NCBI GenBank assembly: GCA_029879245.1
Contig: JAOUQQ010000002.1
Location: forward strand, 1-64,000
Source: Chromatiales bacterium
GTDB lineage: Bacteria > Pseudomonadota > Gammaproteobacteria > Thiohalomonadales > Thiohalomonadaceae
Reading direction: 5' to 3'
Length of the DNA: 64,000 nt
The notes under the pieces were generated by a model, which saw nothing but the letters and a program-made list of their open reading frames with translations, was not told the origin of the DNA and ran no database searches. Shown here piece after piece: positions 1 to 64,000 of this stretch. Position 1 is the stretch's first letter. The number at the start of each line of letters is the position of its first letter. The translations under genes were made by a program, and so were the position numbers.

Positions 1-2
1 TA

Positions 3-419
3 CTTGAGATCACCGAGACCGCGCTGATGAGTGACATCGAGCACAACCTCAGGGTACTCAATGATCTGGGGGCACTTGGTATGTCACTCGCGGTAGACGA
101 TTTTGGAACCGGCTACAGCTCCCTCAATCAGCTCTCCCGCCTGCCGGTCAAATACTTGAAGATCGACCGCAGTTTTATTGAAACGATGGAGGAGGATAAG
201 GGCAATCACACCATCGTCGCCGCCGTCATCAGCATGGCACATGCCCTGAGTATGAAAGTCATCGCCGAAGGGGTGGAGACTCATGCCCAGCACCACGCAC
301 TTAACCATCTCGACTGTGACTGTATACAGGGTTATCTATTCTATAAACCCACCGCGGTAGATACACTGCAACGACAACTGGATGAGATGAATAGCCGATC
401 AGATACACTCAGCGCCTGA
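3..419 (+). CDS. C-terminal part of an EAL-domain protein (5' end outside window)
   Basis: The frame is open from the left edge, so only the last ~138 residues are present and the ATG at 27 is internal. Visible EAL signatures are LEITE at the edge, the DDFGTGYSSL block with its metal-binding Asp pair, LKIDRSFIE, IAEGVE and the terminal QGYLFYKP. These carry metal and c-di-GMP contacts of EAL phosphodiesterases, so the visible half looks catalytically competent. The E-A-L signature and any sensor or GGDEF domain lie outside the window. It probably hydrolyses cyclic di-GMP. It resembles the EAL part of the protein at 4526-7054 but is clearly a different gene. Confidence 0.9.
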   Translation, partial: LEITETALMSDIEHNLRVLNDLGALGMSLAVDDFGTGYSSLNQLSRLPVKYLKIDRSFIETMEEDKGNHTIVAAVISMAHALSMKVIAEGVETHAQHHALNHLDCDCIQGYLFYKPTAVDTLQRQLDEMNSRSDTLSA

Positions 420-500
420 TCAGCTACCCCACTACGTGAGACTAGAAATATCAACGAGCAAGAGATGCATATCAAGCTGACTTTGTAAAATGAGATCTTT

Positions 501-1025
501 TTAGTTCAGGCTCTCATCTATGTCATCGATACCACTGCCGTTGTCCGGCTTCAGTGTAACCATGCGACTATTCAATTCGAGCAATCGCTTGCTATTCTGT
601 TCGTCGAACTTCATCTCCAGCACCATCACCTGTACAGCGTGACTATCAAATTTCAGCTGTATCAGCTTATTTGCCTCTGACAAAGTATCAAGCAACCCCT
701 GTGACTCATCAGGAAGGGTGTTATATCGCATTTTCAGTGCCACCATCTGCAGAATCGCACTCACACCCAACGGCCCATGTGTGTCGATATCGACAACAAC
801 ATTTGCGCTCCCCTTCGGGTTTCTGCAGTCGAGTGTCAACAACGACTCACTCAGACGCACACTACGCACCGAGTAACAGCTGAGTTTCCCCTCCTGTTGC
901 GCCGTCTCAGCAGACGCCTCCGCCTCACCTTGCACCTCACTACTCCCACTCCTGTTTTCAACCGTGGAGGCACAACCATTCAGAATTAACAACGCGACCA
1001 AGACAAGACCCATCAAACGTTCCAT
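501..1025 (-). CDS. Putative lipoprotein, unknown function
   Basis: A 174-residue product begins with a short hydrophobic signal and a lipobox LILNGC, placing the lipidated Cys at about residue 18. The start at 1025 is chosen because a GAGGGGG ribosome-binding site sits just upstream; an in-frame ATG 19 codons earlier would put a charged stretch before the signal. The mature part is Ser/Glu-rich for about 40 residues, contains two Cys (in LSCYSV and LDCRN) that could form a disulfide, and ends in an acidic tail. It is divergent from the SulP gene across a 134-bp intergenic region. No family recognised; an envelope location is inferred from the lipobox. Confidence 0.75.
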
Positions 1026-1089
1026 ATATCCCCCTCGTTTTTTTTCACCCACAGTATGGCACCGTAATGGTGACGCAACCATACACTTT

Positions 1090-1105
1090 ATTAGAAACGT
1101 CTAAT
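1090..1105. promoter_or_regulatory. Inverted repeat ATTAGA-N4-TCTAAT (candidate operator)
   Basis: A perfect 6+4+6 bp inverted repeat lies in the gap between the divergent lipoprotein and SulP genes. A TATCAT hexamer, a possible -10 box reading toward SulP, starts a few bases downstream. The symmetry and position suit a regulator-binding site, but no regulator gene is adjacent and the site is not recognised. Confidence 0.35.
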
Positions 1106-1159
1106 TTGCTATCATGGGCGGCTTTTCCTGCAATACCCCAAGGGCAGAGAGCCATCGCC

Positions 1160-2692
1160 ATGTTTTTCAATTTCGAGTGCACCGATCAGGGCTGCCCCAA
1201 GAACGATATTCTCTCCGGTCTGACGGTGGCCCTGGCGCTGGTGCCCGAGGCGGTCGCCTTCGCCTTTGTTGCCGGGGTCGAGCCGCTGGTGGGTCTCTAC
1301 GCCGCCTTTATGGTGGGGTTGATCACCGCCGCCTTCGGTGGACGGCCGGGGATGATCTCAGGCGCTACCGGCGCGCTCGCGGTGGTGATGGTGGCGCTGG
1401 TAGCGCAGCATGGGGTGGAGTACCTGTTCGCCGCGGTGGTGCTGATGGGTGTCATCCAGATCGCCATCGGCCTGCTCAAAATGGGCAAGTTCATCCGTAT
1501 GGTCCCCCACCCGGTGATGCTCGGCTTCGTCAACGGTCTGGCCATCGTCATCTTCCTGGCGCAGCTGGAGAGCTTCAAGGTGAAGGATGCCGAGGGGGCC
1601 TCCCACTGGCTGGCGAGTGATCAACTGGGACTGATGCTGGGGCTGGTGGCGCTGACCATGGCGATCATCCACCTCCTGCCCAAGCTCACCAAGGCCATCC
1701 CCTCCTCGCTGGCGGCGATCATCGTGGTCTCGGCCATCGTCATCGGCATGGGGCTGGAGAGCCGCACCGTGGGTGACATGGCCTCCATTGCCGGCGGCCT
1801 GCCCGAGTTCCACATCCCGATGGTCCCTATCAGCTGGGAGACCCTCTGGATCATCCTCCCCTACTCCTTCATCTTTGCCGCCATCGGCCTCATCGAATCC
1901 CTACTGACCCTGAGCCTGATCGACGAGATCACCGAGACCCGCGGCCGCGGCAACCGCGAGTGCATCGGCCAGGGGGCGGCCAACGTGGCCACCGGTTTCT
2001 TTGGCGGCATGGGTGGCTGCGCGATGATCGGCCAGAGCATGATTAACGTGAACTCCGGCGGCCGAGGTCGTCTCTCCGGCATCTCGGCGGCGCTGTTCCT
2101 GCTCGCCTTTATCCTCTTCGCCTCGGGTCTTATCGAGATGATACCGCTGGCAGCGCTCACCGGGGTGATGTTCATGGTAGTGATCGGCACCTTCGAGTGG
2201 TCTAGCCTGCGCATCATGGGCAAAATCCCCAGGGCAGACGCCTTCATCATCGTGCTGGTCTCCGGCGTTACCGTGGTAACCGACCTCGCCATCGCGGTGG
2301 TGGTCGGCGTCATCGTCTCCGCCCTGGTCTTCGCCTGGGAGCACGCCAAGCACATCAACGTCACCACCTCCGAGGACAAGATGGGCGGCAAGGTCTACGA
2401 GCTGAGCGGTCCCCTCTTCTTCGCCTCGGTGAAGAACTTTCAGGACCTCTTCGATGTAAAGAACGACCCGGATGACGTGGTGGTGGAGTTCCAGAACTCC
2501 AAGGTGATGGACCACTCGGCCATTGAAGCCATTGACACCCTCGCCGAGCGATACCTCAAGGCGGGCAAGCGGCTCCACCTGCGCCACCTCAGCGCCGAGT
2601 GTACCGAGCTGCTGGAGAAGGCGGGCGATCTGGTAGAGGTCAATGTAATTGAGGACCCCCGCTATCACGTTGCCGACGACCGGCTGGCCTGA
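1160..2692 (+). CDS. SulP/SLC26-family anion transporter with STAS domain
   Basis: The product is a ~510-residue inner-membrane permease with a hydrophobic SulP core of roughly 10-14 segments. Family features include the [13 protein letters not shown] region near the N-terminus, which matches the conserved SulP segment, and the ETRGRGNRE / [12 protein letters not shown] stretch. The last ~90 residues form a soluble STAS domain (FFASVKNF, then [19 protein letters not shown]). SulP proteins carry sulfate, bicarbonate or other anions, and the substrate cannot be told from sequence. The start at 1160 is preferred over 1067 because homology to the family begins there and the extra 31 residues look unrelated. 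Translation initiation signals are weak. purE follows 76 bp downstream on the same strand. Confidence 0.9.
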
Positions 2693-2768
2693 GGCCCCGC
2701 GCCGCAACTACCGAGCAGGCCTCTTATCCCTTACAATGCGCGATTGAAATAAACACAGGCAACAACCG

Positions 2769-3272
2769 ATGAGCAAGCAGAGTGACAGCCCACGGGTGGG
2801 CATCATCATGGGTTCCACCTCCGACTGGGAGACGATGCAGCACGCGGCCGAGACGCTGGAAAAGCTCGGCGTGGCCCACGAGGTAGAGGTGGTCTCCGCC
2901 CACCGCACCCCCGACAAGCTCTTCAGCTACGCCGAAAGCGCGGCCGGGCGCGGCCTGGAGGTGATCATCGCCGGAGCCGGCGGTGCCGCCCACCTGCCCG
3001 GCATGGTCGCCGCCAAGACCCCGGTGCCGGTACTCGGCGTGCCGGTACAGTCCAAGGCGCTAAATGGCATGGACTCCCTGCTCTCCATCGTGCAGATGCC
3101 CGCCGGGATCCCGGTCGGCACCCTCGCCATCGGCAAGGCTGGTGCCACCAACGCCGCCCTGCTCGCCGCCGCCATCGTCGCCAACCACGACGACAAGGTG
3201 CGCCAGGCCCTCAACGAGTTCCGCGCCCAGCAGACCGAGACGGTGCTGGCCAGGCCCGACCCCCGAGACTAG
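2769..3272 (+). CDS. purE: N5-carboxyaminoimidazole ribonucleotide mutase PurE
   Basis: This 167-residue protein is a class I PurE, which moves the carboxylate of N5-CAIR to give CAIR in de novo purine synthesis. The phosphate-binding GSTSDW loop (residues 15-20), the SAHRTP motif with catalytic His45, and [11 protein letters not shown] (about 69-79) are all present, and the length is typical. purK follows after 14 bp, the usual purEK operon that links the ATP-dependent carboxylase to this mutase. Confidence 0.97.
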
Positions 3273-3286
3273 AGGGAGCACCTAGC

Positions 3287-4345
3287 ATGATCATCGGTAT
3301 CGTCGGCGGCGGCCAGCTGGCCCAGATGATGGCACTGGCCGGTTTCCCCCTCGGCATGCGCTTTATCTTCCTCGACCCGGCCGCGGACGCCTGCGCCGGG
3401 CCGCTCGGCGAGCACCTGGTCGGCGCCTACGACGACACTACCCTGCTCAGCATCATGGCCGAGAAGGCCGACGTGGTGACCTACGAGTTCGAGAACGTCC
3501 CCGCCTCCGCCATCGCCTTCCTCCACGGCAAGGTCGATGTCGCCCCCAACGACCAGGCCCTTGCCACCGCCCGCGACCGTTTTAACGAAAAGAGCCTGTT
3601 CCGCGAGCTTGAGATCCCCACCGTACCCTTCGCCACCGTCGACTCCCTCGACGACCTGAAGCAGGCGGTAGCCGAGTTCGGCCTGCCCGCGATTCTCAAG
3701 ACACGCACCATGGGTTACGACGGCAAGGGCCAGGCGCTGCTGCGTACCGAGAGCGATGTGGAAGCGGCGTGGCAGAGCATGGGCAGCGTACCGCTGATCC
3801 TCGAGGGCTTCGCCAAATTCCACCGCGAGGTCTCGATCATCACCGCCCGCGGCAAAGACGGCGAGTTCCGCTTCTACCCCCTCTCCGAGAACCACCACCG
3901 CGACGGCATCCTGCACACCGCCCGCAACCTGCACAACGACCCCAGGCAGGAGCAGGCAGAGGGCTACGCCCGTCGTATCATGGAGAGGCTCGACTACGTT
4001 GGCGTAATGGCGCTGGAGCTGTTCGACACCGACGAGGGACTGATGGCCAATGAGATCGCCCCGCGTGTGCACAACTCCGGCCACTGGAGCATCGAAGGCT
4101 CCATCACCAGCCAGTTCGAAAATCATATGCGTGCCATCGCCGGACTGCCGCTCGGCAGCACCGAGTCGACTGGCTACGCCACCATGGTCAACTTCATCGG
4201 CACCATGCCCGCACGCGAGAAGGTTCTCGCCGTGGCAGGGGCCAGCCTGCACGACTACGGTAAGGAGCCGAAGCCGGGGCGGAAGATTGGGCATGCGACG
4301 ATCTGGTCGGTCCAGCCGCTGGATCAGGCACCCGAGTTCGACTGA
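3287..4345 (+). CDS. purK: N5-CAIR synthetase PurK (ATP-grasp)
   Basis: The 352-residue protein has the N-terminal dinucleotide-like IVGGGQLAQMM start typical of PurK, then an ATP-grasp fold with LKTRTMGYDGKGQ as the ATP-binding loop and the metal-site region NEIAPRVHNSGHW. It makes N5-CAIR from AIR, ATP and bicarbonate, feeding PurE encoded immediately upstream. Length is normal and all major motifs are intact. No terminator-like hairpin was seen in the ~180-bp gap that follows. Confidence 0.97.
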   Translation: MIIGIVGGGQLAQMMALAGFPLGMRFIFLDPAADACAGPLGEHLVGAYDDTTLLSIMAEKADVVTYEFENVPASAIAFLHGKVDVAPNDQALATARDRFNEKSLFRELEIPTVPFATVDSLDDLKQAVAEFGLPAILKTRTMGYDGKGQALLRTESDVEAAWQSMGSVPLILEGFAKFHREVSIITARGKDGEFRFYPLSENHHRDGILHTARNLHNDPRQEQAEGYARRIMERLDYVGVMALELFDTDEGLMANEIAPRVHNSGHWSIEGSITSQFENHMRAIAGLPLGSTESTGYATMVNFIGTMPAREKVLAVAGASLHDYGKEPKPGRKIGHATIWSVQPLDQAPEFD

Positions 4346-4525
4346 GCCCCTTTTCTAACAACCTCTCCACCTTCAACACACTCCACAATCAGGTCACCTT
4401 ACCGTCAACGGGCGGCTCACTTGTAAGTCACTGCATTGCCCATATATAGAGCCTTATAGCCAGGGGAAGCTATATGAACCCCCACTCTCGCATGACCATA
4501 ACCCTATTGATGTCGGGCACTTAAT

Positions 4526-7054
4526 TTGACCTCACTCTATCAGATACAAAAGCGTTACCGCCTGACCACCCTGATTATGGTGACGGCAGTCATTGTATTG
4601 GTAAGTTTCTGGGCCTTTGAGTTTCGCTCAGCGTTAGTAGATGTAGATGAACGCCAGGAACAGTACATCACCGAACAGCACGAACAGATCGTTGAAATGA
4701 AGGCACAGGAACTTGAGGCCCTGTTTCACGACATCTATCAAAACGCGAGAACCATCTCACTGCTACCGATGGTACGCGAGCTCAGTGGTAGCAATCGGTT
4801 AAGCGAGGATGAAGATGTGGTGGCAGACGGCAGGCTCTCTCTGGACGCACATCGGACCATTCAGCAGATCTACACCAATCTGGAGAACAACGTCAGTGTC
4901 TCGGAGGTCTACTATGTGTTGGATCGCTTTGACCCCAATAGAGAGGTCCCCCTCTTTATGTACGATCACCACATCGCCGGGATAAACGACATTGCAGCAA
5001 GTAACGAGAGCACTATCGACAATCTCTCCGATATCCCGGAAGAGCTGGAGGATGAGGAGTATCAATACTTCCCTGTTGTGTTGGCATGGTTTCGTCAACA
5101 TGCACCATCCTTCCTCTGGTCGCACAGCCTGGACGATATTCCCGCACGCATCTCGCCACTACTTCGCACCTGTGACAACTCTCAGTATGACTCTATTCAA
5201 CACGGAGATGTCACAAACAGTCACGGACTGATCTTTTCGTTGCCGGTCTATAGGTCAGGTACTCTCGATTTTAAAGGCATCATCACCGTTATTCTTCGAG
5301 CCAACGTGCTTGAGGCGACACTGCTTGGGGTTCCCTATCTGCCGATCACCGACGATGAGATTGCACAGCAACGGCAGCAGGGGTGGGATATGCCGGAAGT
5401 CTCTACTTTTCAGCTCATTCAGGATGAGCAGAATATACTCATCCAGGACCGGAGGGGATCTACAGAAGGATACCTTGACAGCGAAGGTCACTGGATAGAG
5501 AGAGAGTACATCTTCTCAGGTGGTATCACCTGGAAATTACGGCACTATCTTACCCCGACCATAATCGGCAGGATGGTGACATCTTACGATTCACAACGAA
5601 ATAACATTATCGAATCGCGACTCTCGGTAATGTTTATTATCATCATCTTTCTACACTGGGCGTTTTATCTGCTTATAAAGTCACGCAATGAACTGATGCA
5701 TCTTGCCTATTTTGATGATTTAACTGGACTACCCAATCGGGTGCAGATGATCGACAACATACAGAAATGGATCCACAACAATAATCCGCAACATCAGCAC
5801 TTCTCTCTGCTGATCATCAACATCGCCAATTTTTCCATGGTCAACCAGCTCTACGGGCACCTTGCAGGTGACAGATTACTGACCCGATTATCTCAAAGAC
5901 TTGCAGAGACCCTATACAGGCACTGTGAGCGGCCAGCTCTCTTTAGCAAACAATCCGCTGCCAACACTATGATAGCTCGATTGAGTGGCGATGAATTTGC
6001 CATCATCTCCAGAAAATTTGTTTTGGCTGACGACATTAAATCACTTATCCATCATCTTCATGATGCAATATCCTCACCTATTTCAATTGAACAACAGCTC
6101 AACATCAAATCAGATATCCGTATCGGTGCAGCGGTCTATCCTGCAGACGCAGACAATGCCAGCAAACTGATGGCTGCAGCTGACTATGCCTTGCAGGAGT
6201 GTCGACGCCACGGAACCGAGGTCTTCTATCTGTTTGATAATGAACTGCGAACACAGCGGGCGCGCTACAACATCCTGTCAGAAGAGAGCAAACACGCCCT
6301 TGCACAGCAACAATTCGAAATTATGTACCAACCAAAACAGTCACTAAGCGGCGGTCACATCGTATCACTTGAGGCGCTGTTACGCTGGCGACACCCGGAG
6401 AGTGGGTATATTTCACCGGTAGAATTCATTCCGATACTGGAGGAGAACAAGGGCATTATCGAAGTAGGATACTGGATTCTTCGGCAGGCATGCCACGACA
6501 TCGCCACACTTGACTCGATGGGGTTTAAGGATGTGGCCATCAGCGTCAATGTCTCTGTCCGTCAGCTCTGCAGCGAGGGTTTCGCCGATGGCGTATCACG
6601 CATCCTCCGTGAAACCGACACCGCACCGTCACGCATTATCCTCGAAATCACCGAATCTTTGATGATGGAGAATGCCGAAAGTAACCTCATTGTTCTCAGA
6701 CAACTCGAGGCACTTGGTCTACACATCGCCATTGATGACTTTGGCACCGGCTATAGCTCCCTTACCTATTTGCAAAACCTTCCCCTGACCTATCTCAAAC
6801 TGGATAAATCCTTTATCGACAGTATGACTGATGAGAGAACGACCCATATCGTAAAGATGGTTATCGATCTGGCAAGAGGATTAAAACTTACCACCATTGC
6901 GGAGGGCATCGAAACGCTAGAGCAACGAGAGATGCTGAAGACTCTGGGCTGCGACATTATTCAGGGCTATTTACTCTCCAGACCAAAACCTCTCACTGAG
7001 CTCATCGACTGGATGCAGTCAGAGCCAACATCTGTTGATACGCGATTTGGCTAA
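4526..7054 (+). CDS. Membrane GGDEF-EAL c-di-GMP signalling protein
   Basis: An 842-residue protein starts with a TM segment (about 13-32), followed by a ~330-residue periplasmic sensor-like region, a second TM (about 367-384), a GGDEF domain and a C-terminal EAL domain. The cyclase signature reads SGDEF (S487), a Ser for the first Gly. The EAL domain looks complete: EALLRWRHP from E616, the Asn in SVNVSVRQL, LEITESL, IDDFGTGYSSL, LKLDKSFI, IAEGIE and QGYLLSRP. It is therefore likely a phosphodiesterase, possibly bifunctional. The start is a TTG at 4526 just after an in-frame stop; an ATG at 4580 is an alternative, but it would shorten the first TM. The gene stands alone. Confidence 0.9.
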   Translation: MTSLYQIQKRYRLTTLIMVTAVIVLVSFWAFEFRSALVDVDERQEQYITEQHEQIVEMKAQELEALFHDIYQNARTISLLPMVRELSGSNRLSEDEDVVADGRLSLDAHRTIQQIYTNLENNVSVSEVYYVLDRFDPNREVPLFMYDHHIAGINDIAASNESTIDNLSDIPEELEDEEYQYFPVVLAWFRQHAPSFLWSHSLDDIPARISPLLRTCDNSQYDSIQHGDVTNSHGLIFSLPVYRSGTLDFKGIITVILRANVLEATLLGVPYLPITDDEIAQQRQQGWDMPEVSTFQLIQDEQNILIQDRRGSTEGYLDSEGHWIEREYIFSGGITWKLRHYLTPTIIGRMVTSYDSQRNNIIESRLSVMFIIIIFLHWAFYLLIKSRNELMHLAYFDDLTGLPNRVQMIDNIQKWIHNNNPQHQHFSLLIINIANFSMVNQLYGHLAGDRLLTRLSQRLAETLYRHCERPALFSKQSAANTMIARLSGDEFAIISRKFVLADDIKSLIHHLHDAISSPISIEQQLNIKSDIRIGAAVYPADADNASKLMAAADYALQECRRHGTEVFYLFDNELRTQRARYNILSEESKHALAQQQFEIMYQPKQSLSGGHIVSLEALLRWRHPESGYISPVEFIPILEENKGIIEVGYWILRQACHDIATLDSMGFKDVAISVNVSVRQLCSEGFADGVSRILRETDTAPSRIILEITESLMMENAESNLIVLRQLEALGLHIAIDDFGTGYSSLTYLQNLPLTYLKLDKSFIDSMTDERTTHIVKMVIDLARGLKLTTIAEGIETLEQREMLKTLGCDIIQGYLLSRPKPLTELIDWMQSEPTSVDTRFG

Positions 7055-7104
7055 CGACCTCACACCTGTTATCCACATGAATAGTCATTCATTCGGTCAT
7101 ACTC

Positions 7105-7890
7105 TTATGCCCCACCAGTAAGAAACCGATGCCACTCCACATAATTCATTCCATCTGCTGCCGCCACAACAGATCGCGGTCGCAAGTCACTTATCAGAAC
7201 CGGCTCATTGTTTAGCGTTGATGAGTGGCCTCCCGCCTCTTTAAGTATCAACTGTCCGGCCGCGTAGTCCCACAGCTTCTGCCCACCGTGCAGATAGACA
7301 TCGACCCTGCCAGTTGCAACATAGCACCAGTCGAGCGCACCGGAACCTAAGTTTCGCTGTGAACTATAAGGCGGCTGTGAGGCGACCTTCGCCGCCAGCT
7401 CAGGAGTGAGGCGTTTTAGATCAATCAGGGCAATCCCCTGCTTCAGCGGCCGCGACGCCTGTGGTGCCGTTAACATTTCACCATTGAGCCATGCCCCCCT
7501 GTCCTTCTCAGCAGAAAAGGTCTCATCACGTAGCGGGTCGTAGATGATCGCAAGCTCCACCTCGCCCTTGAGCATCAGCGCCAGTGAGACACTGAAATAA
7601 GGGATACCGGCGGCATAGTTGCTGGTGCCATCCAGCGGGTCGAGCAGCCACAACCCGCCCTCGTTACTGTCGAGCAGTTGCTGTTGCTCTTCGACCGACA
7701 TCTCTTCACCGAGTAGCGGGATCTGCGACCAGCGCTGCTGCAACACCTCAATCATACGTTGCTGCATCGCCAGATCGGCTTCGGTGACGATGCTACCGTC
7801 GCTCTTCAGTGAGTGGCCAATCTGCTGGAAGCGTGGCAACAACTCCTGCTGTGCTGCCTCGCGGATGATCTGTTCCAGTTCCTGTCGCAT
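7105..7890 (-). CDS. Inositol monophosphatase-family phosphatase
   Basis: The 261-residue product carries the family's metal-site motifs in order: GEEMS (residues 61-64), DPLDGT (84-89), and WDYAAGQLILKEAGG (Asp208). These provide the Mg2+ ligands for hydrolysis of inositol phosphates, 3'-phosphoadenosine 5'-phosphate or similar sugar or nucleotide monophosphates. The order and length fit both SuhB-like and CysQ-like members; CysQ would suit sulfur metabolism, but the exact substrate is undecided. A hairpin terminator separates it from the upstream SCP2-like gene, so it probably has its own promoter. Confidence 0.9.
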   Translation of the reverse strand: MRQELEQIIREAAQQELLPRFQQIGHSLKSDGSIVTEADLAMQQRMIEVLQQRWSQIPLLGEEMSVEEQQQLLDSNEGGLWLLDPLDGTSNYAAGIPYFSVSLALMLKGEVELAIIYDPLRDETFSAEKDRGAWLNGEMLTAPQASRPLKQGIALIDLKRLTPELAAKVASQPPYSSQRNLGSGALDWCYVATGRVDVYLHGGQKLWDYAAGQLILKEAGGHSSTLNNEPVLISDLRPRSVVAAADGMNYVEWHRFLTGGA

Positions 7891-7907
7891 ATCTTTGTCT
7901 CAAACAT

Positions 7908-7941
7908 AAAAAAGGGGAGTGGCGAGCCACTCCCCCTTTTT
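7908..7941 (-). terminator. Rho-independent terminator of the SCP2-like gene
   Basis: A near-perfect GC-rich palindrome (GGGGAGTGGC at 7914-7923 against GCCACTCCCC at 7926-7935) is flanked by A-runs and T-runs on both sides. Read on the minus strand it follows the SCP2-like gene by about 20 bp and ends in a T-rich run. It is symmetric enough to act in both directions. Confidence 0.85.
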
Positions 7942-7961
7942 AACACATCAGCTATTCGATA

Positions 7962-8357
7962 TCAGGCGCGGCCCATTACCGAGAAGCTCTTGACGAAGGG
8001 ACCGGCCATCCGCGGGTCCTTGATCATCGCACTGTAGTCACCGGTACTAAACTTCAGCTTGCCGGTGGCGTAGGCGGTGCCGAGGCCCATCATACCCACG
8101 CCCTTCGCTGCCCAGCCGCTCCAGTTATCGGCACTGGCGCGCAGATCCCAGTTCAGTGACTCACCATTATAGGCGCCAGCAGTAGTTGCCTTGCCATTTT
8201 CAATCACCAGTACACCGGCAGGTGCATCGTCACCGGCAAAGCCATAACCGATGGTGGAGTTAAAGCCGATCTGCTCCAGCGCACCGGAGAGTTCTGGCTC
8301 AGCATTCCACTGCTCAGCAAAAGATTTCATCCACTCATCAGAAAACATGTCAGCCAT
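7962..8357 (-). CDS. SCP2 sterol-binding-domain-like protein
   Basis: A 131-residue single-domain protein without signal peptide. It has the layout of a small SCP2-like lipid-binding domain: an N-terminal helix (WMKSFAEQWN), a central beta region with LVIENGKATTAG and WDLRASADNW, and a C-terminal half with GKLKFSTGDYSAMIK resembling the SCP2 'G.L...GD......' segment. SCP2 domains bind lipids or hydrophobic ligands in a tunnel; the ligand is unknown here. It is monocistronic, with a terminator downstream and ~110 bp to the next gene upstream. Confidence 0.65.
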   Translation of the reverse strand: MADMFSDEWMKSFAEQWNAEPELSGALEQIGFNSTIGYGFAGDDAPAGVLVIENGKATTAGAYNGESLNWDLRASADNWSGWAAKGVGMMGLGTAYATGKLKFSTGDYSAMIKDPRMAGPFVKSFSVMGRA

Positions 8358-8446
8358 GGTACTTCCCTCACTAGTTGGTTAGTTGTAGATAGATATTGTT
8401 ATTATGAGTCGGACAATATAGTGCGACTTCGGAACCTATGCAAGCA

Positions 8447-8465
8447 GGCTGTTCAGCCAACAGCC
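8447..8465 (-). terminator. Stem-loop just after the outer-membrane protein gene
   Basis: A perfect 7-bp stem (GGCTGTT / AACAGCC) with a 5-nt loop lies 3 bp beyond the stop of the gene ending at 8469. No clear T-run follows on the minus strand, so it may be a weak terminator or an RNA 3'-end stabiliser. Confidence 0.4.
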
Positions 8466-8468
8466 AAA

Positions 8469-9656
8469 CTAAAATCGCCACGCGGCCCCCACCAAAAACA
8501 CATTGTTGTTGTACTGGTAGCGATCATCACTATTTTTGATACGACTCCCCTCCCCCTCCAGGTAGTACTCTAACTTATCGCTGTAAAGATACTCACCACG
8601 TAACTGCAGGGAGCTCCCAGATGCACTCTTGGCACCCTGAGCAGGATCCTCAAAGTTAAGGGCATTGGCGTAGTCACGTGTGTAGCTTCTGGCCTTCGCA
8701 CGCAGACGAAGTTGATCGTTTATATCATGGATCAGGCGCACCTTAATCGTCCCCTGATCCATATCGTTGTAGCCCACATGGTTATCTCGACGCTGCAGCA
8801 TTTCATAATCCACATAAGCAACGGTGGCCGGAGAGAATCGGTGGCGTAGACCCGCCTCTATGCCGAAAAAGTTGTAGCGCAAAGTGGGGTTGGTACCAGG
8901 CAGTGAGCCATCTGCGCTGTAGGCACGACGCTCCGTATAACGCTCCACCTCACTATTTATACCAAGATTAAACTTCATCCCCTTAGTGATTCGATGCTCC
9001 CAGTAGGTCCCCAGCTTCATCGATGTGTGGTCATACTGCGACCAGGCCACCGGGTCATCATAGTTGCGATTGGTATACTCACCCTTAATCCCCACGGAGT
9101 TAGCCGCTGACAGCTTTCTCTCGTAGTCGCCTTCAACTCCCACACTCATATAGGAGTATCGATTTGAGACATCGCCTCCGCCTGTGGAAACCTTGGGGTC
9201 ACCGCTATCGCGATCCACATAGACCTTATTTTTCTTCTGCAGCACAACACCCACATAGCTATTGGCCTTTTTACCTGCCTCACTATCAAGACCCAGTTTG
9301 AACTTGTGGTCACTGTATCCTGCATCAGACAGTGCTTTGTCGGGGTAAAACGCCCCCTTGAATCGATAGCTGGCAATCATCGCCGAGGTCGCGTCTATCC
9401 GGTTTTTCATCTCACCTTCAATCTTCAATGGGACAAAAGCACCCGCCTGTTCGTCAGGTGTCACCGTGGTGGCACCGGTAGGGTCGGCTGCCCAGTCAAC
9501 ATAACTGTGGTCCGGGGCATGATAGGCATTGCTCTCATACCCAACCCCGGTCTCTATCAGCCAGTTCACCTCTGCACTACTACCCTCTGTCTCCGCCTGC
9601 ACTACCGTCACGGATAGTGCAGTGGCGACTATACCGAGATATTGTTTTATTCTCAT
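8469..9656 (-). CDS. Outer-membrane beta-barrel protein, unknown function
   Basis: The 395-residue product has a signal peptide of about 21 residues ending VVQA and terminates in Trp-Arg-Phe, the aromatic C-terminal signature of barrels inserted by BAM. The body shows many alternating polar/aromatic strands (for example LQLRGEYLYSDKLEYYLEG and NVFLVGAAWRF) consistent with 14-16 strands. It has no recognised substrate signature. Its start overlaps the stop of the TPR gene (9653), so it is the last gene of a four-gene operon and is probably the outer-membrane component of that envelope system. Confidence 0.75.
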   Translation of the reverse strand: MRIKQYLGIVATALSVTVVQAETEGSSAEVNWLIETGVGYESNAYHAPDHSYVDWAADPTGATTVTPDEQAGAFVPLKIEGEMKNRIDATSAMIASYRFKGAFYPDKALSDAGYSDHKFKLGLDSEAGKKANSYVGVVLQKKNKVYVDRDSGDPKVSTGGGDVSNRYSYMSVGVEGDYERKLSAANSVGIKGEYTNRNYDDPVAWSQYDHTSMKLGTYWEHRITKGMKFNLGINSEVERYTERRAYSADGSLPGTNPTLRYNFFGIEAGLRHRFSPATVAYVDYEMLQRRDNHVGYNDMDQGTIKVRLIHDINDQLRLRAKARSYTRDYANALNFEDPAQGAKSASGSSLQLRGEYLYSDKLEYYLEGEGSRIKNSDDRYQYNNNVFLVGAAWRF

Positions 9657-11545
9657 TGCATTGCTCCACTCTCATGGTTAATTATCTGTTCCAGCAATTT
9701 CAGTTCAGCCTTCAGCCCCTGATGGTCAGGCGCTAGCGCCAGTGCCTTATAGAGCTCTCTTCTCGCACGCTGTTGCTCACCACTGTTTCGCAGCGTCTGC
9801 ACCAGTTCAAGGCGCAATGTGACACTATCTGTGCGAATATCGAGTGCCTGCTCAAATAACGTAATAGCCTCCCTGTACTGCTTACGGGCGATGAGCGTCT
9901 TTGCACGTAATTGCAGCCCCTTCACGTTCTGTGGTTCAAGCAGCAGTAGACGCTGCAGGGCAGCGTCTGCGCCCACATAATCTCTGGTCGTCATATAGGC
10001 CAGCGCGAGGTTATACCAGGCGCTGGCATAGCTCTCGTCATACTCTAACGCGATGCGGTAATGTTCAATCGCCTTCATCGTCTGTCCTTCATTCATCAAA
10101 CGCACAGCAAGATTGAGTCGTGCACTGTTGTACTTCGGCCTTTGGCGTAATGCCTCCTCATACGCCTCAATTGCCTTCTGACTATTTTCCAAACGCCCCT
10201 GCAACACCCCGATGTTGTACCAGGCCTGACTGTAATCAGGGCTTAGTTCAACAGCACGCGAAAAGGAGTTTAATGCTTCTTCGTGCTCCTTCTGTCGCAT
10301 CTGCAAAAGGCCAAGGTTGTACCATGCCGTAGGATAATCACTCCGCTGCGCTATCGCCTTGCGATAACTCTGTTCTGCCTCCGGATACCTCTTCTGGGCG
10401 CGTAGAACCAAACCTCGATTTAACAGCGCTTCGGGATAATTACCCTGTTGCAGCGCCAGTGCGGCCTCATAATCATCAATAGCCTGCTGGTAACTACTCA
10501 TTCGATAGGCCGCTCGCCCACGATTAAACAGCCCCTTAACGTGTTGAGGATCCTCCCGTACCACCCAGTCAAACTCTTCATAGGCCGCCTGCCACGCCTT
10601 CTCATCAAGCAACAGCAGACCCAGGTTGTAGTGTGCAGCACTGTATTGCGGTTCGTACTGCAGTAGCTCCCGATAACGCGCTATCGCCTCGCTTCGGACA
10701 CCTCCGTCGCTAAGGTGTTGTGCCAGGGAAAAGAGAGTGGCGGGGTGATGAGGCGACAGATCCAGTATCGCCAGCAACTGCTCCTGCACTGTCTCATCCC
10801 CCTCGGCCATCAGCGCCAGTTCAAGGCGTGGCTCGACCATTGTTGGCGCAAGACGTATCGCCATATTAAAACTCATTACCGCCTGCTTACGCCCTGTTTC
10901 ACCGCGGGCCAGCAATGCGCGCCCTAATTGCGTATAGGCCCGCGCCCTCCTTGCCCCACCGGCCATCGTTGTTGCCCTGTCGAAAAGGGTGACCGCCTCT
11001 TCACCGCCCTGTTGCAATAACAGCAGACCCAGATTGTAGTGCGCCTCAAAGTGGTTGGGATTTATCTCGATAACTCTTCGGTAATCATCCATCGCCATCG
11101 CTACGTGCTGCAGCTTTGAATTAGTCCGCGCCCGGTAGAAATAGAGACCGGGCCATACAGGTTGCTGCCCGGCTGCCTCATTAAGTGTCTGCAGTGCCTC
11201 GTTGTATCTCTGCTGCTGATATCGCAACACCCCCAGCATGCCTCGTCCCGGTGAGTCATCAATCGTCGCTAACCGCGTCTGTAGCCGCTCTTCCGCCTGT
11301 TGCCACTTCCTCTCGCCGATCAGTGTCGCAATCGCTGCCAGCTCACTGTCCCGCCCCGCAAACTGTGTGGTATCGAACTCCTCCATACCGCTTTCATCAG
11401 ACTTATCCAACGGCGCATGGATGGTGATCACCGTCACCTGCTCCGCCTCCAGCCCCACCTGGTAGCGCACTACTGCCAGCAGTAGAAAGAGTAGTAGCAG
11501 TACCCCGATGATCGGCAGAAAACTCTCCTTTAGTGTCTGCTTCAT
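9653..11545 (-). CDS. Membrane-anchored TPR-repeat protein
   Basis: A 630-residue protein with one N-terminal TM (about 12-29) and then a long array of more than ten tetratricopeptide repeats recognisable by the recurring W-Y-N-L-G-L and A-x2-x-Y-x2-A-L spacing (such as AWYNLGLL, AWYNIGVL, AHYNLGLL). The segment before the repeats (about 35-70) is acidic. The array probably lies in the periplasm and serves as a protein-interaction scaffold. It overlaps both neighbours by 4 bp, with the ATP-grasp gene upstream and the barrel gene downstream, which suggests translational coupling. TPR proteins alone give no specific function. Confidence 0.85.
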   Translation of the reverse strand: MKQTLKESFLPIIGVLLLLFLLLAVVRYQVGLEAEQVTVITIHAPLDKSDESGMEEFDTTQFAGRDSELAAIATLIGERKWQQAEERLQTRLATIDDSPGRGMLGVLRYQQQRYNEALQTLNEAAGQQPVWPGLYFYRARTNSKLQHVAMAMDDYRRVIEINPNHFEAHYNLGLLLLQQGGEEAVTLFDRATTMAGGARRARAYTQLGRALLARGETGRKQAVMSFNMAIRLAPTMVEPRLELALMAEGDETVQEQLLAILDLSPHHPATLFSLAQHLSDGGVRSEAIARYRELLQYEPQYSAAHYNLGLLLLDEKAWQAAYEEFDWVVREDPQHVKGLFNRGRAAYRMSSYQQAIDDYEAALALQQGNYPEALLNRGLVLRAQKRYPEAEQSYRKAIAQRSDYPTAWYNLGLLQMRQKEHEEALNSFSRAVELSPDYSQAWYNIGVLQGRLENSQKAIEAYEEALRQRPKYNSARLNLAVRLMNEGQTMKAIEHYRIALEYDESYASAWYNLALAYMTTRDYVGADAALQRLLLLEPQNVKGLQLRAKTLIARKQYREAITLFEQALDIRTDSVTLRLELVQTLRNSGEQQRARRELYKALALAPDHQGLKAELKLLEQIINHESGAMQ

Positions 11546-12426
11546 CTGATCGCCTCCAGCAGGGGGCGCATCGCCTGTCGATTGACGTTCTGGATCTCCA
11601 GCCCGGGGCGGGCGTTAATCTCCAGCAGTACCGGCCCGCTCTTACCGATCGCGATATCGATTCCGAGATACTTCAGCGGCACCGCCTCGGCGATGTGGCG
11701 TGAGTGGCTCAGAATCTCGCTCCAGAACGGCATCTCTACCCCGATAAGTACCGTGCCACTGTCTGGGTGTTTCTCTATCGGTACCCCCTGCAGCATCGCA
11801 TGGGTGCAACGCCCGGACTCCAGTGCGATCCCGAGCCCTACCGCCCCCTGATGCAGGTTGGCCTTGCCGTCCGAGGCGTGCGTCGGCACCCGACTCATCG
11901 CCAGCACCGGCTCGTGCTTAAACAGGATGATCCGTACATCGGCAAGGCCCCGATCATAGAGCCGTTCCATCACCTCATGCTGTACCACCCGCTCCTCGAT
12001 GATCGCCGCATCGTTATTGTCGAACGAGAAGACGCCGAAGATGATGTCGGAGAGGTGGCGCTGTATCGCCTCAAGACTGTAGCGCTTACCGCTGATACCG
12101 AGCCACTCATCACCCTCACGACCAACGATCACTATAATGCCGTTACCGGCACTGCCACTGGCCGGTTTGATCACAAACTCATCAAGCCCTTTCAGGTCCT
12201 CCGCCAGGGTACGCAACTCATAAAAATAGCGGTAGCTATAGTGGGTCTTTGCCAGTGGCACACCCAGCGGTTGCAGGATCTCCTTACAGAGTAATTTGTC
12301 GTTGGCGACAGGAAAATCGCAACGTGCATTGTGTGGGTAGACATAGCCGAGATTGCGTCGGTTCATCGACAGCACATCAGCTGCCGCATCACGTACCTGA
12401 CGCCACTTGTTTAACCAGTCAGGCAT
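11542..12426 (-). CDS. RimK-like ATP-grasp ligase (alpha-L-glutamate ligase-like)
   Basis: The 294-residue protein has the ATP-grasp layout: FVIKPASGSAGNGI (Lys87 and the Gly-rich loop to about 97), EERV in the adenine region, and the metal-binding LLEINARPG (Glu269, Asn271). Such enzymes join a carboxylate, activated as acyl phosphate, to an amine. This subfamily has been called alpha-L-glutamate ligase-like, with the true substrate unproven. No signal or TM is seen, so it acts in the cytoplasm. It overlaps the 7TM-transglutaminase gene upstream by 8 bp and the TPR gene downstream by 4 bp. The pairing with a 7TM-transglutaminase is a recurrent theme of this family. Confidence 0.85.
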   Translation of the reverse strand: MPDWLNKWRQVRDAAADVLSMNRRNLGYVYPHNARCDFPVANDKLLCKEILQPLGVPLAKTHYSYRYFYELRTLAEDLKGLDEFVIKPASGSAGNGIIVIVGREGDEWLGISGKRYSLEAIQRHLSDIIFGVFSFDNNDAAIIEERVVQHEVMERLYDRGLADVRIILFKHEPVLAMSRVPTHASDGKANLHQGAVGLGIALESGRCTHAMLQGVPIEKHPDSGTVLIGVEMPFWSEILSHSRHIAEAVPLKYLGIDIAIGKSGPVLLEINARPGLEIQNVNRQAMRPLLEAIR

Positions 12427-14041
12427 TGCTCACCCCGCTCTGCAGCAGGTGACGGAACCGGTAGTACTCCATCAGCCGCATACCTACCCAGCGGCCGAGC
12501 CACATGTTGAGCGCCATCACCACCAGCAGCAGTTCGGGGAAGGCGAGGAACAGCGACTGCATAAAGAGCGACGACATCACCGCATAGCAGGCGGCGATCA
12601 CCACCGCTGTGGTCGCCATCAGGTGCAGCGCCTTTTTCACCCCCTGCTCCTCGGTGATGATGGCGAAACGCTCTGCGGTGATTGCCAGGATGGCGATGGG
12701 GAAGAGGGTCATCTGCGCCAGCTCGAACAGCCCGAGTTGTACCCCGGTAACGGTCATCATCATCATCACCACTACCACCACCGCCAGGATCACCGCCATC
12801 TTTGGTGAGTGAAGCAGTTGCAACCAGTCGAGCCCTTTACGCACCAGTGCGGTGATGGTGATAATCAGGATAAAACCGATTAACCCCCACACCAATCCCG
12901 TCTCACGCGCCGCCGCGGCGATCAGCGCCGGCAGAAAGGTGCCGAAGGTCTCAATCCCAATCACGTTACGAAATACCACGGTGACGAAGGCGCCCAGGGG
13001 GATCATCAGCAGCACCTTGAGCAGGTCCTGGGAGATCCCCACCCGTTCAAACAGGGTGTAGAAGTTGATCAGGTTGAAGATCGAGTCGCCCAGTGTCTGT
13101 TGTGCCTCGTAGCGTGGGATCAGCCGTTTGGTGGTAGTGAAGCGATATTGAAAATTAACATTACTGCTGTGTTTGAACAGCACCTCATCACCGTAGTAGA
13201 GGGTCAGATAGTTGGCGGGGATCTCGGCGTAATGGTCGTTGATCGTATCAAAGGGAACCCAGTGGCCGTTCACATAGGCCTCCACCCACTGGTGGCTGGT
13301 ACGCTTGCTTCCCCCCTCCATAATAAAACCACCCACCAGGCGCGCCGGAATATTGAGCTTGCGCGCCAGGGCGACGAAGAGACGTCCCTTGCCGTTACAG
13401 CTCGCCTCACCCAGTTTCAGCGCGGTAAGGGCGTCGGTATAGCCGGAGAAGTTGCGATTTTCAAATGCATCCTGCAGGTGACGATGGATGGTGGTCAGAC
13501 TCTCAGCAAGGGTGCGTTCCTGAGTGGCGGGCAGGAGCTGCTCCACCCTCTCGGCGATCAACGGGGAGTCGACCTGAATCCCCTCCTCAACCATCAGATA
13601 GGGCTGCAGCGATGGGGGGTAGTGGGCGGGTATCGATTGCCCTTCGGGCAACTCGTAACGCACCGGCTTACTCTGCACCAGTACCGTGTAACGTACCTCC
13701 TGATGACCCTGGACACCATCGCCCTCCCAGCTGGCGATACGATTCATTCCCTCGCTCTGCAGATTCTGGGTGAAGAGGCCGGTCGCCTGCTGCTCCTCAA
13801 TGATTAACTGGCGCGCATCAGAGCGGGGAAGAAAGGCCTGCATCTGGATGCGATCACCGTGGCCATCCACCTCCATCGCCAGCTCCACCTGATAGCTCTG
13901 CTGCGGGATCAACCCCTTTAACGGGTAATCGAGGAGAAACAGCTTGAAGCCCATCATGCCAAATGGCAAAACCACGAGGAGACCAATGAGTAGCCAATAG
14001 GCCGCTCGGCGTCTTCCACTCTTTTTTTGTTGTTCTGCCAC
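12419..14041 (-). CDS. Transglutaminase-like domain fused to 7 TM helices
   Basis: This 540-residue protein has an N-terminal TM (about 14-33), a periplasmic region ending in a transglutaminase-like fold (about 185-275) and a C-terminal block of about seven TM helices (345-540). The family is usually described as inactive transglutaminase, yet a Cys (215, in ASCNGKGR), a His (250, in SHQWVEAY) and an Asp (265, in PFDTIN) are in the catalytic positions. It may be a peptidase or amidating enzyme acting on the peptide or protein product of the RimK-like ligase encoded next to it. First gene of the four-gene operon; a short AT-rich gap to purL precedes it. Confidence 0.85.
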   Translation of the reverse strand: MAEQQKKSGRRRAAYWLLIGLLVVLPFGMMGFKLFLLDYPLKGLIPQQSYQVELAMEVDGHGDRIQMQAFLPRSDARQLIIEEQQATGLFTQNLQSEGMNRIASWEGDGVQGHQEVRYTVLVQSKPVRYELPEGQSIPAHYPPSLQPYLMVEEGIQVDSPLIAERVEQLLPATQERTLAESLTTIHRHLQDAFENRNFSGYTDALTALKLGEASCNGKGRLFVALARKLNIPARLVGGFIMEGGSKRTSHQWVEAYVNGHWVPFDTINDHYAEIPANYLTLYYGDEVLFKHSSNVNFQYRFTTTKRLIPRYEAQQTLGDSIFNLINFYTLFERVGISQDLLKVLLMIPLGAFVTVVFRNVIGIETFGTFLPALIAAAARETGLVWGLIGFILIITITALVRKGLDWLQLLHSPKMAVILAVVVVVMMMMTVTGVQLGLFELAQMTLFPIAILAITAERFAIITEEQGVKKALHLMATTAVVIAACYAVMSSLFMQSLFLAFPELLLVVMALNMWLGRWVGMRLMEYYRFRHLLQSGVSNA

Positions 14042-14162
14042 GGAGTCACCATCCAGGTGCTAAAGGTGGCGCGATCTTATCTCCATGAACCTTAAAAAAA
14101 CATTAAATGGCACACACTAATCAAGGCCATTCGACGGGCGGTAGCGAGACGGCTGCAAGCTG

Positions 14163-17100
14163 CTACCCGACGAAAAGCCGCGCATTGCGGAACATGCGCA
14201 TCCACGGGCCGTCCTCTGCCCACTCATCGGGGCACCAGGAGTGCTGCACCGCGCGGAATACCCGCTCGGGGTGGGGCATCATGATGGTAAAGCGGCCATC
14301 GGTAGTGGTCAGGCCGGTGATCCCCAGTGGTGAGCCGTTGGGATTGGCCGGATAGAGCTCGGTGGGGTCGCCGTAGTTGTCGACATAGCGCAGCGCGGCA
14401 AGGTGTTTACGCAACACCTCGCTCGGCTCGTGACCTTCACGGAACTCGGCACGCCCCTCGCCGTGGGCCACGGCGATCGGCATCTTCGAGCCCTCCATCC
14501 CGGCAAGGAAAATGGAGGGTGACTTCAGCACCTCGACCATCGAGACACGCGCCTCGAACTGCTCGGAGTTGTTGCGCACGAAGTGGGGCCACGCCTCGGC
14601 ACCGGTGATCAGGTCGTGCAGGTTGGACATCATCTGGCAGCCGTTGCAGACACCGAGGCCGAAGGCGTCTTCACGGGTGAAGAAGGCCTCGAACTCGTCG
14701 CGGGCGCGCGGGTTGAAGAGGATCGACTTGGCCCACCCCTCACCGGCACCGAGCACGTCACCGTAGGAGAAGCCGCCGCAGGCGACCAGTCCGTGGAAAT
14801 CCTTGAGCGAGACGCGCCCGGCGATGACATCGCTCATGTGCACGTCGACCGCGTTGAAGCCGGCGCGGTCGAAGGCGGCGGCCATCTCGATCTGGCCGTT
14901 GACCCCCTGTTCGCGCAGCACCGCCATGCGCGGCCGCACACCCCTGTTGATGAAGGGGGCGGCGACATCCTCGTCGATGTTGTAGCTCAGGGTTGCGCTC
15001 ATGCCCGGGTCGTTGGCGTCGAGCAGGCGGTCGTACTCCTCTCTCGCACACTCGGGGTTGTCGCGCAGGGACTGCATCTGGTGGGTGGTGGCGGACCAGG
15101 CACGCTGCAGCTCGATGCGCGACTCATCAAACAGGGTGCGCCCCTCGCGCTTTATCACAATGCGGTCATCGTCGTTAAGCGAGCCGATTACGAAACTGTG
15201 GTGGCCCAGCTCGTACTCGCGCAGCAAGGAGAGCACCTCTTCGGTGTCCTGATGGTGCACCTGGATCACCGCCCCCAGCTCCTCGCTGAAGAGCGCGGCG
15301 ATCACATCGCCGTCCAGCTCATCCATCTCGATCTCGACACCGGTATGACCGGCAAAGGCCATCTCCGCCACGGTGGTGAAGAGGCCGCCGTCGGCACGGT
15401 CGTGGTAGGCGATGATCTTGTGCTCGGCACTCAAGTTCTGAATCGCGGCGAAGAAGTTCTTCAGCATCTGCGCATCGTCCACGTCGGGGGCGCGGTGCCC
15501 CACCTCGCCGAAGACCTGGGTAAGGCAGGAGCCGCCGAGACGGTTCTGCCCCTTGCCCAGGTCGATGAGGATCAGATCGGAATCACCCCTGTCGCTACGC
15601 AGCTGCGGGGTGAGGGTCTTGCGTACATCGGAGACCGGGGCGAAGGCGGAGATGATGAGGGAGAGCGGCGCGGTAACCGACTTATCTTCACCGTCGTTCC
15701 ACACCGTCTTCATCGACATGGAGTCCTTGCCCACCGGGATGGAGATCCCCAGTTGCGGGCAGAGTTCCATCCCCACCGCCTTCACCGCCTCGTAGAGGCC
15801 GGCATCCTCGCCCGGGTGACCCGCCGGGGCCATCCAGTTGGCGGACAGCACGATATCCTCGATTTGGTCGACCTTGGCCGCGGCAAGGTTGGTGAGCGCC
15901 TCACCCACCGCCATTCGAGCCGAGGCGGCGTGATCGACCAGCGCCACCGGGGTGCGCTCGCCCATCGCCATCGCCTCGCCGGTATAGCCGGAGTAGGTGG
16001 AGGCGGTAACGGCGCAGTCGGCCACCGGCACCTGCCACGGACCGACCATCTGGTCGCGGTTGACCAGGCCGGTGACGCTGCGATCACCGATGGTGATGAG
16101 GAAGGTCTTGTCGGCGATGGTCGGCAGCCGCATCAGGCGGTAGGCGGCCTCCCGGATCTCGACCTTGCGGGTATCGAATTCACGCTTCTGGAACGGCTTG
16201 TGCTGCACCTCGCGCAGCATCTTCGGCGGCTTGCCCAGCAGCACCTCCATCGGCATGTCGATGGGACTGTTGTCGAAGTGGCCATCGCCCAGCACCAGTT
16301 GCTGCTCTTTGGTCGCCTCGCCGATCACCGCGAAGGGTGCACGTTCACGCTCGCAGATGGCGGCAAAGCGCTCCATGTCCTCCGGTTTGATCGCCATCAC
16401 GTAGCGCTCCTGCGACTCGTTGCACCAGATCTCCATCGGCGCCATACCCGGCTCGTCGTTGGGGATGGCACGCAGCTCAAAGCGGCCGCCACGCCCGGCG
16501 TCGTTGACCAGTTCGGGCATGGCGTTGGAGAGGCCACCGGCGCCGACGTCATGAATGGAGACAATCGGATTCGCCTCACCCAGCTGCCAGCAGCGGTCGA
16601 TCACCTCCTGGCAGCGGCGCTCCATCTCCGGGTTGCCGCGCTGTACCGAGGCGAAGTCGAGACTTTCCGCCGACTGCCCCGAGGCCATCGAGGAGGCGGC
16701 GCCGCCGCCCAGGCCGATCAGCATCGCCGGTCCACCGAGCACCACCAGCTGGGCGCCGGGCGGGATGACATCTTTTTCCACGTGGTCGACACGGATGTTA
16801 CCGAGGCCTCCGGCGAGCATGATCGGCTTGTGGTAGCCACGCACCTCATCGCCGTTGGGGCCCGGCACCTTCTCCTCGTAGGTACGGAAGTAGCCGTTGA
16901 TCGCCGGGCGGCCAAATTCATTATTGAACGCGGCACCGCCGAGGGGACCGTCGATCATAATATCGAGGGCCGAGACGATGCGCCCCGGCTTGCCGTAGTC
17001 GACCTCCCACGGCTGCTCGAAGCCGGGGATCTTGAGGTTGGAGACGGAGAAACCGGTGAGGCCCGCCTTGGGCTTGGAGCCGCGACCGGTCGCCCCCTCG

Positions 17101-18059
17101 TCGCGGATCTCACCTCCGGAGCCGGTGGCGGCACCGGGGAAGGGGGAGATGGCGGTGGGGTGGTTGTGGGTCTCCACCTTCATCAGGATCGCCATCTCCT
17201 CCTGGTTATAGCCATATTCCGCGGAGCCGGGTGCGGGGAAGAAGCGCCCCGCCTGGGGGCCTGAAATCACCGCAGAGTTATCTTTATAGACTGAGAGGGT
17301 CTTGCCCGGATTCTGCTGGTGGGTGTTGCGGATCATGGCGAACAGCGACTTCTCCTGCTCCTGGCCGTCGATGATCCAGTCGGCGTTAAAGATCTTGTGA
17401 CGGCAGTGCTCCGAGTTGGCCTGGGCGAACATCATCAGCTCGGCGTCGGAGGGATTGCGCCCCAGCGCGGTGAAGTTCTCCACCAGATAGTCGATCTCAT
17501 CAGAGGCCAGGGCCAGGCCCCACTCGCTGTTGGCACGCTCCAGCTCCGCCTTGCCGCCGCCCAGCACATCCACGGTGCGCAGCTCGGCGGGCTCGTGACT
17601 GGCGAACAACCCCGCCGCATCCTCCACGCTATCAAGCACCTGCTCGATCATGCGGTCGTGGATCAGGGCGGCGAGCTGGGCACGGCCCTGCTCGGAAAGT
17701 GCGGCGCCGTTCTCGCCCGTGGCATACCAGGCAACACCGCGCTCCAGCCGTTTGATCCCGGTAAGGCCGCAGTTGTGGGCGATATCGGTCGCCTTGGAGG
17801 CCCAGGGTGAGATGGTGCCGATGCGCGGGATCACCAGCAGCAGGGTGCCCTCGGGCTCCTCGGACTTCACACTCGGTCCATAGGTGAGGATCTGCGAGAG
17901 CACCGTCTGTTCGTCACTGCTGAGTTCACTGTCGCACTCGGCAAAGTGGAGATACTCGGCATAGAGATGCTTCACCTCGGGGGCGCCATCAGCGGCGCGC
18001 GCCATCAGCTTGTCGAGGCGGAAGGGGGAGAGGGCGGGGCTACCACGCAGAACCAGCAT
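14163..18059 (-). CDS. purL: Phosphoribosylformylglycinamidine synthase (single-chain)
   Basis: The 1298-residue protein is the large gammaproteobacterial PurL. It contains an N-terminal adapter, a helical linker, two AIRS-type ATP-binding halves ([20 protein letters not shown] and later KDSMSMKT) and a C-terminal class I glutaminase with [12 protein letters not shown] (nucleophile Cys) and HPERVFRA. It converts FGAR, glutamine and ATP to FGAM in purine synthesis. It starts 156 bp from the divergent SIMPL gene and is monocistronic. Long open frames on the opposite strand are codon-bias shadows. Confidence 0.98.
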
Positions 18060-18215
18060 CGCTATCGGCCTTTAGTATAAGGTAATCGAGAATCGGCGAT
18101 TTTACTGGAAGCGGCGCACAACATAAACCGTATCTGCAGGTCACCGAGGCTGGCCATCTCCACCCCAGCCCCCTATCATCGTAACCCTGCACGCCATCAG
18201 GAGAGGAGAAAAGGA

Positions 18216-18926
18216 ATGAAAAGGCTTGCCTGTCTGTTACTAACGGTCACTCTACTCGGTTGTCAGGGCGAAGAGCCGAGTGACTTTTTGTTACTCAACC
18301 TCGCCTCAAACGGTGAGGTCAAGCTGATCCCCGATATGGCCTCCATGAGCGCTACTATCAGCTGTACCGACAAGGTTATCGAACGTTCGGCCGACTGTAC
18401 CAAGCGCGCCATTACCAACCTGTTTCAGCTACTGGATAAACACGGCATTAAGAAAGAGGACTACCACAGCACCCGTATCAATCTGGAGAAGGAGCACACC
18501 TGGCGCAACAACTCCCACATCTTTGTCGGCTACAAATCCTCCAGCACCATCAGCATGGTATTCCGCGATCTCGATGCGATGAGCCAGGTGATCACCGCAG
18601 CCCTGACGATGAAGAGCGTGGAGCTCTCAGGCCTCAACTACTCCCACTCACAGATTGATGAGATGAGTCAGCAGGCCTATCTCAATGCCCTCGACACCAG
18701 CCGGGAACTGGCAGAGAAGATGCAGGAGAAGCTGGGTGGCAAATCGCTGGTGGTGATGGAGGTCAATAATAGCGGGCAGAATTTTGTCACACGAGTACCC
18801 GCTGGTTTAATGAAGAGGGAGATGGCTCAAGGTTTTGCCGACACAGCCACCTCACCCATCCAGATCAACCCCGGCGAGCTCACCCTGGCCAAAGAGGTGA
18901 ACGTCCTCTACAAGGTCTACCGTTAG
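18216..18926 (+). CDS. SIMPL-domain (DUF541) lipoprotein
   Basis: A 236-residue product with a lipoprotein signal (lipobox LLGC) preceded by a strong AGGAGAGGAG region. The mature part matches the SIMPL/DUF541 pattern: GEVKLIPDMASMSATISC, a long amphipathic helix, GYKSSSTISMVFRDLDAM, then VELSGLNYSHSQIDEMSQQAYLNALDTSRELAEKMQ in outline, and a C-terminal beta segment. SIMPL proteins are periplasmic or envelope proteins of mostly unknown role, some linked to oxidative stress. Two small membrane-protein genes follow on the same strand. Confidence 0.8.
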   Translation: MKRLACLLLTVTLLGCQGEEPSDFLLLNLASNGEVKLIPDMASMSATISCTDKVIERSADCTKRAITNLFQLLDKHGIKKEDYHSTRINLEKEHTWRNNSHIFVGYKSSSTISMVFRDLDAMSQVITAALTMKSVELSGLNYSHSQIDEMSQQAYLNALDTSRELAEKMQEKLGGKSLVVMEVNNSGQNFVTRVPAGLMKREMAQGFADTATSPIQINPGELTLAKEVNVLYKVYR

Positions 18927-18978
18927 CGGGCCGCGGCGCGTAAACTGCCCGCCACACCATCAGGAACAACCGAAAGCC

Positions 18979-19383
18979 ATGAGTGAAGCGCTAAACCATC
19001 CGGAGATCCCGCCCAGCCCCAACACCAGCGGGGAGGAGGCGGCCCTTGCCGCCGCCATCTCAATTCACTACATCACCATGGTGCTCTATGTGCTGGGGTT
19101 CATCGGCACCACAGGTAGCCTGTTGCTCAGCCTGCTGCAGAGAGAGAGTGAGAACTATCTCCTCTACGCTATTCTGTGCCTGCTACCGGTAATCCTCTTT
19201 CTGATGCACCTGATGGCGCTCAAGGGTCTGAAAAAACATCAGCCCTGGGGCTACAGGGCCTCCCGAGGGCTCGGGATATTACTACTGTTCGGCTTTCCCT
19301 TCGGCACGGTACTCGGACTCTTTTTACTGTCACAGCTATCCAAATTCCGGTTTGATGAGCACGGCGAGCCAAGCCATGAGTAG
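18979..19383 (+). CDS. Small membrane protein, unknown
   Basis: The 134-residue protein has a polar N-terminus (about 30 residues) and three predicted TM segments: around 33-50 (MVLYVLGFIGTTGSLLLSL), 57-75 (LLYAILCLLPVILFLMHL) and 95-117 (GILLLFGFPFGTVLGLFLLS). The C-terminal tail is acidic and polar. No family identified with confidence. Its stop overlaps the start of the RDD gene by 8 bp, implying coupled translation. Confidence 0.7.
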   Translation: MSEALNHPEIPPSPNTSGEEAALAAAISIHYITMVLYVLGFIGTTGSLLLSLLQRESENYLLYAILCLLPVILFLMHLMALKGLKKHQPWGYRASRGLGILLLFGFPFGTVLGLFLLSQLSKFRFDEHGEPSHE

Positions 19384-19822
19384 TGACACCGAACTCCCCC
19401 ACTGCCCCCTGTGGCGCCGCCTCGCGGCCATTCTGTATGACAGCCTGCTGCTACTGGCTCTACTCTTTATCGTCAGCGCCATCCACCTGGCGATCAGCGG
19501 CGGCAGTGAGGCCCGTACCGACGCAGACATCGTGCGCACACTTCTAATAGTACTCACCGCCTTCGCCTTCTTCGCCTGGTTCTGGCTCCACGGAGGCCAG
19601 ACCCTGGGGATGCGCGCCTGGCGCATCCGCCTGCAGAATCGCGGTGGTGGCCCCATCACACCATGGCAGGCACTATTGCGCTTCCTCTGCGCCATCCTCT
19701 CCATGCTAGCACTGGCGCTGGGCTTTCTCTGGTCGCTGGTGGACCGGGAAAGGTACACCTGGCACGACCGCTTCTCGATGACGGAGTTGGTGGTGTTGCC
19801 TAAGGAGAGGGCGAGGAAGTAA
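19376..19822 (+). CDS. RDD-family membrane protein
   Basis: The 148-residue protein has the RDD topology: a first helix beginning with the Arg-containing WRRLAAILYDSLLLLAL, where the family's R and D residues fall, then two further helices and the TLGMRAWRIRL segment common in the family, ending with a RYTWHDRFSMTELV tail. RDD proteins are small integral membrane proteins, some implicated in Na+/H+ or other transport, most uncharacterised. The ATG at 19376 is preferred over an upstream TTG because it gives an 8-bp overlap with the preceding gene and begins near the conserved region. Confidence 0.85.
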   Translation: MSSDTELPHCPLWRRLAAILYDSLLLLALLFIVSAIHLAISGGSEARTDADIVRTLLIVLTAFAFFAWFWLHGGQTLGMRAWRIRLQNRGGGPITPWQALLRFLCAILSMLALALGFLWSLVDRERYTWHDRFSMTELVVLPKERARK

Positions 19823-19826
19823 ACCA

Positions 19827-19853
19827 CATTGCGTCAATATCTGATGCGCAATG
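19827..19853 (+). terminator. Stem-loop after the RDD gene
   Basis: A 7-bp perfect stem (CATTGCG / CGCAATG) encloses a smaller TCA/TGA pairing, 4 bp after the RDD stop codon. There is no T-run, so termination is uncertain. Confidence 0.35.
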
Positions 19854-19883
19854 AACACATGTTAAAGAGGGAGTAAAGGAATT

Positions 19884-20537
19884 TTGCGTTTCAGATTTAT
19901 TATTATGATAGCTATTGCCATGCATATTGGTTCAATACAGGCAAGTTCTGACGTCGGATTCATCATACAACAGAAGAATTTCACTATCACACTTCGCCTT
20001 GGTATTGCCGATATCGGAGAGAATGATCCGAGCTATGAAAATGAAATTATTGGCGCAGACAAACTGTTCTTCTCCTTTATGCAATGGACAGTAGCTCATC
20101 GCACTGAGCTTCGCGATCGAGACAATGCTGTAACCATTTATCTCGACATGACGAACAAAGAATTTGGCATTGAATCAAGTAACGGAACATATACCGGGAA
20201 TATTGAATACACCCCAGACAAAATGGTCGTTACTATCTTAAATAAAGTCGAGTCATTACTTGGCATTCAACACAAGAACTTTAATAACATAAATGAGATC
20301 CCACTTTTTATCGTTCGTTCCAGTGAATATATCGATACCTATAGGCTCAGCGATATCTATTTCGGCTCTATACCAAGCTATATGTACAGCCACTCAGAAA
20401 ACAACTACCTTTTACTTAAATGGGAATGGGACAAAGACTCAGAGCTTGCTCGACAGATGGATGCTGCTGGTGCAACCGTTCACCAGACAGGCCTAACTCG
20501 CGAATTAAGTAAAAAACTACTGGATAAACTCGACTAA
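19884..20537 (+). CDS. Secreted protein, unknown function
   Basis: A 217-residue product with an N-terminal signal peptide (RFIIMIAIAMHIGSIQAS, cleavage near residue 21). The start is a TTG at 19884, supported by a purine-rich GGGAGTAAAGGA just upstream and by the signal peptide beginning directly there. The mature protein has mixed alpha/beta character and no recognisable motif. Its codon use is more AT-rich than that of its neighbours, suggesting later acquisition. No partner genes are obvious. Confidence 0.6.
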   Translation: MRFRFIIMIAIAMHIGSIQASSDVGFIIQQKNFTITLRLGIADIGENDPSYENEIIGADKLFFSFMQWTVAHRTELRDRDNAVTIYLDMTNKEFGIESSNGTYTGNIEYTPDKMVVTILNKVESLLGIQHKNFNNINEIPLFIVRSSEYIDTYRLSDIYFGSIPSYMYSHSENNYLLLKWEWDKDSELARQMDAAGATVHQTGLTRELSKKLLDKLD

Positions 20538-20567
20538 CCTGAGGTTCTCACCATAAACAAATTACCG

Positions 20568-20595
20568 ATTCGCGGCGAGACGCCGCTCCCACAAT
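20568..20595 (-). repeat. REP-like palindromic element
   Basis: On the minus strand the sequence reads TGTGGGAGCGGC, a short loop, then GCCGCGAA. That is the pattern of REP elements common in pseudomonads, Xanthomonas and related gammaproteobacteria. The CGGCG/CGCCG arms form a small hairpin. A partial match (GTGGGAGCGGC) also occurs near 40713. Confidence 0.5.
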
Positions 20596-20651
20596 CTAAC
20601 CAGAGCAACTGTGTGGGGCCCATCCCGGGCCGAAAGAAGCAGCAGCAGAGA

Positions 20652-20842
20652 TCATTCCCCAACCACCCCTTCCAACTCCCCCTCCCCAACCGGATAACTC
20701 ATCGCAATAAATCCGGGGAAACGCTCACGTAGTTGCTCCAGCTTTGTCTCTTCCTCCTTGTTGTAAAAAACGATCACCCCCCCTTAATATGCTGGATGCG
20801 ACAAGGATAAGCTTGAGATTGCCTGCGCAATAACGGAATCCA
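20652..20842 (-). pseudogene. Decayed 3' fragment of the receiver-like gene (copy of 21434-21802)
   Basis: About 190 bp align with the 3' half of the intact gene at 21434-21802. The first ~110 bp are almost identical (encoding the C-terminal segment with RERFPGFIAMSYPVGEGELEG), and the rest is progressively diverged with indels and an in-frame stop. The fragment ends in its own stop codon (TGA at 20652-20654), different from that of the intact copy. No 5' portion is recognisable. The sequence between 20596 and 20651 shows nothing else. Confidence 0.75.
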
Positions 20843-20942
20843 CTAAAGAAACCGCGCCCCTTTACTCTGCATACGAAATAACACAAGATCAGTCGGCCGA
20901 CCTTACAAGAACGCCAGACAAAATTAGGGAGCAGAAATTCTC

Positions 20943-21359
20943 ATGGATAAACAACCAATCAAACCTTCTAAAAGTGGCTGGAAAATTTTAGGTTATGTTT
21001 TTGTTTATTTTTTTATAATAATTGTCGGCCTCATCTCATACATAGCTCTTTCTGTAATAAACATGATGAAAGGGGAGGCTTACCAATTATCACTAGAGGC
21101 GGTTATATCTAATCCAGAGGTAGTCTTACTGGTGGGCGAAGACCCAGAGCCAGGATTTATTGTCACTGGCAGGCACTCGTATTCCTTAATCGATTCTGCT
21201 GAAAGCGTTGATTTAACCTACTCAATTACGGGATCTAAATCTGAAGCCGAGGTGTACGTTCATGCCACCAGTATGGCGGAACAGTTGGCGCTACAGGAAA
21301 TTACAGTGGTGGATAATAAAACCGGAGAAAAGATCGTAATAAAAACACAAACAGAATAG
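20943..21359 (+). CDS. Coa1-family-like membrane protein
   Basis: The 138-residue protein has one N-terminal TM (about 14-37) after a basic cytoplasmic stub, then a periplasmic domain. That domain has the layout of the cytochrome oxidase assembly factor Coa1/Tim21-type domain: an AYQLSLEAVISNPEV helix, a beta region, and SITGSKSEAEVYVHATSMAEQLALQEITV near the end. Bacterial members are widely annotated by this similarity only, and no oxidase gene is nearby. The segment is AT-rich relative to neighbours. A palindromic repeat begins 4 bp after the stop. Confidence 0.55.
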   Translation: MDKQPIKPSKSGWKILGYVFVYFFIIIVGLISYIALSVINMMKGEAYQLSLEAVISNPEVVLLVGEDPEPGFIVTGRHSYSLIDSAESVDLTYSITGSKSEAEVYVHATSMAEQLALQEITVVDNKTGEKIVIKTQTE

Positions 21360-21363
21360 CCCA

Positions 21364-21436
21364 TAGGGTGGGTAGAGCAGAGCGAAACCCACCATTCACT
21401 ACAACCCGGTGGGTTACGCTGCGCTAACCCACCCTA
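21364..21436. repeat. Palindromic dispersed repeat, copy A
   Basis: A ~73-bp imperfect palindrome begins TAGGGTGGGTAGAGC and ends with the complementary TAACCCACCCTA; the arms are about 30 bp with a short centre. Two closely related copies lie at 59671-59747 and 60226-60302. Its right end overlaps the minus-strand gene ending at 21434, and the last three bases supply that gene's stop codon. Confidence 0.85.
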
Positions 21437-21802
21437 CCCCCCAATCACCCCCTCCAACTCCCCCTCCCCAACCGGATAACTCATCGCAATAAATCCGGGG
21501 AAACGCTCACGTAGTTGCTCCAGTTTTACCTCTTCCTCTTTGTTGTAGAAGACGACAACCTTCACCCCCGGGATGTGCTGGGTGACGGCGAGGATGGTCT
21601 CGAGGTTGCTGGTGCGATCACGGAACTCAAACTGAAAATTGAACTCGGCGACGACGACGGCTGGCTGCGCCTTTTTCAGGGTGGTGATCGCCTTGCGCCC
21701 GGAGGTGATGGTCTCTACCCGGTAGCCGAGGCGTTGATAGAGGGGCGTGAAGTCGGGGTAGCCGCCCAGTTCCACCACACTCATCAGCAGCGGCTGACTC
21801 AC
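21434..21802 (-). CDS. Response-regulator-like protein without clear phospho-site
   Basis: The 122-residue product has the size and beta/alpha alternation of a CheY-like receiver (SVVELGGYPDF, a variable helix, AVVVAEFNF, VKVVVFYN, then a C-terminal helix). The acidic pocket is missing from the first strand, and the position corresponding to the phospho-Asp reads AEFNF. It is thus a degenerate receiver fold at best. It starts inside the stop of the upstream gene (ATGA overlap at 21799-21802). A decayed copy of its 3' half lies at 20652-20842. The final residues Gly-Gly and the TAG stop come from the junction with a palindromic repeat. Confidence 0.6.
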   Translation of the reverse strand: MSQPLLMSVVELGGYPDFTPLYQRLGYRVETITSGRKAITTLKKAQPAVVVAEFNFQFEFRDRTSNLETILAVTQHIPGVKVVVFYNKEEEVKLEQLRERFPGFIAMSYPVGEGELEGVIGG

Positions 21803-22140
21803 AGTGAACCACCGACGGGGTGCATGGCAAACTCGGTCTCTTCCATCTCACCCCCGGTGTTGATATTGACCCCCGCGACACCGGGCATGCGGCTGAGGAT
21901 ATAGGCGGCCATCAACTGCATCATGGTCTGGTTGCCTGCCTCTTCGGCGCTCATCAGTTTGTCGGCGGCGATCTGGCAGCGCTGTCTCGGGTTGGGGCTT
22001 TCGATCCACTGTCGCCCCATCTGCCATCCCTGGTCCATGTCGGCATCCATTTTTGCAAAGAACTCTTCGGCCTCCACCATCATGCCGGGGGGGGTATCAA
22101 CCGCGATCTGTCGCTCATCGATAAATACTGTCAGTAACAA
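21799..22140 (-). CDS. Uncharacterised 113-residue protein
   Basis: The start is a TTG at 22140 with GAGGAGAG upstream on the minus strand; a longer frame from 22209 lacks such a site. The protein is acidic and helical (DERQIAVDTPPGM, EEFFAKMDADMDQGW, QRCQIAADKLMSAEE, MMQLMAAYILSRMPG), with a Met-rich middle and the C-terminus VNINTGGEMEETEF. No signal or TM is visible. It overlaps the following receiver-like gene by 4 bp, so the two are translationally coupled and probably act together. Family not recognised. Confidence 0.6.
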   Translation of the reverse strand: MLLTVFIDERQIAVDTPPGMMVEAEEFFAKMDADMDQGWQMGRQWIESPNPRQRCQIAADKLMSAEEAGNQTMMQLMAAYILSRMPGVAGVNINTGGEMEETEFAMHPVGGSL

Positions 22141-22362
22141 AATTCTCTCTCCTCGGCTTATCGTAATGCCGAATAATAAGGGGTTTGTGACGCGAACCCA
22201 ACGCAACACCCTGAATTTTCACAAAAAACTATATCAGTCTCGCCTGATACGCTAGAATAGTAGCGGACTTTACCGTGGCGCAGGGCTTTTGTCCGCCTCT
22301 TCGTTCCGCGCCACACGACCCCGACCTATGACGGAAATAAACGATATAAAGGTGACTGACTG

Positions 22363-22836
22363 ATGAAATTTCCTCCCTTTTCACGCGTACTAAAAGCGCT
22401 GGTAGTTGCGATCGTGCTGGCCGTTGCCGGCTATTTTCTCTACCCCACACTCGGTTTGATTGAGAGCTCTGCACAGCATCTGGCCCTCACTCTCGCCGTG
22501 GGTGCCCTGCTCGGTGGCATCCTCTCCGCCATTGAGTTTTCTGGTGCCACCGCCAAAACCGACTCCGGCGAGAAGAAGACTATCTTCGTAGGTAATCTCG
22601 CCTTCAAGGCCTCCCCCGACGAGCTGACCCGCCTGTTTGCCAAGTACGGCAATGTGCAATCGGTACGCATCATGAAGGACCGCGCCACCCGCCGCCCCCG
22701 CGGTTTTGCCTTTGTCGAGATGGATGCCCACGGCGCCGCCAGGGCGATCAAGAAGCTCGATGGCATGGAGTTTCTGGGACGCAACCTGCGCGTTAATGAG
22801 GGTGCCGATCGCAAGGAGCACAACGAGGCCGCCTGA
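22363..22836 (+). CDS. RRM-type RNA-binding protein with N-terminal membrane anchor
   Basis: The 157-residue protein has two hydrophobic segments (about 10-30 and 38-58) followed by one RNA-recognition motif (72-148) with RNP2 IFVGNL (74-79) and RNP1 RPRGFAFV (111-118) both intact. The tail is short and charged. Most bacterial RRM proteins (Rbp type) are small and soluble; a membrane tether suggests binding RNA at the inner membrane. A ribosome-binding AAAGGTGA precedes the ATG. A strong hairpin follows the stop. Confidence 0.88.
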   Translation: MKFPPFSRVLKALVVAIVLAVAGYFLYPTLGLIESSAQHLALTLAVGALLGGILSAIEFSGATAKTDSGEKKTIFVGNLAFKASPDELTRLFAKYGNVQSVRIMKDRATRRPRGFAFVEMDAHGAARAIKKLDGMEFLGRNLRVNEGADRKEHNEAA

Positions 22837-22848
22837 ACCCACCTCATC

Positions 22849-22871
22849 CCCGGCGGCGCCCTGCCGCCGGG
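22849..22871 (+). terminator. Strong GC hairpin after the RRM gene
   Basis: A perfect 9-bp stem (CCCGGCGGC at 22849-22857 with GCCGCCGGG at 22863-22871) and a 5-nt loop lie between the RRM and DUF3549 genes. No T-run follows, so it may be a Rho-assisted terminator or a processing or stability hairpin. Confidence 0.45.
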
Positions 22872-22893
22872 ATATCCATTCTGAGCCGTAACG

Positions 22894-23943
22894 ATGCAAC
22901 TCCCCAAAAGTCTTAGCGAATTTTTTACCCAGAGCCATACCCGCTACCGGGTGTTTGACCTGGGTCGAGGTCTGCGCAAACTCGACAGCGAGACCTTCCG
23001 CCAGTTCGAGGATAGTGAGCTACCCTATCCCTATCCGCTGCAACAGCAGGCGTGGCTGGGGATCCTCGGCTGGAACAGCGAAGAGAAGGCTGAGCAGTTT
23101 ATCTGGTTCCTCAAATTTCCGTTGGATGAAACTGGCAAACTGGTCCCCACCGCCCGCGACAGCTTCCTGCACGGTCTGCTGGAGACCCTCGGCAGCAACA
23201 TCCAGGCGGCCCGCGAGGGGGGCGAGTTTAACGATGCGATGAGGGAGAGCCCCTTCGGCTTCAAACCCAAAGAGAGCATGATGGCAGGCTTTCACGCCAG
23301 GGCATTAAAGGCACTAAGCCAGCCCGCCAGCCGCTACTACGACCATGCCCGCGACTATCTGGACGGCAAGCCCGGCTACGACCAATGGGCCTTCGTCGGT
23401 CTACAGGGCTTTGCCGATGTGGCGGCCCGCCTCGATAGTGACAACAACGAGACGCGGGTACTCAAGGCACTGCCGCAACTGCCAGCCCCCGCCCTTAGCG
23501 CCCTGTGCGGTTTTCTGGAGAACGAGTCACTCTCCACCGCCCTCAGTGAGGCGATGCTGACTCGTCTGCAACAGGAGCTAAGCGCCGGGGAGGCCGATCT
23601 GAATGTGATCACCGCCCTGCTGCGCGCCTTTGCCCTGTCAGGGCCCGGGCTGGCCGCACAGGCGGTTGAGGCGGCCCTGACAAGCCCCCTTGGCACCAAT
23701 ATCCACCTGCTGGCGGCCATCGCCGCGCGCAACTGGGAGCTATTGAAGGATGAGGCAATGGCCGCTCGCTTCATCGAGGCACTGGCTGGCAACACCCTGG
23801 GGCACGATGCCTTTGCTCAGGTGATGGGCGATCTCTTGGCCATCCCGGGAATGCGTGCTGTACTACTTGCCCAACTGCGCTCCCCTGATCGCAGCGAGGC
23901 ACTCAGCGCCGCGGTGGGGCACATGTTCGGGCAGAACTTCTGA
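22894..23943 (+). CDS. DUF3549-family protein
   Basis: The 349-residue soluble protein begins with a short region rich in aromatic and charged residues (LSEFFTQSHTRYRVFDLGR, then YPYPLQQQAWLGILGW) typical of DUF3549. It continues as Ala/Leu-rich helical repeats (ALPQLPAPALSALCGFLENE, ALTSPLGTNIHLLAAIAAR). The helical C-terminal part resembles HEAT-like stacking. The role of this gammaproteobacterial family is unknown. The truC gene follows after 17 bp, so the two are likely co-transcribed. Confidence 0.8.
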   Translation: MQLPKSLSEFFTQSHTRYRVFDLGRGLRKLDSETFRQFEDSELPYPYPLQQQAWLGILGWNSEEKAEQFIWFLKFPLDETGKLVPTARDSFLHGLLETLGSNIQAAREGGEFNDAMRESPFGFKPKESMMAGFHARALKALSQPASRYYDHARDYLDGKPGYDQWAFVGLQGFADVAARLDSDNNETRVLKALPQLPAPALSALCGFLENESLSTALSEAMLTRLQQELSAGEADLNVITALLRAFALSGPGLAAQAVEAALTSPLGTNIHLLAAIAARNWELLKDEAMAARFIEALAGNTLGHDAFAQVMGDLLAIPGMRAVLLAQLRSPDRSEALSAAVGHMFGQNF

Positions 23944-23960
23944 GCCCTGACAGCCCCGCC

Positions 23961-24665
23961 GTGGATGCACCCCTGCGGATCCTCTATCGCGACGAGCGCC
24001 TCATCGCCGTCGACAAACCCGCCGGCATGCTGGTACACCGCAGCTGGATCGCCTCGCAGGAGGAGGTGTTCCTGCTGCAGACCCTGCGCGATCAGATCGG
24101 CCAGCGGGTCTATCCGATTCACCGCCTCGATCGCCCCACCTCCGGGGTGATCCTCTTCGCCCTCTCCAGCGAGGCGGCACGCGAGATGTGCGGGGTATTT
24201 GAGGCGCGCAAGGTTACCAAGGAGTACCTGGCGATCGTCCGCGGCTTTACCGATGAGCGGGGTCATATCGACTATGCGCTACAGGAGGAGCCCGACAAAC
24301 CGGCACAACAGGCGGTGACCGACTATGAACGGCTCGCCACGGTGGAGCTACCGATCCCCATCGGTCGATATCAGAGCGCGCGCTACTCGCTGGTTCGCGT
24401 GATCCCGCTAACGGGGCGAATGCGCCAGATCCGCAAACACTTCCATCACATCTTCCACCCGCTGATCGGTGATACCAGCCACGGCGAGGGGCGGCACAAC
24501 CGGCTGTTCCGTGATCGCTTCGACTGCCACCGCCTGCTGTTGCACGCCCATCGACTCACCCTGCAACTACCCGAGCAGAGTCTCCCTCTCACCATTGAGG
24601 CACCACTGCCCGATGAGTTTGAGCGTCTTTTCGAGCAGTTCAACTGGCAACATTGTGCAGTGTGA
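23961..24665 (+). CDS. truC: tRNA pseudouridine synthase TruC (RluA family)
   Basis: The 234-residue protein has the RluA-family core: VDKPAGMLVH, the catalytic Asp in HRLDRPTSG, and the RMRQIRKHF motif near the middle. Its length and lack of an S4 domain fit TruC, which modifies U65 of tRNA, better than RluA/C/D. The start is a GTG at 23961, as no upstream ATG is available before the preceding gene's stop. Assignment to TruC rather than another RluA relative is likely but not certain. Confidence 0.85.
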   Translation: MDAPLRILYRDERLIAVDKPAGMLVHRSWIASQEEVFLLQTLRDQIGQRVYPIHRLDRPTSGVILFALSSEAAREMCGVFEARKVTKEYLAIVRGFTDERGHIDYALQEEPDKPAQQAVTDYERLATVELPIPIGRYQSARYSLVRVIPLTGRMRQIRKHFHHIFHPLIGDTSHGEGRHNRLFRDRFDCHRLLLHAHRLTLQLPEQSLPLTIEAPLPDEFERLFEQFNWQHCAV

Positions 24666-24726
24666 GCGCTGATTTTCGTGCTAATTTTACAGGGGACGAT
24701 AGCAATAGACCGAAGGGCCAACCGTA

Positions 24727-25488
24727 ATGATTGAAGATCTCAAAGGCGATGAGTCGTGGCGCATGTTCCGCATCATCAGCGAGTTTACCGAGGGCTTTGA
24801 GGAGCTCTCCGACATCGGCTTTGCCGTCACCATCTTCGGCTCTGCCCGCACCAGACCCGACAACCCCTACTACCAACAGGCCGAGCAGATCGCCAAACGC
24901 CTGGCCGAGGAGGGCTTCGCCATCATCTCCGGCGGCGGCCCCGGCATTATGGAGGCGGCCAACAAGGGGGCGGCAGAGCAGGGGGCAACCTCGGTGGGAC
25001 TGAATATTGAACTCCCCTTCGAACAGCGCCCCAACCCCTACCAGAATCTGTCACTGGAGTTTCGCTACTTCTTTGCCCGCAAGGTAATGTTTGTAAAGCA
25101 CTCGATGGGCTATGTCTGTATGCCCGGTGGTTTCGGCACCATGGATGAGTTCTTCGAGGCGCTCACCCTGATCCAGACCAACAAGATCTACCCGATGCCA
25201 CTGGTACTGGTCGGGAGTAAATTCTGGCAGGGGCTGCTCGACTGGGCGCGCGAGATTATGCTGGCGGAGGGAACTATTTCGCAGAGTGATTTCGACTACA
25301 TCACCCTCACCGATGATGTCGAAGAGGTGGTAAGGATCATGACCGACCACCGCCAGTGGAAGGGCGATCAGATCCATCAGGCCAAACTGCAACACCTGCG
25401 CAAACACTTCGGCAGTGAGGTGAAAGAGGAGTGGCTGGAGTGCCTGGAAAAACTGTGCGATCCTGACAGTCCCTTTCTGCACAAATAG
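24727..25488 (+). CDS. LOG-family (TIGR00730-type) nucleotide phosphoribohydrolase
   Basis: The 253-residue protein has the Rossmann-like lysine-decarboxylase/LOG fold: TIFGSARTRPD, SGGGPGIMEAANKGA and the signature PGGFGTMDEFFE. LOG enzymes cleave ribose-5-phosphate from nucleoside monophosphates (cytokinin precursors in plants; the bacterial PpnN group acts on ordinary nucleotides). The N-terminal extension of ~35 residues is short compared with PpnN. yjdF-like follows after 8 bp. Confidence 0.88.
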   Translation: MIEDLKGDESWRMFRIISEFTEGFEELSDIGFAVTIFGSARTRPDNPYYQQAEQIAKRLAEEGFAIISGGGPGIMEAANKGAAEQGATSVGLNIELPFEQRPNPYQNLSLEFRYFFARKVMFVKHSMGYVCMPGGFGTMDEFFEALTLIQTNKIYPMPLVLVGSKFWQGLLDWAREIMLAEGTISQSDFDYITLTDDVEEVVRIMTDHRQWKGDQIHQAKLQHLRKHFGSEVKEEWLECLEKLCDPDSPFLHK

Positions 25489-25496
25489 GACGCGCC

Positions 25497-26129
25497 ATGG
25501 AGGAGATCACACCCGATTTTCGCCACAACCGACCGTTACAGCTAATGGTCGGCTGGATCGGTCTCTATATGGTGATCACCGCGATCGACCCTCACTATTT
25601 TCGCGACTGGCTACTGGAGAATCTGCTGGTCTTCATCTATGGCGCACTGCTCATTGCCACCTACAGGCGCTTCGCCTTTTCCAATCTGAGTTATGGCCTC
25701 TTTACCCTCTTTCTCACCCTGCATATGACTGGTGCCCACTACACCTATGCCGAGACCCCCATCGGCTTCTGGATGCAGGAGTGGTTCGGCTTCGAGCGTA
25801 ACCACTACGACCGGGTAGTCCATTTCTGTTACGGCCTGCTCTGTGGTTTCCCCTTTTACGAAATACTGCGCCGACGCGCCGGGGCAGGTCCACAGTGGGC
25901 GGCCTTTCTCACCATCAACTTGGTACTCGCCTTTAGTGGCTTTTTTGAAATGGCCGAGGCGATGACCGCCGCCGTGGTCGAACCGGAACTGGGCGACGCC
26001 TATCTGGGACTGCAGGGTGATATCTGGGATGCACAGAAGGATATGGGACTCGCCACCCTCGGTGCGATTATTGCCATGGTCATCACCCTGACCTGGCGCT
26101 GCAAAAAAGCCCTTGACCCAAGGGTTTGA
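25497..26129 (+). CDS. YjdF-like (DUF2238) inner-membrane protein
   Basis: The 210-residue protein has about six TM segments and the conserved family stretch HMTGAHYTYAETPIGFW, followed by NHYDRVVHFCYGLL and a QGDIWDAQKDMGLATLGA segment with acidic residues typical of DUF2238. The function is unknown; the conserved His/Asp/Glu residues suggest a membrane enzyme or metal site. It ends 41 bp before the tRNA gene. Confidence 0.85.
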   Translation: MEEITPDFRHNRPLQLMVGWIGLYMVITAIDPHYFRDWLLENLLVFIYGALLIATYRRFAFSNLSYGLFTLFLTLHMTGAHYTYAETPIGFWMQEWFGFERNHYDRVVHFCYGLLCGFPFYEILRRRAGAGPQWAAFLTINLVLAFSGFFEMAEAMTAAVVEPELGDAYLGLQGDIWDAQKDMGLATLGAIIAMVITLTWRCKKALDPRV

Positions 26130-26170
26130 GCCGCTACAATAGCGCGCTCTCGGCCCTGGCCGGGAACCGC

Positions 26171-26247
26171 GGAGCGGTAGTTCAGTTGGTTAGAATACCG
26201 GCCTGTCACGCCGGGGGTCGCGGGTTCGAGCCCCGTCCGCTCCGCCA
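26171..26247 (+). tRNA. tRNA-Asp (anticodon GTC)
   Basis: A 77-nt cloverleaf is visible: acceptor stem GGAGCGG/CCGCTCC, D-loop with AGTTGGTTAGA, anticodon loop CTGTCAC (GTC at 26205-26207), T-loop GGTTCGAGCCC, and an encoded CCA. All standard features are present. Confidence 0.97.
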
Positions 26248-26252
26248 TCTTC

Positions 26253-26287
26253 AAGGCCCACCTCACTGGTGGGCCTTCTCTTTTTAG
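26253..26287 (+). terminator. Rho-independent terminator after tRNA-Asp
   Basis: A perfect 10-bp stem AAGGCCCACC / GGTGGGCCTT with loop TCACT is followed by CTCTTTTT, 5 bp after the tRNA. It also lies 13 bp beyond the minus-strand gene ending at 26300. Confidence 0.9.
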
Positions 26288-26299
26288 GCAAAGATCACG

Positions 26300-27127
26300 T
26301 CACTCAGCACCAAGCCGGATACGCCAGGGGTTATTTCTCGCACTCTCTATCACCGCCTTCTGGCCATCGCTCAACTTCGGCTTAGCGCACCGATACATCG
26401 ACATAAGATTCCGCACCGGTGGCCGAAACTCAATACCATTGACCTGTACAGCTCCGCCGCAACGCGACTGTTCCTGAATGCAGTGCACGCCTGGGTCAGC
26501 TGGTGTATCAGCCACATCGTCCCAGTTGGCCGCAGTGAGTCCGGCAGTGTCCCCATCGGCGTTCTCTAACCGCACCGCCTCACAGGCAATACCACTGGAG
26601 GTATGAGCCAAGCCAAAATAGTGCCCCAGACTATGTGCCAACAGATCTCCGTCCGGGCAACACTTACTCTCACAACGACCATTCTCACCTGAATCAGCCT
26701 TACGACAGCTATTCACCCATGATGGCATACTGATGTAGTTGGTCTGTCCCGGACCCCAGCTCCACGCAGTTTGACCATGACTACGAAAGAAGACTGGGAC
26801 ATGCGTCGCTGGTTGCAGCGATACCAGATAGTTACCAATGATGTTGTAGTACTCCCACGCACGATTATCGTTGTCCGCAGGTATCGAGTTTAATAACGTC
26901 GATTTAACCGTGATAAAGTCTCTCTCCTCATCAAAGGTGAATTCATACCCCGTCCCACTCCAACTTGAATTGGCGTACCGCACCCAATCACTCACCTCCT
27001 GCTTGCTGATTGTTGCGCGGTTTCTGCCATCATCATCAGATAACTGTACAGCGATAATCGGTACTTTTGTCGAGCAGCCTACCAGTATCAGTAACGATAC
27101 ACCTAATATTCCGTTTATCTTTTTCAT
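26300..27127 (-). CDS. Metzincin-like lipoprotein with degenerate active site
   Basis: A ~275-residue lipoprotein (lipobox LVGC, Cys near residue 18) starting at 27127, where an AGGAGCAGG ribosome site precedes the ATG. It contains HSLGHYFGLAH, exactly the HExxHxxGxxH zinc-binding pattern of metzincins except that the catalytic Glu is Ser, and a possible Met-turn (RNLMSMYRC) ~85 residues later, as in pappalysin-like peptidases. Many Cys pairs suggest disulfides and export. It may bind zinc without cleaving, or be a decayed protease. It is the last gene of the 35.4-26.3 kb operon. Confidence 0.75.
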   Translation of the reverse strand: MKKINGILGVSLLILVGCSTKVPIIAVQLSDDDGRNRATISKQEVSDWVRYANSSWSGTGYEFTFDEERDFITVKSTLLNSIPADNDNRAWEYYNIIGNYLVSLQPATHVPVFFRSHGQTAWSWGPGQTNYISMPSWVNSCRKADSGENGRCESKCCPDGDLLAHSLGHYFGLAHTSSGIACEAVRLENADGDTAGLTAANWDDVADTPADPGVHCIQEQSRCGGAVQVNGIEFRPPVRNLMSMYRCAKPKLSDGQKAVIESARNNPWRIRLGAE

Positions 27128-27170
27128 ACCTGCTCCTGATTTGGTATACAACCAGCTAATACAACAGTTG

Positions 27171-27851
27171 CTAATCTGTGTTCATGTCATATATGACATG
27201 GATCTGTCCATCCTTCGCATCAATGACGGATGAAAACCGATTCAGCGTACCGTCCTCATTTCTGATTGAATACTCGGCCAGATAACCGGCGACAGTCTGT
27301 TGCGCAACAATTACAGGGGTTTCGTGAATAATAAAATTCACCGCACGGCCATATCGCTGTTTTACGAATTCTCGAAATTTGTCATGCATCTCGGCCCACT
27401 GCCGCCCATCACGTGTCGGAGGTTCGGGCAGCATCGCAGGGTCTCGCAGCTCGGCCCGGACGCCGCGTAACTCTCCACTGTCAGCATCAAAACTCCCGTA
27501 CTGAACTCCGTCAATAATACGAGCCCCCATGTGCTGTTGATGCAACACGACAACAATATGCCGCTGACCGTTAGGCAGTGTTATTCCACTTTCTCCCCAA
27601 CTCTTAAATTCCAGTGCCTCCTCCGCTATCGCCTTTCCACCCAACTTGCCACGTTTCTGTTTCATGGTATCTGCAAGCACTCTAGCCCTGGCCTCAGGGT
27701 TCAAAGCCTTCTCCATGGCAATATTGCCCTCATCCATAATGGTCATCTGGTGTTGTGAATCCACCACATCAACTGGTACCGAAGAACAACCGGCCAGCAG
27801 CAGAGACAAACAGAGCAACACAATACCACTATGAATTTTTATAGTTACCAT
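27171..27851 (-). CDS. Lipoprotein, unknown function
   Basis: The ~226-residue product begins at 27851 (AAGGAAAGAG upstream) with a signal and lipobox LLLAGC. An upstream in-frame start would add 23 non-signal residues and was not used. The mature part is alpha/beta, with PNGQRHIVVVLHQQHMGAR in the centre and a C-terminal YSIRNEDGTLNRFSSV stretch. No family recognised. The start lies 19 bp beyond the stop of the 1387-residue gene and 43 bp precede the next gene, so it belongs to the operon. Confidence 0.7.
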   Translation of the reverse strand: MVTIKIHSGIVLLCLSLLLAGCSSVPVDVVDSQHQMTIMDEGNIAMEKALNPEARARVLADTMKQKRGKLGGKAIAEEALEFKSWGESGITLPNGQRHIVVVLHQQHMGARIIDGVQYGSFDADSGELRGVRAELRDPAMLPEPPTRDGRQWAEMHDKFREFVKQRYGRAVNFIIHETPVIVAQQTVAGYLAEYSIRNEDGTLNRFSSVIDAKDGQIHVIYDMNTD

Positions 27852-27870
27852 ATCTACTCTTTCCTTATAT

Positions 27871-30800
27871 CTACTTTGGTGGTCCCATGATGATGGAGGG
27901 GGTGACGGTAAAGTGAACATCTATCTCCACGGCTTCCGCATACACCAGCCGTGACCCAGTGCTGTGATGACTCTGCTGCTCATACTCCTCATACTCTGAC
28001 ACCAGCAAGCGGTACTTTCCCTTAGGTCGTGATGATGGTATTCCTATACTGGCCGATAAAGTCACCACGCCGTCATTAACCTGGCCCCTGCCTGCCGCCA
28101 ACTCTGCAGACGCCGATAGAAAGGACGTTGAAGTTGTTTTCCAGCAGAGATCAGTATCTGCGATCTCTTCATTTCGCTCCTGAACACTCAGTGCAATGAT
28201 GTTCTTCGGATGCGAACCGGCTGCATTTACCGCAATCGGCATCACACCGGTCACATAGGCAGTCGCCCGATTATCCGTATCGCTAACATCGACCCACAGG
28301 TAACGCTCTGGAAGCAGCTGGATAAATTCACCGTACACCAGTGACGACATCTCAGCATAACGCACACTATCTGCCTGATAACGGCACAGTGCCAATTTAA
28401 TGAAGGGAAAATAGGCACTCTTCTCCGTCATCTCGATATCGGCATACCACAACTTTTTCTCACCATCCCACTGCACATCATAGGTAACGATCTTGTGCGG
28501 CCCATCTGAAGGCTTGAACCTGCCAAGATTATTATCTGCTGACTCTGTCGTAAAATAGAGTTCCTCGACTAATGCACGATACCCCTTAAACGCACTATCA
28601 CGCGGCCATAGCCCTATTGGTTTTTTTGTTTTCCAGATCGGATCCTGCGCCCATGATGAGCCTGAACTCCGTCCCTTTTCTCCACGATCCGCTTTTGCCT
28701 GCAGCCCGTAAGGGGGGATTACAACTCCTAACTGCTCGCCCCTGCCGCTAACAAACCAGGCGCCACGCAAATAGACGCGTATCCCCGTGAGACGGCGGCT
28801 TCGCCGACTCTCCTTCACGCGCTCCCAGCGAAATATCGGCATCATGTAGGCGATCTCTGGTGCGGGTGGTGGCGTTGAGCTGGGCAGTTTGATGGCATCA
28901 CTAAGCGGGCCGGTTCTCATAAACTGCTGCTCCACCTCCGCATCCCAGGCAGTTTTCCCTCCCATACGGGCCGGCAGAAAGTATTCACGAAAGCGTGTTG
29001 CGGCCGTCACCTGAAAACGGACGTCCCGTGCACGGGTATCAGGGAAGTGAATTCCGATAGCATTGTGTGTGACGATGCCCGCATCGACGATCTCATTCAA
29101 CTGGTACTTTTCCAGTAGCTGACGCGTCATTTCGTCGTGTTTATTGGGTAGGCTAAACGCAAAACTGAGCTTTTCACTATCCATCAAGCGTTTTATTCCA
29201 ATAAAAACAGCCCCATACTGGGCATCATAAGGTAGATATGTACCATGACCTGATGGATTTCCTGTCAGCAGCGCTTGCGGCATTACTGGCATCTCAACCA
29301 CCGGAACCTTCACCTGCACCTCACGATAGCCCAGTTCACTGTCCGGGGCCTGTTCCAAATCCGTCCAGGTTGCCGTTATTGAGAGATTACCTGTGCTATT
29401 ACCATGGATCTCTACCGCCGCCGTCAGCTCGGCTATAGTCTCACCGGCAAATCTGGTCATCGTACCGGTCAAACCCGGTGCACTTAACGGGATAATTACC
29501 GGTTCTGCCAGCGGACGTGCAACCGCATGGACTATCTTCAGTGGCCGATCCGGTGTCAACATCCAGTTACCACCATTGGCTGCAGCATCGCTTATTGCCG
29601 GTAGCACCTCGTTACTAATATTCACCCCATCAATGTCGGCCGCGACAGTATTCGCCACTTCATGTGTCCACTGCCAGATACCCATCAGTTCAAGATTCTG
29701 CACTGCAATCAATGAGCTATAACGTAATGTGACTTCCTCCGCCTCGGCTAACGCGATCGTTATCTCATTTCCATTGCTACTGATACCCGACGAACCTGGT
29801 ACCAAACGCAGACGCAAGGCGGCAACATCAGGCCAGTTCTGTTCGGCAAACTCAAATACCTGCGGAAATTCACTGCCGGGAATACCGTCCAGTGAAATAC
29901 CCGCAGCCAGAGGATCGGCAATATAGTTGACTCGCCATGTCTCTTTTGGGGGGTGTTCTGATGGTGGCAACTCCTTTTCCCGTGCCAGGTAATCCGATGC
30001 AATACTCATCCCCGCCAAAACACCGTTTTTCACCACATCAAACTTACCGTGGGTTACGGCCAACCCCAATGACACGGCAGGCGGTGCCAGGTGCCGGACG
30101 CACAGTGTGGTATTGTGTTTTCCCTTCTTGGCGCCGGAACGAATCACCATCACCTCTGACGACTCACCTGGTGATGCTGGCTGCCATCCAGCTTTCAGTG
30201 GCTCCTGAATAGCGAGATTTTTGTCGCTAATAATCACCGGTGACGCTACCGGCTGAAACCGCGCATACCGCATCTCTTCTGTGGCATGCATTGTGTAGCT
30301 CGCATCCACAGACGGCTCAGGACTGTTGCCTGCAAGGTCAACCATCCTGCCACGGAACCGATACCGATGACCAAAGCGCAACATCGGCATTGGTGTGACA
30401 GGTTCGATGGTGGTCTTCAGGCGAAATCCCGCACCACTCCAGTTCTTATCCAACGTATTCGTCGGCTGCCCGGGCTCCGGTACACATAGTGCCCAACCAT
30501 TCCAGTTAAACAGACCCTCATGGATAAAGTGCTCACTCCCGGATGGTGAACCCATAAGGGCGGTCACAACCATCCCCTCAGACTCCTCATGGCGATCAGC
30601 GCGTTTACTTCCCTTTAATGTATCGAAATGATATTCCACCTGTCGGTGACAAAGTGAACGCCACTGCGGTGTATGGCCCGGCACATCAAGATCCAGCACA
30701 TCAATGCGAGTCCCGCGCATTACATCCTCGGCACTCAGCTTTGTCTCACTATTGATCGAATTTGACAACTTCTGTGACCTCTTTCTACGCTCAGTCACAT

Positions 30801-32034
30801 TGCTACTACGACCGCTCTCTAGCACAGAGAAACCAGCAGATCTCATCGCAGCTAACCCTGATCGACTCTCCTGTGCATCGACCAGCGACTCCATTAAACT
30901 CAACTCCTTCAGGGCTGCACCATCAGTATCAATCTGAGTCAGATCATAGCGCTGAGTGTCATCAAACGGCAGCAATCCATCTATCATGGAAGAGGATGCA
31001 CAAATAAATCCAGCTTCAGAGAGCGTGTATTGGGTCCAGGGAAAGATATTGCGCTTGCTATATCCGCCATCGAGGCTATTCAAATCTCCCAATTGTGGAT
31101 TGCTTAACCTGATCTGCCCTCCCGGGGCAGAGAAATCCGGTGGTAGATTGAACTCAAGATCAATAACAAGCCCCAGCCAGCGCAACAGATCGGGATACTG
31201 GCGAGCAACGGAGATGATAGTGTGCAGATCAAACAACGGAGCAGATCGATTAATACCGGTTGCCCCTGCCTCCGCGTCTAAACTACTCCCCTCTTTTTGT
31301 CTATGGTGATAATTCGACAACGCACCGAGGCCTGCAGGATCCTGCTCACCCCCACCAAAATCCGGTCTGCCTATCTTCTCCAGCAGGCGTGAGTAATCTT
31401 TTCGCTTGCCCGGTGCAGAGCTTGCTCTGACTGTCGCTTCAGCAGCCCCTCCCTTAATCTTTTTGCGCCTTTCCATGAGTTTCTCTTCCACTTTCTGCGG
31501 GTGCCGGTCATGTCTTTTGGCGCTACTCTTAGAATCTGCCGCCTTGCCCTTTCCATCCATAGTCGCTTTTTTGCCAGATAGACGCTCCTGTACGGTCTTC
31601 ATGCGCTCTCTCTTCGGGCGCTTCGCCCCACCCAGCAGCGACATCGTACCGTAGCGGTGTTTCAGGTAGCGGGCGACAGGTGATGCTGGATAAGATGTCA
31701 GAGCGAGCTCCGCGGTGGTCTTGTAGGCCTGTAGTGGCGTACCATCCGGTATTAATGCACTCCACACCTTTGGATCCATCACTCGCTTCACCACCAGCCC
31801 CTTGCCGATGCGTTTTACCAGTCCACCCGGTGATTTGTATTCCAGATCAAAATCACTCAACAAGCCCTCAAGTGTAACCGGCCAGTTGGCGAACTCGGGA
31901 AATGCCAGGTTTAGAGCAGTGGAGTCGTTCGTACCAGGATCCAGCTTCGGCGAAAGAGCAATCGATACTCTTAGTTTACTTCCCCGTCTTCCGGCAGGGA
32001 GTACTGTCCAGATGATCTCCTGTAACTTGCTCAT
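27871..32034 (-). CDS. Very large protein of unknown function (1387 aa)
   Basis: No signal peptide or TM is evident; the N-terminus reads IIWTVLPAGRRGSKLRVSIALSP. A basic, low-complexity linker at about 137-222 (many Lys/Arg, KRERMKTVQERLSGKK) separates an N-terminal module from a long beta-rich body. A DLAGN motif at Asp566 is the hallmark found in Ig-like or fibronectin-like folds. The C-terminal ~300 residues include GIRVYLRGAWFVSGRGEQLG and FIQLLPERYLWVDV. It overlaps the 1113-residue gene upstream by 4 bp (ATGA), so the two must work together. It could be co-exported with the Tat substrate. No function can be assigned. Confidence 0.85.
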   Translation of the reverse strand: MSKLQEIIWTVLPAGRRGSKLRVSIALSPKLDPGTNDSTALNLAFPEFANWPVTLEGLLSDFDLEYKSPGGLVKRIGKGLVVKRVMDPKVWSALIPDGTPLQAYKTTAELALTSYPASPVARYLKHRYGTMSLLGGAKRPKRERMKTVQERLSGKKATMDGKGKAADSKSSAKRHDRHPQKVEEKLMERRKKIKGGAAEATVRASSAPGKRKDYSRLLEKIGRPDFGGGEQDPAGLGALSNYHHRQKEGSSLDAEAGATGINRSAPLFDLHTIISVARQYPDLLRWLGLVIDLEFNLPPDFSAPGGQIRLSNPQLGDLNSLDGGYSKRNIFPWTQYTLSEAGFICASSSMIDGLLPFDDTQRYDLTQIDTDGAALKELSLMESLVDAQESRSGLAAMRSAGFSVLESGRSSNVTERRKRSQKLSNSINSETKLSAEDVMRGTRIDVLDLDVPGHTPQWRSLCHRQVEYHFDTLKGSKRADRHEESEGMVVTALMGSPSGSEHFIHEGLFNWNGWALCVPEPGQPTNTLDKNWSGAGFRLKTTIEPVTPMPMLRFGHRYRFRGRMVDLAGNSPEPSVDASYTMHATEEMRYARFQPVASPVIISDKNLAIQEPLKAGWQPASPGESSEVMVIRSGAKKGKHNTTLCVRHLAPPAVSLGLAVTHGKFDVVKNGVLAGMSIASDYLAREKELPPSEHPPKETWRVNYIADPLAAGISLDGIPGSEFPQVFEFAEQNWPDVAALRLRLVPGSSGISSNGNEITIALAEAEEVTLRYSSLIAVQNLELMGIWQWTHEVANTVAADIDGVNISNEVLPAISDAAANGGNWMLTPDRPLKIVHAVARPLAEPVIIPLSAPGLTGTMTRFAGETIAELTAAVEIHGNSTGNLSITATWTDLEQAPDSELGYREVQVKVPVVEMPVMPQALLTGNPSGHGTYLPYDAQYGAVFIGIKRLMDSEKLSFAFSLPNKHDEMTRQLLEKYQLNEIVDAGIVTHNAIGIHFPDTRARDVRFQVTAATRFREYFLPARMGGKTAWDAEVEQQFMRTGPLSDAIKLPSSTPPPAPEIAYMMPIFRWERVKESRRSRRLTGIRVYLRGAWFVSGRGEQLGVVIPPYGLQAKADRGEKGRSSGSSWAQDPIWKTKKPIGLWPRDSAFKGYRALVEELYFTTESADNNLGRFKPSDGPHKIVTYDVQWDGEKKLWYADIEMTEKSAYFPFIKLALCRYQADSVRYAEMSSLVYGEFIQLLPERYLWVDVSDTDNRATAYVTGVMPIAVNAAGSHPKNIIALSVQERNEEIADTDLCWKTTSTSFLSASAELAAGRGQVNDGVVTLSASIGIPSSRPKGKYRLLVSEYEEYEQQSHHSTGSRLVYAEAVEIDVHFTVTPSIIMGPPK

Positions 32035-35000
32035 GCCAGCACCCTGTCATCTACACAGCTATAGGCTGCGCAATAGTGATCCCAGTAACCACGGCCATCG
32101 GAGAGCAGCGTATCAGTCCGTCGATCACGCATGATGTCGCCCGCGGTATTTTGTTCCTGCTTCTCCATGCCATCCAGTGTCACCGCATAGGTCAAAGCCA
32201 CATCCTTGCTGAAGCACAGCACATCCACTTCAACAATCAGCGTCCCACTGCCGGTAAGACTATTGTTCGACTCCTGATAGGTTAACGTGAGTGTAAAGTT
32301 TACACTGACGCAAATTATCTCCAGCACCTCCAGCGAACCGCCGCACTTGGCATAACCCGCCACGGTCAGCTCCCCCCCCTCCTTACGCAGGTAGGCGCCA
32401 AACATGATGTACGCCTTACCCTGAGCAACAACCAGATCAATCGCCAGATTCCCACCCGCCTCGAGACTAGCCTCCAGCATGTTGACACCAATATTGGTAT
32501 CCAGTCTCACACCGACAAATCCACCACCGGCAATACCGTAGATCGTTACTCTGAATGGGTTATCGCGTGTAGAGAAGGCCAGATCAAGCGCCAGCGGGTC
32601 ACCATTAAAGGGCAAATTCGCCGCCGCACTAAAACCAACATTCTCCAGCAAGAAGGCACCGCTATTAATTTCCGGCAACTGCATAGTGTAGCCGACCCTC
32701 GCACCGGCTGAGGTGATGTCGAGAATCGGCGGATCGCTAAATCCATTGGGAGGGATGTATTGCTGCAGGGTTTGAATAAATTTCAGTGGCCCAAGAAACT
32801 CAATTGATACATCACTAACATCAAAGTCCGGCTTTTCAGCTCCTCGCGCACTGAATACTATGCCACCGAACATCACCTTTACCGCTCCCAATATATTGAT
32901 GCCAAAATTTGTCAGCTTGCCTCTGGTGACTACATCCGGTGCACGACTGCTATCGAGGAACAGTACATTGCGACAATCCAGCTCCAGCCTGCTCTTTTTG
33001 CCATTAGGGTTGGCGATGAAGGTGCCCTGATTCTTCTTAAAGGAAGTCGTCTCCCACTCCATTAGTGTTGTGATGACCGGTTTGCCATCCACCGTGCCGC
33101 GAGTGCTGTGCAGGGTTGGTAGTGCTCGCGAGCTGCCCGAGAATGGTGACTCCAGACCGGTAGCATCAAGCACGTCCTTCAGCGTCAGACCGCCTACCAG
33201 TTTTGCAAGCTCAACGTTACTGAAGAGGTGCTCAAAATAGTCCTGTGGAATTATCCCCTTTGCAAACTCTGACATCGTTTCAGGGTCACCACCGATCGCA
33301 CCAAAATTGCGCGACAGGCCCGAGATCAGCATATTCGGTGAGATAACACCACCTGAGTTGGCCCCGGGGATCTTTAACTGCAATCCATCGTTATAGGCCT
33401 GGGCAAACACTTCCCCTATGTTTCGTTTCTCACCGGTGGTCTCAAAGCCATGTGAGATATAGCTGTCATGATGCTTAACCTTCAGATACTCCTGCTGACC
33501 AGTCATCTTCGATGCTGCATCCATCAGCACATCTGCAAACTCCAGCCGCGGCAGAATCGGACGATACTCCAGACTGGAGCCTTCACCGCCCACCCCCTTC
33601 TGGATACCAAATTTTAATGTACGGGCAGAAAAGGTTGTACGCGCCAACTTGGAGCTACTCTCCTTGTCCGATCCGGCAAAACAAAATTTCTGGTTGTCAC
33701 CCCTTATCTTCAGCTCCGTCAGATCCGATATTTTCTGCTCAAGATTGGCACGATCTGCATCATCCTCTGCACTAAAATAGCTTCCCAGAGTTGCCAGCGG
33801 CACAAATGCCATTGATGCAGGGAGCATTAGCTCATTCCCTGCCAGATCAATCGCACGTATATTAAATATTTTTGCGCTCTCTCCCTGCCTGATCAGTTTT
33901 ACATTTGAACCGCCGCTGTCGATCTCAAAGCGGTTTTCACCGGATAGCGCTACGTATCTGAGTGGATTGAGCCGCTCCTGCTGCGGGCCTGAAAACTGGT
34001 AATGGATCTCCCGCTCCACGATGGTCAGAGTTACCGTTTGTTCAAGAGCCGCCACCAGCCCCATCGCAGACACCCTTGGTTTACGCTCAACAATCTTCGT
34101 CAGCACCGCCCTGAATCCAAAAGGTACCAGCCAGCCTTTTTCAACGATCTTGACATAGTGATCCCGTCCCATAATTGAGCGATGATCCCAGAGTGTTATA
34201 CCCGCAGGTCTTGCGCTCTCCTCAAAATCCCATCGACCATTCAGATCCATCCATGCACCCAGTGAGCTTAATACAAACTCCTTTGCCCATACCGGCCGGG
34301 TCTCCTCCCAGCTCAAATAGCTGCTCTGCCACACCAACTGATTGCGGTCCCCAGGATTCAACGGCGTACATACTTTGCTCGTTTCGCACTCCCGGTTATC
34401 TTCATCGTTTGATGACGGCTTCCCCTCCTTTGTACGCAGATCCGGGGACCACACGGCACGCACAGCACTGGCATCCCCACTCTCAAGCACCGTGTAACTA
34501 TTCCCCGCCCGCACTCTTGTGCCCAACCTGGCATGCCACAGTTCATGCCACTTACCACTTCCCTTTGTCGGCGATGGCAACCAACCCGCCCCAGAGACCG
34601 GTGAGAGAATCAGACGATGTGGTGCCTCAATAGCCGTATACCTGGCCCCATCAAACTCGCTTGCAGGATCCTGCGGATTTGGCCGTAGGAGTGACATATC
34701 AACAGCAACAGGAGATCGCATCCTAAACTTCTCTGACGCTATGTACCGGGCACCAGATGATGAACCAGCCCACCTTGTCTCCGCGCCATGCGCCTCTTTA
34801 ATAAATGAGGAGAACATTGAACGCAGCCAGTTAGGCTGTGGTGGTTGCAAATAGGCCTGCTCGTGCCCGCCGGGTGGTTGTGCTACCGGCACCACACGCA
34901 ACGGCCAGCGTGACCAGCTCATCAGACCGTTCAGGGTGAAGGGTATTGCCGCCTTATCGGCAACGGGAATCTCGAAGACAAGATAGGAAGAGCCGGAGAT

Positions 35001-35372
35001 CCATGCACTTGCCGGGGCCTTGATATGCTCATCCTCTGGGTAGGCCACCTCGGTAATGTGCTGTGGCGGCAACTGCACCGTAATATAGCCCGACTTTGTA
35101 TTGTTAATGCGCTGAAGGGTCTTACCATCCTGACTTAAACGGAGGTTACTGAAGCTGAACGTCATGTTCAGGAGATTATCTGGAAGTACCACGTTGATGG
35201 ATGGCGCAACACCCTGATAGTTGCCCTGCTGCATCGCACTCTGTGCAGCATTGGTGATGGCCTTATTTATATCTTTCGCTACATCCGCTACCCCGGAACT
35301 ACGCGCAGAACCCGAGACTGTACCCAGAGACAGTGCGGAGAGTAATTGTAGAAATAGACGTCTGCTAATCAT
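32031..35372 (-). CDS. Large Tat-type secreted protein of unknown function (1113 aa)
   Basis: The N-terminus SRRLFLQLLSALSLGTVSG fits a twin-arginine signal (S-R-R-x-F-L) with a hydrophobic core and AxA-like end, suggesting export of a folded or cofactor-containing protein. The body is beta-rich: a GWLVPFGFRAVLTKIVERK stretch around 411-429, a DLAGN motif at Asp509, and a Gly- and beta-rich C-terminal ~200 residues (GYAKCGGSLEVLEIICVS, GSGTLIVEVDVLCFSKD) that could form a beta-solenoid or barrel-like assembly. First gene of the operon. Both this and the 1387-residue protein carry DLAGN, hinting at related domains. Function unknown. Confidence 0.85.
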   Translation of the reverse strand: MISRRLFLQLLSALSLGTVSGSARSSGVADVAKDINKAITNAAQSAMQQGNYQGVAPSINVVLPDNLLNMTFSFSNLRLSQDGKTLQRINNTKSGYITVQLPPQHITEVAYPEDEHIKAPASAWISGSSYLVFEIPVADKAAIPFTLNGLMSWSRWPLRVVPVAQPPGGHEQAYLQPPQPNWLRSMFSSFIKEAHGAETRWAGSSSGARYIASEKFRMRSPVAVDMSLLRPNPQDPASEFDGARYTAIEAPHRLILSPVSGAGWLPSPTKGSGKWHELWHARLGTRVRAGNSYTVLESGDASAVRAVWSPDLRTKEGKPSSNDEDNRECETSKVCTPLNPGDRNQLVWQSSYLSWEETRPVWAKEFVLSSLGAWMDLNGRWDFEESARPAGITLWDHRSIMGRDHYVKIVEKGWLVPFGFRAVLTKIVERKPRVSAMGLVAALEQTVTLTIVEREIHYQFSGPQQERLNPLRYVALSGENRFEIDSGGSNVKLIRQGESAKIFNIRAIDLAGNELMLPASMAFVPLATLGSYFSAEDDADRANLEQKISDLTELKIRGDNQKFCFAGSDKESSSKLARTTFSARTLKFGIQKGVGGEGSSLEYRPILPRLEFADVLMDAASKMTGQQEYLKVKHHDSYISHGFETTGEKRNIGEVFAQAYNDGLQLKIPGANSGGVISPNMLISGLSRNFGAIGGDPETMSEFAKGIIPQDYFEHLFSNVELAKLVGGLTLKDVLDATGLESPFSGSSRALPTLHSTRGTVDGKPVITTLMEWETTSFKKNQGTFIANPNGKKSRLELDCRNVLFLDSSRAPDVVTRGKLTNFGINILGAVKVMFGGIVFSARGAEKPDFDVSDVSIEFLGPLKFIQTLQQYIPPNGFSDPPILDITSAGARVGYTMQLPEINSGAFLLENVGFSAAANLPFNGDPLALDLAFSTRDNPFRVTIYGIAGGGFVGVRLDTNIGVNMLEASLEAGGNLAIDLVVAQGKAYIMFGAYLRKEGGELTVAGYAKCGGSLEVLEIICVSVNFTLTLTYQESNNSLTGSGTLIVEVDVLCFSKDVALTYAVTLDGMEKQEQNTAGDIMRDRRTDTLLSDGRGYWDHYCAAYSCVDDRVLA

Positions 35373-35832
35373 TTATTGTAATGGGCTCACCCGCAGCGCG
35401 GACCGGGGAGACCCTCCCCCTTTCGATTCCATCAGACTAGTCAATACGCTAACATGCACAAAATACCCCTGCAAACTTATTGTTTTTATGACCGTGTTGT
35501 TCAATCACTATTTGTTGCGCGATAGCTCATAGTTAACTTCGCCATCCCATAGAACACATTAATAGTGGCCTGGCCATACATCCACCAAAGGCACAGCAGA
35601 GGTAATTTTCCCGCCCACCTGACACCCCCCGCCGATAAACCTCACAATTTCGCCCCTCCGTTGAAAATCGAACTAACTCACCCAATATAGTGGCTTAAGC
35701 CCACACAGATCAGACAAATACCGACAGACGCTGGCAGGCCTTACTCCTATCCTCAGAGGTCAGACTACTCTGCCGCAATAGCGTCTCTGAGAACGGTACA
35801 GGCAGAGAGATAACCAGCACGGAGCCAACAAC
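35373..35832. other. 460-bp intergenic region between divergent genes
   Basis: No convincing ORF or RNA gene was seen. It contains a GGGGAG/CTCCCC hairpin at about 35408-35423 and a possible promoter toward the plus strand (TTGAAA at 35661 and TATAGT at 35686, 19-bp spacer, weak). It must hold the promoter of the large minus-strand operon, but none could be picked with confidence. Confidence 0.4.
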
Positions 35833-36930
35833 ATGCCGCAACAAAAACCCCTGGTACTCATTGTCGACGATAACGAGACCAACGTTAAACTCGTCGAACA
35901 GTTTCTGATGCATGATGGGCGTTACGACTACCTCTCCACCACCAACCCGACCGCCGTGATGGAGATCTGCCGCAACACACCTGTCGACATGGTGCTGCTC
36001 GACATCATGATGCCTGAGATGGATGGCTATCAGGTCTGTGCCCAGCTTAAGGCGCAGCACGCGACACGTGATATTCCTGTTATCTTTCTCACTGCCAAGC
36101 ACGACATGGAGAGCATCATTAAGGGCTTTAACACAGGGGGTGTCGACTATCTGATCAAACCGATCAATGGTATGGAGTTGATGGCCCGCATGACGACCCA
36201 CCTCAACCTGCGCCGTCAGGAGCAGGAGCTACGGGCACTGAATGCCACCAAGGATCGCTTCATCGCCATTATTGCCGAGGACCTGCGCTCGCCCATCACC
36301 GGGTTACGCGGAGTACTGCAGATGTTGGCCAGCAAGTTCGATACCCTGAGCACGGATCAAATTCACGATTATATCGATATGGCACACCTGGCCGCTGACA
36401 GCCTCGACAGCCTGGCCGAAAATCTCATTCAGTGGTCGGCTATAAATGATGGTAATCCGCCGTTATCTCTTCATCAGCTGGATCTGCACGCCCTCTTCTC
36501 CTCCGCTATCCAGAGGGTACGGGCAGAGAATCTACAGAAGGAGATCGTTTTCGAGCTCGATATTACTGAGGGCAGTTTTGCCTATGCCGATGAGAATGCC
36601 CTGATGCTGGTGGCACTTAACCTGCTGCGTAACGCCGTCGCCTTCAGCCACCATGGTGGCCAGGTCTACATTGGCGCCGAGGAGTCAGAGGGGCGATGGC
36701 AGATCCGCATCGATGATCAGGGGATAGGTATTGCACCGGAGGAGCAGGAGAAACTGTTCCGACTTGATACACGCTTTACCCGTGTCGGCACCAGTGGCGA
36801 GAAGGGGAGCGGCATGGGGCTGCTGCTCTGCCAGGAGATCATGCAGCGCATCGGCGGCACCATCTCACTGGAGAGCCAGCCCGACAAGGGCACACACCTC
36901 AAGCTCTCGCTGCCCAGCCGAGTCTCTTAG
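35833..36930 (+). CDS. Receiver/histidine-kinase-like protein lacking the phospho-acceptor His
   Basis: The 365-residue protein has an intact CheY-like receiver (Asp57 in LLDIMMP, Asp12-13, Lys109 in LIKP), then a dimerisation segment RFIAIIAEDLRSPITGL where the usual H-D-L-R-x-P carries Glu149 instead of His. It ends in a HATPase domain with NLLRNAV, DDQGIGI and GSGMGLLLC. ATP-binding motifs look intact, so it may bind ATP but cannot autophosphorylate by the standard route. It likely acts as a regulator controlled by phosphorylation of its receiver. The DUF4388-receiver gene follows after 20 bp. No TM segments. Confidence 0.88.
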   Translation: MPQQKPLVLIVDDNETNVKLVEQFLMHDGRYDYLSTTNPTAVMEICRNTPVDMVLLDIMMPEMDGYQVCAQLKAQHATRDIPVIFLTAKHDMESIIKGFNTGGVDYLIKPINGMELMARMTTHLNLRRQEQELRALNATKDRFIAIIAEDLRSPITGLRGVLQMLASKFDTLSTDQIHDYIDMAHLAADSLDSLAENLIQWSAINDGNPPLSLHQLDLHALFSSAIQRVRAENLQKEIVFELDITEGSFAYADENALMLVALNLLRNAVAFSHHGGQVYIGAEESEGRWQIRIDDQGIGIAPEEQEKLFRLDTRFTRVGTSGEKGSGMGLLLCQEIMQRIGGTISLESQPDKGTHLKLSLPSRVS

Positions 36931-36950
36931 GGAGAACCGGGGCAGCGGTT

Positions 36951-37697
36951 ATGAAATACAAAAAGACGCTAGGTGAATTTATTGAGGCGATGGCGGAGCT
37001 GGTCGAACACAGGGCCAGCGGCCATGTGGTGTTAATTACCGATAAGGGCGACTGGGGCAAGATCCTGCTGCGCAAGGGGGCTATCTACTCCGTCAGTCTG
37101 GGTGATTTTCGTGGACAGCAGGTGCTCAACTATCTCAAGCCGATGCCCGAAATTCAGTATATGTTCCGCCCCGAAAAGGAGGGAGAGAGCGCCCGTCCTA
37201 CATCGGCCGGCTCAGCCAGTATGGACAACGAGCGCTTCTTTAACTTTTTTGACCATGTGTTACCGAAGAGCATGAATCCAGCTCCCGCTTCTCAACATAG
37301 CGACAGTGTTACTGGTCAGAGCGGACGTAAGTCGGTTCTGGTGGTCGATGACAGCGCACTGGCCCGCAAGGTGGTCACCAATCTGCTTAGCGCCAAAGGG
37401 TATCAGGTGTATGAGGCCAAGGATGGCTTTGAGGCACTTGGCCAGCTGGAGCTCACTCGGCCCAATCTGGTGATCCTCGACCTCATCATGCCGAAGGTGG
37501 ATGGCTATGAGGTGATAGAGAGGATGAAGAGCAATCCGGCACAGAAGAACATCCCGGTCATTATGCTCACCTCACGCGACAGCCTGATGGATAAACTCAA
37601 GGGCAAGATGAGCGCCACGGACGCCTACATCACCAAGCCGGTCAAAGAGGATGAGTTGCTGACCACTATCTCAAAACTGATGGCAAAGAGCGCCTAA
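36951..37697 (+). CDS. DUF4388 (PATAN-like) plus receiver protein
   Basis: The 248-residue protein has an N-terminal DUF4388-type domain (residues 1-75, with KGAIYSVSLGDFRG), a Ser/Pro-rich linker and a C-terminal receiver (about 127-245) with Asp133-Asp134, phospho-Asp177 in LILDLIMPKVDGYE-like context, Thr207 and Lys229. All receiver residues for phosphorylation are present. DUF4388/PATAN receivers are linked to signalling in motility and c-di-GMP contexts in some bacteria. It ends 4 bp into the convergent tauE gene. Confidence 0.88.
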   Translation: MKYKKTLGEFIEAMAELVEHRASGHVVLITDKGDWGKILLRKGAIYSVSLGDFRGQQVLNYLKPMPEIQYMFRPEKEGESARPTSAGSASMDNERFFNFFDHVLPKSMNPAPASQHSDSVTGQSGRKSVLVVDDSALARKVVTNLLSAKGYQVYEAKDGFEALGQLELTRPNLVILDLIMPKVDGYEVIERMKSNPAQKNIPVIMLTSRDSLMDKLKGKMSATDAYITKPVKEDELLTTISKLMAKSA

Positions 37698-38428
37698 CGC
37701 CACAGCAAGGCCATACCACTGCCAATCAGCAGAATGCCAATTCCCTGCTTAAAGGCTCGTTGACTGATGTTTGTGTGAATGCGCCCCCCGATATAGAGAC
37801 CCACCACCATTACCGGTAACGCACTGGCCAGCACCATCAACGTATCAAGCTGGTAAAAACCCGAGAAAAAATAACCGACAATGCGACTGCTGCCATCGAT
37901 AAAAAAGATGGCGGCGGCGCTGGCACGAAACGCGCGTTTGTCTAGCTGACGCAACTGCAGATAGATCACATAGAAGGGACCGCCAGTTCCAAACAGGGTG
38001 CCGATAAGCGCCCCCAGCCCCCCTGCCGGAATTGCCCACAATCGCGACCCCTTAAACCCCGGTCCGGTGGCGAGCAACGAATAGAAGGCATAGAGCACGA
38101 TAAAGCCACCGAGGATGGTGCGCAGCAACTCCCCATCCAGGGTTTTAAAAAGGTAGAGTGCGGTAAGGACCCCGATAAGGGTAAAGGGGAGGAGCGGCAG
38201 AATGTCGCGCCACTGGATCGCCTCACGGTGTTTCATCCCATGGCTGGACGATGCCACATAGTCAAGCAACCCCATCGCCGGCACAACAATAGACAGTGGC
38301 ATCATCTGTGCCAGGAGAGGGATGGAGATCAGACTCGAACCAAAACCGGTGATACCCCGTACCAGATAGGCCGTAAAGACTACCAGTGCTGCCAGTAGCA
38401 GTTGCAGGTGCGAGAGCGATTCCAGCAT
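37694..38428 (-). CDS. TauE/SafE-family sulfite or organic-anion exporter
   Basis: The 244-residue membrane protein has about eight TM segments in the two-fold TauE/SafE pattern. Family stretches include VRGITGFGSSLISIPLL near the N-terminus and GGLGALIGTLFGTGGPFYVIYL in the middle. Substrates of this family include sulfite, sulfoacetate and others, so specificity is unknown. It starts 31 bp downstream of the vanZ-like gene on the same strand. Confidence 0.88.
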   Translation of the reverse strand: MLESLSHLQLLLAALVVFTAYLVRGITGFGSSLISIPLLAQMMPLSIVVPAMGLLDYVASSSHGMKHREAIQWRDILPLLPFTLIGVLTALYLFKTLDGELLRTILGGFIVLYAFYSLLATGPGFKGSRLWAIPAGGLGALIGTLFGTGGPFYVIYLQLRQLDKRAFRASAAAIFFIDGSSRIVGYFFSGFYQLDTLMVLASALPVMVVGLYIGGRIHTNISQRAFKQGIGILLIGSGMALLWR

Positions 38429-38459
38429 GAAATTAAATGAACGCGGATCGATTCAGCGA

Positions 38460-38846
38460 TTATCGATTGCGGCGAAGGACACGCCCCTCAAACCACTGCA
38501 GGGAGTAACGCAACGGGGTAAAGATCAGCAGCAGGCCAAACACCACACCGAGGGTATTGGCTGCCATATCAGCGTAGTCAAACTGGCGTCGATAGTACTC
38601 CTGGGCAAACTCCAGCCCAATCCCCAGCCCCACCAGAAACAGCGCATGCACCAACAGTAGCCAACGGTTAGTGAAGAGCTGCACAAACCACCCCATCAAC
38701 ACCGCATAGGCGATAAAGTGACCCACCTTGTCGTTATAACTCACAGGAAACGGAAGCTTCGAGACTAACGACAGGCCAATCACTGCCATCACAATCAGCC
38801 AGCCCACTGCTAACCAGAGACGAAAGTATCTCAGCTCCCTCCTCAC
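38460..38846 (-). CDS. VanZ-like small membrane protein
   Basis: The 128-residue protein has four hydrophobic segments and the VanZ-family pattern DKVGHFIAYAVLMGWF and a later GIGLEFAQEYYRRQFDYADMAANTLGVVFG with acidic residues. VanZ-like proteins are membrane proteins of unclear function, some affecting teicoplanin resistance. It overlaps uppP upstream by 4 bp (ATGA), so they are coupled. Confidence 0.85.
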   Translation of the reverse strand: MRRELRYFRLWLAVGWLIVMAVIGLSLVSKLPFPVSYNDKVGHFIAYAVLMGWFVQLFTNRWLLLVHALFLVGLGIGLEFAQEYYRRQFDYADMAANTLGVVFGLLLIFTPLRYSLQWFEGRVLRRNR

Positions 38847-39640
38847 AGGTAGATCACCAGTAGCACTACACCGAGCAGCAGGCGGTAGACCACGAAGGGG
38901 AACATGCCGATGCGCTCGAGCAGTTTGAGGAAGAAGTGGATACAGAGGTAGGCGCTGACCGCCGAGAGCACCACGCCCGATAGTAGCGTAGCCCAGTCGA
39001 CCGCCCCCTCGCTCCTGATCAGTTCCAGGGTGTTGAGTCCCCCCGCCAATATGATCACCGGTATCGAGAGTAGAAAGGAGAAGCGCGCCGCCGCCTCGCG
39101 GGTCAGCCCCATCATCAATCCGGCGGTCATGGTAATACCGGAGCGCGAGGTGCCGGGGATTAGTGCAATCGCCTGCGCCACACCGATCACCACCACATCA
39201 CGCCAGCCGATGGTATGTTCACTACGCTCCCGCCTGCCCTGACGATCTGCCCACCAGAGCAGCAGACCGAAGAGGATCGTAGTGGTGGCGATCACCAGCG
39301 GCTCGCGCAGTGACTCCTCGATAAAGTCCTTAAACAGCAACCCCGCCAGACCGACCGGGATGGTGCCAAAGCCGACCGCCCACATCAGATTGCTATCACC
39401 GACCTTTTCGCGCCTGGCCACCGATGCAATCCAGTCGCGCGTCATGGTGTTGAGTTCACGGCGGAAGTACCACACCACCGCCATCAGTGTCCCCACATGC
39501 ACCGCCACATCGAAGGCGAGCCCCTGATCGGCAAAACCGCTTAGCCTGGGAAAGAGGATCAGGTGCGCCGAGCTGGAGATGGGGAGAAACTCGGTCAGCC
39601 CCTGTAGCAGGGCGAGTAATACAACTTGCAACAGTTCCAT
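38843..39640 (-). CDS. uppP: Undecaprenyl-diphosphatase UppP
   Basis: The 265-residue membrane enzyme has both signature motifs of the BacA/UppP family: QGLTEFLPISSSAHLIL near the N-terminus and LIPGTSRSGITMTAGL in the middle. It recycles undecaprenyl pyrophosphate to the monophosphate used as a carrier in peptidoglycan and glycan assembly. A methyltransferase gene ends 5 bp upstream and a VanZ-like gene overlaps downstream. Confidence 0.95.
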   Translation of the reverse strand: MELLQVVLLALLQGLTEFLPISSSAHLILFPRLSGFADQGLAFDVAVHVGTLMAVVWYFRRELNTMTRDWIASVARREKVGDSNLMWAVGFGTIPVGLAGLLFKDFIEESLREPLVIATTTILFGLLLWWADRQGRRERSEHTIGWRDVVVIGVAQAIALIPGTSRSGITMTAGLMMGLTREAAARFSFLLSIPVIILAGGLNTLELIRSEGAVDWATLLSGVVLSAVSAYLCIHFFLKLLERIGMFPFVVYRLLLGVVLLVIYL

Positions 39641-39645
39641 GTCTA

Positions 39646-40344
39646 TTAGCCCCGCTTCTCCGCCACGATGTGGGCGAAACGCCCCTCCTTACTGATGGCA
39701 CTGTGCAGCACCGCGAAGCCGCTCATATTGAGCAGGTAGATGAGATCCTCACGGCTGAAACGGTTATGCTCAATAAAGTGAATAAAGAGGTCCTCAAGCT
39801 CATCGATTGGCGTATCGGGATTGAACACCGCAGCCTCCTCGGTCTGCGCGCGAATGTAGACCTCCAGCGGCGCCCGTACCCAGTCGTGGATGTAGAATCG
39901 TCCGCCTGGTTTAAGGCAACGGTGCACCTCCTGCAGGGTGCGCAAAGGCTGAGTCATCTCGTGCAGCACCACTGAGCAGTTGGCCGCATCGACCGAACCG
40001 TCGGCCAGCGGCAGTTTGGGGTCGTGGAGATCTTCGGTGATGATCTCACTCCCCTCCGGTAGCTGACCCACCGCCTCCAGCATATAGGGGGCACACTCCA
40101 CCCCAATGGCACGAATACCCGGCTGATAGGCCACCAACGCCTTAAGGAAAAGAGCAGGGCCGGTACCCAGATCGAGCACCACCGGCTGCGCGGAGTAGAC
40201 CGGCTTGATCCAGCGATCCCACTCGGCCCAGAACTGATCGTTAAACCGATCTGCAAAGGTGGTTTTCATCAACTCGGCAAAACGTTCACCGTCGCGGTGA
40301 TGTTTGGCCAGCATCTGCTGGGTCTGCTGCAGACGGTCTGACAT
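39646..40344 (-). CDS. Class I SAM-dependent methyltransferase
   Basis: A ~232-residue protein with the SAM-binding motif VLDLGTGPALFLKAL, followed by acidic and post-motifs (DAANCSVVLHEMTQPL) and YIHDWVRAPLEV, typical of small-molecule methyltransferases with ubiE-like layout. The ATG at 40344 is preferred to the upstream in-frame start because GGAG precedes it. Substrate unknown. Operon with uppP, vanZ-like and tauE. Confidence 0.8.
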   Translation of the reverse strand: MSDRLQQTQQMLAKHHRDGERFAELMKTTFADRFNDQFWAEWDRWIKPVYSAQPVVLDLGTGPALFLKALVAYQPGIRAIGVECAPYMLEAVGQLPEGSEIITEDLHDPKLPLADGSVDAANCSVVLHEMTQPLRTLQEVHRCLKPGGRFYIHDWVRAPLEVYIRAQTEEAAVFNPDTPIDELEDLFIHFIEHNRFSREDLIYLLNMSGFAVLHSAISKEGRFAHIVAEKRG

Positions 40345-40501
40345 GGCTACTCCAGAAACTCTCGTATTATCACAGGCGCCACATAATAGCGCGTTTACCC
40401 CAGTCACACAGCGTAGGACGGTAATAAATAATTCATCAGATGGTCACACCACCGTCACTCGGCCGGGGCACCATAGTGGGGCAACGAGGAGGAGAAGAGA
40501 G

Positions 40502-40705
40502 ATGAATATGCTGGTAGAGCGCTACACCACCGCCACACCTGACCGTGATCAGAGCTACAGTCGCCTGCTGGAAGAGATCGCCTATCTGGAGGCGCGCCTT
40601 ATCGATATTGGACACACCGGCGACTGCGCCTATGAGAAGGCGCTGGCCCGCAGCTACCGTGAGTTATTGCGCCAGCGTCGTGTCGTTCTGATGATGCTCA
40701 ATTGA
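40502..40705 (+). CDS. Small helical protein (67 aa), unknown
   Basis: A GAGGAGGAG Shine-Dalgarno just before the ATG at 40502 makes translation likely. The 67-residue product is charged and almost wholly helical (YSRLLEEIAYLEARLIDIG, ALARSYRELLRQRRVVLMML), with no signal or TM. It stands between divergent neighbours with its own leader. Function unknown. Confidence 0.55.
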   Translation: MNMLVERYTTATPDRDQSYSRLLEEIAYLEARLIDIGHTGDCAYEKALARSYRELLRQRRVVLMMLN

Positions 40706-40761
40706 CCCACACAGTGGGAGCGGCCAAACATTCGCCCTGAGGATGGGCCACCAGCAACAAC

Positions 40762-41973
40762 CTACAACCGGCTGCGCTCATCACGTAGCGCAAAACCCCG
40801 TAGCCCTCCCTCCCAGCCCCTTGTCAGGGCGATCACCTTAAACAGCTCCCCCATCTCGGAAGGTTGCGTCAGGGTTTTTATCTCGGCGGCCTGCGTCAGT
40901 TGCACACGGGCATCGTCCGGCTGCTGCGTCAGTAGCTCGGTCAGGCCGCAGGCGATGAGAAAGTTGGCCTGATTGGCGAAACCGCGCACCGAGAGCCCCG
41001 CCTTCAGTGCCGCCTCGGCGATGGCGGTAAAGTCGACGTGGGCGGTGATGTCCTGCAGGCCGACAAGGGTGAGGGCATCATCATGGGCGCGGTGGCGGTA
41101 GTGGCACATCACGGTGCCGCCGGAGCGTTGTGGGTGGTAGTACTCGGTAGCGGGAAAACCGTAGTCGATCAGCAGGGCAACACCCCGCTTTAGCCACCGC
41201 CCCAGTCCGACGACCCACTCCTCGGCGATGAGATTGATCTCTGACTCGTACCTCTCGCTCAAGTGGAACTGGTTTTGTAGCGCCTTGAGTCGCGAGTAGA
41301 GGGCGGCATCGGGTGCCTCTTCGTCGAACACGAATCGCTCGCCATCCCACATTACGAAGAGTTCATGAGGCTCCCCACCGTGGATGCGGAAACGGTGCAC
41401 CGGCATCGCATCGATCAATTCGTTGCCCAAAACTACTCCCTCAAAGGCCTCCGGCAGAACATCGAGCCACACTACCCGCTCCATCAACTGTGGCACTCTC
41501 TCCTGAATCGTCTCCCGTTGTCGCTCACGCAGGTCGCCGCTGATCTCCATAATGTAGTAGTGCTTTGGCAGGGAGTCGAGACGCTCCAGTTCGGCCAGAA
41601 TATCGGCGGCCATCACCCCGCGTCCTGCACCAAACTCCAGGATATCGCCACTGATTCGTGCTAACACATCCTGGCACTGACGGGCCAGTGTACGGGAGAA
41701 GAGGGGGGAGAGCTCCGGTGCGGTGACAAAATCCCCCCCCTCGCCAAACTTACGGCTGCCGGCGCTGTAGTAACCGAGGCCGGGGGCGTAGAGGGCCAAC
41801 TCCATGAAGCGAGCGAAGGAGATACGTCCACCCTCGACGCTCATCACCTCACGGATATGATCCTGTAGCCTTTCGCTATGGGCCTGCTGTTCGGCATCTG
41901 GGGGCGGTAACTCGCCGACGTTGCCGCCCGCCACCACCCCTTTTATGCCTCGCCCCATTGCCGATCCCGCCAT
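40762..41973 (-). CDS. MidA-family SAM-dependent methyltransferase (COG1565)
   Basis: A ~403-residue protein with the family signature GLGYYSAGSRKFGEGGDFVTAPELSP in the N-terminal part, then DILEFGAGRGVMAADIL as SAM-binding motif and NELIDAMPVHRF. Mitochondrial MidA/Ndufaf7 methylates an arginine of a complex I subunit; bacterial members are largely uncharacterised. The start is uncertain: the ATG at 41973 follows AAAGGA, and another lies at 41958. Confidence 0.85.
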   Translation of the reverse strand: MAGSAMGRGIKGVVAGGNVGELPPPDAEQQAHSERLQDHIREVMSVEGGRISFARFMELALYAPGLGYYSAGSRKFGEGGDFVTAPELSPLFSRTLARQCQDVLARISGDILEFGAGRGVMAADILAELERLDSLPKHYYIMEISGDLRERQRETIQERVPQLMERVVWLDVLPEAFEGVVLGNELIDAMPVHRFRIHGGEPHELFVMWDGERFVFDEEAPDAALYSRLKALQNQFHLSERYESEINLIAEEWVVGLGRWLKRGVALLIDYGFPATEYYHPQRSGGTVMCHYRHRAHDDALTLVGLQDITAHVDFTAIAEAALKAGLSVRGFANQANFLIACGLTELLTQQPDDARVQLTQAAEIKTLTQPSEMGELFKVIALTRGWEGGLRGFALRDERSRL

Positions 41974-42042
41974 GTCCTTTAGTCCCGCATACGTTAGAAT
42001 TAGGTCCACAGTGTGCCAGCACCAAACCATTTGGAGAAGTCA

Positions 42043-42795
42043 GTGAGTCACGATAACAACTTTGCCGGCAAGGTTGCCCTCATCACCGGCGCCGCCCACC
42101 GCATCGGCGCCACCACCGCCCGCACCCTCCACGCCGCCGGGGCCAACATCGCTCTCCACTATCGCAACTCCGCCGCCGGGGCCGAGGCGCTACAGAGTGA
42201 ACTACATGATATACGTCCCGACTCGGTCACCCTGATACAGGGCGACCTGCTCGATTTCACCTCCCTGCCTAACATTGTCGAGCATGCCCATGCCGCATGG
42301 GGCCGGCTGGACCTGCTGGTGAATAACGCCTCCACCTTCTACCCCACCCCTGTCGGCAGCGTAAGCGAAACGGAGTGGAACGACCTTATCGGTAGTAACC
42401 TCAAGGCCCCCTTTTTTCTCGCCCAGGCGGCGGCGCCTCACCTGAAGGTCGAGCGCGGCTCTATCGTCAACATCGTCGATATCCATGCGGAGAGACCATT
42501 AAAAGAGCACCCTGTCTATTCGATGGCCAAGGCTGGGCTGGTGATGATGACCAAATCGCTGGCCTGCGAGCTGGGGCCGGAGGTGCGGGTCAACGGCGTC
42601 GCGCCGGGTGCGATCCTCTGGCCGGAAAGCGAGATGGACCACGCCACCAGGACAAAGATTCTGGAGCGAACATTTTTAAGGCGGCAGGGGGATCCCCAGG
42701 ATATCGCCAACGCCGTTCTCTTCCTGGCGAGGGATGCCCACTACACCAGTGGACATATCCTGACGGTTGATGGGGGACGGTCGCTGAACAGCTGA
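42043..42795 (+). CDS. Pteridine-reductase-like short-chain dehydrogenase
   Basis: The ~250-residue protein is a classical SDR with TGAAHRIGA (the TGxxxRxG form seen in pteridine reductases), NNAS, and YSMAKAG as the catalytic Tyr-x3-Lys. The TGxxxRxG variant suggests NADPH-linked reduction of pterin or dihydrofolate-like substrates, but other SDR substrates remain possible. The start is GTG at 42043 with GGAGAAG upstream; the longer frame from 42013 lacks a site. Confidence 0.85.
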   Translation: MSHDNNFAGKVALITGAAHRIGATTARTLHAAGANIALHYRNSAAGAEALQSELHDIRPDSVTLIQGDLLDFTSLPNIVEHAHAAWGRLDLLVNNASTFYPTPVGSVSETEWNDLIGSNLKAPFFLAQAAAPHLKVERGSIVNIVDIHAERPLKEHPVYSMAKAGLVMMTKSLACELGPEVRVNGVAPGAILWPESEMDHATRTKILERTFLRRQGDPQDIANAVLFLARDAHYTSGHILTVDGGRSLNS

Positions 42796-42810
42796 TCACC
42801 CCCCTGCCGG

Positions 42811-42835
42811 AGAAAATGTGATAGCCATCACAAAT
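42811..42835 (+). promoter_or_regulatory. CRP/Vfr-type binding site
   Basis: TGTGA-N6-TCACA (42817-42832) is a perfect match to the CRP consensus, with symmetric AAA/AAAT flanks. It sits 56 bp upstream of the SPOR-domain gene start and 15 bp after the SDR stop. A Vfr- or CRP-type regulator likely controls the downstream gene, if the genome has one. Confidence 0.6.
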
Positions 42836-42887
42836 GTTAACATGTTAGGATATTCTGATATATCACAGCTAAAACAGGGAATATCCG

Positions 42888-44093
42888 ATGTCACAACAAC
42901 ATGCCGAAGAGCAGGTGACCCGGCACAGTGCCCCCGAATCGCATTCGGACAAGGGGTTGTCTAACCAAGAGACCACCTCCGCGCAGAACAGTGTTGTCCC
43001 CTTTAACGAGGAGATCACCCGTGCCAAAGGCCATCTTAACGCCATCATTGATCAGCTCAGCGAGGAGAGTCGCCACCTGAGGGAGCGACTTGACCAGCAG
43101 GAGCCACATACCAGAGCCCAGTTACAGCAACTGGATGCCCTGATCAGCCAGATTGAAGGGAAGCTACAGAAGCTGGCAGAGCAGCAGCAACGCCTGCAAA
43201 GCCGTGGCGATTCCTTCGCCGAGGGACAGCAGCAACTGGAGGGGAAGCAGCAGATCCTGCAAACCACCCAGCAGCAACTTGAGACGAACCATCAGCAACT
43301 CTCCCGTGAGGTAAAGGGGGAACTGACCGCTATCGCTGATACGCTGACAAAATTTGATCAGCGCATCACCGTACTCGAACCCACCCCCGCCAAGCTTCAG
43401 CTTCTGAGTGAGAAGCTGAAGGGGGTCGATGCCCGTCTTACCGAGGCGGGTGAGAAACTTGATGGTCGTGTTGATGAGCTGGAGCGTCGCAGCCACCTCT
43501 TTGATGTCTACATCAGGGATCTGAAACGCCGTAACCACCGTCTGGAGGAGAAGAGCCTCGATCTCGACTACGCACACAAACAGATGGCCGCCACCATCGG
43601 TCGCCGTAGTGTCATCTTTGGCGCCATCGCTGCACTGCTGTTTATCGCGGTAATTGCACTCGGCTACCTGCTCGATACCCAGCACGATCTGAATCTGGAG
43701 CAGAGCGCCGCCATTGGTGCCGTGGGGAATCAGGTCGCTTCACTCGATGCCGCCATTAATCCCCAGTTTGATGCCACCTCCAGCGCCATCACCATACCGG
43801 TGCGTGACAGCGACTGGCTATTGGCACAGAAACCCGAGCAGTTCACCATTGAGCTATTCGGCAGCCACAACAAGTCTGAGGCATTTAACTACATTCGTCA
43901 GATGCAGCACCTGCTAGTGGATGAGGTGTCGTATGTAAAGAGTGAATATCGTGGCCGTGACTGGTATGTGGTCTTCTACGGCAACTATCGCAACGCCGCT
44001 GAGGCCCAGGCTATTCTGAATGTTTTGCCGCAGCTGGTACGCCGCAGTGGTATGCAGATCCGCAGTTTGGGTTGGGTGCAACAGCAGGTATAA
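42888..44093 (+). CDS. Coiled-coil membrane protein with C-terminal SPOR-like domain
   Basis: The 401-residue protein has a Gln/Glu-rich cytoplasmic coiled-coil (about 45-230, rich in QQQLE repeats), one TM (about 241-262) and a periplasmic C-terminal domain (about 310-395) with FTIELFGSHNKSEAFNYIRQM and YVVFYGNYRNAAEAQAIL, matching SPOR. SPOR domains bind denuded peptidoglycan at division sites; the layout recalls DamX. Upstream is a consensus CRP site and a ~90-bp leader. Confidence 0.75.
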   Translation: MSQQHAEEQVTRHSAPESHSDKGLSNQETTSAQNSVVPFNEEITRAKGHLNAIIDQLSEESRHLRERLDQQEPHTRAQLQQLDALISQIEGKLQKLAEQQQRLQSRGDSFAEGQQQLEGKQQILQTTQQQLETNHQQLSREVKGELTAIADTLTKFDQRITVLEPTPAKLQLLSEKLKGVDARLTEAGEKLDGRVDELERRSHLFDVYIRDLKRRNHRLEEKSLDLDYAHKQMAATIGRRSVIFGAIAALLFIAVIALGYLLDTQHDLNLEQSAAIGAVGNQVASLDAAINPQFDATSSAITIPVRDSDWLLAQKPEQFTIELFGSHNKSEAFNYIRQMQHLLVDEVSYVKSEYRGRDWYVVFYGNYRNAAEAQAILNVLPQLVRRSGMQIRSLGWVQQQV

Positions 44094-44150
44094 CTGACTG
44101 GCCCCTCGGCCCCGGTGAATTAGTTCAGTAACCGAGTCTGGGCAGAGGGG

Positions 44151-44420
44151 TCACTCCCCCTCCTGCTCCTTGGTGATAATGAGATCAAGGCGCAGCTCCA
44201 GATGCGAGCCATCGGCGCAGTCGGTGGCAATGAGATATTCGCAGTGATCACGTGTCTGCAGGTCAGTGGGAATGACCCGGTCGATGTGATCCATCCCACT
44301 CTTATCGCGCCAGTGCAGTCGCAGGATCTCGCGGTGCATGATCGCCACCTCGTACTCTGAATAGAGGCCGCACGCTATCGGCTGGTACTCATCATCGCCC
44401 TTTCCATCATCATCACTCAT
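44151..44420 (-). CDS. Rof (YaeO)-like Rho-binding antiterminator
   Basis: An 89-residue protein with the Rof pattern YQPIACGLYSEYEVAIMHREILRLHW and then DLQTRDHCEYLIATD. In E. coli, Rof/YaeO binds Rho and inhibits termination. It has an acidic N-terminus, no TM and a short length typical of the family. It begins 2 bp after the hemW stop and closes the rph-rdgB-hemW operon. Confidence 0.8.
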   Translation of the reverse strand: MSDDDGKGDDEYQPIACGLYSEYEVAIMHREILRLHWRDKSGMDHIDRVIPTDLQTRDHCEYLIATDCADGSHLELRLDLIITKEQEGE

Positions 44421-44422
44421 CG

Positions 44423-45586
44423 CTACTCCTCCGGCAGAAACATCGCCAGCAGTTGATTGAGATGGTCACGCCCCTTTGGCGTCGGCACAATACGCTCCAC
44501 ATCCCACTCCAGTAATCTCAGCTCTACCGCACGGCTCAACGGCACCTCCGCCGCGGTAATCGGCAGACCTGTCGTCTCACTGAAGAGCGCGACGTCAAAT
44601 CCCTCCACCAGGCGCAGTCCATTCATCATAAACTCCAGCACCAGATCGTGGCGCGGGATATTGTTGTGTCCTGCGACCATCGCCGCCCTGTTCGGTGCCT
44701 CCAGCCACTCGCGCGGGTGGCGCTTCTTCCACACCCGCTCAATGCGCCCCTCAGCACAGTGGGTGATCTTGCCATGGGCGCCGGGACCAATCCCCAGATA
44801 ATCACCAAAGCGCCAGTAGTTAAGGTTGTGGCGGCAGCGCCGCCCCGGCCGTGCATAGGCAGAGACCTCATATTGACCATAGCCCTTTTCGGCAAGATAT
44901 GCCTGCCCTGCAATTTGAATATCCCAGATCGCCTCATCCTCAGGCAGCCGGGGTGGGCTGTGGGCAAAGGCGGTATTGGGCTCGATGGTCAGTTGGTACC
45001 AGGAGAGGTGGGTGGGTGTAAGTGAGACCGCCTGTGTCAGATCCGCAAGAGCGGCACTCTCACTCTGCCCCGGCAGGCCGAACATCAGGTCAAGATTGAG
45101 ATTGTCAAAACCGGCGGCATGGGCCGCCTCCACCGCGGCTATCGCCTCAGCCCCGCTATGAATCCGTCCCAGACGCTGCAACGCCCCATCATTAAAGCTC
45201 TGGATGCCAATGGAGAGTCGGTTCACCCCTGCCTCTCGAAAGGCACTAAAGCGACCCTGCTCTACCGTTCCGGGATTGGCCTCCATCGTGACCTCGCACT
45301 CGGCGCTCAGCGGTAGCAGAGCGCGCAGTTGTGACAGGAGCTGGTCGACTCCCTGAGGGGAGAGCAGGCTTGGGGTGCCGCCGCCGATAAAGATGGCGTG
45401 GATCGGTCTGCCCCACACCGCAGGGAGGTGCTGTTCCAGATCCCGCAACAACGCTTCAAGATAGGCCGCCTCGGATAGCCCGTCTCCCACCTGGTGAGAG
45501 TTAAAGTCGCAGTAGGGGCACTTGCGAACACACCAGGGATAGTGAATATAGAGAGTAAGCGGCGGTGGCGCGCTGAGGTTAAGCAT
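44423..45586 (-). CDS. hemW: HemW-like radical SAM protein
   Basis: The 387-residue protein has the radical SAM cluster-binding motif CVRKCPYC (Cys19, Cys23, Cys26), GGGTPSLLS, and the HemW-type QLTIEPNTAFAH and LNYWRFGDYLGIGPGAHG. HemW was earlier annotated as coproporphyrinogen III oxidase and is now thought to be a heme chaperone for haem enzymes. Its extra Cys pattern and length fit HemW. Neighbours rdgB and rof support the common cluster. Confidence 0.9.
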   Translation of the reverse strand: MLNLSAPPPLTLYIHYPWCVRKCPYCDFNSHQVGDGLSEAAYLEALLRDLEQHLPAVWGRPIHAIFIGGGTPSLLSPQGVDQLLSQLRALLPLSAECEVTMEANPGTVEQGRFSAFREAGVNRLSIGIQSFNDGALQRLGRIHSGAEAIAAVEAAHAAGFDNLNLDLMFGLPGQSESAALADLTQAVSLTPTHLSWYQLTIEPNTAFAHSPPRLPEDEAIWDIQIAGQAYLAEKGYGQYEVSAYARPGRRCRHNLNYWRFGDYLGIGPGAHGKITHCAEGRIERVWKKRHPREWLEAPNRAAMVAGHNNIPRHDLVLEFMMNGLRLVEGFDVALFSETTGLPITAAEVPLSRAVELRLLEWDVERIVPTPKGRDHLNQLLAMFLPEE

Positions 45587-45598
45587 GAAGAGGGGTGA

Positions 45599-45787
45599 CT
45601 ACTCCTCCAGCGTAGTGCCGTTAGGCAACAGATTGACCGGCACCTTCTGACCACTCTCGCCCAGTTGTTTGCGGGCACAGCGATCCTGCTTGTCACCCTG
45701 GCAGTAGTTCTTGATCCAGATATTCTTAATGTCAGAGTTAAAGCGCTGCCAAACCGCACACTTTGCCAGATATTTACAATCAGCCAT
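45599..45787 (-). CDS. Small four-Cys protein (62 aa)
   Basis: A 62-residue basic product with Cys at positions 4, 10, 29 and 37 (MADCKYLAKCAVW, NYCQGDKQDRCARK), a spacing that suggests a metal-binding or disulfide knuckle. No signal or TM. It lies between rdgB (24 bp upstream) and hemW (12 bp downstream), so it is in their operon. Small proteins with a similar N-terminal C-x5-C arrangement are widespread, with unknown role. Confidence 0.7.
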   Translation of the reverse strand: MADCKYLAKCAVWQRFNSDIKNIWIKNYCQGDKQDRCARKQLGESGQKVPVNLLPNGTTLEE

Positions 45788-45811
45788 CTTCGATTTTCCA
45801 GGTTGGGCGGG

Positions 45812-46405
45812 TCAGCTCTTGCCGATTGCCGCCAGCAGTTGTTGTAGCGCCTGACCACGGTGACTCAGACGATTCTTCTCATCACCACTTAGCTGAGCGG
45901 CGGTGCAGTCATGCTCTGGCACGTAGAAGACCGGGTCATAGCCAAAGCCGTTCTCACCCTGCGGTGTCGTGGTAATACGCCCATCCCAGGTTCCCTGGCA
46001 GATAATCGGTGTCGGGTCCCTCTCATGCTCCATCAACACCAGCAGGCACTGAAAGCGGGCGCTACGCTCAGACTCCGTTACCCCCTCCAGCTCCTGCAGT
46101 AACTTCTCACAATTGGCCTTATCATTCGCGCCGGGGCCGGAGTAACGGGCCGAATAGATACCGGGGGCACCGTTAAGCGCATCCACCTCAATACCCGAAT
46201 CGTCGGCGATGGCCGGCAGGCCGGTGTGAGCAGCGGCGTTACGTGCCTTAATGATGGCGTTCTCGACAAAGGTCAAGCCCGTCTCCTCCGCCTCCGGTAC
46301 CCCAAATTCTGTCTGCGGTACCACCTCAATATCAAGCTCAGCCAACAGCTGATTGAACTCACGCACCTTACCCTTGTTACCACTGGCCAGCACAATCTTT
46401 TTCAC
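45812..46405 (-). CDS. rdgB: RdgB/HAM1-family non-canonical purine NTP pyrophosphatase
   Basis: The 197-residue protein has the N-terminal SGNKGKVREF motif and TGLPAIADDSGIEVDALNGAPGIYSAR, plus ENGFGYDPVF and SHRGQAL, all hallmarks of RdgB/HAM1. It removes dITP, XTP and similar bases from the nucleotide pool. It overlaps rph by 1 bp, the usual rph-rdgB pairing. Confidence 0.97.
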   Translation of the reverse strand: MKKIVLASGNKGKVREFNQLLAELDIEVVPQTEFGVPEAEETGLTFVENAIIKARNAAAHTGLPAIADDSGIEVDALNGAPGIYSARYSGPGANDKANCEKLLQELEGVTESERSARFQCLLVLMEHERDPTPIICQGTWDGRITTTPQGENGFGYDPVFYVPEHDCTAAQLSGDEKNRLSHRGQALQQLLAAIGKS

Positions 46406-47139
46406 TACAGCTCCCTCCAGCTCTCATCACTCAGCGCCTCGCGCTGAATATCAATAAGCTCCCTGATCCCCTTCTGCGCCAGTGCCAGCATCGCGTCCAT
46501 CTCCTCGCGGCTGAAGGGCTGCCCCTCAGCAGTCCCCTGCACCTCAATAAAGGCCCCCGCATCATTCATCACTACGTTCATGTCGGTCTCGGCACCAGAG
46601 TCCTCGGGATAGTCGAGGTCCAGTACCGGGGTGCCCTCATAGATACCGACCGATATGGAGGCGACCTGCCCGAGCAGCGGCTCCTGCTTCAGTCCGGCGT
46701 TCTGTCTGAGGTGGTTGATGGCATCCACCAGTGCTACATAGCCGCCGGTGATGGAGGCGGTACGGGTTCCGCCGTCGGCCTGAATCACATCGCAATCAAC
46801 GGTGATGATTCGCTCGCCCAGTGCCTTGAGATCGACCACCGCCCGCAAGGAGCGGGCGATCAGACGCTGGATCTCCATGGTGCGCCCCCCCTGTTTACCG
46901 TGGGCCGCCTCGCGACCCATGCGCATGCCGGTAGCGCGAGGCAGCATGCCGTACTCGGCGGTGACCCACCCCTGCCCCTTGCCCCTGAGCCAACCCGGTA
47001 CCCGCTCCTCCACGGTGGCGGTACAGATCACTTTGGTGTCGCCAAACTCCACCAGTACCGAGCCCTCGGCATGTTTGGTGTAGTTGCGGGTAATTCGGAT
47101 AGGACGCAGCTCATCAGGCTGCCTGCCGCTGGGGCGCAT
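46405..47139 (-). CDS. rph: Ribonuclease PH
   Basis: The ~244-residue protein begins [15 protein letters not shown] and carries [20 protein letters not shown], the phosphate-site [26 protein letters not shown], and [21 protein letters not shown], all typical of RNase PH. It trims 3' ends of tRNA by phosphorolysis. The start at 47139 (AAGGTAGAG upstream) is preferred over the longer frame from 47205. Confidence 0.97.
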
Positions 47140-47255
47140 CGCTCTACCTTGTCTGTGGTGATCGGGGGGTGCTATTGTAGCCGAGGGGCAGTGGCAAGGC
47201 GACACTCACTTCCCACCGTCACCCAGCGACTCGTTATCCTACGGAGGAAGAGGAG

Positions 47256-47612
47256 ATGGCCAGGCTTTTTCCCATCGCACTACTACTCACCGCCCTGATG
47301 GTCATCACCGGCTGCCCCAGGAGTGACACCCCGATTGTTAAGGTCTTTAAGGATAATCAAACTCTCCAGTGCCAGCCCGATTCAGGTATCCCGTTGGAGG
47401 TGATGGCGCAGGAGCTGACTGGTGCGGGTATTGATGTCATCTGCGCTCAGCAGGGAAATATAGGTGGTGCCGTCATAACGCTATGTGGTGCTACAACAGG
47501 GGGAATCAATATCTTCGCCATCCACCAGGCCAATCTGCCCGATGCGATGGCGCTGGGTTTTGCCGATGTGGCACTACTGCCTGATTATCGTGACCAATCC
47601 TGTCAGATGTGA
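47256..47612 (+). CDS. Small lipoprotein, unknown
   Basis: A 118-residue product with a lipobox signal (VITGC, Cys at about residue 20) and a GGAGGAAGAGGAG site upstream. The mature part has four more Cys (TLQCQPDSG, IDVICAQQG, ITLCGATTG and SCQM near the end), suggesting two disulfides. No family recognised. It ends 18 bp from the convergent PP2C gene and begins divergent from rph. Confidence 0.7.
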   Translation: MARLFPIALLLTALMVITGCPRSDTPIVKVFKDNQTLQCQPDSGIPLEVMAQELTGAGIDVICAQQGNIGGAVITLCGATTGGINIFAIHQANLPDAMALGFADVALLPDYRDQSCQM

Positions 47613-47630
47613 CGGAAACGATAATAGGTG

Positions 47631-48506
47631 CTACTTCTCGATCTCGTTCTCATACTTCTTAATCACCGCCTCAATTTCGGCGATGGCGCTCTGCAGTGGG
47701 TCATCCGCCGGAGAGACCTTTGACTCTCCCGTGGTCTCGGCGGTGGCTTTGTTCTGCCCAGTCGTTGCCAGCAGTCGCAGCGCCAGCACGCTAATGTTGT
47801 CGCTGTTCGGATAACTCAGCTGCTCCGCCTCCTGCGCCATACTGTTGATGATGTCATCCAGATTGCCCTGCCGGCAGAGAAAGCGCCCCATCACCGAATC
47901 ATCCATCGGCCCCCACAGACCGTCGGTACAGATGAGGATAATATCCTCTACCCGCATATTTACCGTATGGCTGATCGTCGGCTCCGGCTCCTCGACCAGT
48001 CCGCCACCCAGGCACTGGGTGATCTGGTTGCGCTGCGGGTGGCTATCCTGCTCACGGCGACTGATCTCCCCCTTCTGGTAGAGCATTTCGACCAGCGAGT
48101 GGTCGGTGGTGCGATAGAGCGGTAGCGCGTTCTGATAGATATAGAGGCGACTGTCACCGACATGTGCCCAGGTCACCTTACTATCCTGCACCAGGCAGAC
48201 CACCCCGGTAGTACCCGGTGTGATCGGCGGTATCTGCTGCTCACCGTAGTCGATAATCGCCTGATGGGCAGTGCGTAACACCTTATCCAGGAAGGGCTTG
48301 GGGTTCCTGATCGGTCGCTCCGCATCCATATAGAGCCGCTTTGCAGTGTCGACCAGAATCTGTGCCGCTACCTCGCCACGCGCCTGCCCACCCATCCCGT
48401 CACCCAGCACCAGCAATACCCCCTCATCAGTCTCTATCGCGGCAAAGCGATCCTGATTGGTATTACGGTTCCCGAGACGATTGGCCTGTCCCAGCTCGTA
48501 GATCAC
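47631..48506 (-). CDS. PP2C-family Ser/Thr protein phosphatase
   Basis: The 291-residue protein has PP2C metal-site motifs: NRNTNQDRFAAI, LVLGDGMGGQARGE, HVGDSRLYIYQ and CTDGLWG. The C-terminal ~30 residues are charged. It is coupled to the kinase gene by a 4-bp overlap (48503-48506), so the pair likely controls one set of Ser/Thr phosphoproteins. Confidence 0.93.
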   Translation of the reverse strand: MIYELGQANRLGNRNTNQDRFAAIETDEGVLLVLGDGMGGQARGEVAAQILVDTAKRLYMDAERPIRNPKPFLDKVLRTAHQAIIDYGEQQIPPITPGTTGVVCLVQDSKVTWAHVGDSRLYIYQNALPLYRTTDHSLVEMLYQKGEISRREQDSHPQRNQITQCLGGGLVEEPEPTISHTVNMRVEDIILICTDGLWGPMDDSVMGRFLCRQGNLDDIINSMAQEAEQLSYPNSDNISVLALRLLATTGQNKATAETTGESKVSPADDPLQSAIAEIEAVIKKYENEIEK

Positions 48507-49471
48507 TTATCGCCCCCCTTGAGCCGGGAGAAGCTGCTGGCCAGCTTGCCAAACAGAGAACTCTCCTCCTCCTGGTACCCCGGCCCCAGTTTACCGCCAT
48601 CACCCAGCGCCTCCAGCAACTCATCCACGCTCTGTGGCCGGTACATCGGGTCAACCTCCATCGACCAGTCGATCGCCTTGAGGATGCGCTGCGAATGGCT
48701 CTTTTTGAACACCTCCGCCGCCGGCTTCATGGTGTCCTTCATCCGCCGCTCCTCTGCAGGAGGGGGCGCCCCACCTTCGATGCAGGCGCGCATGGTGGCG
48801 CCGATGGCATAAATGTCGGTCCACGGGCCGACATAACCACCGGCCATCGACTGTTCAGTGGGGCAGAAACCGAGGGTCAGCACCTGACCCGGCTGATACT
48901 GGCGGCTCTGCTGCATCTCGTGCACCGCGCCAAAATCGAGCAGCAGCGGATTACCCTTGGCGCGCAAGTGGATGTTGCCAGGCTTGATATCGAGGTGGAG
49001 CAGCCCCCGGGAGTGGATCAGCTTCAGCCCATCGAGCAGCGGCAGGAAGACGTGGTAGAGGAAGGCCTCACTCAGCCCCCCCTTGTGGCGCTTGATGTAC
49101 TCCTGAAGGTTCACCCCCTTCTGGAACTCCATCACCATGTAGACGGTACTGTTGGCACGAAAGAAGTTGATCACATTGACGATGTTGGGGTGCTTCAGAC
49201 CGGAGAGGGTATTGGCCTCCTGAAAGAAGAGGCGCCGCCCATGGGCGAACTGCTCGGCGGCCTTATCGTCATTGGTGTGGATGGTATGACCATCCTCACC
49301 ACGAAAGGCGAGCTTGCGCGGCATATACTCCTTGAGCACCACCTGCTCACCCGCCTTATCTACAGCGTGAGCCAGGTAGACGATGCTAAATCCGCCACCA
49401 CCCAGCTTTTCGTCAATGACATACTCCTCAAGCCGGGTGCCCGGGGCCAGGATGTGTTCGTTCTCGTTCAT
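48503..49471 (-). CDS. Hanks-type Ser/Thr protein kinase
   Basis: The ~322-residue soluble kinase has the Gly-rich loop LGGGGFSIVYLA, the Lys in VVLKEYMP, the catalytic loop HLDIKPGN (Asp for phosphotransfer; the HRD Arg is Leu, so it is an RD-lacking kinase) and DFG in LLDFGAV. A sensor domain is absent, and no TM is seen. The start at 49471 is supported by AAGGA at a normal distance. Partner of the PP2C gene. Confidence 0.92.
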   Translation of the reverse strand: MNENEHILAPGTRLEEYVIDEKLGGGGFSIVYLAHAVDKAGEQVVLKEYMPRKLAFRGEDGHTIHTNDDKAAEQFAHGRRLFFQEANTLSGLKHPNIVNVINFFRANSTVYMVMEFQKGVNLQEYIKRHKGGLSEAFLYHVFLPLLDGLKLIHSRGLLHLDIKPGNIHLRAKGNPLLLDFGAVHEMQQSRQYQPGQVLTLGFCPTEQSMAGGYVGPWTDIYAIGATMRACIEGGAPPPAEERRMKDTMKPAAEVFKKSHSQRILKAIDWSMEVDPMYRPQSVDELLEALGDGGKLGPGYQEEESSLFGKLASSFSRLKGGDK

Positions 49472-49574
49472 GCAATCCTTCAAAATCGATTGACCGGATG
49501 GCGCAATTCTTTTGACCGCATCACCATTCGGTTACCATGTGGCACACTATACCAAATCGCCCACGGGAGTTTCT

Positions 49575-50441
49575 ATGATTCGCAGTATGACATCCTTCGC
49601 CCGATGCGAGGCACAGGGCGAGTGGGGCGCGCTGCAGCTTGAGCTGCGCTCGGTTAATCACCGCTATCTGGAACTCACTCCACGTCTGCCCGAGGAGCTA
49701 AGGGTGCTTGAGCCAAAGGTGCGAGAGCGGCTGCAGCAGGATCTGGGGCGCGGCAAGGTCGATTGCAACGTGCGTTACCAGCCCCCCACCTCCCAGGCGG
49801 GTGATCTAACGATCAACGAAGCACTGGTCAAAAAGCTGGCCCACGCCACCCGTGAGATCGACGCCCTGCTCTACAACCCCTCACCGATCAACTCGATGGA
49901 GGTGATGCAGTGGCCCGGCGTACTGCAGGCCCCAACGCTGGATGAGCAGCAGCTACACAATGCTCTGTTGGGTCTACTCAATGAGGCGATCTTGCAGATG
50001 GATCAGGACCGACAGCGTGAGGGGGATAAACTCCGCTCACTCATCCTGCAACGCTGCGACAGTGCCGATGAGGTCGTCGCTGCTGTACGCCAACGCCTGC
50101 CGGAGGTGATCGCCGGGGTGCGAAACCGGCTGCGCGAACGCCTCAATGAGCTGAAGGCTGAGGTGGATGAGAACCGCCTGGAGCAGGAGCTGGTGATCGC
50201 CGCGCAAAAGCTCGACGTCGATGAGGAGATGGATCGCCTCGCCACCCACCTCAATGAGGTACGCAAACAGCTGGAGTCCGACAAGCCGGTGGGGCGACGA
50301 CTCGACTTTCTGATGCAGGAGCTCAACCGCGAGGCCAACACCCTCGGCTCCAAATCGGCCGACACCGAAACGACAAAGGCATCGGTAGAGCTCAAGGTCC
50401 TGATCGAGCAGATGCGCGAGCAGGTACAGAACATTGAATAA
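49575..50441 (+). CDS. YicC-family protein
   Basis: The ~288-residue protein begins MIRSMTSFARCEAQG and carries LELRSVNHRYLELTPRLPEELR and the C-terminal GRRLDFLMQELNREANTLGSKS, the YicC signature. YicC proteins are implicated in RNA turnover, and some have endoribonuclease activity. The ATG at 49575 follows GGGAG and gives the usual N-terminus. gmk follows after 15 bp. Confidence 0.95.
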   Translation: MIRSMTSFARCEAQGEWGALQLELRSVNHRYLELTPRLPEELRVLEPKVRERLQQDLGRGKVDCNVRYQPPTSQAGDLTINEALVKKLAHATREIDALLYNPSPINSMEVMQWPGVLQAPTLDEQQLHNALLGLLNEAILQMDQDRQREGDKLRSLILQRCDSADEVVAAVRQRLPEVIAGVRNRLRERLNELKAEVDENRLEQELVIAAQKLDVDEEMDRLATHLNEVRKQLESDKPVGRRLDFLMQELNREANTLGSKSADTETTKASVELKVLIEQMREQVQNIE

Positions 50442-50447
50442 AGGTAA

Positions 50448-51086
<639 letters not shown>

Positions 51087-51152
51087 ACCCGAAGCTTTGG
51101 CTAAGATAGCCGGTTCCATTTATCTGTAAGTCTTGCCCTGGAGTAACCACAA

Positions 51153-51413
51153 ATGGCACGTGTAACCGTCGAAGATTGTCTGGATAACGTCGACAACCGC
51201 TTTCAGCTGGTACTGGTCGCCACCAAGCGCGCCCGTCAACTGGCCAACGGCAACGAGCCGATGCTGGAGTGGGAAAACGACAAACCGACTGTAATGGCAC
51301 TGCGCGAGATCGCCGACGGCCTGGTCACCCGCGACATCCTCACGGCCAGGGCTGCCGTTCCGGAGAGCACCACCGAGATCGCCGACGAGGAGATCCGCGA
51401 GGAGACCGAATAA
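51153..51413 (+). CDS. rpoZ: RNA polymerase omega subunit
   Basis: The 86-residue protein has the omega pattern [17 protein letters not shown], then [10 protein letters not shown] and [12 protein letters not shown]. It stabilises RNA polymerase and forms part of the ppGpp-binding site with beta-prime. Its position upstream of spoT is the conserved gammaproteobacterial arrangement. Confidence 0.97.
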
Positions 51414-51450
51414 GCCCTCTCCTCTCCCGCTGCTCCACAGGTAGCACCCC

Positions 51451-53580
51451 ATGGATCAGAGCCGCATGTTCCTTATCAGCGACCTCTGTGAGCTGCTCGA
51501 CAGCTATCTGGAGCCGGAGCAGGTACAGGAGGTCTACCAGGCCTATCTAATCGGCGCCGAGGCCCATCAGGGCCAACGCCGCCTTAGCGGTGAACCCTAT
51601 ATCTACCACCCCCTGGCGGTGGCGCGCATCCTCGCCGAGATGCGCCTTGACCACAAAACTATCGCCGCCGCTATTCTCCACGACGTTATCGAAGATACCG
51701 ATATTAACTATGAGCGACTCACCGAGCTGTTTGGTGAGGAGATCACCACGCTGGTCGACGGTGTCAGTAAGCTGACCCACATCGAATTTGAATCCAAGGC
51801 CCAGGCGCAGGCGGAGAACTTCCGCAAGATGATGCTGGCGATGGTGCAGGATATTCGCGTCATCCTGATCAAGCTGGCCGATCGGCTGCACAACATGCGT
51901 ACCCTGGGGATGATGCGCCCGGAGAAGAAGCGACGCATCGCCCGCGAGACACTGGAGATCTACGTCCCCATCGCCACCCGCCTTGGCCTCAATCGTCTCA
52001 GGATGGAGCTCGAAGACCTCGGCTTTAGCGCCTACTACCCGATGCGCTGCCGGGTACTGGAGGCGGCACGCGAGCGGGCACGTGGCAACCGCCGTGAGAT
52101 CGTCACCAAGATCCAGTCGGCCATCGAGGAGCGCCTGCGCCAGGAGCAGATGCCCGGTGAGGTCTCCGGCCGTGAAAAGCACCTCTACAGCCTCTACCTG
52201 AAGATGCAGCACAAACAGCTGAGCTTCTCCGATGTCACCGACATCATCGCCTTTCGCATCACTGTTGATAAGGTCGACACCTGCTACCGCGTTCTCGGCG
52301 CCATTCACAACCTCTACAAGCCGATCCCTGGCAAGTTCAAGGACTACGTCGCCATCCCCAAGGCCAACGGCTACCAGTCGCTGCATACCGCCCTGCTCAC
52401 CCCCTACGGTTTCCCCATTGAGGTACAGATCCGCACCCAGGATATGGATAAGGTGGCTGAATCGGGGATCGCCTCCCACTGGCTCTACAAGAGTGGTAAT
52501 GCCTCAGGGGGGATCGCCCACGAACGGGCCCGTGAGTGGCTGAAGAATCTGCTTGAGCTACAGCAGAACGCCGGTGACTCGCAGGAGTTTCTGGAGAACG
52601 TCAAGGTCGATCTCTTCCCCGATGAGGTCTACGTCTTCACCCCCAAGGGGGAGATCATGGAGTTGCCGCGCGGGGCCACCGCGGTCGACTTCGCCTACGC
52701 TGTCCATACCGATGTGGGTAACCGCTGCGTGGCGGTCAAGATCAACCGCCGCCTCGCGCCGCTACACACCCAGCTGCGCAACGGCCAGTCGGTGGAGATC
52801 ATCACCTCGCCCGGCGCCCAGCCCAACCCCAGCTGGCTCAACTTCGTCTTTACCGGCAAGGCGCGCGCCACTATCCGCGGCTTCCTCAAAAACCTGCGCC
52901 ACGATGAGTCGATCACCCTGGGGCGTCGCCTGCTGGAGCGCGCCCTCAGCGAGCTGCACCTCAAGTGCGACGATATTCCTGCAGAGCGCTGGCAGGCACT
53001 GGCGGCGGAACTGGGCTTTGCCGACCGCGACACCCTGCTCGAACAGATCGGCCTCGGCAACCGCACGGCCCCGCTGATCGCCCGCGCCCTGTTACCCGAT
53101 GAAGAGGGCAAAGAGGGTAAAAGGGAGCGTGTCGACGGCACCATGCCCCTCTCCATCCAGGGTACCGAGGGCACCGTGGTGCAGTATGCCAAGTGCTGTC
53201 GCCCGATCCCCGGCGACCCGATCCTCGGTTTCCTCACCTCTGGGCGGGGCATCGTGATCCATACCCAGCAGTGTCGCAACGTCGCGGAGTTCCGCAAATA
53301 CCCGGAGAAGTGGGTCGACGTGCAGTGGGAGAAGGAGGTCAAGGGCGACTTCCCGGTAGAGCTGCGTGTTGATGTCACCAACCAGCGCGGCGTACTGGCC
53401 ACCGTCGCCGCCGCCATCGCCGAGACACGCGCCAATATCGACAACATCACTCTGGATGAACGCGACGGCCTCAACACCACCATCAATCTCACCGTGGCGG
53501 TCACCGGCCGCCAGCATCTGGCACGCATCCTGCGCCACATGCGAACAATTGAGCAAGTCTTGAAAATCAGCCGCAAATAA
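51451..53580 (+). CDS. spoT: Bifunctional (p)ppGpp synthetase/hydrolase SpoT
   Basis: The 709-residue protein has an HD hydrolase domain with HDVIEDT, a synthetase domain including GREKHLYSLYLKM and KFKDYVAIPKANGYQSLHT, a TGS domain (around DEVYVFTPKG), and a C-terminal ACT domain. Conserved residues of both activities appear present, so it likely makes and degrades (p)ppGpp. Location after rpoZ is typical. Confidence 0.97.
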   Translation: MDQSRMFLISDLCELLDSYLEPEQVQEVYQAYLIGAEAHQGQRRLSGEPYIYHPLAVARILAEMRLDHKTIAAAILHDVIEDTDINYERLTELFGEEITTLVDGVSKLTHIEFESKAQAQAENFRKMMLAMVQDIRVILIKLADRLHNMRTLGMMRPEKKRRIARETLEIYVPIATRLGLNRLRMELEDLGFSAYYPMRCRVLEAARERARGNRREIVTKIQSAIEERLRQEQMPGEVSGREKHLYSLYLKMQHKQLSFSDVTDIIAFRITVDKVDTCYRVLGAIHNLYKPIPGKFKDYVAIPKANGYQSLHTALLTPYGFPIEVQIRTQDMDKVAESGIASHWLYKSGNASGGIAHERAREWLKNLLELQQNAGDSQEFLENVKVDLFPDEVYVFTPKGEIMELPRGATAVDFAYAVHTDVGNRCVAVKINRRLAPLHTQLRNGQSVEIITSPGAQPNPSWLNFVFTGKARATIRGFLKNLRHDESITLGRRLLERALSELHLKCDDIPAERWQALAAELGFADRDTLLEQIGLGNRTAPLIARALLPDEEGKEGKRERVDGTMPLSIQGTEGTVVQYAKCCRPIPGDPILGFLTSGRGIVIHTQQCRNVAEFRKYPEKWVDVQWEKEVKGDFPVELRVDVTNQRGVLATVAAAIAETRANIDNITLDERDGLNTTINLTVAVTGRQHLARILRHMRTIEQVLKISRK

Positions 53581-53739
53581 ACCGGTTATCCTGCTTTTCT
53601 CTCATCGTATTAGGGTTTCCCCCACTGGTTATCGCCCTGCTTTTCACTATCTTTAAGGTGAAGGGGAGCTCAAGGTAATAATCATAATATAGACCTGAGG
53701 CTGGCAAGGAGAGTAGACCAATCTACCAGGGGGGCAGCC

Positions 53740-54204
53740 ATGCAAAGCAGACAGTTACAACTTATCGATTTAACAGGGATAGAGGTTATTGACGATCAGC
53801 ATGACCGACTCCTCAATCTGGTTCGAGAGCTAGCCGCCCTCGCCGAGAGTCAGGATCGAGAACAGATCGCCAGGGCCATCATCTACATCATCTCCCAAAC
53901 ACTCGACCACTTTGAATTTGAAGAGGAGCTGATGGAGCATGCCGGCTACCCGTTCATCAGGGTGCATCGCCGACTCCATCGCCACTTTATCCAGCGCACC
54001 ACCTCCTACACACAGCGCTTTGATGCCGGTGAAGAGGTGATCCCGGAGATGGTCGAGTTTATGGGGAAGTGGTTACACAACCACTTCATCCATGAGGACA
54101 GGGACTATAGCCCTCACATCCTGACCAGGATCGCCGGGGAAGCTGTTGGGCCGGGCGAGGCTCGCAATGATAGCTGGTGGCAGCGTGCCCTGAGTAGGTC
54201 ATGA
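53740..54204 (+). CDS. Bacteriohemerythrin (copy 1)
   Basis: A 154-residue hemerythrin with all five diiron His and both acidic ligands: His21 (DDQH), His57 and Glu61 (HFEFE), His76 and His80 (HRRLH), His115 and Asp120 (HFIHED). It would bind O2 reversibly or act as an oxygen sensor or carrier. The start is preceded by a purine-rich AGGGGGG. A second copy follows 157 bp later. Confidence 0.93.
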   Translation: MQSRQLQLIDLTGIEVIDDQHDRLLNLVRELAALAESQDREQIARAIIYIISQTLDHFEFEEELMEHAGYPFIRVHRRLHRHFIQRTTSYTQRFDAGEEVIPEMVEFMGKWLHNHFIHEDRDYSPHILTRIAGEAVGPGEARNDSWWQRALSRS

Positions 54205-54361
54205 ATAGGGGTATTCCCCAATACATGGGGACAGGATGTGATGTTAATCTCGCTTTTCATGGAGGGTGTGGAGGTGCTGAATCCTGTCGGTTTTTAGCCC
54301 TCTGGGGCGACAGCGGAAGTGAATCGTTAGCAATATCCGATCAGATAGTCAGGAGGCGGTC
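54205..54361. other. Structured spacer between hemerythrin genes
   Basis: The spacer contains an 8-bp inverted repeat GACAGGAT (54230-54237) with ATCCTGTC (54281-54288) followed by GGTTTTTAG, which resembles a long-loop terminator of the first hemerythrin gene. It also contains a GGGG-TATT-CCCC small hairpin at about 54208-54219. Confidence 0.4.
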
Positions 54362-54829
54362 ATGACAACACAACATCTGAAGCACTCCGACCTCACCGGT
54401 ATCGGTGTCATTGATGATCAACACGAAGAGATCCTGGGCCTCATCAACTCACTGACCAAATCGGCCAAAAGTGGCCAGCGTGATCGTGTTGAAACAATGG
54501 TCGACAGTATTGTCCCCATCATCCTCGCTCACTTTGAGTTTGAAGAGGAGCTGATGGAGCAGGCCGATTACACCTATCTAAAGGTACATAAGCGCTTGCA
54601 CGACCACTTTATCCAGCGACTCGCCGACTACACCCACCGTTTCGACAATGGCGAATCGATCGCCGTTGAGATGGCAAACTTCATGTCGAGCTGGCTGCGG
54701 GGCCACTTTACCCGTGAGGATCGCGACTACAGCCCTCAGGTTCTCGCCGAAATGTCAGGTCTCACCAACGATGCTGCCGCCCTGGACAGCAACAGCTGGT
54801 TTAGCCGTACCCTGCGCAAAATCGCCTGA
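54362..54829 (+). CDS. Bacteriohemerythrin (copy 2)
   Basis: A 155-residue paralogue of the preceding gene. The diiron ligands are in identical positions: His21, His57, Glu61, His76, His80, His115 and Asp120. The two proteins align along the whole length with conserved core and diverged surface and tail. AGGAGG precedes the ATG. The pair arose by tandem duplication. Confidence 0.93.
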   Translation: MTTQHLKHSDLTGIGVIDDQHEEILGLINSLTKSAKSGQRDRVETMVDSIVPIILAHFEFEEELMEQADYTYLKVHKRLHDHFIQRLADYTHRFDNGESIAVEMANFMSSWLRGHFTREDRDYSPQVLAEMSGLTNDAAALDSNSWFSRTLRKIA

Positions 54830-54949
54830 GACTCACTGCTAGCTGGCGGAGTTAATACTGCCTGACTCTTTTCCACCTCTCTTCGCAATCACGACCCATT
54901 TTTCGGTAAACTCCCCTCTTATCCACGACAACGCTGTAAGAGGGCATTC

Positions 54950-55336
54950 ATGAGCCGCGAAATCATCCACACAGAGAAGGCCCCCCAGGCCATCGGCACC
55001 TACTCTCAGGCCGTCAAGATCGGCACCACCGTCTACCTCTCGGGGCAGATCCCGCTGGTACCCGAGACGATGGAGATGGTCGAGGGGGATATGGAGGCGC
55101 AGATCCGCCGTGTCTTTGACAACCTCTCCGCCGTGGCCGAGGCGGCGGGCGGCTCGCTGGCCGATGTGGCCAAGCTCAACATCTTCCTCACCGATCTCGG
55201 CCACTTCCCGCTGGTCAACGAGGTGATGGCCTCCTACTTCCAGCAGCCCTATCCGGCCCGTGCCGCCATCGGCGTCGCCTCACTGCCTAAAGGGGCCGCG
55301 GTAGAGATGGACGGCGTACTGGAGCTGGCGGGCTAA
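54950..55336 (+). CDS. ridA: RidA-family enamine/imine deaminase
   Basis: The 128-residue protein has the RidA layout: [40 protein letters not shown] and [21 protein letters not shown] with the conserved Arg (A-R-A-A-I-G) that binds the substrate carboxylate. It detoxifies 2-aminoacrylate and similar imines. Upstream of recG as in some relatives. Confidence 0.95.
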
Positions 55337-55380
55337 CCAGAGGGGACGGACAAACGGGAAGAGAGACTCAACCTCACCCC

Positions 55381-57480
55381 ATGTCGACGCACAACGCCGC
55401 CACCCCGGCCCACCAGATCCCGGTCACCGAGCTGAAGGGGGTTGGGCCGCGGCTCGCCGAGCGGCTGGAGAAACTCCACATCCACACCCTGCAGGATCTG
55501 CTGTTTCACCTCCCCTACCGCTATCAGGATCGCACCCGCATCCACCCCATCGGCTCGCTGCGCCCCGGCAGTGAGGTGGTGATCGAAGGGGAGGTGCAGC
55601 TCAGCGAGATCAAGTTCGGGCGTCGCCGTATGCTGCTGACCCGCATCTCGGATGGCACCGGCAGCCTCACCCTGCGCTTCTTCCACTTCAATAACGCACA
55701 GAAAGAGGGGCTCTCACCCGGCACCCGGCTACGCTGCTTTGGCGAAGTGCGCAGCGGCGGTGCCACGCTGGAGATGGTCCACCCGGAGTACCGCCGTATC
55801 ATTGCAGAGATGAGTGAGGTGGAGGAGCACCTCACCCCCATCTACCCCACCACCGAGGGGCTGCAGATGCCGGGGCTGCGCAAGCTTATCGACCAGGCGC
55901 TCGATCGCTACAGCGCCGGCGAGGTGGGACTGCCCGACCTCATCCCCCCCGCGCTGCTTCCGGCAGGGATGCGCGGGCTGCGCGAATCACTCCTCACCCT
56001 GCACCGCCCGCCCCCCGATATCGCCCTCTCGCAGTTTGTCGATGGCGAACACCCGGCACAGCAGCGTCTCGCCTTTGAGGAGCTGCTGGCCCATCAACTT
56101 AGCCTGCGGCTGCTGCGCCAGCAGATGCGCCGTTACCCGGCACAGCCGCTCGCCCCGGCGGGTGAACTCTCGGCACAACTCACCGCCTCGCTCCCCTTCA
56201 CCCTCACCGCGGCACAGAGCCGGGTGCTTGCGGAGATCCGCCACGACCTGCAGCAGCCCACGCCGATGCAGCGGCTGGTGCAGGGCGATGTGGGGTGCGG
56301 CAAGACCATCGTCGCCGCGCTGGCGGCGCTGCAGTCGGTAGAGAGCGGCCTGCAGGCTGCGATGATGGCCCCCACCGAGCTGCTCGCCGAGCAGCACTAC
56401 CGCAGCCTCTCCGCCTGGCTCGCCCCGCTGGGGGTCGAGGTGGCGTGGCTTACCGGCAAGCTGAAGGCGAAGGAGCGGCGCGAGATGCTCGCCGCCATCG
56501 AGGAGGGCACGGCGATGGTGGCCGTCGGCACCCACGCCCTGTTTCAGGAGGAGGTGGTGTTCAAACGGCTCGGGCTGGTGGTAGTCGATGAGCAGCACCG
56601 CTTCGGTGTCCACCAGCGCCTCGCCCTGCGTGAGAAGGGGGTACAGCAGGATGGCACCCACCCCCACCAGCTGATCATGACCGCCACCCCGATCCCCCGC
56701 ACCCTGGCGATGACCGCCTACGCCGATCTGGATCTATCGATCATCGACGAGCTGCCGCCGGGGCGCACCCCGGTCGAGACGGTGGCGATCACCGACGAGC
56801 GGCGCGAGGAGGTGATCGCCCGCGTTGCCACCGCCTGCGCCGAGGGGCGCCAGGCCTACTGGGTCTGCACCCTCATCGAGGAGTCGGAAAAGCTGCAGTG
56901 CCAGGCCGCCGAAGATTCCCTTGAACAGCTGTGCGCCCTGCTACCCCATCTGCGCATCGCCCTGGTGCATGGGCGGATGAAGCCGCAGGAGAAGGCCGCG
57001 GCAATGGATGCCTTCAAACGTGCCGAGCTGGATCTGCTGGTCGCCACCACGGTGATCGAGGTGGGGGTCGATGTGCCCAACGCCAGCCTGATGATCATCG
57101 AGAACGCCGAACGACTCGGACTGGCACAACTGCATCAGCTACGTGGCCGGGTGGGACGCGGTAGCACGAAAAGTAGCTGCGTCTTGATGTATCATCCTCC
57201 CCTTTCACAGCAGGCGCGTGAACGGCTCGGGGTGATGCGCGAGAGCAACGACGGCTTCGTCATCGCCCGCAAGGATCTGGAGCTGCGCGGCCCCGGCGAG
57301 GTGCTCGGCACCCGCCAGACCGGTATGCTGCAACTGCGCATCGCCGACCTGCAGCGCGATCAGCCGTTGATGCAGGATGTCACCACCGCCGCGCAGCTGT
57401 TGCTGCAGGCCTATCCGCGCCAGGTCGAGCCGTTGCTGCAGCGCTGGCTGGGCGAGAAGCGGCAGTACGCTAACGTATAA
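55381..57480 (+). CDS. recG: ATP-dependent DNA helicase RecG
   Basis: The 699-residue protein has the N-terminal wedge/OB region (LKGVGPRLAERLEKL), Walker A GDVGCGKT, DEQH-type motif II (VVDEQHRFGVHQR), MTATPIPRTLAMT and the C-terminal LRGRVGRG. RecG remodels stalled forks and recombination intermediates. Length and motifs are complete. Confidence 0.97.
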   Translation: MSTHNAATPAHQIPVTELKGVGPRLAERLEKLHIHTLQDLLFHLPYRYQDRTRIHPIGSLRPGSEVVIEGEVQLSEIKFGRRRMLLTRISDGTGSLTLRFFHFNNAQKEGLSPGTRLRCFGEVRSGGATLEMVHPEYRRIIAEMSEVEEHLTPIYPTTEGLQMPGLRKLIDQALDRYSAGEVGLPDLIPPALLPAGMRGLRESLLTLHRPPPDIALSQFVDGEHPAQQRLAFEELLAHQLSLRLLRQQMRRYPAQPLAPAGELSAQLTASLPFTLTAAQSRVLAEIRHDLQQPTPMQRLVQGDVGCGKTIVAALAALQSVESGLQAAMMAPTELLAEQHYRSLSAWLAPLGVEVAWLTGKLKAKERREMLAAIEEGTAMVAVGTHALFQEEVVFKRLGLVVVDEQHRFGVHQRLALREKGVQQDGTHPHQLIMTATPIPRTLAMTAYADLDLSIIDELPPGRTPVETVAITDERREEVIARVATACAEGRQAYWVCTLIEESEKLQCQAAEDSLEQLCALLPHLRIALVHGRMKPQEKAAAMDAFKRAELDLLVATTVIEVGVDVPNASLMIIENAERLGLAQLHQLRGRVGRGSTKSSCVLMYHPPLSQQARERLGVMRESNDGFVIARKDLELRGPGEVLGTRQTGMLQLRIADLQRDQPLMQDVTTAAQLLLQAYPRQVEPLLQRWLGEKRQYANV

Positions 57481-57505
57481 GAGAAGTAAGTACTCACAGA
57501 ACTGT

Positions 57506-58081
57506 ATGAAAGATGAGTTCGGAAAACATGCGATGGAGCCGGTGTGGCGCGGCAGCTACCGCCTCAACCGGGCGCAACTGCCGGAGCAGTGGCGCGCCTG
57601 GCTGCTCGATCGCTCCTCCCTCACCCGCCGCCTGCAGCAGGCGTGCAGCGGCACCTTCAGTGTCGAGGTGATCGCCCAGCGCATGGAGCCACCAATGCTC
57701 AGCGAGGCACGCGCCCTCGGCCGCCCGCCGCAGGAGCTGGCACTGGTACGTCAGGTGCGGCTGCGCTGTGACGGCGAGCCGTGGGTCTTCGCCCGTACCG
57801 TCATCCCCCTCCCCTCACTGCGCCGCGGACTGCGTCAACTGGCACTGCTGGGCAGCAAACCGCTGGGGGCGCTCCTCTTTGCCGACCCGACGATGCGCCG
57901 CTCCGAGGTCGAGGTGGCGCGCGTCGGTCAGGAGAAGCGCCTCTACCGTCACGCCCTCGGCGAAGGGACAACCCGCCACCCGGAGATCTGGGGGCGCCGC
58001 TCGGTATTCACCCTGCGCGGTCAGCCGCTGCTGGTGAGTGAGTTCTTTCTGCCACCGATGGAGGGGAGGCAGCCGTGTTAG
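57506..58081 (+). CDS. ubiC: Chorismate lyase UbiC
   Basis: The ~191-residue protein matches chorismate pyruvate-lyase: LLDRSSLTRRLQQACSG, VRQVRLRCDGEPWVFARTVIP and GRRSVFTLRGQPLLVSEFFLP. It makes 4-hydroxybenzoate for ubiquinone. The start is uncertain between ATG 57506 and ATG 57533; neither has a strong ribosome site. It overlaps the UbiA-like gene by 7 bp. Confidence 0.9.
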   Translation: MKDEFGKHAMEPVWRGSYRLNRAQLPEQWRAWLLDRSSLTRRLQQACSGTFSVEVIAQRMEPPMLSEARALGRPPQELALVRQVRLRCDGEPWVFARTVIPLPSLRRGLRQLALLGSKPLGALLFADPTMRRSEVEVARVGQEKRLYRHALGEGTTRHPEIWGRRSVFTLRGQPLLVSEFFLPPMEGRQPC

Positions 58082-59016
58082 GTACCCACGCCCAGCGTCT
58101 GGCAAGGCAGTGGCAACGGCTTGAACCGCGGCTACAGCGCGCCACCGAGGCATTTTTTACCCAGCTCTACCGGTTCGTGATCTGGCTGCGCCCCTACCTG
58201 CACGTCTGCCACCTCCACCGCCCGGTCGACCTGGTACTGCTGCTCACCCCCGCCTTCTGGGTTTTCACCCTCGGCGAGGGGCGGCCACACTATGGCGAGA
58301 TCGCCATCCTGCTGCTCGCCGCCACCACCATCCGCAGCGCCGCCTGGGTCTATAACGACCTGCTCGATGCCAAATACCTGAAAGAGGCGCCAGAGTCATT
58401 CGTCATCATCGGCCTCATCACCCCGCGCGAAGGGTGGTGGATCTTCTTCGGCCTGCTCGCCTTTGCCACCCTGCTGCTGCTCTTCCTCGACCTCACCGTC
58501 TTTCTCTGGGCCGCCGTGGCACTGCTACTGCTGCTCGGCTACCCCTTCATCAAGACCCGCACCCTGCTCACCCAGCCCTACATGGGACTCTGCTTCGCCT
58601 GGATGGTACCGATGGCGCAACTGGTCACCGACGGGGTAGCGCAGAAGAGCCTGTGGCTCCTCTTCACCGCCACCTGGCTCTGGGCCAGCGCCAACACCCT
58701 GCTCTACGGCATGCCGCGACGCAACTACGAGGCACGCGCCGGTATCGGCTCACTCAACCACCTGTTTGGTGACAACATCGGCCAGTTCGCCATCCAGCTA
58801 CAACTTATCGCCGCCATCGCCCTCTGGTTTGTCAGCCAGCAGTCACTCCTCGGCGACCCCTTCGCCGTCGCCCTGCTCACCGCCATGGCCCTGCTCCCCT
58901 ACCAGCAGTGGCTGCTAAGCCGCTACCCCAACAGCGGCCCCACCCGCGCCTATCGGGTCAACATCCACTTTGGACTGGTACTGATGATCGGCTTTTTTGC
59001 TGAGAGGCTGCTCTAA
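58075..59016 (+). CDS. UbiA-family prenyltransferase homologue with degraded Asp-rich motifs
   Basis: The 313-residue membrane protein aligns along its length with 4-hydroxybenzoate octaprenyltransferase, including IRSAAWVYNDLLDAK (first motif), GYPFIKTRTLLTQPYMGLCFAWMVPMAQ, GIGSLNHLFGDN and the C-terminal YQQWLLSRY. The first Asp-rich motif keeps ND-x2-D (Asn94, Asp95, Asp98) but loses its last Asp. The second, DRxDD in active enzymes, reads RRNYEA (215-220). Prenyl diphosphate binding through Mg2+ should be impaired. The start is GTG 58075 with GAGGGGAGG upstream, coupled to ubiC. Confidence 0.85.
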   Translation: MLGTHAQRLARQWQRLEPRLQRATEAFFTQLYRFVIWLRPYLHVCHLHRPVDLVLLLTPAFWVFTLGEGRPHYGEIAILLLAATTIRSAAWVYNDLLDAKYLKEAPESFVIIGLITPREGWWIFFGLLAFATLLLLFLDLTVFLWAAVALLLLLGYPFIKTRTLLTQPYMGLCFAWMVPMAQLVTDGVAQKSLWLLFTATWLWASANTLLYGMPRRNYEARAGIGSLNHLFGDNIGQFAIQLQLIAAIALWFVSQQSLLGDPFAVALLTAMALLPYQQWLLSRYPNSGPTRAYRVNIHFGLVLMIGFFAERLL

Positions 59017-59256
59017 ACGCACGTACCATCCATCGCCATTTTGTTCTATATTTGCTGAAGCAAGCGGTTGAGGGAGTGGTTGAAGTGTTACAAGAATGTA
59101 AATCGTTGTGCCTGGGTCTATCCATATCGGCTCCCGCTGGTTCTCCTTATATAAATAAATTTAATTCTATGTTTATTGTAATAGGCGGAATCTGTCTAGA
59201 TCGGAAAACGCAGATACTGTCTAAATCACGTTGGGCTTTATAGTGAGGAGAGTGTA

Positions 59257-59667
59257 ATGCTTGGTTACGTAGCGCTGGCTTTTATCATTTTTTTCTGCTT
59301 CAAGTGGAATAAAGAAATAAAGCTCCAAAAGAACGTGTTCATTGATCATGGAATAAGTGAAAACCAGTACAGATTTTTAATCTTATTTACTTGGTTGTAT
59401 TTGGCTCCTCTGCTGGCATTTGCTTTCCCATATAATTCGCTAGTGCACCTAATCTATCCGGTTCCAGTTATATTGGTTCTGTTTCTTCCTGGTATAGTTG
59501 TAGGGCGCTCCGTTTCAAGAAAACTTGAAGTTAGTGGTGTTGATGTTGGGGTTAATGCTGGAAGAGCCGCCAGTAACAATATGTGGCTTGGGGTTGGTGG
59601 GTTATGTTTTGTGTTTTTCAATTGGCTTTTCGGAGTGCTTATTACTGGAGCCGCCAACACAATGTAA
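59257..59667 (+). CDS. Orphan membrane protein (136 aa)
   Basis: The 136-residue protein has four hydrophobic segments, about 4-14, 39-58, 64-86 and 108-130. It starts at an ATG preceded by GAGGAGAG. It is AT-rich compared with its neighbours, without a recognised family. A palindromic repeat begins 3 bp beyond its stop. The ~240-bp gap upstream (59017-59256) holds a 63-codon frame with no support. Confidence 0.5.
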   Translation: MLGYVALAFIIFFCFKWNKEIKLQKNVFIDHGISENQYRFLILFTWLYLAPLLAFAFPYNSLVHLIYPVPVILVLFLPGIVVGRSVSRKLEVSGVDVGVNAGRAASNNMWLGVGGLCFVFFNWLFGVLITGAANTM

Positions 59668-59670
59668 GCT

Positions 59671-59747
59671 CGTAGGGTGGGTAGAGCAACGCGAAACCCA
59701 CCATTCACGACTGACCGGCGGGTTACGTTACTCTAACCCACCCTACG
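59671..59747. repeat. Palindromic dispersed repeat, copy B
   Basis: A 77-bp element with ends CGTAGGGTGGG and CCCACCCTACG and complementary arms of about 30 bp. It differs from copy C (60226-60302) at only one position across the element and shares flanks AGCTCG and TACTAC with it. Confidence 0.9.
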
Positions 59748-59824
59748 TACTACGCTAGCACACATAAAGTGCCACTACGGTTTGCCGGTTATCGTGAACG
59801 TTAGCGTTAATAAATGAGGAAACC

Positions 59825-60190
59825 ATGGAAGATACAGATATTGAAATAAATGACGGTGAAGAAGTGTTCGAGAGCGTTGCATCTTCATTACTAATTGATG
59901 GGCTTGGTGATCTAATAGGACTTATTGCCATGTTCGCTATTCTTATATCAGTTGTAAGGCTGTTCAGGTCAACAAATGCACCAGGTGTTAATTATATGTT
60001 TTACTCAATGGTGCTGACGGTTATAGGCTTTATTATTCCGTTTTTGTCGTTCATTGCTGTTGGTGATGAAGGTCATTGGGTATTTGATGTAATTCTAAAT
60101 ATATATATGGGTCTTATTGCTGTTTTGGGCGCTTATGGGTTCTGGTTATTAACAACTCACGTCATTGAAAACCATGCTAAAAATGCATGA
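59825..60190 (+). CDS. Orphan membrane protein (121 aa)
   Basis: The 121-residue protein has an acidic N-terminus and three TM segments (about 32-48, 58-78, 90-112). GAGGAAA precedes the ATG. It lies between two nearly identical palindromes (copies B and C), so it could be lost or duplicated by recombination. No family recognised. Confidence 0.55.
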   Translation: MEDTDIEINDGEEVFESVASSLLIDGLGDLIGLIAMFAILISVVRLFRSTNAPGVNYMFYSMVLTVIGFIIPFLSFIAVGDEGHWVFDVILNIYMGLIAVLGAYGFWLLTTHVIENHAKNA

Positions 60191-60225
60191 CGAGACATAA
60201 GGTCTCGTTAATATAACTGTCAGCT

Positions 60226-60302
60226 CGTAGGGTGGATAGAGCAACGCGAAACCCACCATTCACGACTGACCGGCGGGTTACGTTACTCTAACCCACCCTA
60301 CG
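60226..60302. repeat. Palindromic dispersed repeat, copy C
   Basis: A 77-bp palindrome, one base different from copy B (G-to-A in the left arm). A small GAGAC/GTCTC hairpin lies just upstream at about 60192-60206, right after the preceding stop codon. Confidence 0.9.
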
Positions 60303-60343
60303 TACTACTGCGACCGACCGAGATTAAACGTTAGATTTAAAAC

Positions 60344-60634
60344 ATGAAAAATAAACCCGAACAAATTGTGAATGCCAGAACTGAAAGCGGCCAGCTTGCA
60401 GGTGAAGCAATCGTTGAAGTCATAGAAAACCAAATAAATGAAAACAACCCTGCTGAAACCAGGGAAACACTAGAAAGATTAATGAAGCTTGGGGAATCAA
60501 GAGAGAATGCAATTCGTTATATAGCAAGCGTATTGTCTGTAGAAATATTTGATATGCTTAAAAACAAAGAAACATTCAATCTTGAGAGGTATGTTAATAA
60601 TTTGAAGGCGTTACCAAAATTACCCTATGATTAA
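60344..60634 (+). CDS. Small soluble protein (96 aa), unknown
   Basis: The 96-residue charged, helical protein has no TM. Its C-terminus (FNLERYVNNLKALPKLPYD) is a motif also seen at the ends of small proteins of unknown function. No clear ribosome site precedes the ATG, but the coding character is consistent. AT-rich, in line with its array neighbours. Confidence 0.5.
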   Translation: MKNKPEQIVNARTESGQLAGEAIVEVIENQINENNPAETRETLERLMKLGESRENAIRYIASVLSVEIFDMLKNKETFNLERYVNNLKALPKLPYD

Positions 60635-60675
60635 AACCACAAGGGGTCTGAGTAGTTGAACCTGCTCACTAACAT

Positions 60676-61044
60676 ATGAAATGGATTAAAACTGCATGGC
60701 AGGGTCGAGAAAAGCTTTATAAGGTTTTTTGGGGTTATTTTGTTTTACTTCCTTTTTTATTGTTTTTCTTATCCGCATTAACTCTGTTTTTTGTCTCTTT
60801 TCTTCAAGAAGCATTTCAACTCTCTATATTAAACAATGAATGGCTTTATCTTTTATCCAGGGCCATATATATGTCGGCTTGTCTGTTCTGGTTAATTTGG
60901 GTGACTGTTTCTGTTTGGCGTTCAGGGGCAAACACAAATCATTTGATTTGGGGGTATCTATCTAAAGTGTCCATAGCATTATTTCACGTCTATTTATTAG
61001 TTGGCCTGGCAAGATTACTTATAGACTTAATTAACCCGTATTAA
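60676..61044 (+). CDS. Orphan membrane protein (122 aa)
   Basis: The 122-residue protein has three hydrophobic segments (about 16-45, 55-76 and 93-118) and a basic N-terminus. It is strongly AT-rich. No family recognised; ribosome site unclear. Confidence 0.5.
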   Translation: MKWIKTAWQGREKLYKVFWGYFVLLPFLLFFLSALTLFFVSFLQEAFQLSILNNEWLYLLSRAIYMSACLFWLIWVTVSVWRSGANTNHLIWGYLSKVSIALFHVYLLVGLARLLIDLINPY

Positions 61045-61162
61045 TGTTCAACGAGTCAGCTCAGTTGAGACTTAAACAAAACATATGGCCCGTTCCCGCC
61101 TCCACAGCAAACCTTACTTGTCAGGTCTACTGCCACGATGACGAACCTTGCCAACAACAACC

Positions 61163-61381
61163 ATGATTGACAACATTGAATTTTTTGGCTGGTTCATCTA
61201 CTTCTGGCTTTATATGTTCTCTGAAAAATTTCGCTCTGCCTGGAATGAAGAGTTTAAGCAGGCTAGTGTTGTTGAGAAGTGGTTTAAGGTGTGGGAGGCG
61301 CTAGTCTCCACTTTGCTCGGTTTGGCGCCACTCGCAGTGCTTACCTATTATGTATATAGCTTGGTGTACGTTGATACATAA
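61163..61381 (+). CDS. Orphan small membrane protein (72 aa)
   Basis: About 72 residues from the ATG at 61163, with two hydrophobic segments (9-20, 47-66) around a charged loop EKFRSAWNEEFKQAS. The last member of the AT-rich array before the msh locus. No family recognised; weakly supported. Confidence 0.4.
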   Translation: MIDNIEFFGWFIYFWLYMFSEKFRSAWNEEFKQASVVEKWFKVWEALVSTLLGLAPLAVLTYYVYSLVYVDT

Positions 61382-61525
61382 CTGGCAACTGTTCAGCCAC
61401 GCACCCATCTATCTCCACACAATTACTCCGTCATTACTCCTCTAACCGTGCTCTCACCCCTCCCCATTTGAAAATTCCCCTGCTGCCCATATATCCAAAT
61501 TGCACCCGACTCTGATAACGGGTGA

Positions 61526-62557
61526 GTGAACATTTACAGCAGACGGAGGCTCCCCCTGTTTTCCTTCCTCAACAAACGGGCTCGTATTGATGGCTTGAGC
61601 GGCATTGCGCTTCGTGATGACGGTATCGCTGTGGCCCGTGCTGGCACTGCGGCTGGGGGCGAAGCGCCCCATCTCAGGCTGTGTGACTTTGTCCCGCTTG
61701 AGGGTGACGAGCAACTGCCAGCCACGCTGAGCAAGCTGGGCAAGCAGCACCACCTTGAGGCGGGTGAGTGTAGCAGCGTTGCTGCCCATGAGAGCTTTTC
61801 ACTACTGCTGATTGAAGCGCCCCAGGTGGAGAGCTCGGAGCTGAAGGCGGCGGTACGCTGGCAGATTAAGGAGTTGATCGATTTTCACATTGATGATGCG
61901 GTGATCGATGTCTTCGATATTCCCGGCCAGCAGGAGCGTGGTCGCCCCAAACTGATGTATGTGGTCGCCGCGCGTACCCGGGCGGTGCAGGGTCATATTG
62001 ACCTGCTGGAGCAGAGCGGGATCAACCTGCAGGTGATCGATATCCCGGAGCTGGCGTTGCGCAATATTGCTGCGCTGCTGCCGGAGGATCAGGCGGGGGT
62101 GGCCACCCTCTATATCGGTCCGCAGCACAGTATGCTGATCTTTACCCGCCAGCAGACCCTCTACCTCTCGCGTCGTATTGAGATGGGGCTGGAGCAGCTA
62201 CTCAACTACGCCAACACCCCCGCTGAGGAGGACGAATTTACCCTCGACGGTGAAGAGTCTTCCATGCCCGCTGCCCTGCAGCGTGCGCTCGACAACATTG
62301 TGCTGGAGATCCAGCGCTCGATGGACTACTACGAGAGCCACTTCTCGCTCCCCCCGGTGAGTGGTCTGGTGATCGCCCCGCTGGAGCAGAGTGTGCCCGG
62401 CGTGATGGGCTATCTGGGCGGCAACCTGGGTGTGCCGGTGCGTACCCTCGACCTTAACGCCCTCTTCGAGAGTGAAGAGGTGCTTAGCGACCAACGTCAG
62501 TCGCAGTGCCTCTTCGCCATTGGTGCGGCGCTGCGTGAAGAGCGGAGGGCGCTGTAG
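61526..62557 (+). CDS. mshI: MSHA biogenesis protein MshI (PilM-like)
   Basis: The 343-residue protein has the PilM/actin-like layout with MshI features: ESSELKAAVRWQIKELIDFHIDDAVIDVFDIPGQ and VIDIPELALRNIAALLPE. It binds nucleotide-like ligands at the cytoplasmic face of the pilus machinery. GTG start at 61526. The PilN-like gene overlaps by 1 bp. Confidence 0.88.
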   Translation: MNIYSRRRLPLFSFLNKRARIDGLSGIALRDDGIAVARAGTAAGGEAPHLRLCDFVPLEGDEQLPATLSKLGKQHHLEAGECSSVAAHESFSLLLIEAPQVESSELKAAVRWQIKELIDFHIDDAVIDVFDIPGQQERGRPKLMYVVAARTRAVQGHIDLLEQSGINLQVIDIPELALRNIAALLPEDQAGVATLYIGPQHSMLIFTRQQTLYLSRRIEMGLEQLLNYANTPAEEDEFTLDGEESSMPAALQRALDNIVLEIQRSMDYYESHFSLPPVSGLVIAPLEQSVPGVMGYLGGNLGVPVRTLDLNALFESEEVLSDQRQSQCLFAIGAALREERRAL

Positions 62558-63165
62558 TGCAACAGGTCAACCTCTATCAGCCGATCCTGCGCAAGCAGCA
62601 GAAGGTCTTTTCCGCCACCACACTGCTACAGGGAAACCTGCTGGTGGTGCTGGGGCTCTTCGCCCTCTACGGCTTTAGCCTGTGGCAGAGCCAGCAGATC
62701 GAGTCACAACTTAAAACCGTCAAGCAGCAGCGCGAGGAGCAGAGCCGCCAGCTCACCAGCCTGAGCGCCACATATCCCGTGCGCAAAAAGGACGATGGGA
62801 TCGAACAGCGCATTGAGAAGGCGCGCCTGATCCTGCAGCACAAACAGCGTCTTCTCGCGGCGGTGGGTGAGCTGGGCCTCGATGGCGAAAACGGTTTCTC
62901 CCACCACCTTGCCGGTCTGGCGCGACAGGATGAGCCGCAACTCTGGTTGAGCCGCATCACCCTGCAGCAGGGTAGCGGTGTGCTACTAAGCGGCAGTGCG
63001 CTGCAGTCGGATGAGGTGGCGCGCTACCTGCAGCGCCTCGCCACCGAGCCCTCATTCAGCGGCACCACCTTTCGCAGTGTGGTGATCAACCGCAACGATG
63101 AGCGGCACGACCTGGTCGACTTCAACCTGAGCACTATCGCTCCGACAAAACGGCGGGGGGGCTAA
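62557..63165 (+). CDS. PilN-like MSHA biogenesis protein
   Basis: The 202-residue protein has a short cytoplasmic N-terminus (QQVNLYQPILRKQQKVFS), the PilN-type motif that binds PilM/MshI, one TM (about 25-45), then a periplasmic coiled coil and ferredoxin-like domain. Fits the PilN homologue in msh clusters (often called MshI2). GTG start overlapping mshI by 1 bp. Confidence 0.85.
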   Translation: MQQVNLYQPILRKQQKVFSATTLLQGNLLVVLGLFALYGFSLWQSQQIESQLKTVKQQREEQSRQLTSLSATYPVRKKDDGIEQRIEKARLILQHKQRLLAAVGELGLDGENGFSHHLAGLARQDEPQLWLSRITLQQGSGVLLSGSALQSDEVARYLQRLATEPSFSGTTFRSVVINRNDERHDLVDFNLSTIAPTKRRGG

Positions 63166-63167
63166 CG

Positions 63168-63827
63168 ATGCAACAGCACCTCACCGCCGTGAAGAGCCGC
63201 ATTGATGAGCTCACCCTGCGTGAGCGCGGCATCCTCTTTCTGGTCCTCGCCGGTCTGCTCTATCTGTTGTTCGACCATCTGCTGATCTCACCGCAGGAGC
63301 AGCAACAGCGTCGCCTGCTGGGCGAGATCGCCGCAGTGCGCAGTGAGATCATCACCCTGGAGCAGCAGAAGCTGGAGATCCTGGAGCGCCATCGCAACGA
63401 CCCCAACGCCGCTCAGCAGCGTCAGCTGATGGCACTGCAGGAGGCACAGCAGAAGATTGATGACCAGTTGCGCGAGGCGGTGAGCGGCCTGATTGAACCG
63501 CAACAGGTGGCTCTGGCACTGGAGAGTGTTCTCAGGGGACAGCGCCAGCTCGGCTTTGTGCGCGTGGAGAATCTGGGGGCCACCCCCCTGTTGCAGGTTG
63601 AGGGCGAGCCGACGGAGCAGAGCGACGTCGGCATCTACAAACACACCATGCGCATTGAGCTTGAAGCGAGCTTCCAGCAGACCCATGACTACCTGATGGC
63701 GATGGAGCAGTTGCCGTGGCGTTTTCACTGGGAGTCGGTGGAGCTGGTGATGGTCGACTATCCGCTGGCGCGGGTGGTGATCACCGTTAACACACTGAGT
63801 TTAAGCGAGGGATGGATTGGTGTTTAA
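63168..63827 (+). CDS. mshJ: MshJ (PilO-like) MSHA biogenesis protein
   Basis: The 219-residue protein has a TM near residues 22-40 (FLVLAGLLYLLFDHLL), a coiled coil (about 45-110) and a C-terminal alpha/beta domain. This matches MshJ/PilO, the inner-membrane partner of PilN. ATG follows the previous stop by 2 bp. Confidence 0.85.
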   Translation: MQQHLTAVKSRIDELTLRERGILFLVLAGLLYLLFDHLLISPQEQQQRRLLGEIAAVRSEIITLEQQKLEILERHRNDPNAAQQRQLMALQEAQQKIDDQLREAVSGLIEPQQVALALESVLRGQRQLGFVRVENLGATPLLQVEGEPTEQSDVGIYKHTMRIELEASFQQTHDYLMAMEQLPWRFHWESVELVMVDYPLARVVITVNTLSLSEGWIGV

Positions 63828-64000
63828 AGCGAGATGCATATCAGCACTGCTGCTCTGCAGCACGGCAGCGACTGCCGCCACCCCAACGGCGCTGTTTCCC
63901 GACGACCCGATGCGCCCGCCGGCCACAAAGGCGATGAGCAGCACGGCCCCATCGGGCACCAGGCAGCGCCGCGAGGCGTTACAGCTCAATGCGGTACGCA
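63820..64000 (+). CDS. mshK: MshK-like protein (partial, 3' end outside window)
   Basis: The GTG at 63820 overlaps mshJ's stop by 8 bp and opens a frame with a signal-like ISALLLCSTAATAAT, then PDDPMRPPA, the 'DPxRPP' segment of MshK/PilP-like proteins. It continues out of the window. The position after mshJ supports it. Confidence 0.75.
   Translation, partial: MFKARCISALLLCSTAATAATPTALFPDDPMRPPATKAMSSTAPSGTRQRREALQLNAVR

What the first reader, a model, noticed from the sequence alone, without database searches (positions are those of the whole stretch)
26300..35372. Four-gene operon with two giant proteins of unknown function
Seen: 1113-aa and 1387-aa genes overlap by 4 bp and are followed by two lipoproteins, one with a degenerate zinc-peptidase motif, all on one strand with short gaps. 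Both giants carry a DLAGN motif typical of Ig-like folds, and the first has a Tat-type signal. None of the four can be assigned a role. Inference: an exported or surface-attached assembly whose parts are co-produced, with the signal-less 1387-aa protein possibly co-exported. This is the strongest candidate for an undescribed system in the window.
Basis: partly seen in the sequence, partly recalled or inferred. Interest (0 to 1): 0.75.

Follow-up and report, generated by a model that had tools for sequence, protein, structure and literature searches.

The report
Giant Tat-exported protein pair, undescribed
Two very large neighbouring bacterial genes, matching no known family, turn out to be an inseparable pair scattered across about nine phyla, and several lines of evidence suggest that in many of these bacteria their products leave the cell together, already folded, through the Tat export channel.

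Summary
In detail: a four-gene minus-strand operon, A (1113 aa), B (1387 aa, 4-bp overlap) and lipoproteins C and D. A and B match nothing in Pfam, NCBIfam, PADLOC, PHROGs or (by sequence) the PDB. They are an obligate pair: in 70 loci from about nine phyla A lies directly 5' of B (gap -4 to 44 bp in 54 of 55 measured), and their divergence is tightly correlated (r=0.98; 0.86 in 18 divergent loci). The distribution is patchy and phylum-crossing, so horizontal transfer is likely. New here: in the deeper lineages A carries a Tat signal while B shows none; in five loci from two phyla a TatA gene sits just after B. Exported proteases of unrelated families recur beside Tat-type pairs. In the window, C and D are split halves of a metallopeptidase precursor, fused in the nearest relative; D lost its catalytic Glu (HSLGH for HELGH). 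Best reading: a ~275-kDa (up to ~575-kDa) A-B complex folds inside, is co-exported through Tat, and works in the envelope or outside with a peptidase-like partner. Its activity is unknown, and a large clade of relatives lacks any signal.

The parts
32031..35372 (-). Gene A: 1113-aa giant protein (121 kDa); N-terminal Tat signal, beta-rich body, C-terminal long antiparallel beta-meander
   Evidence: no family match
35289..35372 (-). Tat-type signal of A (MISRRLFLQLLSALSLGTVSGSARSSGV)
   Evidence: sequence; motif scan
27871..32034 (-). Gene B: 1387-aa giant protein (153 kDa) without signal; string of Ig-like domains; 4-bp overlap with A
   Evidence: no family match
27171..27851 (-). Gene C: lipoprotein (226 aa from ATG 27851, LAGC lipobox), homologous to the middle, propeptide-like part of the G052 metallopeptidase precursor
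26300..27127 (-). Gene D: lipoprotein (275 aa from ATG 27127, LVGC lipobox), metzincin-like catalytic domain with HSxxHxxGxxH (catalytic Glu replaced by Ser): probable pseudopeptidase
26602..26637 (-). Zinc-site motif HSLGHYFGLAH of D (approximate span)
33834..33848 (-). DLAGN motif in A (residues 509-513)
30325..30339 (-). DLAGN motif in B (residues 566-570), conserved through the B family (VDLAGNS)
26253..26277 (.). Hairpin between the 3' ends of the operon and the convergent DUF2238 gene; T-rich tail only on the + side

Best explanation
A and B are the two subunits of one giant complex. Both are made from one message (adjacency and 4-bp overlap are shown; co-transcription follows from them). 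They fold and bind each other in the cytoplasm, and B, which has no signal, is carried through the Tat translocase by A's Tat signal, the known 'hitchhiker' route for folded heteromers (inferred; the comparative evidence is strong). In several relatives the operon brings its own TatA, presumably to help pass so large a cargo (gene shown, role inferred). Outside the cytoplasm the complex works with an exported peptidase or, in this genome, with a membrane-anchored pair derived from one: C (propeptide-like) and D (metzincin-like, without its catalytic Glu), which most likely act as a binding or anchoring module rather than as a protease (inferred). The likely use is an envelope or cell-surface machine for dealing with other cells or their macromolecules, built of many Ig-like domains (B) and a long beta-sheet domain (A); this last step is a guess.
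For: A lies directly 5' of B, same strand, in 70 loci with both; gaps -4 to 44 bp in 54 of 55 loci measured, the exception being a locus where A is broken (L008). A and B distances correlate at r=0.978 over 53 loci and 0.864 over 18 divergent ones, 0 of 2000 permutations as high. Tat signals on A in window, G052, Streptomyces L004, two Lentzea, R. phaseoli, and all eight members of the deepest clade. No signal-like N-terminus on B (hydrophobicity scan only). TatA directly after B in Sinorhizobium (L011), Ensifer (L014), G411 (L026, after an M35 peptidase gene) and Lentzea fradiae (L073), all over the Pfam cut-off, and in L. jiangxiensis (L076) by a session-made HMM. The window genome has TatC and TatA/B-type genes. 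Exported proteases next to Tat-type pairs: astacin with 4-bp overlap (L010), trypsin-like with 4-bp overlap (L024), M35 (L026, L012), matrixin (L014), metzincin (window, G052). C and D align to successive parts of one G052 protein, E 2e-14 and 1e-36. B model: Ig-like string; A model: long beta-meander.
Against: No physical A-B contact was tested. The large crown clade (38 of 59 tree rows) and some others lack any signal on A, so the function may be cytoplasmic there. TatA is found in only 5 loci and not in the window. A cargo of 275 to 575 kDa would be very large for Tat. Structure models are of modest confidence (pLDDT 64 and 68; pTM about 0.5). Proteases are absent beside most pairs.
Confidence: 0.55

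Rival explanations
1. Secreted antagonism complex: A-B is a two-component protein weapon or carrier, with the neighbouring proteases and lipases as activators or payloads.
For: Patchy, phylum-crossing spread; carriage on conjugative plasmids; neighbours of many unrelated hydrolase types, including trypsin, astacin, M35, matrixin, papain-like, Zn-dependent phospholipase C, patatin; A relatives of the crown clade carry a long coiled-coil segment.
Against: No immunity-like gene was seen to recur; no toxin or pore-forming family matches; most pairs have no hydrolase beside them; lipase neighbours are few and may be chance.
Confidence: 0.2
2. Protease trap or inhibitor, working like alpha-2-macroglobulin: B's chain of Ig-like domains binds proteases, whose genes therefore sit nearby.
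For: Best PDB fold matches of B include A2M, complement C3/C5 and bacterial A2M; proteases recur beside the pair.
Against: TM-scores are about 0.1 with rmsd near 50 A, and antibodies and cytokine receptors match nearly as well, so the match says only 'string of Ig-like domains'; no C(G/L/V)EQ thioester in any of 77 B proteins; no Pfam A2M domain.
Confidence: 0.07
3. The core function is cytoplasmic; Tat signals and TatA were added in some lineages.
For: The most abundant clade has no signal on A or B; the tree root is unknown.
Against: Tat signals occur in several deep lineages outside the crown, in two phyla; the dedicated TatA genes argue for selection on export.
Confidence: 0.18

Closest known systems
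Tat 'hitchhiker' heteromers (Rodrigue et al. 1999, as cited in PMC6708511; E. coli hydrogenase 2 from general knowledge)
   Same: One subunit with a Tat signal, adjacent partner without one, Tat genes present in the genome
   Different: Not a cofactor enzyme by any family match; far larger; dedicated TatA in some operons; complex formation not shown
TatA paralogues beyond the housekeeping set (two TatA in Campylobacter jejuni, PMC4148689; functional diversity of TatA types, PMC5777986)
   Same: Extra TatA-type protein besides the housekeeping set
   Different: Here it is encoded in the operon of one giant substrate pair, on plasmids and chromosomes of two phyla
Metzincin peptidases (M43/reprolysin-like)
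   Same: D has the HxxxHxxGxxH zinc ligands; C and D match successive parts of one precursor in G052
   Different: Split into two lipoproteins; catalytic Glu replaced by Ser; all Pfam scores below the gathering cut-off
Alpha-2-macroglobulin / complement C3
   Same: Long string of Ig-like domains in the B model
   Different: No thioester, no Pfam domain, no meaningful TM-score

Membership tests
Tat hitchhiker complex | one subunit with a twin-arginine signal | tested here: met
   A: SRRLFLQLLSALSLG in window; also in relatives
Tat hitchhiker complex | partner subunit without export signal, made from the same operon | tested here: met
   B lacks a signal by sequence and hydrophobicity scan; 4-bp overlap with A
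Tat hitchhiker complex | Tat translocase in the genome | tested here: met
   TatC and TatA/B-type genes on contig 51
Tat hitchhiker complex | subunits bind before export and the partner's export depends on the signal of the first | not testable with these tools
   needs an experiment; co-inheritance r=0.86-0.98 is indirect
Alpha-2-macroglobulin (gene B) | Pfam macroglobulin domains | tested here: not met
Alpha-2-macroglobulin (gene B) | thioester CxEQ motif (absent in some true members) | tested here: not met
   0 of 77 B proteins
Metzincin metallopeptidase (gene D) | HExxHxxGxxH/D with catalytic Glu | tested here: not met
   HSLGHYFGLAH in D; HELGHYFGLAH in G052
Metzincin metallopeptidase (gene D) | homology over the catalytic domain | tested here: met
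   32% over 270 aa to the G052 protein; Pfam hits below cut-off
Known anti-phage defence proteins | match to PADLOC models | tested here: not met
Phage proteins | match to PHROGs or presence in viral contigs/phage records | tested here: not met

The most novel reading that the evidence does not exclude
A-B is the founder of a new class of giant extracytoplasmic protein machines that are assembled in the cytoplasm and exported whole through Tat, some with their own TatA, and that are paired with interchangeable exported peptidases; it would include exceptionally large Tat cargo (275 to 575 kDa).
Probability: 0.35. Interest if true: 0.85.

Novelty: new variant of a known kind. Interest (0 to 1): 0.62.

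Why it matters
A widespread, apparently horizontally moving gene pair has no family in the main databases. If the pair is exported as a folded complex of 275 to 575 kDa, it would test the upper size limit of Tat and the role of TatA in adapting to its cargo, and it would define a new kind of bacterial surface or secreted assembly.

Tried and rejected
Single-protein scans of genome contigs and viral contigs with the window proteins found nothing; a sub-alignment of B relatives worked. No viral or phage relatives. A neighbour tally over 52 genes beside mostly crown-clade pairs showed no family recurring in more than 3 members, so those pairs stand alone in unrelated surroundings. An early clustering of greedily called ORFs suggested a recurrent opposite-strand giant gene; judged an artefact of long antisense ORFs in G+C-rich DNA and replaced by codon-usage-based calling. 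PDB hits of the A profile were coiled-coil matches only, from an insert that the window protein seems to lack. Foldseek hits of A to porins and LptD (E about 1e-4, TM about 0.1-0.3) were not taken as evidence of an outer-membrane barrel; viral-library hits gave nothing specific. A link of A's C-terminal domain to DUF6603, recalled from memory, was not supported: no such Pfam hit at E<=1 in eight A proteins. The SIR2-like neighbour in L081 was not pursued. Literature searches found no description of the pair in the held library, which is weak evidence.

Full report
Observation. The minus-strand operon is as described: A 32031-35372 (1113 aa), B 27871-32034 (1387 aa), C and D behind them. The A/B overlap is 4 bp. 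C and D are lipoproteins; reading the DNA, their likely starts are ATG 27851 (LAGC) and ATG 27127 (LVGC), shorter than the longest ORFs. A starts with SRRLFLQ plus a hydrophobic stretch. DLAGN is in both giants. The operon is flanked by a convergent DUF2238 gene and, divergently, by a sensor kinase and a response regulator.

No known family. A and B give nothing significant in Pfam, NCBIfam, PADLOC or PHROGs. Of seven A relatives scanned against Pfam, five give nothing and two give only sub-threshold hits. Sequence search of the PDB gives none for B and only coiled-coil matches for an insert in A relatives.

The pair is the conserved unit. tblastn of plasmids found A and B side by side in Cupriavidus, Diaphorobacter, Rhizobium, Streptomyces and others. 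A scan of one genome per species with a sub-alignment of B found 54 further loci whose record titles name Pseudomonadota, Bacillota, Acidobacteriota, Actinomycetota, Bacteroidota, Chlorobiota, Verrucomicrobiota, Nitrospirota and Armatimonadota members. In the 70 loci that hold both, A precedes B on the same strand; the gap is -4 to 44 bp in 54 of 55 measured. Loci with only one are at contig or fetch edges or look like remnants (L014, L094, L095). Whole-genome searches show rarity: 2 of 144 relatives counting the window's own genome, 5 of 398 in the phylum, 2 of 385 and 2 of 369 in two classes; none of the 19 same-genus or same-family genomes searched has A. The A C-terminal tree mixes phyla (Bradyrhizobium with Acidobacteriaceae, Holophagaceae with Pelomonas). 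Horizontal transfer is the simple reading; some metagenome bins may be misassigned. A and B distances are strongly correlated.

Export. A motif scan and reading of N-termini show Tat signals on A in the window, G052 (RRRQLLK), Streptomyces L004, two Lentzea, R. phaseoli, and all eight of the deepest clade after fetching missing upstream DNA. B has none by a simple scan. The 38-row crown clade, two Streptomyces (L007, L009) and a few others have no signal. A TatA gene of about 50-60 codons follows B in Sinorhizobium, Ensifer, G411 and two Lentzea; Pfam TatA_B_E is over its cut-off in the four tested. The window genome has its own TatC and TatA/B-type genes elsewhere. The step from these facts to co-export of a bound A-B complex is inference from the known hitchhiker route (Rodrigue 1999, as cited in PMC6708511).

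Accessory peptidases. Beside Tat-type pairs there are astacin, trypsin-like, M35 (two loci), matrixin and metzincin genes; those read in full begin with signal-like stretches, and two overlap B by 4 bp. In G052 a 726-aa protein with a lipoprotein-like start holds, in order, a C-like segment (residues 253-417) and a D-like segment (465-723). So C and D are its split halves. C is called propeptide-like from its position only; it has no Pfam match. D lacks the catalytic Glu.

Structure. AlphaFold2 models from 36-row alignments are of modest confidence: A pLDDT 64, B (residues 195-1387) 68. B is a series of beta-sandwiches; fold hits are Ig-like strings of many kinds. A ends in a run of long antiparallel strands; hits are porins, LptD and similar at low TM-score. 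These support 'beta-rich, extracellular-looking' and no more.

Conclusion. An undescribed, obligate, apparently mobile gene pair, probably an exported heteromer in the lineages with Tat signals including this one, with peptidase-derived partners here. What it does is open. Novelty is given as a new variant because Tat hitchhiker complexes are a known kind of exported complex; the two families themselves are undescribed in the libraries searched.

Noticed in passing
window 8469-14041 (-): Four-gene operon: 7TM-transglutaminase-like, sugar-transfer-associated ATP-grasp, TPR protein and a possible outer-membrane beta-barrel.
   Followed up: no
window 35833-37697 (+): Hybrid sensor kinase and response regulator genes diverge from the A-B-C-D operon; possible regulators.
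   Followed up: no
L015 (G052) 5049-18125: The nearest relative's locus also holds a papain-like peptidase, an uncharacterised secreted protein of outer-membrane appearance, and downstream a protein with SGG-type repeats like those of trimeric adhesin heads (the last by eye).
   Followed up: partly
L009 8095-12987: B of Streptomyces nigrescens carries an insert that looks like a peptidoglycan-binding domain (alignment, by eye).
   Followed up: no
L075, L081: A begins with a transthyretin-like domain (L081, sub-threshold); the Bacteroidales and Chlorobiota copies are nearly identical, so recent transfer or a binning error.
   Followed up: no
L081 11365-12468: A SIR2-like gene lies 16 bp after B in the Chlorobiota locus.
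   Followed up: no
L042 1106-4879: Two extra A-like fragments lie upstream of the intact pair in Achromobacter pulmonis.
   Followed up: no
L013: The Agrobacterium vitis pair lies beside dpdE and dpdF; B seems split in two.
   Followed up: no
window 60001-62000: G+C falls to 0.447, lowest in the window.
   Followed up: no
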